Position numbers and translations under genes: made by a program
Assembly (NCBI GenBank): GCA_010084195.1
Contig: RGPS01000042.1
Coordinates: forward strand, 1 to 33,159
DNA: 33,159 nt
Origin: Terriglobia bacterium
Lineage (GTDB): Bacteria > Acidobacteriota > Terriglobia > Bryobacterales > Bryobacteraceae
Direction: 5' to 3'
Shown: positions 1 through 33,159 of the stretch, in pieces
Position numbering within the stretch: the stretch's first letter is position 1
Layout of the letters: each line of letters begins with the position of its first letter
Notes under the pieces: generated by a model
Database searches by the model: none
What the model saw: only the letters and a program-made list of their open reading frames with translations
Told to the model about the DNA's origin: nothing

Positions 1-126
1 TTCCGCTTCCACATTGGGCAGAGGTGGTGGCGCTTCTGCTTTCTTGACTTCGGGGGCCGGGGCCGCGCAACCGGCAAGAAACAACGCGCAGGACGACAAG
101 ATACGAGGAAGGGTTCGGCAGGTCAT
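1..126 (-). CDS. Lipoprotein, N-terminal part only
   Basis: The reverse strand reads 42 codons from an ATG at 126 to the window edge, so the C-terminus is missing. The product starts MTCRTLPRILSSCALFLAGC, a charged n-region, a hydrophobic stretch and a lipobox (LAGC), so it should be lipidated at Cys20 and held in the membrane. What follows is a Pro/Ala/Glu/Lys-rich linker, as often seen after lipoprotein signals. No domain is visible in the part present and the function is unknown. It lies 52 bp downstream of the GH140-type gene on the same strand and could be the last gene of that unit. Confidence 0.6.
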   Translation of the reverse strand, partial: MTCRTLPRILSSCALFLAGCAAPAPEVKKAEAPPPLPNVEAE

Positions 127-178
127 TGGAAGTTAAGCTATCACAACTGGTGTGATGAGCGCACCTGGCGCTGGGCCG

Positions 179-1618
<1,440 letters not shown>

Positions 1619-1641
1619 ACCAGTTACCGCGCGGGAGCTGG

Positions 1642-2397
1642 CTACGTTGACTTCAGGGCTGCGGCTTCGAGGATTCGATACCTCTCGCTGGAGCGGTTGA
1701 GGTGCTCAGTCATCGCTCGTTCAGCGGCCTCTTCGTCATGGGCGGAAATGGCGGAAACCAGGCGCTCATGCTCGGCGAGAGTTATGAGTTCCGAGCCAGG
1801 GAGGCGGAGCAACTCCCGGCGAAACTCAAACAGCCAGTCGAGCATAGCTTCGCTGAGGAGGGTGATAACGCGGTTGCCACTGATGGCGGCGATGGCCGCG
1901 TGGAAGGCCATATCGCAGCGGACGAACTCAGGAACGTCGTGCATCGCCCGGCGCTGCCTGTCGAGGGCACTTTCGAGGTTTTCTATATCAGTCGGTTTAG
2001 CCGTCTGCGCCGCGATGCGGGTCATGCCGACCTCGAAGAGAATCCGCGCTTCCTTCAGATCCTCCAGGATTGCCGGAGAGGTCTGCAGGAGATGCGACAT
2101 GGTTTCCCCAAGCCTGGAGAACATGTCCCGGGTATTGGGGACGATGACACGGGCTCTTTCGCCATGGTTGATCTCGATCAGGCCGGATGAGCCCAGCGAC
2201 TGGAGCGCTTCCCGAATCGCGGGCCTGCCGACGCCAAAGCGGGTCATCAGGTCGCGCTCGGAGGGCAGCCGATCACCGGGTTGAATCTCGCCGCCGCGAA
2301 TCATTGCCCGCAGTCGATCTTTAACTTCATCGGCCAGCTTGCGACGGACGATGGGCTCACTCTCGCTCATTCCTCCCAGTTTACTATCGTTGGCCAC
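1642..2397 (-). CDS. GntR/FadR-family (FCD) regulator, NanR-like
   Basis: A 251-residue transcription factor. The N-terminal winged helix holds the GntR signature [20 protein letters not shown] (44-63), and INHGERARV (76-84) is very like the wing of E. coli NanR. The C-terminal FCD domain keeps the metal-site pattern Asp162-x3-His166, His210 and His232. The start shown is a GTG; an ATG nine codons in (2370) follows GGGAGGA only a base or two away, so the true start is uncertain. It precedes the GH140-type gene (23-bp gap) and is divergent from the RuBisCO-like operon, so it most likely controls both, with a sugar acid or phosphorylated intermediate as ligand (inference). Confidence 0.85.
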
Positions 2398-2404
2398 CGA
2401 CCGT

Positions 2405-2431
2405 GGTCTACTCTGGCATGATGAGTAGGCC
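2405..2431. promoter_or_regulatory. Candidate operator between divergent sugar-acid units
   Basis: GGTCTACTC, nine bases, then GAGTAGGCC: an inverted repeat with 8 of 9 arm bases paired. It lies in the short gap between the GntR regulator and the RuBisCO-like gene and ends 3 bases before the latter's ATG. The left arm GGTCTA resembles the GGTATA unit bound by NanR. Binding by the neighbouring regulator is an inference. Confidence 0.5.
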
Positions 2432-2434
2432 GAT

Positions 2435-3712
2435 ATGCAGCTAATCTCCCCTGACCGAATCTACGCGAGCTACGAAGTAGAAACCGCACATCCCCTGGCC
2501 GACGCCATCGCCATCATGGCGGGAGAGCAATCCAGCGGCACATTTTTGCAGGTTCCGGGCGAAACCCTGGAGCTCAAAGAGAGAAGTGGTGCCAGAATTG
2601 AGGCCATCCGCGAGACGGGCTCAGCGGCGCAGCCATCCCTGCCTGGAGCGTCCGCGCCGAAAGCGGAGAGAGCTCCAACCTGGCGCCGGGCAGAGACGCT
2701 CATCTCGTGGCCCCTGGGTAATTTGGGCCCGAGTTTGCCCAACCTGATGGCAACAGTGGCCGGAAATCTGTTCGAACTACAGCAGTTCTCTGCCCTGCGC
2801 CTGCTGGATATTACCCTGCCGGAGGCATTTCGGGATGCCTATCCAGGCCCACAATTTGGCGTGGCGGGCACGCGACGGCTCACGGGCGTCGAAGGACGTC
2901 CGCTGATCGGCACAATCGTAAAACCCAGCGTCGGACTCTCCCCGGCGCAGACAGCGACGCTGACGCAGCAGTTGGTTGACGGCGGCATCGATTTCATCAA
3001 GGACGACGAACTGCAGGCCGATGGCCCCGACTGCCCGTTTGCGGAACGCGCCACCGCCGTCATGGAAGTGATTCAACGATTCGCGGATCGGACCGGCAAG
3101 CAACCGATGTTTGCCTTCAATATCACGGGCGAGATTGACCAAATGCTGGAACGGCACGATCTGGTGGCCAGTCTCGGCGGCACCTGTGTCATGGTCAGCC
3201 TCAACAGCGTTGGCCTACCCGCCTTCAGCTATCTGCGGCGACATTGCAGCCTGCCCATTCACGCCCACAGAAATGGCTGGGGCTTATTCCAGAGGTCGCC
3301 CCATATTGGCATGAGCTACGTGGCCTACCAGAAACTATGGAGACTGGCCGGTGCCGATCATATGCACGTGAACGGTTTGAAAAACAAGTTTTGCGAAGCG
3401 GACGACTCGGTGCTGCGGTCAGCCAGAGAGTGCGCGACGCCCATGTTTGCGGGGGAAGGCAGGGGTTGCGAAGTGATGCCGGTCTTCTCATCGGGCCAGA
3501 CGGTCCGGCAGGTTCCGGCCACCTGGAAAGGCCTGGGGTCCCCCGATCTGATTTACGCGGCAGGAGGGGGGCTGGTGGCGCATCCTGGAGGTGTCGCCTC
3601 AGGGGTGCGGGCGATGCGCCAGGCATGGGAAGCGGCGATGGCCGGGATCGACCTGGATGAGCACGCGAAAGTGCATCCGGAACTGCGGCAAGCCCTGGAG
3701 AAATACGCCTGA
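2435..3712 (+). CDS. RuBisCO-like protein (form IV), probable 3-oxo-isoapionate-4-phosphate decarboxylase or transcarboxylase/hydrolase
   Basis: A 425-residue RuBisCO large-subunit homologue. It keeps GTIVKPSVGLS (159-169, equivalent of RuBisCO Lys175), GGIDFIKDDE (183-192, with carbamylatable Lys189 and metal ligands Asp191 and Glu192), PIHAHRNG (274-281), HMHVNG (309-314), PVFSSGQT (349-356) and AAGGGLVAHPGG (375-386). The second active-site lysine of true RuBisCO (KPK) is Ser165 and the rest of the sequence is RLP-like, so CO2 fixation is unlikely. Its partners, a DUF1537 kinase (1-nt TGATG overlap) and a PGDH_C dehydrogenase, match the D-apionate pathway, where RLPs act on 3-oxo-isoapionate 4-phosphate either as OiaX (decarboxylase) or OiaT (transcarboxylase/hydrolase). 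I cannot tell the two apart by eye, so no symbol is given. Confidence 0.85.
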   Translation: MQLISPDRIYASYEVETAHPLADAIAIMAGEQSSGTFLQVPGETLELKERSGARIEAIRETGSAAQPSLPGASAPKAERAPTWRRAETLISWPLGNLGPSLPNLMATVAGNLFELQQFSALRLLDITLPEAFRDAYPGPQFGVAGTRRLTGVEGRPLIGTIVKPSVGLSPAQTATLTQQLVDGGIDFIKDDELQADGPDCPFAERATAVMEVIQRFADRTGKQPMFAFNITGEIDQMLERHDLVASLGGTCVMVSLNSVGLPAFSYLRRHCSLPIHAHRNGWGLFQRSPHIGMSYVAYQKLWRLAGADHMHVNGLKNKFCEADDSVLRSARECATPMFAGEGRGCEVMPVFSSGQTVRQVPATWKGLGSPDLIYAAGGGLVAHPGGVASGVRAMRQAWEAAMAGIDLDEHAKVHPELRQALEKYA

Positions 3713-5034
3713 TGGCCTCCCGCAACTTGTTACTCACGTTCTACGGCGACGATTTTTCCGGCTCAACGGACGTGATGGAAGCGCTCAGCGTCCACGGCGT
3801 GCCCTCTGTCCTGTTTCTCGCCCCGCCCACGGGCAGCGACCTGGCTCGGTTCCCCGAGTGCCGCGCGGTAGGTCTGGCGGGAACCAGTCGCAGCGAGTCC
3901 CCGGAGTGGATGGATGACAACCTGCCCGCAGCATTTTCAACACTTAGAGATCTGGGCGCGCCCATCTGCCACTACAAAACATGCTCCACGTTCGATAGCT
4001 CTCCCACCCGGGGCAGTATTGGGCGCGCGGTGGAACTGGGCGGGGCGACGATGGGCACGACCGTGGTGCCGATGGTGGTGGGAGCTCCCGCCCTGAAACG
4101 GTACGTTACCTTCGGCAATCTCTTCGCCACCGTAAACGGTGTGAACTTCCGGCTGGACCGGCATCCCACCATGTCGCGCCACCCGGTAACCCCTATGCAT
4201 GAAGCGGACCTGCGCCTTCATCTGGCCGGGCAAACGTCACTCCCGGTTGAGCTGGTCGATATTCTGGCGCTGCAGGCGGGTCGAGGGCTGGAGGGCTTTC
4301 AGGAGGCTTGCCGGCAAGGCGCACGTATCGTCCTGTTCGACACTCTGGACGCAGCCAGCCTGGCGGAAAGCGGAAGAGCTATCTGGGAGTCGAGAGGCGA
4401 GGGCACCACGTTTGTAGCTGGCTCGTCGGGCGTGGAATATGCGCTGCTGGCGTGGTGGAAAGCGCAGGGTCTGTTACCTGCGGCTCCGCAATTTCCGGAC
4501 GCAGGACCGGAAGCCCGCCTGCTGGTCGTATCCGGAAGTTGTTCACCCGGCACGGGTAAGCAGATCGAGTGGGCGCAACAGAATGGCTTCGAGGGCCTGC
4601 CCCTCAATCCGCAGCTGCTTGTTTCGGGCGAGGCGGAGTGGGCGCGCGCCCTGCGTACGGCGGAAGCGATTCTGGCTCGGGGCGGCAGTCCTGTTGTGTA
4701 TACGGCAGCGGGACCCCAGGACGCGATCATCGGCAACACAGATGTGGACTTCGGAAAACAGCTGGGGATACGTCTGGGGGCTCTGGCGACAGAGTTATTG
4801 CGTCGGAGCGGGATCCGTCGCATGGTGGTTGCTGGCGGGGATACCTCGGGGAGAGTGGGCCAGGCGCTGGGAATCAAGGCGCTGACCATGGTGCGGCCCT
4901 TCGCAGCGGGTTCGCCGCTGTGCCGGGTATGGTCTGACAATACAGCGGCGGACGGGCTGGAGATCCTGTTCAAGGGCGGCCAGGTGGGGGGCCAAGCTCT
5001 GTTTGGGGAGGTTCGGCAGGGCAGACCCAACTGA
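3712..5034 (+). CDS. oiaK: Four-carbon acid sugar kinase family (DUF1537), probable 3-oxo-isoapionate kinase
   Basis: A 440-residue cytosolic kinase. The N-terminal sugar-binding domain opens with FYGDDFSGSTD (10-20) and carries HYKTCSTFDSSPTRGSIG (about 86-103); the C-terminal nucleotide-binding domain carries VVAGGDTSGRVGQALG. These are diagnostic of the DUF1537 family, whose members phosphorylate acid sugars. The STFDSSP form together with an RLP and a PGDH_C dehydrogenase points to OiaK, which makes 3-oxo-isoapionate 4-phosphate. Its ATG overlaps the RLP stop by one base (TGATG), implying translational coupling. The family assignment is firm; the exact substrate comes from context, and other DUF1537 kinases act on tetronates. 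Confidence 0.8.
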   Translation: MASRNLLLTFYGDDFSGSTDVMEALSVHGVPSVLFLAPPTGSDLARFPECRAVGLAGTSRSESPEWMDDNLPAAFSTLRDLGAPICHYKTCSTFDSSPTRGSIGRAVELGGATMGTTVVPMVVGAPALKRYVTFGNLFATVNGVNFRLDRHPTMSRHPVTPMHEADLRLHLAGQTSLPVELVDILALQAGRGLEGFQEACRQGARIVLFDTLDAASLAESGRAIWESRGEGTTFVAGSSGVEYALLAWWKAQGLLPAAPQFPDAGPEARLLVVSGSCSPGTGKQIEWAQQNGFEGLPLNPQLLVSGEAEWARALRTAEAILARGGSPVVYTAAGPQDAIIGNTDVDFGKQLGIRLGALATELLRRSGIRRMVVAGGDTSGRVGQALGIKALTMVRPFAAGSPLCRVWSDNTAADGLEILFKGGQVGGQALFGEVRQGRPN

Positions 5035-5040
5035 TATACT
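5035..5040 (+). promoter_or_regulatory. Possible internal -10 box ahead of the ApnO-like gene
   Basis: TATACT, 5 of 6 matches to the bacterial -10 consensus, directly follows the kinase stop codon and lies about 44 bases before the GTG start of the next gene. No good -35 is seen 17 bases upstream, so this is only a candidate secondary promoter. Confidence 0.25.
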
Positions 5041-5083
5041 CAACACACCAGTCGGGCATAGCCGGGCAGGTGAGGACGGGACA

Positions 5084-5938
5084 GTGGCGCAGACAATCGC
5101 AATCTTTGGGGCAGGCGGCAAGATGGGCTGCCGCATTACGGACAACTTCCGGGGTTCGGCACATACGGTTTTGTATGTGGAAGTGAGTCCTGCGGGCATT
5201 GAAAGACTGGCTTCCAGGGGCCTGGCGGTTACGTCCCAGGAAGAAGCGGTTGCAGCAGCTGATGTCGCGATTCTGGCTCTGCCGGATTCGCTCATCGGGA
5301 AAGTGGCGCCGACGCTTGTGCCCTCATTCAAACCCGGGGCGATGGTGATCTGTCTGGACCCTGCCGCGCCGCACGGCGGTGAGCTGCCAAAGCGTGAAGA
5401 CATCGCGTACTTCATCACCCACCCCTGCCATCCGCCCGTGATTCACGACGAAACGGAGCGGGATGCGCAACTGGATTTCTTCGGTGCGATCAAGGCGAAA
5501 CAGCATATCGTGTGCGCGCTGATGCAGGGCAGCGAAGCGGACTATGCCAATGGCGAGGCTCTGGCCCGGCAGATGTTCGCGCCGGTGATGAACGCTTATC
5601 GGGTGACGGTGGAGCAAATGGCGATTCTGGAGCCTGCGTTGTCGGAGACCGTGGCTGCCACCTGCATGACGGTGATGCGCGAAGCCATTGATGAAGCGGT
5701 GAAGCGTGGCGTTCCGGCGGAAGCTGCCCGCGAGTTCATTCTGGGCCATATGAAAGTCAACATTGGCATCCTGTTCGGCTATATTGGGTCACCGTTCTCG
5801 GACGGGGCCTTGATGGCGATTGAGCGTGGCAAGAAGAAGCTGTTTCAGCCGAACTGGAAGGATGTTTTTGAGCCCGAAAACATAATGGCGGAAATCAGGG
5901 CCATCACGGCCGGGACTTCAGCTGCGCAAAAGACTTAG
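5084..5938 (+). CDS. apnO: NAD-dependent dehydrogenase with PGDH_C domain, probable D-apionate oxidoisomerase
   Basis: I choose the GTG at 5084 (284 residues): a TGAGG ribosome-binding site lies 8 bases ahead and the Rossmann fold then starts at once with TIAIFGAGGKMG. The upstream open frame overlaps the kinase gene and is not protein-like. The GxGGxMG dinucleotide motif and the THPCHPPVIHDET segment fit the 6-phosphogluconate-dehydrogenase-like family with the PGDH_C domain, to which D-apionate oxidoisomerase (D-apionate to 3-oxo-isoapionate) belongs. As third gene after the RLP and DUF1537 kinase (49-bp gap) it would supply the kinase's substrate. The alternative is a dehydrogenase for another branched or four-carbon sugar acid. 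Confidence 0.75.
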   Translation: MAQTIAIFGAGGKMGCRITDNFRGSAHTVLYVEVSPAGIERLASRGLAVTSQEEAVAAADVAILALPDSLIGKVAPTLVPSFKPGAMVICLDPAAPHGGELPKREDIAYFITHPCHPPVIHDETERDAQLDFFGAIKAKQHIVCALMQGSEADYANGEALARQMFAPVMNAYRVTVEQMAILEPALSETVAATCMTVMREAIDEAVKRGVPAEAAREFILGHMKVNIGILFGYIGSPFSDGALMAIERGKKKLFQPNWKDVFEPENIMAEIRAITAGTSAAQKT

Positions 5939-5963
5939 AGCCATGTCCGGTGCAGGATAGCGA

Positions 5964-5969
5964 TACAAT
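5964..5969 (+). promoter_or_regulatory. Candidate -10 box for the DUF1080 gene
   Basis: TACAAT ends 10 bases before the chosen ATG at 5980. Transcription would start only a few bases ahead of the start codon. No clear -35 is visible. Confidence 0.3.
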
Positions 5970-5979
5970 CCATACTGCT

Positions 5980-6762
5980 ATGTTCACCCGATCTTTTGTT
6001 ACCGTGCGGCGCGTTGCGCTGCTGGCTGTTCCGCTTGCAGTTGCACTGGCTCAGGCGCCTGCGGGGCCTCCGGGCGGAGGCCGCGGCGGTGGTGTTTATG
6101 CCGACAAGTATGAAGCGGACGACAACGCCGGGTTCGTGCCGATTTTCGACGGCAAGACGATGAATGGGTGGGATGGCGACCCCACCTTCTGGCGCGTGGA
6201 AAATGGTGAGATTGTCGGCGAGACTACCCCCGAAAAGGTAGTCAAAATGAACAATTTCCTGATCTGGCGCGGCGGCAAGGTAAAGGACTTCGAACTTAAG
6301 ATCGATTTTCGCCTGAGCGGCACCAACAGCGGCATTCAATACCGCAGTGTCGAGATGCCGGAACTGGGCAAGTGGGTCCTGAAGGGCTATCAGGCTGATA
6401 TGGATATCAGCAATGGCTTTACCGGTAACCTGCATGAAGAACGCGGGCGGAAGCCGGGCCACGTGGTACTGGCGCGGCGCGGCGAGATTAACCGGATCAC
6501 CGATGGCCCGAAGTACATGACGCTGGCGACGCTGGGTGACCCGAAACTGCTGCGGGGCCTGATGAACGTGCAGGGTTGGAATCAGTACCACATCATTGCG
6601 AGGGGTCCGGTGATGCTGCAGATTCTGAACGGACAACTCGTGAGTGCGGTGATTGACGAAGACACGAAGAACTTCGTCGCCGAGGGCCTGCTGGGCTTCC
6701 AGATGCACGTGGGGCCCCCGTTCAAGATCCAGTACAAGAACATTCTGTACCGGAAGCTCTGA
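5980..6762 (+). CDS. DUF1080 (3-keto-disaccharide hydrolase family) secreted protein
   Basis: Starting at the ATG at 5980 gives 260 residues with a signal peptide ([20 protein letters not shown], cleavage near ALAQA) and a Gly/Pro-rich linker. A GTG ten codons upstream would spoil the signal. The body is a concanavalin-like beta-sandwich of the DUF1080 family: [16 protein letters not shown] near the start, then [20 protein letters not shown] and [20 protein letters not shown], ending with a strand reading NILYRKL. DUF1080 proteins abound in Acidobacteriota and Planctomycetota; some hydrolyse 3-keto-glycosides. It is 41 bp after the ApnO-like gene with its own possible -10 box, so it may or may not belong to the apionate operon. 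Confidence 0.85.
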
Positions 6763-6930
6763 GCGCCGCTATTGCTCCGCACGGGCGGTGACAAAGGGCC
6801 GGATAAATGCAACAGGGTAACCGGAGCGGCTGAGCGCAGCCGGATCACCACCCGATGGCAGAAGACGGCTCAACACCCAGGCCCCTCGGGGGCACACAAC
6901 CTGTGAAACATCGTTAGACATCTGAACCGC

Positions 6931-6936
6931 TATAAT
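6931..6936 (+). promoter_or_regulatory. -10 box (TATAAT) for the M16 protease gene
   Basis: A perfect TATAAT lies 21 bases before the ATG at 6958, with the ribosome-binding site GGGGAG (6943-6948) between. The -35 region is weak. The rest of 6763-6930 holds no gene I can support. Confidence 0.55.
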
Positions 6937-6957
6937 TTCTTGGGGAGATTTCGCCTA

Positions 6958-9699
6958 ATGAAACGTCTGTCTATTGCCGCAACATTGCTTGCCGCTGCCC
7001 TGTGCACCACACTTCCGGCCGCCGCGCAGGCTCTGCCGAAAGGCATGTCGAAGGTGACCTCTGTAGAAGGTATCACAGAGTACGAACTGGAAAACGGCTT
7101 ACGGGTCCTGGTGTTTCCGGATACGTCGAAGCCCACCATCACGGTGAATATGACCTACATCGTGGGGTCACGGCACGAAGGTACCGGCGAGGGCGGCATG
7201 GCACATCTCCTGGAGCACATGGTGTTCAAGGGCAGCCCGAAGCACACGAATATCCCGCAGGAATTGACCGAACACGGCGCGCGCCCGAACGGGACAACCT
7301 CGTGGGATCGCACCAACTACTTCGAAACCTTTCAGGCGACCGACGAGAACCTGAAGTGGGCTCTGGACCTCGAAGCGGACCGGATGGTGAACTCCTTCAT
7401 CAAGAAGGAAGATCTGGACAAAGAATTCACCGTTGTGCGGAACGAGTTCGAGATGAGTGAGAACAGCCCCATGCGGGTGACACTGCAGAGGGCGATGGCT
7501 GCGGCCTACACCACTCACAGCTACGGGCGTCCGGTGATCGGCAACAAGAGCGACGTGGAACGAGTACCGATTGAGAAGCTGCAGGAGTTCTACCGCAAGT
7601 ACTACCAGCCGGACAACGCGGTGCTGACAGTTGCGGGAAAGGTAGATGAACCCAAGCTGCTGGAACTGGTGAACGGCTACTTCGCCGGGATCGCGAAGCC
7701 CACCCGCAAGCTGATCCCGACTTACACGGTGGAACCGGTGCAGGATGGCGAACGAACGACGGTAGTCCGCCGGGTGAGTGACCAGCAGATTCTGATGGCG
7801 ATGTACCACATGCCGGACGGGGCCAATACCGATATCGTCGCGCTGGACGTGCTGGCTTCGGTCCTCGGTGAAAATCCCTCGGGGCGACTGTACAAGGCAT
7901 TGGTAGACAACAAGAAAGCGTCTACAGTTTTTGGCCAGCCTTTGGAACTGGCTGAGCCGGGGTTACTGTTGTTTGCCGCCGTTCTGGGCAAATCGGACTC
8001 GATGGCCGATGCGCGCAAGATCCTGCTGGATACGATTGCAGGCGTCGTGAAAGAGCCGCCAAGCAAGGAAGAAGTGGACCGGGCGCAGGCCAAGCTGACG
8101 CAGCAGATGGAGCAGGTCCTGCGGAATTCGGAAGGTCTGGGGCTGACGCTGAGCGACTACATCGGCAAAGGCGACTGGCGCTTGCTGTTCCGCGAGCGCG
8201 ACAACCTCCGCAAGGTGACGCCGCAGGACGTGCAACGTGTGGCTGCTGCTTATCTGAAGGACTCCAACCGCACGCTGGGTGAGTTCTACCCGGATGCCAA
8301 GCCGGATCGCTCGGAGATCCCCGAAAAGACGGACGTGGCCACAGTTCTGAAAGATTACAAGGGCGAAGCCGTGATGGCCGCCGGTGAAGTATTTGACCCT
8401 TCGCCGAAGAACATCGAAGCCCGGACCCAAAGATATGCAATCACGCCGGGCATGAAGGTCTCGCTCCTGACGAAGAAGACCCGCGGGGCCAACGTGAATG
8501 CCGTGATTCAGCTACATTTTGGGGACCTGGCAGGCTTGAAGGATAAGGACATGGCGGGTGCCATGGCGGGTTCGGCGCTGATGCGCGGTACCGCGAAGCA
8601 CAACCGGCAGCAGATTCAGGATGAACTGAGTCGGCTCAAGGCGCAGATGAACGTGGGCGGCAATGCGGCGGGCGCAAGCGCGTCGATCGAAACGACGCGG
8701 GAGAATCTGCCGGCCGTGCTGCGTCTGGCGGGCGAGATCCTGAAGGAAGCCACGATTCCGGAGACGGAGTTTGAACAGATTCGGAAGGCACGTGTCACGG
8801 GTCTGGAAGCGGGTAAGAGCGAACCGCAGTCGATTGCCCCGATTCAGTTGCAGCGGGCGCTGTATCCGTACCAGAAGGGTGACGTTCGCGGCACTATGTC
8901 GGTGGACGAGCAGATTGAAGCCCTGCAGGCGGTGAAGTTGGAAGAGGCCCGGGCGTTCTATAAGAATTTCTACGGCGCCTCGAACGGCGAGATCGCGGTG
9001 GTAGGCGATTTCGACGAAGCCGAAGTGAAGAAGGTTCTGGCGGAATTGTTCAGCAACTGGAAGAGTCCGGCGAAGTACGAACGGCTGAAGAATGGCCCTG
9101 CCAAGCCTGCGGCGGTGAATCTGTCGCTGGAAACTCCCGACAAGGCGAATGCGGTGTTTTTCGCGGGGCAGCGTCTGGCCCTGAGCAGCAATGATGCCGA
9201 TTATCCGGCCCTGATACTGGGGAATTACATGATGGGTGGCGGGTTCCTGAATTCCCGTTTGGCTGCCAGAATTCGTGTGAAGGACGGCCTGAGCTACGGC
9301 GTCAGTTCCGGGCTCTCTGCCAAGGCGGACGAGAAGGACGGCCAGTTCCAGGTATTTGCAATCGCCAATCCCGCCAATGTGTCGAAGGTGGAAGCGGCAT
9401 TTAAGGAAGAGCTGGAGAAGGCCCTGAAAGACGGCTTCACCCAGAAGGAACTGGATGCGGACCGCGATGGCTGGCTGCAAAGCCGCGTGCTGCAGCGGGC
9501 GGAAGATCGGTCGCTGTCCGGCGTCCTGGTATCACGGGATTACGATGGCCGGACGCTGGCGTACGACGAACAACTGGAGGCCAAAGTGAAAGCGCTGAAG
9601 CCCGAAGATATTGTGGCTGCCATGCGCCGGACTCTGGATGTTACCCAGATGAGCATCGTGAAGGCGGGCGACTTCAAGAAGGCTGCCGCGGCAAAGTAG
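6958..9699 (+). CDS. M16 (pitrilysin-like) zinc metallopeptidase, two tandem M16 units, secreted
   Basis: A 913-residue protein from the ATG at 6958, chosen for the GGGGAG site ahead of it and because MKRLSIAATLLAAALCTTLP makes a clean signal peptide. The first half has the inverted zinc motif HLLEH (83-87) and the downstream glutamate in VVRNEFEM. The second half (from about residue 480) is a degenerate M16 repeat without HxxEH, with the C-terminal signature RIRVKDGLSYGVSSG. The active/inactive two-domain layout is usual for periplasmic bacterial M16 peptidases that degrade peptides. It stands alone under its own promoter; the next gene begins 7 bp later. Confidence 0.93.
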   Translation: MKRLSIAATLLAAALCTTLPAAAQALPKGMSKVTSVEGITEYELENGLRVLVFPDTSKPTITVNMTYIVGSRHEGTGEGGMAHLLEHMVFKGSPKHTNIPQELTEHGARPNGTTSWDRTNYFETFQATDENLKWALDLEADRMVNSFIKKEDLDKEFTVVRNEFEMSENSPMRVTLQRAMAAAYTTHSYGRPVIGNKSDVERVPIEKLQEFYRKYYQPDNAVLTVAGKVDEPKLLELVNGYFAGIAKPTRKLIPTYTVEPVQDGERTTVVRRVSDQQILMAMYHMPDGANTDIVALDVLASVLGENPSGRLYKALVDNKKASTVFGQPLELAEPGLLLFAAVLGKSDSMADARKILLDTIAGVVKEPPSKEEVDRAQAKLTQQMEQVLRNSEGLGLTLSDYIGKGDWRLLFRERDNLRKVTPQDVQRVAAAYLKDSNRTLGEFYPDAKPDRSEIPEKTDVATVLKDYKGEAVMAAGEVFDPSPKNIEARTQRYAITPGMKVSLLTKKTRGANVNAVIQLHFGDLAGLKDKDMAGAMAGSALMRGTAKHNRQQIQDELSRLKAQMNVGGNAAGASASIETTRENLPAVLRLAGEILKEATIPETEFEQIRKARVTGLEAGKSEPQSIAPIQLQRALYPYQKGDVRGTMSVDEQIEALQAVKLEEARAFYKNFYGASNGEIAVVGDFDEAEVKKVLAELFSNWKSPAKYERLKNGPAKPAAVNLSLETPDKANAVFFAGQRLALSSNDADYPALILGNYMMGGGFLNSRLAARIRVKDGLSYGVSSGLSAKADEKDGQFQVFAIANPANVSKVEAAFKEELEKALKDGFTQKELDADRDGWLQSRVLQRAEDRSLSGVLVSRDYDGRTLAYDEQLEAKVKALKPEDIVAAMRRTLDVTQMSIVKAGDFKKAAAAK

Positions 9700-9706
9700 G
9701 CTGCTT

Positions 9707-10961
9707 GTGAAAAACCTCGTTCCCGGGTTGCTGGTGGCTGCGTTGACCCTGTCGGCGCAGTCACCCGGCTACCAGCAACGTGTGGATGCGGTCCGGAAGA
9801 TTCCTGGCTTCGTTGCGCTTTGGGATTTTGTGAAGCGCGATGGGGGAAGGTTTGCCGCCTGGCAGGCAAAGGGCGATCGCCATGATTTCCGGCTGGATGC
9901 CGTCAATTACGTCCGGGATTACTGGGGCGAGGGTCGGTTGGCGACTTACGACGACTTCCCCTTACTGGGACGGGGTCCGTTTGGCGAGGCGATTCGGCTT
10001 CGGCAGGAAACGGATAAGGACCTTCGGCCGGTCCTGCTGATTCCCCGGGATCGGGTTCAGGGTTCAGGGCTCGGGGCTGGACGTGAAGGGTCCGGGACAA
10101 TCGGTGTCGATGCTGGCATGGGTGATCCGCGAAGGTGGAAATCATGCCATTGCCGGAATCTGGCATGAAGGTACGGATTTGAAGAGTGAGGCCGGACCGG
10201 TCCAAAAGGTCGAGCGTGGCCGACGACAGTATTCGCTTTTCGCGGGTCTGGCGGCAAACAACGGCGCATCGGCCGTCCATGTTTCCGAAAATGGCGGACC
10301 GTCGTTCGGGGACAAGTATGCGCGCAATCTGGCCGTGACGCCCGAGTTGATTCCAACCGCGCCGGTGGGGACCTCCAATGAAGACCTGGACAAGTACTGG
10401 AGTCTGATGGGTATGGTGTTTGACAACCAGAAGAACACGGTGACGGCTTACCTCGATGGCAAGGCGACCGACATGTGGGTGGACAATCTGCCCACACACC
10501 CGTTCTTCAAGTGGCCTTACAACGGATGGATGCAGGCCGAGTGGCGGCGGGAACCGGGCGTGCAGGTCGGCGAAGACCCCGATTTCCCGGTAAGCCAGTT
10601 TTATCAGCCGCCCGAAGGCAAGCCGATCTCAACAACTCTGCTGTCGTCGAAGGGTGATGAGCGGATGGAGTTGCAGGAGTTCGAGTTCACGAGGGTCCGC
10701 GTTACCTTACGGGGAGGGCAGGTGGTGAGCCGGGAACTGGTGGCACTGCGATCGAATCCGTTCTGGTTCCCGCATGATCTGTACACGCCACCCACAGCTG
10801 CCGAGGGCGGGCCGTTCACGATCGGGCGCGTGATCCACATGTCGCGCGGGGTGGGATTTACGGGCTATATCGGCGGCGTCGCCGTCTTCAACCGCGCTTT
10901 GTCGAAGGCGCAGATGGAAGCTTTGGCTGCGATTGCGCCCCGTCCGCTAGTCCGGAAGTAA
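9707..10961 (+). pseudogene. LamG/concanavalin A-like secreted protein, frameshifted
   Basis: From a GTG at 9707 the frame reads a signal peptide (MKNLVPGLLVAALTLSAQ) and GFVALWDFVKRDGGRF, then runs into junk. The rest continues in another frame from about 10070 (DVKGPGQSVSMLAWVIREGG) to the stop at 10959-10961 and ends with VIHMSRGVGFTGYIGGVAVF, a LamG-like strand pattern. The break falls in a 7-bp tandem repeat (GGTTCAG twice, 10054-10067). Removing one copy joins the frames as RDRVQGSGLDVKGPGQ with no other change, so the gene was inactivated by one slippage event, or the repeat is a length-variable switch. The intact product would be about 415 residues, secreted, of unknown role. Confidence 0.75.
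10053..10069 (+). repeat. 7-bp tandem repeat at the frameshift site
   Basis: GGGTTCA repeats with period 7 over 17 bases (about 2.4 copies). Seven is not a multiple of three, and dropping one unit restores the LamG-type reading frame. Confidence 0.85.
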
Positions 10962-10981
10962 AGTTAGTCCGGAAGTGAAGT
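10948..10981. repeat. 17-bp tandem duplication at a convergent gene junction
   Basis: Two adjacent 17-base copies beginning TAGTCCGGAAGT differ at one base. They span the stop of the LamG-type gene (10959-10961) and the stop of the rhodanese gene on the other strand (10964-10966). Confidence 0.8.
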
Positions 10982-11521
10982 TTCGATTGGGCGACCGGGA
11001 TCACTGATCCAGTCGGACCAGCTACCGGGGTAAAGCTTCACGTTTTCGACGCCGGCGAGTTCCATGGCCAGAAGATTGGCCGCCGCACTGACTCCACTGC
11101 CGCAGTAGACGATTGTGGTGGCAGCTGCCGGGAAACGATCCTTCTGCTCTTCTGCGGGTTTCCAGCGTCCCTCTCGCAGGCCGTCCGACCAGTTGATATT
11201 GATGGCACCGGGAATGTGGCCTGCTTTCCAGTCGAGGGGCTCCACTTCGCCCCGGTAGCGTTCGGGGGCCCGGGAATCAAACAGCACCGTCGATGCAGGA
11301 CGCGCCGCAACCCCGACGGCATCGACAATCATTTCCGGGCGGACCGGGGCGCTCAGCTCGCGTTCCAGATCGGCAAACACGGCTCCAGGCAGGTGTCCGG
11401 CCTCAAATGCCGTGCGCCCGGCATCAGGTTTTCCGAGCGCGAAACGTGTATCCACAACCAGCAGTTCGCCATCCGCCAAATGCTCTAAAAGCCAGGAAGA
11501 TGACACAAGAGGGCCGGTCAT
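10964..11521 (-). CDS. Rhodanese-family sulfurtransferase with a large internal deletion
   Basis: A 185-residue protein. The N-terminal 60 residues match the start of a two-domain thiosulfate/3-mercaptopyruvate sulfurtransferase (VVDTRFALGKPDAG, HLPGAVFADLERELSAPV). The sequence then jumps to the second domain (RPEMIVDAV, LFDSRAPERYRGEVEPLDW, AGHIPGAINI), which keeps the active-site loop YCGSGVSAAANL with the persulfide-forming Cys140 and the terminal LYPGSWSDWISDP. Full-length relatives are about 280 residues, so some 90-100 residues (the rest of domain 1) are missing in frame near 11341. The catalytic domain may still fold, but the structural domain is truncated. It is convergent with the LamG-type gene. 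Confidence 0.85.
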   Translation of the reverse strand: MTGPLVSSSWLLEHLADGELLVVDTRFALGKPDAGRTAFEAGHLPGAVFADLERELSAPVRPEMIVDAVGVAARPASTVLFDSRAPERYRGEVEPLDWKAGHIPGAININWSDGLREGRWKPAEEQKDRFPAAATTIVYCGSGVSAAANLLAMELAGVENVKLYPGSWSDWISDPGRPIETSLPD

Positions 11522-11720
11522 TTTCAGAGTCTAACAGCCTTGTCGGCAAAGCTGGTTTTGTCGCCGCAGGTCGAGTTTTGTGCTGAGGTTCCCCGGGGAG
11601 GACAAGCAGGCCGCGGCTCCGCGCCACTGGCCATGCCGTAACCTGCGGGGCGATTGGTCCCGGCTAGCGGCACTTCTGCCACGTCTGCCACGGGCTACTG
11701 GCGCGGGCGAGGCGAACGGG

Positions 11721-11726
11721 TATAAA
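11721..11726 (+). promoter_or_regulatory. -10 box (TATAAA) for the PSCyt gene
   Basis: TATAAA ends 13 bases before the ATG at 11740, so the transcript would have a leader of only a few bases. The remaining 11522-11720 between the divergent rhodanese and PSCyt genes shows nothing further. Confidence 0.4.
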
Positions 11727-11739
11727 ATCAACACTACTT

Positions 11740-14728
11740 ATGCGTTTAAGCTGGCTGGTGTTGTCTCTCGCGGCAGTGGGTGTACTGCAGGCGCAAAAGG
11801 TGGATTTCCAGAGGGAGATCCGACCTGTCCTTTCCGATAACTGCTTCCAGTGCCATGGCCCCGACCAGGGCACGCGGATGGCGGGGTTGCGGCTCGACCT
11901 GAAGGACGGCCTACTGGCCTCCGGCGTCATCGTGTCCGGGAAACCGGCAGAGAGCAAGCTGTACCAGAGGATTGCGGAGACGGACGAAGCGCGGCGTATG
12001 CCGCCCCGGTACTCGCACAAGTCGCTGACGCCCACGCAGATTTCGCGCGTGAAGCTCTGGATTGAACAGGGCGCTCCCTGGGTGGAGCACTGGGCGTATT
12101 CCGCCCCCGTTAAGGCCCCGTTGCCGGTAGTGAAGAACACGCTTTGGGCGCGCAATCCGATTGACCGGTTCGTGCTGGCGAAGCTGGAACCGCTGGGCCT
12201 GGAACCTGCCCTATGAAAGCATGATTGATCGCTATCTGGCCTCGCCACACTTCGGCGAAAACCGCGCCCGCTACTGGCTGGATGCAGCGCGATATGGCGA
12301 CACCCACGGCATCCACGTGGACAATTACCGCGAGATCTGGCCATACCGCGACTGGGTGATTCAGGCCTACAACCGCAACATGAGCTATGACCGTTTCAGC
12401 ACCGAACAACTGGCTGGTGATCTGCTGCCTGGCGCGTCGCTCGACCAGAGGATCGCCACCGGCTTCATCCGCTGCGGAACGACGACCAACGAAGCGGGGC
12501 TGATTGAAGACGAGTACGCCGAGATCTATGCCAAGGACAAGGCCGAGACTGTCAGTGCCGTTTACCTGGGCCTGACCACCGGCTGTGCAACCTGCCACAA
12601 CCACAAGTTCGACCCTCTGACGCAGAAGGATTTCTATTCGCTGGGTGCGTTCTTCCGCAACACGACGCAGCGCGTAATGGACGACAACGTTCCCGATACG
12701 CCGCCGGTTGTAGTGGTGCCGAAACCCGAGGATCGTGATGCCTGGGCTAAAACGCAATCGCGGCTGTCCGCGATACGAGCAGGTCTGGCGCAGGCCGCAA
12801 AGGACGCTGACGGCCAGTTCGGGCAGTGGCTGTCACGCCGCGAAAAGGTGAAAGCGGAGAGTCCTCTGGAAGAGAAGGCGCAGTTGCTGGCGGTAGATGT
12901 TCTGGCGGCGGCAAAGGACTCGAAAACGTCTGATCTGATTGACTCCAACATCACCGGGCGCAAGGCGATCCACTTCCCGAAGAATGAAGGCGTGGAAGTG
13001 AAAGACGCCCCGAAGATGGATGCGGATAAGCCTTTCAGCATCGCAGTCGCGTTCTTCTTTCCGAAGGCCGAACAGGGCTACACGATTGCCGCGCACACCA
13101 ACCCGAAAGAGAAGAATCGTGGCTGGTCACTGGAGATCGGGGCGCGTGTAGCGGCGCTGCGGCTTATTGGTGATGGGGGGCGGAGTATCGATGTCCGCGC
13201 CGCGCACCTGGAGCAGTTGAAGCACGGGACGTGGAATACGATTGTGGCCACTTATGATGGCTCGCGGAAGCAGGCCGGTCTCGGCATGTACATCAATGGC
13301 CGCGCGATTCCGACGCAGGGACGCGGCAATGTGGTGCAGGATCTGAACGGTGATATCGGCGTGGAGACGCCTCTGGTACTGGGCAAGAATCTGGCCGACG
13401 GTGCGATCACGGACCTGCGTATTTTCAACCGGGAAGTGAGCGAGAGCGAAGCGCGGATCATCAGCGAATGGCCTGCGATTTCGACGGCTCTGGAAGCGGA
13501 CCCGTCCGCCACTCCGGCACCGGCAGAACGAGAGGCGCTGCTCAAGTGGTATCTGGCTCGGGAGTACGCGCCGGTGAAGGATCTGGTCGCGGAACAGAAC
13601 AAGCTGAACGTCGAAGCCAAAATGCTTGCCCGCCGGGGTGCGGTATCGCTGGTTATGGAAGAGCGTGCGGATTCGAAGCCGAAAGCCTGGATCCTCTTCC
13701 GGGGTGCTTACGACCAGCGGCGGGACGAGGTGGAAGCGGGCACTCCGGCGATTCTGCCGCCGATGACCTCCTCGATGCCAAAGAACCGGCTGGGGCTGGC
13801 GCAGTGGCTCTTTACCGACGAGCATCCTCTGACTGCCCGCGTTGCGGTGAATCGCATGTGGCAGGAGATTTTCGGGATTGGTCTGACGAAGACGGCCGAA
13901 GATTTCGGCAGCCAGGGCGAACCTCCGACTCACAAAGAACTGCTCGATTGGATGGCTGTCGATTTCCGGCAGAACGGCTGGGACATGAAGCGGTTCTACA
14001 AGCAGATTCTGATGTCCGCCACTTACCGGCAGACGGCCGCCACCACGCCCCTGAAACTGGAGAAGGACCCGGAAAACCGCTTGCTGAGCCGAGGCATCCG
14101 TTTCCGGCTGGATGGCGAGATTGTGCGCGACTATGCGCTGGCCGCGACGGGGCTGTTGTCCCCGCAAATCGGTGGCCCGAGCGTGCGGCCCTATCAGCCG
14201 GAAGGTGTGTGGGAAGCGGTGGCGATGGATGGTTCCAACACCCGTTACTACAAACGCGATGTGGGTGACGGCCTCTACCGCCGCACTATGTACACGTTCT
14301 GGAAGCGCAGCGCGCCGCCGGCCAGCATGGAGATTTTCAACGCTCCCACGCGCGAGAGTTGCACGGTGCGCCGCGAAAGAACGGATACGCCGCTACAGGC
14401 CCTGGTCACCATGAATGACATCCAGTTTGTGGAAGCCGCGCGCGAGATTGCGGGACGGGCGATGCAGACATCCACAGATTTCGAAGCCCAGTTGGATTTC
14501 ATCACAACCCGGATTCTGGCCCGACCCCTCGCGGTCAAAGAACGAACGATTGCAAAGAAGTCCTTTTCGTCTTTCCGAACCTACTATTCTTCGCACGAAG
14601 GCGATGCCCTGAAGTTTCTGGCGCAAGGGGAACGGAAGGCAGACCCTTCCCTGCCCCAGGCGGAGTACGCCGCGCTGACCATGTTGACGAATCAGCTTTT
14701 GAATCTTGATGAGGTGCTGAACAAATGA
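11740..14728 (+). pseudogene. PSCyt1-PSCyt2-LamG-PSD1 cytochrome c-type protein, broken by a deletion
   Basis: The first frame (11740-12216) has a signal peptide and the PSCyt1 haem domain with CFQCH, then NPIDRFVLAKLE, the usual opening of PSCyt2. It runs out at 12216. A second frame resumes at about 12201 with YESMIDRYLASPHFGENRAR and continues to 14728: PSCyt2 with a second CxxCH (CATCH), a LamG insert (about 12990-13470) and a C-terminal PSD1 domain (NRMWQEIFGIGL, FRLDGEIVRDYAL). Relatives have about 36 residues (including the RRLSFDLTGLPP region) between these blocks. So roughly 110 nt are missing, which also shifts the frame. These periplasmic proteins pair with DUF1501 proteins, as here. 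The gene is probably inactive unless the second part starts internally. Confidence 0.85.
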
Positions 14729-16302
14729 AGTGGAATCCATTAGCTCCCGACAGCGAGGGGCATTACTCTTCGCTGGCGCACGAAGCAGACCGCGCTTCGC
14801 TGAAGAGGTTCCGCACCGGGCAACACCCTCTGGATGCGATCGCGCGACAGATGGCGACGGAGGAGACCCGTCGGCGGTTCTTCTCCCGCGGCGCACAAGG
14901 TATCGGGGCTCTGGCACTGGCTTCCATGGGGGGCCGTAGTGCGTTGGCTGCCGGGGCTCCGGAGAAGTCCATTGGTGGCCTCGACGGTTTACCGCATTTC
15001 CCGGCTAAGGCGAAGAGGGTGATCTATCTGCACCTGGTGGGGGCTCCCCCGCAGATGGAGACTTACGATTACAAGCCGAAGATGAAGGACATGTTCGATA
15101 AAGACCTTCCGGAATCGATCCGTCAGGGTCAGCGTTTGACCACCATGACCAGCGGCCAGAGTCGGTTTCCGATTGCGCCGTCTATCTTCAAGTTCAACCA
15201 GCATGGTAAGTCGGGGGCGTGGGTGTCGGAGTTACTCCCATACACGGCAAAGATGGTGGATGATATCGCTATTATTCGCTCCATGAATACGGATGCGATT
15301 AACCACGAACCCGCTATTACTTTCTTCCAGACGGGGTTCATGATTGCCGGTCGCCCGTGCATCGGGTCGTGGCTGAGTTATGGCCTGGGCACGATGAATG
15401 AAAACCTGCCATCGTTTGTGGTTTTGCAGGCGAAGCACTATCATCCGAAGGCAAACGTGCAGGCAATTTCCGCCAGGCTTTGGAGTGCCGGGTTTCTGTC
15501 TGGTAAGTACTCGGGCGTGGGCCTGCGGAGTGCCGGAGACCCGGTGCTGTTTATCAATAACCCCGATGGCGTGCCCACGGAAGTGCGGCGGTCGATGCTG
15601 GATGGTCTGTCCGACATGAACCACATGACTTACGACAAGCTGGGGGATCCTGAGACAAAGACCCGCATCGCGCAGTACGAAATGGCGTTTCGGATGCAGG
15701 CTTCGGTGCCGGAGCTGACAGATCTGAGTAAGGAACCGGAAAGCACCTGGCAGATGTATGGTGCGGATGCGAAGGAGAAGCCTGGTTCGTTTGCCAATAC
15801 CTGTGTGATGGCGCGCAGACTGGCCGAACGCGGGGTTCGCTTTGTGCAGGTCTATCATCGCGGGTGGGATGTACACGGGAACCTGCCGGAAGTTTTGCCG
15901 GCACAGTGCAAGGAAATCGATCAGCCCGCCTGGGCGCTGGTGCAGGACCTGAAACAGCGCGGCATGCTGGAAGATACGCTCGTGATTGTGGCTGGTGAAT
16001 TTGGCCGGACCGTTTACTCGCAGGGTAAGTTAACCCCGACAGATTACGGCAGAGACCACCACCCTCGTTGCTTTAGTTTATGGATGGCCGGCGGCGGTAT
16101 CAAGGGCGGCGTAGTGCACGGCGAGACCGATGAGTTTAGTTACAACATTGTTCGCGACCCGGTTCACGTCCGTGATTTCCAGGCGACGATACTGCACCAG
16201 TTCGGCATTGACCATGAAAAGCTGAGTTACCGGTATCAGGGTTTGAATGTGAAGCTGACCGGTGTGGAAAAGGCTGAGGTCGTAAAGGGGATTCTGGCGT
16301 AA
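14725..16302 (+). CDS. DUF1501 protein (alkaline-phosphatase/sulfatase-like fold), Tat-exported
   Basis: A 525-residue protein whose ATG overlaps the stop of the PSCyt gene (ATGA), the standard arrangement of this pair in Planctomycetota and Acidobacteriota. A Tat signal TRRRFFSRGAQGIGALALAS lies at about 47-66, after a 42-residue hydrophilic N-terminal region. An internal ATG just before it (MATEETRRRFF) is an alternative start, but the overlap favours the first. The DUF1501 core shows KRVIYLHLVGAPPQMETYDYKP, HEPAITFFQTGF, VYHRGWDVHGNLP, VAGEFGRT and DYGRDHHPRCFSLWMAGGG, which look like the metal and nucleophile motifs of the superfamily. The biological role is undetermined. It is intact although its upstream partner is broken. 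Confidence 0.9.
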   Translation: MKWNPLAPDSEGHYSSLAHEADRASLKRFRTGQHPLDAIARQMATEETRRRFFSRGAQGIGALALASMGGRSALAAGAPEKSIGGLDGLPHFPAKAKRVIYLHLVGAPPQMETYDYKPKMKDMFDKDLPESIRQGQRLTTMTSGQSRFPIAPSIFKFNQHGKSGAWVSELLPYTAKMVDDIAIIRSMNTDAINHEPAITFFQTGFMIAGRPCIGSWLSYGLGTMNENLPSFVVLQAKHYHPKANVQAISARLWSAGFLSGKYSGVGLRSAGDPVLFINNPDGVPTEVRRSMLDGLSDMNHMTYDKLGDPETKTRIAQYEMAFRMQASVPELTDLSKEPESTWQMYGADAKEKPGSFANTCVMARRLAERGVRFVQVYHRGWDVHGNLPEVLPAQCKEIDQPAWALVQDLKQRGMLEDTLVIVAGEFGRTVYSQGKLTPTDYGRDHHPRCFSLWMAGGGIKGGVVHGETDEFSYNIVRDPVHVRDFQATILHQFGIDHEKLSYRYQGLNVKLTGVEKAEVVKGILA

Positions 16303-16305
16303 GCC

Positions 16306-16728
16306 TTACTCGCCGATGCGAACGTAAGACCAACCGGCTTCCTGTTTCCGAATAATCTCGGCGACGCCGGAATCCACCTGAGCTGCGAAGGGCACCAGAT
16401 CCTCCGTGGTGACCTTGCGGACACGCATGGAGTTTTGGCACGCGGCGAAGACGACGCCTGTCTCGGAGGCCTTTTTCATGCGTTCCATGAACTCCTGGTT
16501 GGTCTTGAGCAGGAACGACAGACCCTTGCCGTAAACCACGACTTGAATCTGAATCTTGTCGACGCCAAACACTTTCTGGATGTTCTGGATGTTGCCGAGT
16601 AACTGATTCCAGGAGTCGGTTTCGCCGACGTTCATCTGCAGGATGGCGCGGTGTTGGGTCGTCTGAGCCGGAGCTGCGGGAACGAGCGCCAGTAGAAATG
16701 TGGTGAGGGTGAGGAGCAGAGTCTTCAT
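16306..16728 (-). CDS. DsrE-family protein with signal peptide
   Basis: A 140-residue protein with an N-terminal signal (MKTLLLTLTTFLLALVPAAP, cleavage near APAQ) and a DsrE/F-like alpha-beta fold: HRAILQMNVGETDSWNQLLG, IQIQVVVYGKGLSFLL and VFAACQNSMRV, with one conserved-position cysteine in AACQNSM. Exported DsrE proteins are linked to periplasmic sulfur or thiol chemistry, but this one has no characterised partner here. Its start overlaps the stop of a 29-codon ORF by 4 nt and its 3' end faces the DUF1501 gene with a 3-bp gap. It is the last gene of a four-gene minus-strand operon. Confidence 0.88.
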   Translation of the reverse strand: MKTLLLTLTTFLLALVPAAPAQTTQHRAILQMNVGETDSWNQLLGNIQNIQKVFGVDKIQIQVVVYGKGLSFLLKTNQEFMERMKKASETGVVFAACQNSMRVRKVTTEDLVPFAAQVDSGVAEIIRKQEAGWSYVRIGE

Positions 16729-16814
16729 AGGGGCTTCGCACCATCATAGAGCACATCGGCATAAAGCACATCGGAATTCCAGAGCGAGGCCGAATACGGT
16801 TTGTAGTAGCTCAT
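16725..16814 (-). CDS. 29-residue ORF bridging two genes by ATGA overlaps
   Basis: A short frame reads MSYYKPYSASLWNSDVLYAD then VLYDGAKPL and stop. Its ATG overlaps the SEC-C gene's TGA by 4 nt and its TGA overlaps the DsrE gene's ATG by 4 nt, so it fills the gap exactly and would carry ribosomes from one gene to the next. It is rich in Tyr and contains a 15-nt imperfect tandem repeat (DVLYA/DVLYD). There is no signal peptide or membrane segment. It may be a real microprotein or only a coupling cistron. Confidence 0.45.
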   Translation of the reverse strand: MSYYKPYSASLWNSDVLYADVLYDGAKPL

Positions 16815-17488
16815 GCGGCCTTCTCCTGATTGAATCCCGCCGCTGGCGGGAGCGGGGTTTTGGACCAGTGTCCGCAGCATTGTTTGTATTTGCGACCGGA
16901 CTGGCAGGGGCATGGCGCGTTTCTGGGGGCTGCGGGTTTGGTAGAAGGCTGCGCGGGTGCCGTGGATTCAGGTTCCGGGGCCGGGTCGGGGTTGTTTTTT
17001 CGGAATTCGTCGAGTTGGCGTCGCTCTTCGTCCTGAATTTGGGCGTGGAGGATGGCTTCGGATCGCTGGATGTCGGCGGATTCCGGCTTTTTCGGTTGCA
17101 GTTCAGCGTCGGATTGCTGTTTCGTGCGCTTGAGGCCGGGGAGGACCAGTTTGAGGCTCGTGAGGCCGGGTAAGAGGATGCCGAGATGGGCCTGGAGGTA
17201 TCGGTCGGACTGGAGACGGCGGAGTTCTTCGAGGTTGCGGCGAATTCCGAGGTTGGTTTGGTCGCGGTAGCGGAGCCATGCGGCTCGGGCCTGATCGGTC
17301 GTGTCTGGTGAGGGAAAAATGGCGTACTGCCGGATGCGCCAGGTGGCCCGGACGATTTCGGCAGCGAAATAGCATTCGAGGGCTCCGTTGGGATGGAGTT
17401 CGGTTTGCCAGAGCTCGACGTGAGCGGCGTAGGCGGCGCGGTCTTCGGAAACTACATCGTTGGTTGTATATTCGCTGAGAGTTCGCAT
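16811..17488 (-). CDS. Unknown protein with C-terminal SEC-C zinc motif
   Basis: Starting at the ATG at 17488, which has AAAGGA upstream and overlaps the previous gene by 37 nt, gives 225 residues; the longer open frame upstream is Pro/Arg-rich and not protein-like. The N-terminal half is helical, with ELHPNGALECYFAAEIVRAT followed by WRIRQYA. The middle is charged, with a Pro/Ala-rich linker. The C-terminus is a SEC-C motif, NAPCPCQSGRKYKQCCG, a small zinc knuckle found in SecA and many unrelated proteins. The N-terminal region resembles that of the gene just upstream. Function unknown. Confidence 0.75.
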   Translation of the reverse strand: MRTLSEYTTNDVVSEDRAAYAAHVELWQTELHPNGALECYFAAEIVRATWRIRQYAIFPSPDTTDQARAAWLRYRDQTNLGIRRNLEELRRLQSDRYLQAHLGILLPGLTSLKLVLPGLKRTKQQSDAELQPKKPESADIQRSEAILHAQIQDEERRQLDEFRKNNPDPAPEPESTAPAQPSTKPAAPRNAPCPCQSGRKYKQCCGHWSKTPLPPAAGFNQEKAA

Positions 17489-17991
17489 GGTTGGTTTTCC
17501 TTTCTGAGTGAGTTGGCAGTTGGTTTCGGTTCGGCCTTCGGTTCTACTGGGGGGGCGTCCGGTACGGGTGGCGGGTCGCCACGGCGGAGCGTTGTCAGGA
17601 GGCGCAGGAAGGTGCAGAATTGTTGGCGATAGCGGCTGTCGAGGCGATTTAGCGCGGCGAGGACCGTGGCATGGGCCTCGGGGGCGTGGGCCATGGCCAA
17701 GTGGTAGATGTCTTCGTGCGGCATGAGGATGCGACCGTCTTTGTCCTTTGGGATGCGGGGACGGAAGCTGCTGCCCTGGTGTTCGAAGACGGCCTTTTCC
17801 ATGAGGGCGACGCGGAGGCCTCGCCATTTTGCGATGGCGAGGTCGTCGACAAGATGACGTTCCCCGAAGTTGCGGGGTTTGTAGTCGGCACGGGCGGAAG
17901 CGACGAGGTCACCGAGCCAGGCGACGCGTTCGGTACCGATTGTGTAGACGCGGAGTTCACTTTCGAAGTTCGGCGAAGTGGATTTGGGCAT
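17452..17991 (-). CDS. Unknown protein, acidobacterial, first gene of operon
   Basis: A 179-residue soluble protein with an AGAAGGAG ribosome-binding site 7 bases before its ATG. It contains YKPRNFGERHLVDDLAIAKW followed by RGLRVALMEKAVFE, a pattern of acidic/hydrophobic helix plus Trp-Arg that recurs in the next gene, so both may derive from one family. The last 40 residues are Pro/Lys-rich. No catalytic motif or membrane segment is seen. It overlaps the SEC-C gene by 37 nt, and three more overlapping frames follow in the same direction. Confidence 0.65.
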   Translation of the reverse strand: MPKSTSPNFESELRVYTIGTERVAWLGDLVASARADYKPRNFGERHLVDDLAIAKWRGLRVALMEKAVFEHQGSSFRPRIPKDKDGRILMPHEDIYHLAMAHAPEAHATVLAALNRLDSRYRQQFCTFLRLLTTLRRGDPPPVPDAPPVEPKAEPKPTANSLRKENQPCELSANIQPTM

Positions 17992-18385
17992 GAGTAGCTC
18001 CTTCTGGTGAGGAGTTTTTCATGCCGGGTTGGTAAGACGGGGTTTGGGGGAGTTCGAGAATTGCCTGCAGGTGATTGAAAACAAGTGAGTAAAAATTATC
18101 TTCGCGATTCGTGACTCGGGATCACAGGGGTTCCGCACGCGGTGAAAACAGGACCACATCAAGGGCCTCTACGGCCTGCCCGAGAGGGCCATCTTTGCCG
18201 GCGCGCGGAAGATTCAGCCGCAGGGCCAGTTCGAGGTACGCGGCATGGTAAGCACGGCGCTGGTAGTGAGCGTTTTCCAATCCTGAGATGAGCCTGAAGG
18301 ACAGGGTAACAGGCCGGGATTGACACTCCTTTCGTGGTTTGGTTGTGAGAGACAGATGAGCCGTGGGAAAGTGGGAATCCTGGGT
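17992..18385. other. Intergenic stretch with leader region and possible gene relic
   Basis: The part next to 17991 carries the ribosome-binding site and AT-richer DNA (about 18070-18110) that could hold the promoter of the minus-strand operon. On the minus strand, about 18325 to a TGA at 18122-18124, a frame without a convincing start reads GLENAHYQRRAYHAAYLELA followed by LRLNLPRAGKDGPLGQAVEA. It looks protein-like and could be a degraded gene tail, but I do not recognise it. Confidence 0.3.
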
Positions 18386-19075
18386 TTAGATTTCCACTTT
18401 CCCATGGCGGTGGTGGGCCGGGGCTGCGGGAATGTGGAAATCGTCCTGCGATTTCCAAGGGCTGTGGGAAGGGACGGAAAACCGGCCTTTGGTTTTCCGC
18501 GCTTTCCACTGTCCGTCATTTCCGCAGCCTGTTCGTTTTTTCATGCGACCTTCCGGTCCCAAATGTTTTGCGAACAGCTTTCGTTTGGCTTCCTGCATGG
18601 CGACTGCCGCCTGTGTGTCGCTTTTGGTGCCGGCAATCCGGTCCAACTGGTCGATAGTGAGATCTGGCTTCAGATATCCGGGCAGTCCTGGCAGGCGGCG
18701 GAGGATCTCCCACGGAGCCGCGTACCACTTATAGATGCGCCGGGTCTTGCCTCTCTGGTCCGGCTTCAGTTCCGGCACGCCGCAAGGCCGGTGGAACTTC
18801 AGGTACGGATTAAAGCTCTCCTCATAGAAGGTATTGATGCGATCGGCGGGCTTCACAGGCAATGTGTCCGAAGCCCATATGCTTCCGGATTACGGCACCG
18901 TTCTTCGTTTCCGCCAGACCATTGTCGTTGGAGTGCCGGGGCCGCGATTTTGCCTGCTCCACCAGCAGCTTGTTCAGCATCTCGGCCACCCGGTGATTAA
19001 TGTACTCGCTGCCGTTGTCGGAATGGAAGCCGAGGCTTCTGAAGGGGAACTGCGCCAGAATGCGTGGCGATGTTA
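18386..19075 (-). pseudogene. Transposase (rve integrase core) remnant
   Basis: Reading down from about 19075, one frame gives LAQFPFRSLGFHSDNGSEYI and SRPRHSNDNGLAETKNGAVI, which hold the second Asp and the Glu of a DDE integrase core. It breaks near 18860 (one extra base). The next frame continues DRINTFYEESFNPYLKFHRP, KTRRIYKWYAAPWEILRRLP and DLTIDQLDRIAGTKSDTQAA, the usual C-terminal part of this transposase type. The N-terminal half with the first catalytic Asp is absent. The relic is dead; no terminal inverted repeats were found. Confidence 0.75.
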
Positions 19076-19104
19076 GTGCCGCGTTACGAACAACACTGGC
19101 GATC

Positions 19105-19345
19105 CAGCTTTCTCCGCAGCCAACTGTTCAAATCTTGCAACAGTTCAAACGGAGGGGGGCCGGGCTGTTTCCGTGAGACAGACCAATTCAACCTGGACGT
19201 GATCGTCTCAGTGGGCTATCGCGTGAAATTCCACCGGGGCACGCAGTTTCGTCTATGGGCGACGCAGCCACTCCGTGAATACATCATCAATGGATTTACC
19301 CTCGATGATGTCCGGCTGAGGGCGAACCGACGTTTGCACAAAAGA
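19105..19345 (+). pseudogene. RhuM-family fragment
   Basis: The plus strand encodes FRETDQFNLDVIVSVGYRVK, FHRGTQFRLWATQPLREYII and NGFTLDDVRL, a clear match to the conserved core of RhuM (virulence-associated, often on genomic islands). Upstream, in another frame, QLSPQPTVQILQQFKRRGAG looks like the preceding part, so there is a frameshift near 19165. The N- and C-terminal portions are missing. It abuts the transposase relic. Confidence 0.65.
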
Positions 19346-19359
19346 ATTCACCCTATCTG

Positions 19360-19680
19360 CTACTCTGCCGACTGTTTCATGGCCTCAAACTTCTCCATAA
19401 TGTGCTGGTAGGCGGCCCGCTGGGCACGAACAATGTTCGACCGAAGGAAGTCGGCCTGCTCGGCAATATACTCGCGGTCCGCAGCTGTCTTCTCTTCGAA
19501 GGCAGCCTCGTAGCGGATCAGATTGATGCGGCCTTCGAGGCGGGGCACGTACTCATCGTGGAAATACTCGTCAGCCAATTCCCGAAGGCTGTGCTGCGCT
19601 GCCGGGTCCAGCAATTCAAAACCTGGCACCTCTTCAGCAATTTCCGCAATCGTTTCTTTCAGATACTCCGCGTGTGTCAT
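19360..19680 (-). CDS. 106-residue unknown protein, last gene of the photoreceptor operon
   Basis: An acidic, helix-rich protein beginning MTHAEYLKETIAEIAEEVPG, with AAFEEKTAADREYIAEQADF in its second half. There is no signal peptide, membrane segment or catalytic motif. Its ATG lies 6 bp after the stop of the methyltransferase gene, with AAAGG in between, so it is probably co-transcribed with the MerR-DUF1475-DUF2062-DUF1295-methyltransferase genes. Its 3' end runs into the RhuM relic on the other strand. A small accessory subunit or adaptor is possible, but nothing shows it. Confidence 0.6.
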   Translation of the reverse strand: MTHAEYLKETIAEIAEEVPGFELLDPAAQHSLRELADEYFHDEYVPRLEGRINLIRYEAAFEEKTAADREYIAEQADFLRSNIVRAQRAAYQHIMEKFEAMKQSAE

Positions 19681-19686
19681 GAACCT

Positions 19687-20736
19687 TTAGGATGACGCAC
19701 GGGCCTTCTCGAAGAGGTAGTGGCAGACAAGCCACTCCTCGCCATCACTGTATCCGAACAGTTCCGCACACGCCATAAAGAAGACCCGCCACCGCACCAG
19801 CCATCGCAACGCCTCAGCCTCGCCGTAGACCCCGGCAAAGAGCTGCAGGATCTCTTCCCGGTGCTGGTCCGTCAACAGCAGCCATTCTTCCGAGGTTCGC
19901 TGGTAGTGGGTCCCGGAAACGTTCCACTGCCTGACGAGCCACATGTCGCGCTGAAAAACGGGCAGCAGCCCCGCGCTGGGCATGATGCCACCCGTGAAGA
20001 AGTGTTCAGCCATCCAGTCGCCGGAACCTTTTGCCACAAACGGGTACGCCACCGTTTGATGTGCAAAAACGTGGATAAACAGCATCCCGTCGGGCTTCAG
20101 CCAGGTGGACACACGGTGCATCAGTTCCTGATAATTCCGCATGTGCTCAAACATCTCGACGGAAACGACCCGATCGAAATGGCCGGTGACGCCCGGGGAA
20201 AAGTCGTTCATGTCGGCAGTGATGATGTTCAGATTGCCGAGGCCGCGGAGCCGGGCCTGCTCCAGAATATACTCCCGCTGCGAGGCAGAATTCGAGACAC
20301 CCGTGATGCTGGAATTGGGAAAGTGCTCGGCCATATAGAGCGACAGCGAGCCCCAGCCGCAGCCGAGTTCGAGGACGTTCTGGCCATCGGCGAGTTGGGC
20401 ACGGGCTGCCGTCAGATCGAGCATTGCCCTCTCCGCCTCCCCCAGAGTCTCCACACCCTCCGGGAAATAACAGGAGCTGTACTTCAGGTGAGGGCCGAGG
20501 ACCATTTTGAAAAACGCGGCGGGCACTTCGTAGTGCTGCCGGTTGGCATCGGCGGTGTGCAGGGCCACCGGACTCTGCTTCAGGTCGGCGACGAGCGCGG
20601 TGAGGCGGCCCTGAACGGCAGAGGCCCCCCCGGCAGTCTCCTCCCGGAGACGGACGGCACACAGATGGCGAATGGCGCGACGGAGAAGCCAGTCGGGCAG
20701 CAAGTCACGTTCGAGGATGGGTTCGTACCAGTTCAT
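19687..20736 (-). CDS. CFA synthase-like SAM-dependent methyltransferase (short, coclaurine N-methyltransferase-like form)
   Basis: The ATG at 20736 overlaps the DUF1295 stop (ATGA) and gives 349 residues; upstream codons belong to the DUF1295 gene in another frame. Motifs: QHYEVPAAFFKMVLGPHLKY (68-86 region), SSCYFPEG, the SAM-binding loop VLELGCGWGS (121-130), SVEMFEHMRNY and LFIHVFAHQT. It belongs to the cyclopropane-fatty-acid-synthase superfamily but to the branch that also holds coclaurine N-methyltransferases, so the acceptor may be a fatty acyl chain or another lipid. It is a different branch from the second methyltransferase at 26141. Co-transcribed with the MerR photoreceptor gene and DUF1295. 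Confidence 0.85.
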   Translation of the reverse strand: MNWYEPILERDLLPDWLLRRAIRHLCAVRLREETAGGASAVQGRLTALVADLKQSPVALHTADANRQHYEVPAAFFKMVLGPHLKYSSCYFPEGVETLGEAERAMLDLTAARAQLADGQNVLELGCGWGSLSLYMAEHFPNSSITGVSNSASQREYILEQARLRGLGNLNIITADMNDFSPGVTGHFDRVVSVEMFEHMRNYQELMHRVSTWLKPDGMLFIHVFAHQTVAYPFVAKGSGDWMAEHFFTGGIMPSAGLLPVFQRDMWLVRQWNVSGTHYQRTSEEWLLLTDQHREEILQLFAGVYGEAEALRWLVRWRVFFMACAELFGYSDGEEWLVCHYLFEKARASS

Positions 20737-21524
20737 TTGGATGTCGAAGTTGGAAACCAGGGAAGGAAGGCGTTGGTGGTGCGCTGGTATTCGCGGTATT
20801 CGTCGCCGCGACTGCGGAGAGCTTGCGCTTCGGTAGCCGGGATACCGGTGACACGCAGCAGGAAGTAAAGGATCAACGCGGGCGAAATCAGCCCCAGGTA
20901 GCCGTAAGGTGAGGCGAGGGCGAAGAGGGCGAAGGAAACCCAGATCAGCCATTCGAAGAAATAGTTGGGATGCCGGGAGTAGAACCAGAGCCCGTCACGG
21001 CAAGTTCGGCCCTTGCTGGTGGGGCGTGCTTTGAAGGCGGCCAGTTGGCGGTCGGCAAGGCTCTCGCCAAAGACGGCTCCGAGCCACAGGACCGCGGCCC
21101 CGATCTCCAGAGGAGAGAGCCCTGGCGCAGGGTTACGCGCCGCAAGCAGGAAGGGCGCGGACAGGACGACATCGAGAAGACCCTGGAACAGATAGAAGAC
21201 CAGAAATTTGGTCCCGAGATTGGTTTTCCACTGGCGGCGAAGTTCCTGGTAACGGCCTTCTTCGGGATGCCCCAGGATGCGATCAAAGAGGAGATGGAAA
21301 GCGAGCCGCAGGCCCCAGATGACTGACATGCCGCCAATCAGGGCCGCGCGCACCGGAAAGCCTCCGGCAAAGTATGCGTAGAAACCACCAAGCAGAGCCA
21401 GACCGGCAGCCCAGCCGAAATCCACGATGGCCGCATTGCGCATCGGGAAGTGGATGAGCCAAAGCACGACCATCAGAGTGGCAGTGGCGGCAGTCCCCCA
21501 GAGAAGCAGAGAAACAGTACTCAT
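20733..21524 (-). CDS. DUF1295 membrane protein (steroid 5-alpha-reductase-like)
   Basis: The ATG at 21524 overlaps the DUF2062 stop by 4 nt and gives 263 residues with about six to seven membrane segments. The family signature DGLWFYSRHPNYFFEWLIW lies near residue 185; this is the SRHPNY motif of the DUF1295/isoprenylcysteine-methyltransferase/5-alpha-reductase clan, whose members reduce double bonds or methylate lipids with NADPH or SAM. DUF1295 genes commonly sit beside CFA-family methyltransferases in bacterial lipid-modification operons, so a role as lipid reductase is plausible here. It overlaps the methyltransferase gene downstream (ATGA). Confidence 0.88.
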   Translation of the reverse strand: MSTVSLLLWGTAATATLMVVLWLIHFPMRNAAIVDFGWAAGLALLGGFYAYFAGGFPVRAALIGGMSVIWGLRLAFHLLFDRILGHPEEGRYQELRRQWKTNLGTKFLVFYLFQGLLDVVLSAPFLLAARNPAPGLSPLEIGAAVLWLGAVFGESLADRQLAAFKARPTSKGRTCRDGLWFYSRHPNYFFEWLIWVSFALFALASPYGYLGLISPALILYFLLRVTGIPATEAQALRSRGDEYREYQRTTNAFLPWFPTSTSK

Positions 21525-22003
21525 TGGGCGACCTCTTCGGCGGGAATGGGTTCCGTCGGGTTCAAGCGACGGAGGGGAAACAGAACCAGGTTGTAGATGG
21601 CCAGCGCTGCGACCGGACTGAGGACGAGCCAGGCGCCGATGCCGCTCAGGGTGGCGGGCCAGAATATGCGGATGGCCCCCCACGGGTCGGAGGCTACAAG
21701 CTTCAGAAGTTGAGTCAGAGGAGGCAGAGAGGGCAGGCTGAAGAAGTGCGAGCCCACGCTCATGAAGGGGATGAGGAGCGCCAGCTGGGCGGGGTAAAGA
21801 ACGTAGTTCACCAGTTGCATCAGAGGCAGGTTGAGACGCAACCAAGCTGCCCCGCCGGCGCACAACAAGGTGGTGGAGCCGAGCACGGGGAATACGGCCA
21901 GAACTGCGGCCAACGCCGTCGCCTGCGCTATTTTCTCGGGAGTTGTGCCTTGCCGGAGCAGGGCGATGACGGTATCCACAACCTTGCGCAGGGGCCGGAT
22001 CAT
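21521..22003 (-). CDS. DUF2062 membrane protein
   Basis: Starting at the ATG at 22003, which overlaps the DUF1475 stop by 4 nt, gives 160 residues. The sequence KIAQATALAAVLAVFPVLGS followed by a long hydrophobic, Pro-containing region and a C-terminal membrane hairpin fits DUF2062, a small inner-membrane family of unknown function seen near lipid and glycan genes. The ATGA overlaps on both sides tie it to DUF1475 and DUF1295 in one operon. Confidence 0.75.
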   Translation of the reverse strand: MIRPLRKVVDTVIALLRQGTTPEKIAQATALAAVLAVFPVLGSTTLLCAGGAAWLRLNLPLMQLVNYVLYPAQLALLIPFMSVGSHFFSLPSLPPLTQLLKLVASDPWGAIRIFWPATLSGIGAWLVLSPVAALAIYNLVLFPLRRLNPTEPIPAEEVAQ

Positions 22004-22335
22004 GCCGTCCGCCGGGCGAACACGTCGGACGCGGGTTGCTCCGCGCGAAGCTGGCTGAGCGCGATAAACAAGTAGGCCCCGGTCGCGATGTTGCCCAGCG
22101 CGAAAACCAGCAAGAGCCAAAGGGTCCGAACCGGCCATGTGCGTTCCCGGAAAGCGATCCAGAGCCAGAACAGGGTAAAACCGCAGTACGCATCCCAGAA
22201 CGTCGCCATGGCCCAGGGGTTTGCCGCGTAGGTGGGCCAGGCGGCCCAGAGACTTTCGGCCATACTGGTGCGGATGGTGACGGCCAGCATAAACAGGCTG
22301 ATTGCGGCAGCCACGAGTTTCAGCAGAGTCTTCAC
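22000..22335 (-). CDS. DUF1475 small membrane protein
   Basis: I choose the GTG at 22335, which overlaps the MerR stop as GTGA and gives 111 residues; an in-frame upstream start would overlap further and lacks support. It has three to four membrane segments and the typical ATFWDAYCGFTLFWLWIAFRE segment region (DAYxGF then WIAF-R/K-E), as in DUF1475. Function unknown. It is the first gene after the photoreceptor gene and is translationally coupled to it. Confidence 0.7.
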   Translation of the reverse strand: MKTLLKLVAAAISLFMLAVTIRTSMAESLWAAWPTYAANPWAMATFWDAYCGFTLFWLWIAFRERTWPVRTLWLLLVFALGNIATGAYLFIALSQLRAEQPASDVFARRTA

Positions 22336-23216
22336 CGCAGCGCCTCCACGCACAAGCGTTCAAAAGTTTCCATATCGGCCGTTAGTACGACAGATGCAGG
22401 CAGAGCAGATTTCGATTGATCCGCGAAAGGCCCACCCAACCACAAAGAAACTTTCGGGGGCAGAAGCGAGGCCAGTTCGCCGATGGCAGCAGCCGTCAAA
22501 CTTCTGCCACTGTTGCCGATGACGACGGCGACCGGGCGAATCCGGGAGGCCGCCCGGATGACCTCTGCGGCCGGCAGATTGGCCCCCAACAGAACAGGCG
22601 ACCAGCCGAGAGTAGCCGCCAGCATGGCCGCCGCAAGAATTCCGAAGTCGTGGAAATCGCCCGAAAGAGTTGTCAGGAGCATTCGGGGAGCCCGCGCCCG
22701 GGGAGGGTGGAGGCGCAACAGGGAACCAAGGATGCACCGCATAGAGGCCGACACCAGATGCTCTTCCGCAATTCCCATCTCTCCTTTATGCCACCTCTCC
22801 CCCACTTCCCGCATCAATGGGAGGAGTGTTTGAAGAACAAGATCCCGGGGCGGTGTCAGGATGGCGAGGCGATTCAATTCCGCGTTGGCACGAATGTCGT
22901 CGAAATCGGCGAAAAGATCCGCAAGCTGCCGGACATGGAGAGGCACGTCGGAAGCCGCAGGTTCGGAATCGGCACCCGGACCGAGCAAATCCTGCAGGTC
23001 CGCAGTGCTGAGAGGGGCGATTTGACTAATCGAGTAACCCTGTTCAACGAGGCTGCGGAGCAGGATCAGCTTCGCGATGTGGTCTTTGGTGTAAAGACGA
23101 CCGCGATTGGTTCGCTCCGGGGTAACTGCCTGGTAGCGTCGCTCCCAGGCCCGGAGCGTGTCAACGCTAAGCGAGGTGAGCCGCGCGGCCGTCCGGATTG
23201 GGTAATGTGGGTCCAT
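22332..23216 (-). CDS. MerR-family regulator with cobalamin-binding domain (CarH/LitR-type photoreceptor)
   Basis: A 294-residue repressor-type regulator. The MerR helix-turn-helix is at 5-68 (YPIRTAARLTSLSVDTLRAW, RGRLYTKDHIAKL). Next comes a helical bundle with the W-x9-EH motif: Trp142, Glu152, His153. A Rossmann-like B12 domain follows with DFHDFG (187-192), whose His189 is the lower cobalt ligand. His143 follows Trp142, matching the His that replaces the adenosyl group after light in Thermus CarH. All residues needed for adenosylcobalamin light sensing (W131, H132, E141, H142, H177 in Thermus numbering) are therefore present. Such proteins bind DNA as tetramers in the dark and fall apart in light. 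It heads the minus-strand lipid operon and faces the desaturase operon. Confidence 0.92.
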   Translation of the reverse strand: MDPHYPIRTAARLTSLSVDTLRAWERRYQAVTPERTNRGRLYTKDHIAKLILLRSLVEQGYSISQIAPLSTADLQDLLGPGADSEPAASDVPLHVRQLADLFADFDDIRANAELNRLAILTPPRDLVLQTLLPLMREVGERWHKGEMGIAEEHLVSASMRCILGSLLRLHPPRARAPRMLLTTLSGDFHDFGILAAAMLAATLGWSPVLLGANLPAAEVIRAASRIRPVAVVIGNSGRSLTAAAIGELASLLPPKVSLWLGGPFADQSKSALPASVVLTADMETFERLCVEALR

Positions 23217-23227
23217 TTCCCACCTCG

Positions 23228-23256
23228 ATAGTAACGAGGGCGCTCCGTATTGTCAA
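23228..23256 (-). promoter_or_regulatory. Promoter of the MerR photoreceptor operon
   Basis: On the minus strand TTGACA (23256-23251) and TACTAT (23233-23228) are separated by exactly 17 bases. Transcription would begin about 5 bases before the ATG at 23216, with GGTGGG as the only ribosome-binding site, so the leader is very short. The -35 lies inside an arm of the palindrome at 23250-23284. Confidence 0.6.
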
Positions 23257-23284
23257 GGCTTTGTCCATGACATACACTTGACAA
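23250..23284. promoter_or_regulatory. 35-bp dyad operator between the divergent lipid operons
   Basis: Outer arms TTGTCAAG (23250-23257) and CTTGACAA (23277-23284) are perfect inverted repeats. An inner pair TGTC (23262-23265) and GACA (23269-23272) shares the same centre at 23267. Each outer arm contains the TTGACA -35 box of one divergent promoter, so a protein bound here would block both. The neighbouring B12-dependent MerR protein is the obvious candidate (inference). Confidence 0.65.
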
Positions 23285-23306
23285 ACCACCATAAGAACCG
23301 TAACGT
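23278..23306 (+). promoter_or_regulatory. Promoter of the desaturase-methyltransferase operon
   Basis: TTGACA (23278-23283), a 17-base spacer and TAACGT (23301-23306; 3 of 6 consensus matches). The ideal -35 with a weak -10 sits 12 bases before the ATG at 23318; the -35 is in the right arm of the dyad. Confidence 0.45.
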
Positions 23307-23317
23307 AAAGGCAAGGG

Positions 23318-24133
23318 ATGATGAAAGAAAATTCCGAATATCAGTGGGGTGCAGTGCTTGCTTTTGCCGGCCTGCATGTGGCCGCACTGGGGTTGATCTG
23401 GACGCCGTGGACATGGGGCTACGTGGCGCTGGCGGCCTTCACGTATTTCCTGCGAATGTTTGGCGTGACGGCGGGATATCACCGCTACTTCAGCCATCGA
23501 AGCTACCGGCTGGGGCGACTGTCGCAGTTCCTGATGGCCTTCCTGGCCCAGACTTCGGCACAAAAAGGTGCTTTGTGGTGGGCCGCTCATCATCGGGTTC
23601 ACCACCGCGAATCGGACCGTGAAAAAGACGTCCATTCTCCGTGGCAGAAGGGGTTTTGGTGGTCGCATGTGGGCTGGGTCCTTTCGAACGAACACGACGG
23701 CTTCGACGAGCGGGCGATGGCGGACTTCGCGAAATACCCCGAGCTGGTCTGGCTGAACCGATACCACTGGGTTCCGACCGTTGTGTTTGCCGCGGGCGTT
23801 CTGGCACTCACCGGCTGGCCTGGGTTTTTTTGGGGCTATGTGCTTTCCACGGTACTGCTGTATCACTGCACGTTCAGCATCAACTCCATAGGCCATATCT
23901 GGGGTAATCGCCGTTTTGACACGCCGGACTATTCGAAGAACAATGCGCTCCTGGCAGTGATCACCATGGGCGAGGGCTGGCACAACAATCATCACTTTTC
24001 TCCGGGCAGTTGCCGGCAGGGTCTGCGCTGGTGGGAGGTGGATACCACCTGGTATCTGCTGAGTGCCCTGAGTTGGGTCGGCCTGACCGGAGAGTTGCGG
24101 CCCTTCCGCAAGGTGGACCAAGACACAAAGTGA
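23318..24133 (+). CDS. Acyl-CoA/acyl-lipid desaturase (delta-9 type)
   Basis: A 271-residue integral-membrane di-iron desaturase. The three histidine boxes are HRYFSH (55-60), HRVHH (92-96) and HNNHH (222-226), all intact, with hydrophobic segments between them. It should insert a cis double bond in acyl chains. Two adjacent ATG codons (23318, 23321) are possible starts, both after AAGG. It is the first gene of the operon divergent from the B12 photoreceptor, and the following oxidoreductase gene starts with a GTGA overlap. The double bond would provide the substrate for the CFA-family methyltransferase downstream. Confidence 0.93.
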   Translation: MMKENSEYQWGAVLAFAGLHVAALGLIWTPWTWGYVALAAFTYFLRMFGVTAGYHRYFSHRSYRLGRLSQFLMAFLAQTSAQKGALWWAAHHRVHHRESDREKDVHSPWQKGFWWSHVGWVLSNEHDGFDERAMADFAKYPELVWLNRYHWVPTVVFAAGVLALTGWPGFFWGYVLSTVLLYHCTFSINSIGHIWGNRRFDTPDYSKNNALLAVITMGEGWHNNHHFSPGSCRQGLRWWEVDTTWYLLSALSWVGLTGELRPFRKVDQDTK

Positions 24134-25383
24134 ACGGATGCAAAACAGTTGCGGTGATTGGGGCCGGGATTTCGGGCCTGGCAGCCGCCTGGCTCCTGAG
24201 CCGGAAGTACGAAGTTTGGGTTCTGGAGCGGGCAGACCGAATTGGCGGGCACACCAACACCGCAAAGGTACAGAGTTCGACCGGAACCGTCGCCGTCGAC
24301 ACCGGCTTCATTGTCCATAACGAGAAGACGTACCCCTTGTTCTGCCGCCTGATGCAGGAACTGGGCGTGGCGACGCAGGCCAGCGACATGTCGTTCGGCG
24401 TAAGTACTGCGGGCGGGCGGTTTGAATACTCCAGCCGGGGCCTGAAGGGCTTCTTTGCGCAGTGGACCAACTGGCTCAGGCCGAGGCATTATGGCTTGCT
24501 GCTGGAGATCCTGCGGTTCAACCGGGAAGCCCCGAAGTTCCTCCTTGGCAACGAAGGTGTGGAAGTGACCCTGGGTGCCTTCCTGCTGCGCGGCAAGTAC
24601 AGCAAAGACTTCATTGAGCAGTATCTGTATCCTATGTCCTCCGCTGTGTGGTCCATGCCGCAGAACGAACTGGCGGGCTTCCCTGCCCGGACTCTGTTGG
24701 GCTTTTTCCAGAATCACGGGATGCTGGGGATCAATACGCACCCGCGCTGGAAGACCATCACGGGCGGCAGTGATCAATACCTGGGGCCGATGACGGAACC
24801 GTATAAGAACCGCATTCTGACCGGGGCTGGAATTCGGCGCGTATCCAGAACGGAACCCGGAGTTACCGTGGACTTTGAAGCTCGGGCCGCCATGCAGTTT
24901 GACCACGTGGTGTTCGCCTGCCACGGCAACCAAATTCTTCCGCTGCTGCAAAACCCCACCGAAACGGAACGCAGCGTGCTGCAGAATTTCCAGACGTCGA
25001 GAAATGAAGTGTGCCTGCATACTGACGAAACGCTCCTGCCGCAACGCCTGGCAGCCCGCGCTTCGTGGAACTACCGGATCGGCAATGGCAGTAAGACAAC
25101 CATGACTTACGACATGAACCGCCTGCAGAATCTGGCCACGCAGGAACAGTATTGTGTCAGCCTGAATTCGCCCGGGGCCGTGCGACCGGGGAAGGCAATT
25201 CAATGGCTGGAGTACTATCATCCGGTGTACAATGTCCCTGCCGTGAAAGCGCAGCAGAGGTGGGCGGAGATTAGTGGGGTGGACCGGGTCCACTATTGCG
25301 GCGCGTATTGGTTCTACGGCTTCCACGAAGATGGTGTCCGGTCGGCCGTTCGGGTGGCCGAAGCCCTGGGGGTCCAGTGGTAG
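24130..25383 (+). CDS. FAD-dependent oxidoreductase (amine-oxidase-like, COG2907 type)
   Basis: I choose the GTG at 24130, which overlaps the desaturase stop (GTGA) and puts VAVIGAGISGLAAAW at the very N-terminus; 417 residues. The dinucleotide fold GAGISG (11-16) is followed by LERADRIGGHTNT, the FAD-ribose site. The C-terminus YCGAYWFYGFHEDGVRSAVR completes the FAD-binding domain. Proteins of this type stand next to DUF1365 and CFA-family genes in many bacteria, and related flavoproteins act on methylated fatty acids in furan fatty acid synthesis in Rhodobacter (UfaD type). Here it could dehydrogenate the acyl chain after methylation (inference). Confidence 0.87.
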   Translation: MNGCKTVAVIGAGISGLAAAWLLSRKYEVWVLERADRIGGHTNTAKVQSSTGTVAVDTGFIVHNEKTYPLFCRLMQELGVATQASDMSFGVSTAGGRFEYSSRGLKGFFAQWTNWLRPRHYGLLLEILRFNREAPKFLLGNEGVEVTLGAFLLRGKYSKDFIEQYLYPMSSAVWSMPQNELAGFPARTLLGFFQNHGMLGINTHPRWKTITGGSDQYLGPMTEPYKNRILTGAGIRRVSRTEPGVTVDFEARAAMQFDHVVFACHGNQILPLLQNPTETERSVLQNFQTSRNEVCLHTDETLLPQRLAARASWNYRIGNGSKTTMTYDMNRLQNLATQEQYCVSLNSPGAVRPGKAIQWLEYYHPVYNVPAVKAQQRWAEISGVDRVHYCGAYWFYGFHEDGVRSAVRVAEALGVQW

Positions 25384-26144
25384 CGATCGCCGAGCCGGGG
25401 ATCTATCGCGGGACGCTTCGGCACCGTCGTTTCCGGCCGCACGCTCATGAATTCCGTTACCCTGTGTTTCTGGCGATGCTCGACATCGACCGGCTTCCGG
25501 AAACCATGGCACGGTCGGCATTTTCCAGTTACAACCACTTCAACTGGGCCAGTTTTGAAGAGAGGGATCACTTCGGAGACCCCCACGTGGCGCTGCGCCA
25601 ACGGCTGGAAGAGGCGGCCAGGACCGAGGGTGTTTCATTGCCAACCGGGCGGGTGATGCTGTTGACGAACCTGCGCTATCTGGGTTATTGCTTCAATCCG
25701 ATATCCTTCTTCTACTTCCTGGATGAGCAGGGCAACGTGCCCGTAGTGCTGGCAGAAGTCAACAGTACCTTCGGAGAGCACAAAAACTATTGGCTGTGGA
25801 GCGGGAATCGCCTGGGCGAGATCGGCATGCGGTTTACCTGTGCCAAGGAGATGCATGTCTCGCCGTTCATGCCCATGGAATTGGGCTACGAGTTCGCACT
25901 CACGGCCCCGGGCAAGACCCTGACCGCTCATATGGAAACCGTGGACGGCGGAGCTCCCCTGTTTGACGCGACCCTGACCCTGGAGCGCAGACCCTGGACC
26001 GGGGGCGAGTTGTTGCGGACTTTACTGGCGCACCCGGCCATGACCGCAAAAGTTGTCTTCGCCATCCACTGGGAGGCGTTGCGCCTCTGGCTGAAAAAAG
26101 TGCCGGTCTTCACGCACCCGGACAGGAAAGAACAGACACCATGA
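25377..26144 (+). CDS. DUF1365 protein
   Basis: A GTG at 25377 gives 255 residues and overlaps the oxidoreductase gene by 7 nt; further upstream the frame lies inside that gene and is not protein-like. Family marks are GTLRHRRFRPHAHEFRYPVF near the N-terminus, LLTNLRYLGYCFNPISFFYF (about 104-123) and AKEMHVSPFMPMELGYEF. DUF1365 has no settled biochemical role but is found almost always between the FAD oxidoreductase and the CFA-family methyltransferase, as here, which suggests a joint task on modified fatty acids. It ends with an ATGA overlap with the methyltransferase gene. Confidence 0.9.
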   Translation: MVAIAEPGIYRGTLRHRRFRPHAHEFRYPVFLAMLDIDRLPETMARSAFSSYNHFNWASFEERDHFGDPHVALRQRLEEAARTEGVSLPTGRVMLLTNLRYLGYCFNPISFFYFLDEQGNVPVVLAEVNSTFGEHKNYWLWSGNRLGEIGMRFTCAKEMHVSPFMPMELGYEFALTAPGKTLTAHMETVDGGAPLFDATLTLERRPWTGGELLRTLLAHPAMTAKVVFAIHWEALRLWLKKVPVFTHPDRKEQTP

Positions 26145-27400
26145 CAAGAAACCTCGCGCGCGGCGCATTTTTGAAAAACATGGCCGGCATGCGGCATGGG
26201 TCCCTGCGATGGACGGATGGCAGCGACTCGCAAGTTTTCGGGGATGCTGCCAGCGACCTGCAGGCCGAGATCACCGTGGTGGACCAGAGCTTTTACTGGA
26301 AGCTCATTTCGGGCGGTGAAGACGGTGCGGGCGATGCCTGGGTGGACGGGCTCTGGACTTCGCCAGACCCGGTGGCCGTAGTTCGCTTCGCGATCCGCAA
26401 TCTGGATTCGTTGGAACAAGGGAATCGGCTGTCGTCTTTCATCAGCCGGATGCTGAATCGACTGGCGCATCTGCGCCGGGATAATACGGTGGAAGGTTCA
26501 CGGCGAAACATCCATGAACATTACGATCTGAGCAACGATTTCTTCCGGTTGTTCCTGGACAAAAAGATGGTCTACTCCTCGGCTATTTACGAGCGCGAAG
26601 AAACTACGCTCGAGGACGCCCAGATCGAGAAAATCGACCGTCTTTGCCGCAAGCTCGGTTTGCAGCCAGGAGATCATGTTCTGGAAATCGGAACCGGCTG
26701 GGGCGCGATGGCGCTGCATGCGGCGGAAGTGTATGGGTGCCGCGTGACGACCACCACGATCAGTCAGCAGCAGTTCGACGGGGCCAAAGCTGCGTTTGCA
26801 AGATCCGGCGCCCGGGACCGGATTGAACTGTTGTTCGAAGATTACCGGAAGCTGCAGGGCCAGTACGACCACATCGTCAGCGTGGAGATGTTTGAGGCTG
26901 TGGGCCTGGACCATTACGACGAATTCTTTGGAGCCTGTGACCGGCTGCTGAAGCCCGGTGGCGCCATGGCGATGCAGGCGATTACCATGAACGAGCAGAA
27001 GTTCCCGGCGTATCAAAAAGGCAGTGACTGGATTCAGAAGCGAATTTTCCCCGGAGCCGAACTGGCCTCCGTGAAAGAGGTGCTGGCGTCCCTGCAGCGG
27101 GCCACAAAGATGTCGCTGCTTCACCTCGAAGACATTGGGATTCACTACGCGCTGACGCTGGCGGAGTGGCGGCGTCGATTCCACGCGCGGGCGAGTGAAG
27201 TAAGGGCTCTTGGCTTTGATGACCGCTTCATGCGGACGTGGGATTACTACCTTGCATATTGTGAAGCAGCGTTCCGCGAAAGGCATATCGGCGACGTCCA
27301 GGTGGTGATGACGAAGAACAACAATGTGCGCTGGATGCCGGGGGATCCTGGCGTCGGCACGCCGCAGATGTTCGCGCAGGAAATGGTGGGCCGGCGATGA
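26141..27400 (+). CDS. CFA-synthase-family methyltransferase (possible UfaM-type)
   Basis: A 419-residue SAM-dependent methyltransferase of full CFA-synthase length: an N-terminal lipid-binding region, HEHYDLSNDFF (125-135), SAM loop VLEIGTGWG (180-188), and SVEMFEAVG with Glu252. Compared by eye with E. coli Cfa, the bicarbonate-site Cys139 is Ser147 (YSSAIY) and His266 is Gln279 (MQAITM), while Glu239 and Ile268 are kept as Glu252 and Ile281. This suggests that it does not make a plain cyclopropane but a methylated unsaturated acyl chain, as UfaM-type enzymes do (inference). ATGA overlaps on both sides link it to DUF1365 and SRPBCC. Confidence 0.88.
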   Translation: MTRNLARGAFLKNMAGMRHGSLRWTDGSDSQVFGDAASDLQAEITVVDQSFYWKLISGGEDGAGDAWVDGLWTSPDPVAVVRFAIRNLDSLEQGNRLSSFISRMLNRLAHLRRDNTVEGSRRNIHEHYDLSNDFFRLFLDKKMVYSSAIYEREETTLEDAQIEKIDRLCRKLGLQPGDHVLEIGTGWGAMALHAAEVYGCRVTTTTISQQQFDGAKAAFARSGARDRIELLFEDYRKLQGQYDHIVSVEMFEAVGLDHYDEFFGACDRLLKPGGAMAMQAITMNEQKFPAYQKGSDWIQKRIFPGAELASVKEVLASLQRATKMSLLHLEDIGIHYALTLAEWRRRFHARASEVRALGFDDRFMRTWDYYLAYCEAAFRERHIGDVQVVMTKNNNVRWMPGDPGVGTPQMFAQEMVGRR

Positions 27401-27870
27401 AGGTGTACGAGCTGCGGCGGGAGACCGTGATCCCCCGACCGGTGAACGAGATCTTCGATTGGTTTTCCGATGCCGGGAATCTGGAGACGCTGACGCCGGA
27501 CTTCCTGCATTTTAAGATCCGCACCCCCAGGCCTATTGTGATGAAGCCTGGCGCACAGATAGAGTACTCGATTCGGGTCCGCGGCATCCCGGTGCGATGG
27601 AAGACGACAATCGAGACCTGGGATGCGCCTCGTAGTTTCACTGACACCCAAACAAAGGGTCCGTATAGCCTGTGGCACCACACGCACCGGTTCCGCGAGC
27701 ACGATGGCGGGACGTGGATGGAGGACGTGGTGAAGTACGCGCTGCCCTTCGGCATCCTGGGGCAGTTTGCCCATTGGCTGATGGTTCGCCGGGATGTGGA
27801 AACCATCTTCGACTACCGAGCGACAAAGATCGGCGAGTTGTTCGCCACGCGACCGAGCGCTGCACGTTAA
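27397..27870 (+). CDS. SRPBCC-family (START-like) protein
   Basis: A 157-residue soluble protein with the helix-grip fold: YELRRETVIPRPVNEIFDWF at the N-terminus, then FLHFKIRTPRP, and a C-terminal helix MVRRDVETIFDYRATKIGEL. SRPBCC proteins have a deep hydrophobic pocket for lipids or polyketides. Overlapping the methyltransferase gene by ATGA and ending the operon, it may carry or act on the modified acyl product (inference). No catalytic residue can be named. Confidence 0.85.
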   Translation: MKVYELRRETVIPRPVNEIFDWFSDAGNLETLTPDFLHFKIRTPRPIVMKPGAQIEYSIRVRGIPVRWKTTIETWDAPRSFTDTQTKGPYSLWHHTHRFREHDGGTWMEDVVKYALPFGILGQFAHWLMVRRDVETIFDYRATKIGELFATRPSAAR

Positions 27871-27895
27871 GGGTGGGGCGGCTTGGCAAGCTGTA

Positions 27896-27912
27896 GCCGA
27901 TATTTAATCGGC
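27896..27912 (+). terminator. Short hairpin after the lipid operon
   Basis: GCCGAT, loop ATTTA, ATCGGC: a perfect 6-bp stem 26 bases after the SRPBCC stop. No T-tract follows, so it would be a weak or factor-dependent terminator, or only a structured RNA end. Confidence 0.3.
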
Positions 27913-28014
27913 CAACTGCCGCGCAGGCCGGCGATTCCATATGTTGCGAGGGGTCGCCACCTGGGTCGCCATCTGGATTGCCAGCGCCACGGGGCCACTT
28001 CTGCCACTGGCTGC

Positions 28015-28020
28015 TAAGAT
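28015..28020 (+). promoter_or_regulatory. Candidate -10 box (TAAGAT) for the kinase gene
   Basis: TAAGAT ends 7 bases before the ATG at 28028 and no ribosome-binding site is visible, so the transcript may be leaderless. Confidence 0.35.
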
Positions 28021-28027
28021 CCGGTGT

Positions 28028-29733
28028 ATGGACCGCATCGGTCGCTACCGTATTATCAGCGAGGTCGGGCGGGGTGCGATGGGGGTTGTTTATCGTGCCT
28101 CCGATCCTTCCATTGGCCGTGAAGTAGCGCTGAAGACTGTACGCCTGGATGTGGACGGGCGGGACAAATTGCGTGAGCGGTTGTTTCGGGAGGCCCGCTC
28201 GGCGGGAGTCTTATCCCACCCCGGCATCGTGACCATTTATGACATGGGCGACGAGGATGGCCTCGCCTACATCGCCATGGCTCTGGTGCGGGGACCGTCG
28301 CTCGAAGCTCTGTTGTCCGCTCCTGAGCCGATGTCCGGAGCCAGGTTCTTTTCCATTCTTCGGCAGACTGCGATTGCTCTCGATTACGCCCATTCCCGGG
28401 GTGTGGTGCATCGCGACATCAAGCCGGGCAATATCATGACGGACGAGGATGGCCATGTCAAAATCACGGACTTTGGCATTGCACGCTTCGCTTCCGCCGA
28501 GCGCCTCAACGATACCAGAACAATCACGGGCACGCCGAACTACATGTCGCCCGAGCAGGTGCAGGGTCTGGATGCAGATGGGCGGACGGACCAGTTTTCG
28601 CTGGGGTAGTGGCCTGGGAGATGCTGACCGGCGAGAAGCCTTTTTCCGGTGACAATCTGAGTACCGTGGTGTACCGAATCGTCTCAGAAGAGCCCTTGCC
28701 CGCGCAGCACCTGAACGGAACCCTGACGCCGCGGATTGATGAGGTTTTGCGGCGTGCTCTGGCTAAAGATCCGGCGAAGCGGTTTGCGAATTGTGCGGGT
28801 TTTGTTGGGGCGCTGGAGATGGCGTGCGCGGAATCTCCCGGCTGGATGCCGGTTGCGGTGGGCGCTGCGGCCAGCCTGCCGACTATCGGGACGCAGTGGT
28901 CAGAAGCGTTGCCGGGGCCATCGCCGGTTCGCGCTTCTGAAGCTGCTCCGCCCGCTGTTGAAGCTGCTACGCCCGCTGTTGAAGCTGCTACGCCCGCTGC
29001 TGAAGCTGCTACGCCCGCTGTTGAACGGGCTAAGCCCGCGCCGAAGCGTGCCAGGGTCTGGTGGTGGCTTGCGGCAGGAGTATTGACGCTGATCGCTTTG
29101 GGCGCAGTCTGGCTGGGCGCGGGGGGGCAGCCATGGCAACCGGAACAAACAACGGATCGGGCTCTGTCCCCTGTAGTGCACGGCAGGCAACAACCGGACC
29201 AGCCCGTCGAGGTCCCCCCTGTCGTGCACTCCGATCCCGTGCCCGAGCCACCGCAGCCTGCCAGACCGGAGCCAGGCGAAGCCGAACGTGCAAGTACGCC
29301 TCAGCAGCCCACCGGACTCCTGCAGGATCTCCGACTCGCCTCTACTCCTGCCGGAGCCCGCGTGATTCTGGACAATAACACTGCGCTGTCCTGTGAGACG
29401 CCCTGTGTGCTGCATGCGCGGCCCGGGACACACCATATCAAAATCTCGCTGGCGGGCTACAGAAACGAGTACCGGGAATTTCGTGTGCAGGATGCCGCTC
29501 TCGACCTGACGCCGATCACCTTGCAACAGGTAATGGGAACCCTGATGCTGAGCAGTACCCCGGACGGGGCGACCGTTACGGTCGACGGCATCCGCGCGGC
29601 ACAGACAACACCTTCGGCCTTACCGTTGAAGCCGGGAAGCCATGTCCTTGTGGTTGAAAAAGGCGGCATGCGGCACAGCGAAACGGTTCAGGTTGGCGAA
29701 GGGACAGTCTACCTGCGCGTCACGTTGCGTTGA
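28028..29733 (+). pseudogene. Ser/Thr protein kinase with PEGA repeats, one-base frameshift
   Basis: The first frame starts at the ATG at 28028 (IGRYRIISEVGRGAMGVVYR) and holds all the main kinase motifs: VALKTV lysine, HRDIKPGN, DFGIA and TGTPNYMSPEQ. It stops at 28607-28609 right after DQFSLG. The next frame continues with AWEMLTGEKPFSGDNLSTVV, so the expected join is SLGVVAWEML, and one G has been lost from a G-run at 28603-28606. The remainder has a PAVEAAT repeat, one membrane segment (WWWLAAGVLTLIALGAVWLG) and two extracytoplasmic PEGA domains ending at 29733. Repaired, it would be a normal 568-residue membrane receptor kinase. A sequencing error is a real alternative. Confidence 0.8.
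28936..29040 (+). repeat. 21-nt tandem repeat in the kinase gene
   Basis: Five units of 21 bases, the middle three nearly identical, encode the heptapeptide PAVEAAT in the juxtamembrane linker. The period is a multiple of three, so copy-number change would keep the frame. Confidence 0.85.
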
Positions 29734-29745
29734 GATCTGGAGTAA

Positions 29746-30567
29746 TCAGGCAAGCCGACGACGAATGATCGCGGCACCAAGCAGGACACCGCCAAGCAGG
29801 ACGCCGGTGGACGGCTCCGGAACCACCTGGCTGGAGTAGTTGAAATTGGTGGCTGAGGTAAAGGAGGTGCCTGGACCCGCATCTACGTAGTAGTGTGCCG
29901 TGTTGGAATAATCAGCCACAATACTGGTGGAAAAATTCGACAGACTGGAGGCGTAGGTTACAACATCACCGCCGTAGCTCAGAATAATCGAATCACCCGC
30001 GCGCAGGTTATACACCGTTGCGGACAAAGTGCCCGTGTCAGCGGAACCGGATTGTTCCATCCAGGAGAGGTCAACAATATTATTCCCCTGGAAGATCACG
30101 TGATAATCAAAAAGCCCATACCAACTGCTTTGGTCACAGCAGGCAATCCGACCGGGGTTGAGGCCCGTAATTGCCATCGAAAATGTAACCCCGCCGAGAG
30201 GATCGGTCCCCGCGACTGTCAGCTGGTCTTCGACCCGAACAAAGGTCCGGGTCTGTGCTGCTGAATTCGATTCGTTATGGGCATAGGTGGAGGCCCCATA
30301 AGCCCTGATTGTTCCCACCTGGACGTTGGCGGCGGAGCTGGCGCTGCCTGCGGCGAAAGCGGCGGTGGTGGAGAACGCCTGAGGCGTCGCCATGAGGACC
30401 GGGTTGTTGTACTCGAACAGGTCCTGATGCTGGTCAGAGCCATAGGGGTTCGAGGACGAAACCTGGGCCGTAGTAGAGCCGAAGATCCGAGCCGCGAGGG
30501 CGGCGGAACTACAAGTGAGGGTCAACGTCCCCAGTAAAATACATTTGCGGATGAGCTGGTAATTCAA
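29746..30567 (-). CDS. PEP-CTERM sorting-domain protein
   Basis: I choose a TTG start at 30567 because GGAGGA lies five bases ahead and the signal peptide LIRKCILLGTLTLTCSSAAL follows directly; no ATG fits. The product is 273 residues, rich in Ser/Thr/Asn/Gly and of beta type, exported, and ends with VPEPSTGVLLGGVLLGAAII then RRRLA: the PEP motif, one membrane helix and the Arg cluster read by an exosortase. It would be processed and placed on the cell surface or in the matrix. The body matches no domain I recognise. It converges on the kinase gene with a 12-bp gap. Confidence 0.85.
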   Translation of the reverse strand: MNYQLIRKCILLGTLTLTCSSAALAARIFGSTTAQVSSSNPYGSDQHQDLFEYNNPVLMATPQAFSTTAAFAAGSASSAANVQVGTIRAYGASTYAHNESNSAAQTRTFVRVEDQLTVAGTDPLGGVTFSMAITGLNPGRIACCDQSSWYGLFDYHVIFQGNNIVDLSWMEQSGSADTGTLSATVYNLRAGDSIILSYGGDVVTYASSLSNFSTSIVADYSNTAHYYVDAGPGTSFTSATNFNYSSQVVPEPSTGVLLGGVLLGAAIIRRRLA

Positions 30568-30642
30568 GAAAATCCTCCGGAGCTTCGTTCTCCACGATAC
30601 GTCACAGTGGTGTAGCACGAAACTGGTTAGTGGCACATAGAA

Positions 30643-30660
30643 ATCCGCCGTCTGGCGGGT
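30643..30660 (-). terminator. Hairpin after the TonB-receptor-like tail
   Basis: CCGCC, loop GTCT, GGCGG, with one further A-T pair outside a G-T wobble, then TTTCTAT on the minus strand. It directly follows the TGA at 30660-30662 and fits an intrinsic terminator of the gene whose tail is left here. Confidence 0.45.
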
Positions 30661-30722
30661 CAGAACTGGAGGCGGGCCTGCACTTGCAACCAGCGTTTGG
30701 TGGCAGCGGCCTGGGCGGTGCG
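30660..30722 (-). pseudogene. C-terminal tail of a probable TonB-dependent receptor, cut by the IS element
   Basis: Between the IS end and a TGA at 30660-30662 the minus strand encodes TAQAAATKRWLQVQARLQF and stop. Alternating hydrophobic residues and a terminal Phe are the mark of the last beta-strand of an outer-membrane barrel, and RxLQxxxRLQF-like endings are common in acidobacterial TonB-dependent receptors. Only about 20 codons remain and the upstream part is not found beyond the other end of the IS. The assignment rests on a short stretch. Confidence 0.4.
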
Positions 30723-30755
30723 TGTCAACAACTTTGAGACACTCCAAGACGATAT

Positions 30756-31686
30756 TTAATGAGTATTTTCGTCTGAGCTTGGCGGTTTGTTGATCCAGAC
30801 CTCCTTGGGAAGCAGGGGAAGGGTGGGCGGTCGGCGGACAAAGCGCTCGGGATGAGCGACATAAGCGGCATCGAGAGCCAGTTGCCCATTTTCGCGAACT
30901 TCGGCGGCCAGACCGTAGTGCACGATGGCGGGCGTCATCCTGCCGATCCCGGAGTGATGGTGCTCGTCGTTGTACAGGGGAAGAAGATGTGGCAGAATGC
31001 GCGACCATTCTCGAGACAACCGAAGCGGTCGGGAAACTACGCTGAGATCTGCCAGCAGCAGGGCCACCAGCTTGGATCGCATGGCGGAGCCGCGGTCGGC
31101 GTAAAGGCCGAGGGTATCGGGTTGAATGTTCTGCTTCTCGCAGGTTTCCTCGATAAGCTTTTTGGCCAGTTCGGCACTTTCACGGGGAGCCAGCATCCAA
31201 CCCACAACGTAGCGGCTGAAAACATCAAGAATGACGTAAAGGCAGAAGTAGGTCCACTTGGCCGGTCCGCACAGTTTGGTGATGTCCCAACTCCACAACT
31301 GATTGGGTGCAGTAGGCAGCAGTTCGGGCTTCTGGTACTGGGGATGGACGAGCTGATCGCGACGCTCGCGCGTTGGGCCGTTCTCTTCCAGTACCCGGTA
31401 CATCGTCCGAAAAGAACAGAGATATTGGCCGTCATCCAGCAAAGAGGCGTGGATGGCGGCCGGTGCGCAATCCTGAAAGCGTTCGGAATTCAATACAGTA
31501 AGCACGCCTTCGCGTTCGACGGAGCTCAGCGCACGAGGCGGTACGGGCGGCAGGAATCGGAATCGCTTCCTCCAGAAGCGGTCCGTATAGCGGGCGACGG
31601 CGATAGAAGGAAGCCCTTGCCACGCCGAGCGCGTCACACGCTGAGGCCACGCCGATGGTGGATGCAAGTTCCACGACGGCATTCAT
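30756..31686 (-). pseudogene. IS3 orfB transposase, frameshifted and missing the catalytic Glu region
   Basis: The start is at about 31686 (MNAVVELASTIGVASACDAL, GVARASFYRRRPLYG). The frame changes near 31560 and then continues VPPRALSSVEREGVL, RFQDCAPAAIHASLLDDGQY, NQLWSWDITKL (first catalytic Asp), ILDVFSRYVVGWMLA and LYADRGSAM (second Asp). After LLLADLS about 40 residues are replaced by a short unrelated stretch, removing the segment that normally holds the catalytic Glu. It resumes at LPLYNDEHHHSGIGRMTPA and ends at 30756. It cannot be an active transposase. Confidence 0.8.
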
Positions 31687-31742
31687 CAGCGCTTCTCCCG
31701 AGGGTCGGCGGTCAGGCTCGGTCGATCCAAAAGCGCGGCCAC

Positions 31743-32080
31743 TTATTTTTGAATATCGATGACGATATCGGCTTTGCGCAGTTCCTCGGTGAGGCGCAGA
31801 TTATCGCGGCGCAATTGCTGGTTTTCATCGGCGACGGGATAGCGATGAGACTTTGTGCCGCGTTTCTGTGGAGTCAAAGCCTGGAGCGTTCCAGCCTCCC
31901 GCTCCTGGCGCCACGTTGTCAGTACCGAAGAATACAAACCTTCGCGGCGAAGCACGGCTCCAACACCGCCGGAGCCTTTGGCCCGGTCGACTTCGGTCAA
32001 AATGCGCTACTTGTATTCGGCGGTGAACCGGCGGCGTTTCGCTTGCGCCACTACCTCCGGATTCGGGTGGGAGTTCCCGA
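31743..32080 (-). pseudogene. IS3 orfA with an in-frame stop
   Basis: One reading frame gives NPEVVAQAKRRRFTAEYK, then TAG at 32007-32009, then RILTEVDRAKGSGGVGAVLR and REGLYSSVLTTWRQEREAGT, ending in a leucine-rich coiled region LRRDNLRLTEELRKADIVID. Relatives commonly have Gln or Leu where the stop is, so one C-to-T change (CAG to TAG) may explain it. The protein N-terminus is displaced by the palindromic repeat upstream. Confidence 0.75.
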
Positions 32081-32086
32081 CGACGG

Positions 32087-32161
32087 CGGCATTGGCGTGG
32101 GTGGCACTCCGGTCGCCTTCGCTACGCTCCGACTTTCTGCGTCCCACCCACGCCAATGCCG
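32087..32161. repeat. Palindromic REP/MITE-like element nested in the IS
   Basis: Arms of 18 bases (32087-32104 and 32144-32161, beginning CGGCATTGGCGTGG) are perfect inverted complements around a 39-base loop. The loop itself contains GTCGCC..., a near-palindrome closing with CGAC (about 32112-32133). It interrupts the N-terminus of orfA, so it arrived after the IS. Such elements are usually multi-copy. Confidence 0.7.
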
Positions 32162-32314
32162 ATGGGGAAGAAACAGAAACTTTATGGTTGTTCAATGTAA
32201 GAGAATTCTTTCCCGCCCTGCACTGTAATTAGGCAACGAAGAGTGTCTCAAGTCATGTTGGCACGGAGGGCGGATAGCGCATGCCGCCGTTGGTCTACCG
32301 CGATATTAACTGTG

Positions 32315-32995
32315 TCAGTTGGTTCCGCCTGTAAACCAGTCGGGAACAAGGGTCAGTTTTTTGCCGCGTCGACAAGAGTCGAGTCCAACCAGGAGGACAA
32401 GGCCGGAGCTCAGCAGCCAGAGGCTTGCGGGTTCTGGAGTACTCTGGGTTACCGTCCAGGTTCCGGGACTGCTGAATATCCGCGCCTCATTGGCCGGGAA
32501 TGGAGTGTAGCCGTTCCAGTTCTGGCTGTTCTGGTCTCCCTGTGACGCCAAGTCCATTACAATCCAAAGGTTGGAATTGTTTGAGTAGATGTGGATGGCA
32601 TGATTACTTGGGTCGATCACGTTAAAACCCATATTCCAGTTAATGATATTGCCGTTGGCATCTGTGGCCAATCCCAGGCCGAAAGTATGCGCACCGCCGT
32701 CGAAAGCACCCTGCACGGTAGAGCCTGAACTGTAAGCCGCTAAAAGGTCCACGGCGTTAACTCCATCGCTGAATGAGGCTGCCGTTATTGATCCGACGGT
32801 GTAACCCTGCAGCGAGAGGTTTCCAGGAATTGCCGTCGTTGTTGTGAATGAAACGATCAGGTTGTCCGACGTATTATAGGCACCCGTCACACCCGTAAAA
32901 TCATTCCCGGTGTAGGTGTATACCAAGCCAGCCGTTGCCGGGACAACCATAAGACATGCCACGCACAGTACAGTTGCTGCTTTAAGAAAGTTCAT
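32315..32995 (-). CDS. PEP-CTERM sorting-domain protein
   Basis: The ATG at 32995 gives 226 residues with signal MNFLKAATVLCVACLMVVPA (cleavage near ATAG) and GGGAG upstream; the longer frame above it adds only charged residues. The beta-rich, Asn/Ser/Thr-rich body (YTYTGNDFTGVTGAYNTSDN) resembles exported PEP-CTERM proteins of Acidobacteriota. The C-terminus has STPEPASLWLLSSGLVLLVG and the basic cluster SCRRGKK, the exosortase sorting signal, here followed by 14 extra residues. The function of the body is unknown. It lies just beyond the right end of the dead IS. Confidence 0.85.
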   Translation of the reverse strand: MNFLKAATVLCVACLMVVPATAGLVYTYTGNDFTGVTGAYNTSDNLIVSFTTTTAIPGNLSLQGYTVGSITAASFSDGVNAVDLLAAYSSGSTVQGAFDGGAHTFGLGLATDANGNIINWNMGFNVIDPSNHAIHIYSNNSNLWIVMDLASQGDQNSQNWNGYTPFPANEARIFSSPGTWTVTQSTPEPASLWLLSSGLVLLVGLDSCRRGKKLTLVPDWFTGGTN

Positions 32996-33060
32996 TGCTC
33001 GACGTCTCCCTTTGTGAAGAAACACGGTAACAGATCAGCCGTTCTACCAGTCGGGCCAAA

Positions 33061-33159
33061 TGACCTTGCCCTCAGAATCCGTATCCCTTAATTCGTTATA
33101 GCCTGACCGCTGCTTCTGCCCTGTACCAGTTTTCTTCGAACTGAGCCGGACTGAGGTAA
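33061..33159 (-). mobile_element. End of a second IS3-like element, running out of the window
   Basis: The minus strand encodes 20 residues, YLSPAQFEENWYRAEAAVRL, then TAA at 33096-33098. This resembles the C-terminal tail of IS3-family orfB proteins (LSPxxFE). Just beyond, at 33061, the DNA reads TGACCTTGCCCTCAGAATCC, like the TGACCT-type terminal repeat of many IS3 elements. The rest lies beyond the window, so the call is tentative. Confidence 0.45.

Follow-up and report, generated by a model that had tools for sequence, protein, structure and literature searches.

The locus lies in a 33,159-nucleotide stretch of DNA (the window) from a Terriglobia bacterium, an acidobacterium of the Bryobacterales, and consists of two divergent operons (Table 1). 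The CarH operon begins with carH, followed by genes for DUF1475, DUF2062 and DUF1295 proteins and a CMAS methyltransferase; the operon facing it encodes a desaturase, an FAD enzyme, a DUF1365 protein, another CMAS methyltransferase and an SRPBCC protein. Genes, coupling, operator, conservation and co-occurrence, as described below, are read from the sequences themselves. In the CarH operon, adjacent genes overlap by 4 nt at all four junctions (GTGA, ATGA, ATGA and ATGA), as they do at three of the four in the desaturase operon (GTGA, ATGA and ATGA). A GTG start within the 3' end of the FAD gene was assigned to DUF1365 at 25377.

Table 1. Genes and putative control elements of the divergent operons
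Feature	Position	Strand	Evidence
CFA2, CMAS-family methyltransferase; candidate second methylase	19687..20736	-	Pfam, PDB
DUF1295 protein; weak match to 3-oxo-5-alpha-steroid 4-dehydrogenase; ATGA overlap	20733..21524	-	Pfam
DUF2062 protein; ATGA overlap	21521..22003	-	Pfam
DUF1475 small protein; GTGA overlap with CarH	22000..22335	-	Pfam
CarH/LitR class I-like MerR regulator; HTH, four-helix B12-binding_2 and B12-binding domains	22332..23216	-	Pfam, PDB matches, residues
Putative carH-operon promoter, TTGACA-17-TACTAT; -35 in operator	23228..23256	-	Consensus scan, 10/12
Putative CarH operator, TGTCAAGGCTTTGTCCATGACATACACTTGACA; GACA repeats at 11-bp spacing, in two head-to-head pairs	23251..23283		Sequence, relatives
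Putative desaturase-operon promoter, TTGACA-17-TAACGT; -35 in operator	23278..23306	+	Read from sequence
Membrane fatty acid desaturase (DES), FA_desaturase	23318..24133	+	Pfam, histidine motifs
FAD oxidoreductase, UfaD-like (Amino_oxidase/FAD)	24130..25383	+	Pfam, gene order
DUF1365 protein, UfaO-like	25377..26144	+	Pfam, gene order
CFA1, CMAS-family methylase, UfaM-like	26141..27400	+	Pfam, residues
SRPBCC/polyketide-cyclase-like small protein, possible lipid carrier	27397..27870	+	Weak Polyketide_cyc2 match, 27.6 bits (cut-off 27.4)

The first-pass annotation had named both gene sets, and Pfam recognised all ten genes, with weak matches for SRPBCC and for the B12-binding domain of the regulator. 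Its interval, 22332-27870, takes in the regulator and the right operon but omits the left operon, which continues to its end at 19687. It had also remarked that carotenoid and photolyase genes, for which CarH-type proteins are best known, are absent here. Indeed, none was recognised among the 30 window ORFs scanned, but "best known" is an incomplete description, since a light-induced ufaM, with a class II LitR that does without B12, has already been published for Pseudomonas (PMC9758184).

The CarH-type regulator and its putative operator

The regulator matched the Pfam models MerR_1 (PF13411) and B12-binding_2 (PF02607) above the cut-offs, and B12-binding (PF02310) weakly, at 28.8 bits, just below the cut-off of 32.1. 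It matched the PDB entries 3whp (3.6e-22) and 5c8d (4.3e-22). The light-sensing residues listed in the first-pass annotation, W142, H143, E152, H153 and H189, were found at exactly those numbers, comprising the W-x9-EH motif and a further histidine; in an alignment of 15 members, W142, E152, H153 and H189 are invariant and H143 is variable. These features agree with the earlier identification of a CarH/LitR-type MerR protein. Because the score against the NCBIfam CarH equivalog model (107.3 bits) is below the cut-off of 400, we assign the regulator by its sequence to the CarH class without equivalence to any characterised CarH. The MerR HTH, the two-part B12 module, W-x9-EH and the light-sensing histidines are shared with CarH of Thermus thermophilus and Myxococcus xanthus. 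The CarH motif screen used here (at least 36 rows) is escaped by proteins with an isoleucine before the RxWExR motif, as at L037, L148 and L156.

The retention of W-x9-EH and H189, together with two recognisable parts of the B12 module, argues against a regulator that senses the B12 level, the redox state or singlet oxygen, or that represses independently of B12 like class II LitR. So do the class II (AdoCbl-type) ribonucleotide reductase encoded in the genome and the surroundings of 18 CarH loci without the cluster nearby (first listing), where fasciclin occurs in 8 and a photolyase-like match in 5 (one weak). We consider such a regulator unlikely, although the PF02310 score under its cut-off would fit it, as would the genome (94.4% complete), in which neither PduO- nor CobA-type adenosyltransferases were found. 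Moreover, the MerR neighbours of three cross-phylum clusters (L112, L139 and L179) lack W-x9-EH, the one at L112 having no B12-domain match in Pfam, and class II LitR, of which only the four-helix part remains, acts together with a LOV protein (PMC9758184).

The divergent region of 101 bp contains one 33-bp palindrome, whose outer arms form the putative -35 boxes of both divergent promoters. Six promoter-like sites were observed in this region by consensus scan, against 2.6 expected; the desaturase promoter, with a poor -10 (3/6 match to TATAAT), is absent from the scan listing. In Thermus, the CarH operator overlaps a -35 box. The published CarH operator repeat is the 11-bp nAnnTnnACAn (PMC8156234), and the putative operator is likewise built on 11-bp repeats at its target promoter, with the A at position 2 missing. 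The CarH operators that PMC8156234 describes are tandem, whereas the repeats here form head-to-head pairs.

Of the seven family members compared, six retain the palindrome and one has tandem repeats. In a strict form, defined after viewing seven loci, it stands upstream of 10 of the 24 CarH-linked acidobacterial clusters versus 2 of the 29 unlinked ones, with related loci among those compared and hence counts that are not independent. Both of these unlinked clusters belong to genomes with CarH on other contigs, where an FAD-gene fragment adjoining CarH bears the palindrome too (L202 and L204). Tandem 11-mers of T-N2-ACA, a unit that omits the A at position 2, stand ahead of the pathway's first gene in 14 of the 24 linked clusters and in 2 of 28 unlinked ones (shuffles average 0.09 per set); three of the ten linked clusters that miss this repeat carry it upstream of carH. 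A looser repeat test gave 12/24 and 4/29, with 0.17 and 0.28 in shuffles. Genome-wide, the full palindrome (at most 3 mismatches) and the half-site (1 mismatch) match solely this place, a search with 1 and 2 chance matches in its reversed-pattern controls and one that more degenerate sites would escape.

Outside the window, the genome has two matches to the photolyase family, and neither has an operator copy at the mismatch limits used. With no carotenoid or photolyase gene recognised among the scanned window ORFs, control of such genes by CarH from this locus was rejected.

Direct control by CarH is supported by the conserved CarH-like operator that covers the promoter region; CarH is predicted to act on both operons through this site. 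CarH might instead govern its own operon alone, with the pathway operon under other control, for example by an ECF sigma factor and ChrR as in R. sphaeroides, where furan genes are sigma-E/ChrR targets (PMC6852236). The poor desaturase -10 would agree with this, as would the 29 of 53 acidobacterial clusters without CarH in the stretch examined, which indicate that the module does not need CarH. As candidate regulators of clusters without CarH, ECF-like ORFs occur in four acidobacterial loci (L078, L080, L100 and L107), one of them confirmed by Pfam; an ECF-like query gave no match at 1e-5 in the 80 cross-phylum loci. We nevertheless regard separate control as distinctly improbable, given that the TTGACA boxes of desaturase and carH both fall inside the operator and that its palindrome is kept among family members.

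Enzymes of the predicted furan pathway

The furan pathway relies on three enzymes: UfaM, which is a SAM methylase; UfaD, a desaturase that binds NAD/FAD; and UfaO, from the DUF1365 family. In Rhodopseudomonas palustris they are encoded by the neighbours RPA2569, RPA2571 and RPA2570, respectively (PMC7380195). The FAD-DUF1365-CMAS genes described here follow the R. palustris order ufaD-ufaO-ufaM, suggesting furan chains as the leading product. As in Rhodobacter and Rhodopseudomonas, the three enzyme families are neighbours (RPA2571-2570-2569; PMC7380195), a likeness drawn from families and gene order. The three genes are consecutive in 47 of the 53 acidobacterial loci and in 77/80 loci in a scan of named genomes, mostly from other phyla.

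After a length filter, the desaturase homologues carry HX4H, HXXHH and HXXHH in order in 69 of 72 cases. Five clusters lacking the membrane desaturase have a nearby ORF from a different family; the single one tested was an acyl-ACP desaturase. The excerpted text of the Ufa study names no membrane desaturase of this type for the pathway (PMC7380195), and a second CMAS gene is linked here. This gene encodes CFA2, whose nearest PDB match is coclaurine N-methyltransferase (6gkv, E 1.2e-77) and which is 28% identical to CFA1 over 277 positions, as is usual for distant CMAS relatives. FufM, which methylates 9M5-FuFA, is 26% identical to UfaM.

CFA1 has E-A-V-G and Q-x-I at the positions of E-H-V-G and H-x-I in E. 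coli CFA; M-x-E-A and Q-x-I occur in 126/126 length-filtered homologues, the E. coli enzyme having MFEH and HTI. At these positions, CFA1 does not conform to the E. coli type of cyclopropane fatty acid synthase. The AlphaFold2 model of the DUF1365 protein is of high confidence (pLDDT 90.8), and Foldseek found no PDB match for it at E<=0.001 (best E 2.5e-3); its weak best matches were the fatty-acid-binding-like Ycf58 (TM 0.31) and nitrobindin (TM 0.29).

With CarH light control unchanged, the enzymes might yield methyl-branched, methyl-diene or cyclopropane chains rather than furans. On their own, UfaM and UfaD produce methylated mono- and dienes (PMC7380195), the UfaO activity of DUF1365 is a prediction for a fold without a confident PDB match, and CFA1 has cyclopropane and mycolic acid synthases as its relatives in the PDB and NCBIfam. 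However, DUF1365 is the published furan-forming family and stands in the middle of nearly all these trios, and CFA1 departs from E. coli CFA at both positions throughout its homologues; a non-furan product thus appears to us a less likely outcome than furans and, on the whole, doubtful.

Linkage of CarH and the cluster across genomes

In 61 genomes (our own and 60 relatives), CarH was found in 17, DUF1365 in 18 and both in 16 (Fisher p 1.2e-11, genomes being taken as independent although phylogenetically related); among the 17 CarH matches, that of G003 is truncated where its contig stops, and a further two extend no farther than query residues 230-238. In 13 of the 16 genomes having both, the two genes share a contig and are no more than about 5 kb apart. 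Across 396 genomes of the phylum, the counts were 74 for CarH, 62 for DUF1365 and 37 for both (p 1e-15, under the same assumption), the CarH proteins being counted by hand among the matches listed (profile start <=14, end >=240, E <=1e-20) with a profile, A1, built partly from cluster-linked CarH proteins. The test still holds without the f29 group of shorter matches (30/29/25/297).

The first-pass annotation had proposed a search for this neighbourhood across Acidobacteriota; besides the conserved trio, CarH is linked in 24 of the 53 acidobacterial clusters. Other Acidobacteriota and also Gammaproteobacteria show the linkage, and cluster-linked CarH proteins occupy separate places of the CarH tree, in which L202 and L204 are labelled as linked (through the adjoining FAD fragment) and L137 as not linked. 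This recurrence may point to repeated recruitment.

Several of the genes belong to families of unknown function, and their shared purpose is deduced from the neighbourhood, as would also be the case for chance neighbours with no functional link. The co-occurrence counts make such an arrangement unlikely to be due to chance and, with linkage recurring at separate places of the CarH tree, leave mere coincidence with hardly any weight.

A proposed light switch and its relation to known systems

We propose, as the probable explanation of the whole locus, that CarH is an AdoCbl-dependent repressor and that light derepresses both operons, leading to furan fatty acids; B12 binding, light response and product are all predictions of this model. 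From the known families, we infer the photochemistry, repression and pathway order as follows. In the dark, an AdoCbl-bound CarH tetramer would occupy the 33-bp operator, cover both -35 boxes and repress its own operon together with the desaturase operon. In the light, the Co-C bond would break and the tetramer dissociate, allowing transcription of both. The desaturase would then provide cis-monounsaturated acyl chains, to which CFA1 (UfaM) would add a methyl group; the FAD enzyme (UfaD) would introduce a second double bond and the DUF1365 protein (UfaO) would close the furan ring using O2. CFA2 may carry out a further methylation in the manner of FufM, and SRPBCC, DUF1295, DUF1475 and DUF2062 may be accessories; these roles are guesses, as is the purpose of the furan chains, which might scavenge singlet oxygen or signal its presence. 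The light-induced acyl remodelling, perhaps towards furans, put forward in the first-pass annotation is thus borne out as far as sequence reaches, by consecutive Ufa families and a CarH-like operator.

T. thermophilus and M. xanthus CarH, with which an operator of 11-bp repeats is shared (PMC8156234), target carotenoid genes, whereas a fatty-acid cluster is faced here. The Pseudomonas class II LitR proteins PplR/PmlR have a regulon of phrB, an FAD oxidoreductase gene, ufaM and folE (PMC9758184). Common to both systems are a light-induced ufaM (predicted here) and an FAD oxidoreductase gene near the LitR gene; in contrast to the Pseudomonas regulator, with its four-helix part only and LOV partner, the present one is of the B12 type, and its cluster has a desaturase and no photolyase (PMC9758184). 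The Rhodobacter furan pathway differs in its control by sigma-E/ChrR (PMC6852236). The blue-light response of Vibrio cholerae involves ChrR and the MerR-like VCA0056, with induction of the CFA gene VC1122 (PMC5241685), and thus also pairs a MerR-like regulator with a CFA-type gene; it differs in that the accessible portion of that report does not mention B12 sensing and the VCA0056 and VC1122 locus tags are far apart (PMC5241685).

Control of bacterial furan fatty acids has been described via sigma-E/ChrR (PMC6852236) and B12-free LitR (PMC9758184). The literature searched contained no paper joining CarH with furan fatty acid, or furan fatty acid with Acidobacteri, and CarH photoreceptor with Acidobacteri returned only papers unrelated by title; PMC9758184 was the one paper to combine LitR with furan-containing fatty acid. 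New here are the 33-bp head-to-head palindrome between the operons, a putative operator recurring in relatives, and what would be a B12-type photoreceptor with a furan-lipid cluster as the one target detected.

Roles in signalling and defence related to singlet oxygen have been proposed for furan fatty acids, which could shield the cell against damage by light, here in a group of bacteria that, to our knowledge, are not known as phototrophs. Whether Acidobacteriota use a B12 photoreceptor as a dedicated furan-lipid switch, in which one detected operator silences two divergent operons and lipids change where others make pigment, is in our estimate evenly poised; a second methylation by CFA2, with DUF1295, is perhaps part of this light-driven lipid change. 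If true, the locus would offer a testable setting for DUF1295, DUF1475 and DUF2062 and a compact light switch, one site driving two divergent operons, and a B12 photoreceptor over the whole pathway would tie green-light sensing directly to membrane chemistry.

Gene set, predicted transcript layout and candidate furan pathway enzymes

The ten genes named by the first-pass annotation are all present by Pfam, and its five CarH residues (W142, H143, E152, H153 and H189) were found at the numbers it gave; its interval, 22332-27870, leaves out the left operon, which extends to 19687. The left-operon genes (CarH, DUF1475, DUF2062, DUF1295 and the CMAS methyltransferase CFA2) are joined by 4-nt overlaps (GTGA, ATGA, ATGA and ATGA). 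In the right operon (desaturase, FAD, DUF1365, the CMAS methyltransferase CFA1 and SRPBCC), the first junction is GTGA, the GTG start given to DUF1365 falls within the last part of the FAD gene, and the remaining two junctions are ATGA. These overlaps make it very likely that each operon would be read as one transcript. No homologue of the 106-aa ORF next to CFA2 was counted among the other clusters.

PMC7380195 describes how a methylated furan fatty acid is formed on phospholipids by UfaM (a SAM methylase), UfaD (an NAD/FAD-binding desaturase) and UfaO (DUF1365), with O2 as the oxygen source of UfaO and a second methyl group added by FufM. The FAD, DUF1365 and CMAS genes of the window stand in the same order as ufaD, ufaO and ufaM there (RPA2571, RPA2570 and RPA2569). 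The members of this trio follow directly on one another, on the same strand, in 47 of 53 loci from Acidobacteriota and 77 of 80 cross-phylum loci, the best of at least 589 confirmed stretches in a named-genome scan, which include Nitrospira, Gammaproteobacteria, Planctomycetes and a few Acidobacteriota. Its companions among these best 80 of at least 589 loci were CFA2 (55), DUF2878 (49), DUF1295 (48) and the desaturase (44).

CFA1 carries M-x-E-A and Q-x-I, as do all of its length-filtered homologues (126/126), whereas E. coli CFA has M-F-E-H and H-T-I at positions that we take to be tied to bicarbonate binding. The nearest PDB relative of CFA2 is coclaurine N-methyltransferase. A membrane desaturase was not detected in five clusters (L081, L082, L086, L087 and L105), near which lie ORFs of one other family; the single one tested, from L082, is an acyl-ACP desaturase (PF03405), which suggests that double-bond supply is part of the cluster function.

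The UfaO-family DUF1365 protein gave a confident in silico fold (pLDDT 90.8). Compared with the PDB, this model matched nothing at E<=0.001, and its weak best matches include a fatty-acid-binding-like protein and nitrobindin. Elsewhere in the window, the adjoining RuBisCO-like, kinase and dehydrogenase genes look like a sugar-acid catabolic set, presumably of the isoapionate type, and the split of the Ser/Thr kinase between two frames seems to be a frameshift or an assembly error.

Features of the window, by position
Feature	Position	Strand	Remarks
RuBisCO-like set	2435-5938	+	RuBisCO-like protein (PF00016), sugar-acid kinase family protein (SBD_N/NBD_C) and PGDH_C dehydrogenase adjoin
106-aa ORF	19360-19680		no known family; start 7 nt past CFA2
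CarH	22332-23216	-	Pfam; best PDB matches 3whp, 5c8d (presumably CarH of Thermus)
Putative operator	23251-23283		
Putative carH promoter			TTGACA-17-TACTAT; of the two promoters, the only one listed by consensus scan
Putative desaturase promoter			TTGACA-17-TAACGT; -10 matches 3/6
DUF1365	25377-26144	+	UfaO family
Ser/Thr kinase domain	27941-28609	+	stops at 184/263 profile positions, at stop codon
Apparent kinase continuation	28609-29733	+	different frame; PEGA domains
Integrase-core (rve) fragment and overlapping ORF	30756-31682, 29746-31008	-	ORF has PEP-CTERM-like tail (by eye)

A putative operator between the operons

The two start codons are 101 bp apart and enclose a putative operator, TGTCAAGGCTTTGTCCATGACATACACTTGACA, whose halves face each other, each containing two GACA units 11 bp apart. 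The outer TTGACA on either side is a possible -35 box; the consensus scan did not return the desaturase promoter. CarH binds tandem 11-bp repeats, nAnnTnnACAn, according to a review (PMC8156234).

A strict palindrome, its pattern defined after inspection of seven family members, was found in 10 of 24 clusters linked to CarH (the window, L033-L037, L081, L082, L086 and L097) and in 2 of 29 unlinked ones (L087 and L105). The genomes of these two (G259 and G433) have CarH on other contigs, where an adjoining FAD-gene fragment again carries the palindrome (L202 and L204). A first, looser repeat test had given 12/24 linked and 4/29 unlinked clusters (shuffles, 0.17 and 0.28). Tandem N4-T-N2-ACA-N units precede the first pathway gene in 14/24 linked versus 2/28 unlinked clusters, with dinucleotide shuffles averaging 0.09 per set (maximum 1 and 2). 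Within the same order, a different family has tandem rather than head-to-head repeats. Both tandem units match the published consensus in L043 and in the near-copies L047 and L048, the latter two reading TAACTATACAA followed by TATCTAAACAA.

The putative operator is the only site found in the window's own genome. The simplest reading is that CarH would repress both operons from this one site and that light would release the repression. The same genome encodes a class II ribonucleotide reductase (558 bits; cut-off, 400), an AdoCbl enzyme, and therefore the cell probably contains AdoCbl. A search of this assembly (94.4% complete, 628 contigs) for adenosyltransferases of the PduO and CobA types gave no match.

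Distribution and history of the CarH-cluster association

Among 61 genomes (the window's own and 60 relatives), CarH matches that include both the HTH and the B12 part were found in 17, one of them cut by a contig end, and DUF1365 in 18; 16 have both, and in 13 of these 16 the two lie on one contig within about 5 kb. Two architectures were seen, the divergent one of the window and a single-direction one with carH last. Across a sample of 396 Acidobacteriota genomes, 62 have DUF1365, 74 CarH (hand count) and 37 both; a CarH-like match lies near 11 of the 40 DUF1365 loci fetched from the 62.

Among the best 80 of at least 589 cross-phylum loci, 11 have a CarH-like match (including L153, without HTH), and in 7 a single ORF combines a MerR motif with W-x9-EH. 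These seven comprise two Acidobacteriota MAG contigs equal in length to contigs already in the set (L144 and L161), two near-copies (L148 and L156), L137, whose CarH is on the opposite strand to DUF1365 and about 5 kb away, and two from Gammaproteobacteria (L117 and L131). In both gammaproteobacterial MAGs, CarH (L117, 6597-7532; L131, 3245-4153) is near the furan trio, and a photolyase match occurs in the same stretch.

In a tree built from 36 CarH proteins, cluster linkage needs 9 changes, at least 7 of them on well-supported branches, and the grouping of linked proteins does not clearly exceed that of shuffled labels (126/500 as low). Therefore, the association has been gained or lost repeatedly. 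In the sister genus g32, one species (L194, G349) has CarH beside photolyase and SRPBCC matches, DUF1365 being absent, and a second (L068, G247) has a pathway cluster without CarH. Among 18 CarH loci selected because CarH was not listed beside DUF1365, a fasciclin match was found in the fetched stretch of 8 and a photolyase match in that of 5 (one weak); others had SRPBCC or NmrA-like matches.

Relation to known light-controlled systems

PMC9758184 reports a 25- to 33-fold light induction of ufaM in Pseudomonas mendocina; in P. putida this induction involves a class II LitR, which keeps the four-helix part alone and has a LOV protein as its partner. Furan genes belong to the sigma-E/ChrR core regulon (PMC6852236), and the blue-light response of Vibrio cholerae, in which a CFA gene is induced, involves ChrR and a MerR-like protein (PMC5241685). 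In a search of largely open-access papers, we found none that links furan fatty acids to CarH or to Acidobacteriota.

The proposal of light-controlled acyl remodelling is well supported in outline, at the level of sequence, and can be sharpened to furan fatty acids. Light-controlled ufa genes are an already known kind of system; the present set is a new form of it, by virtue of its B12-type regulator, its single divergent putative operator, and the desaturase and second methyltransferase linked with them.
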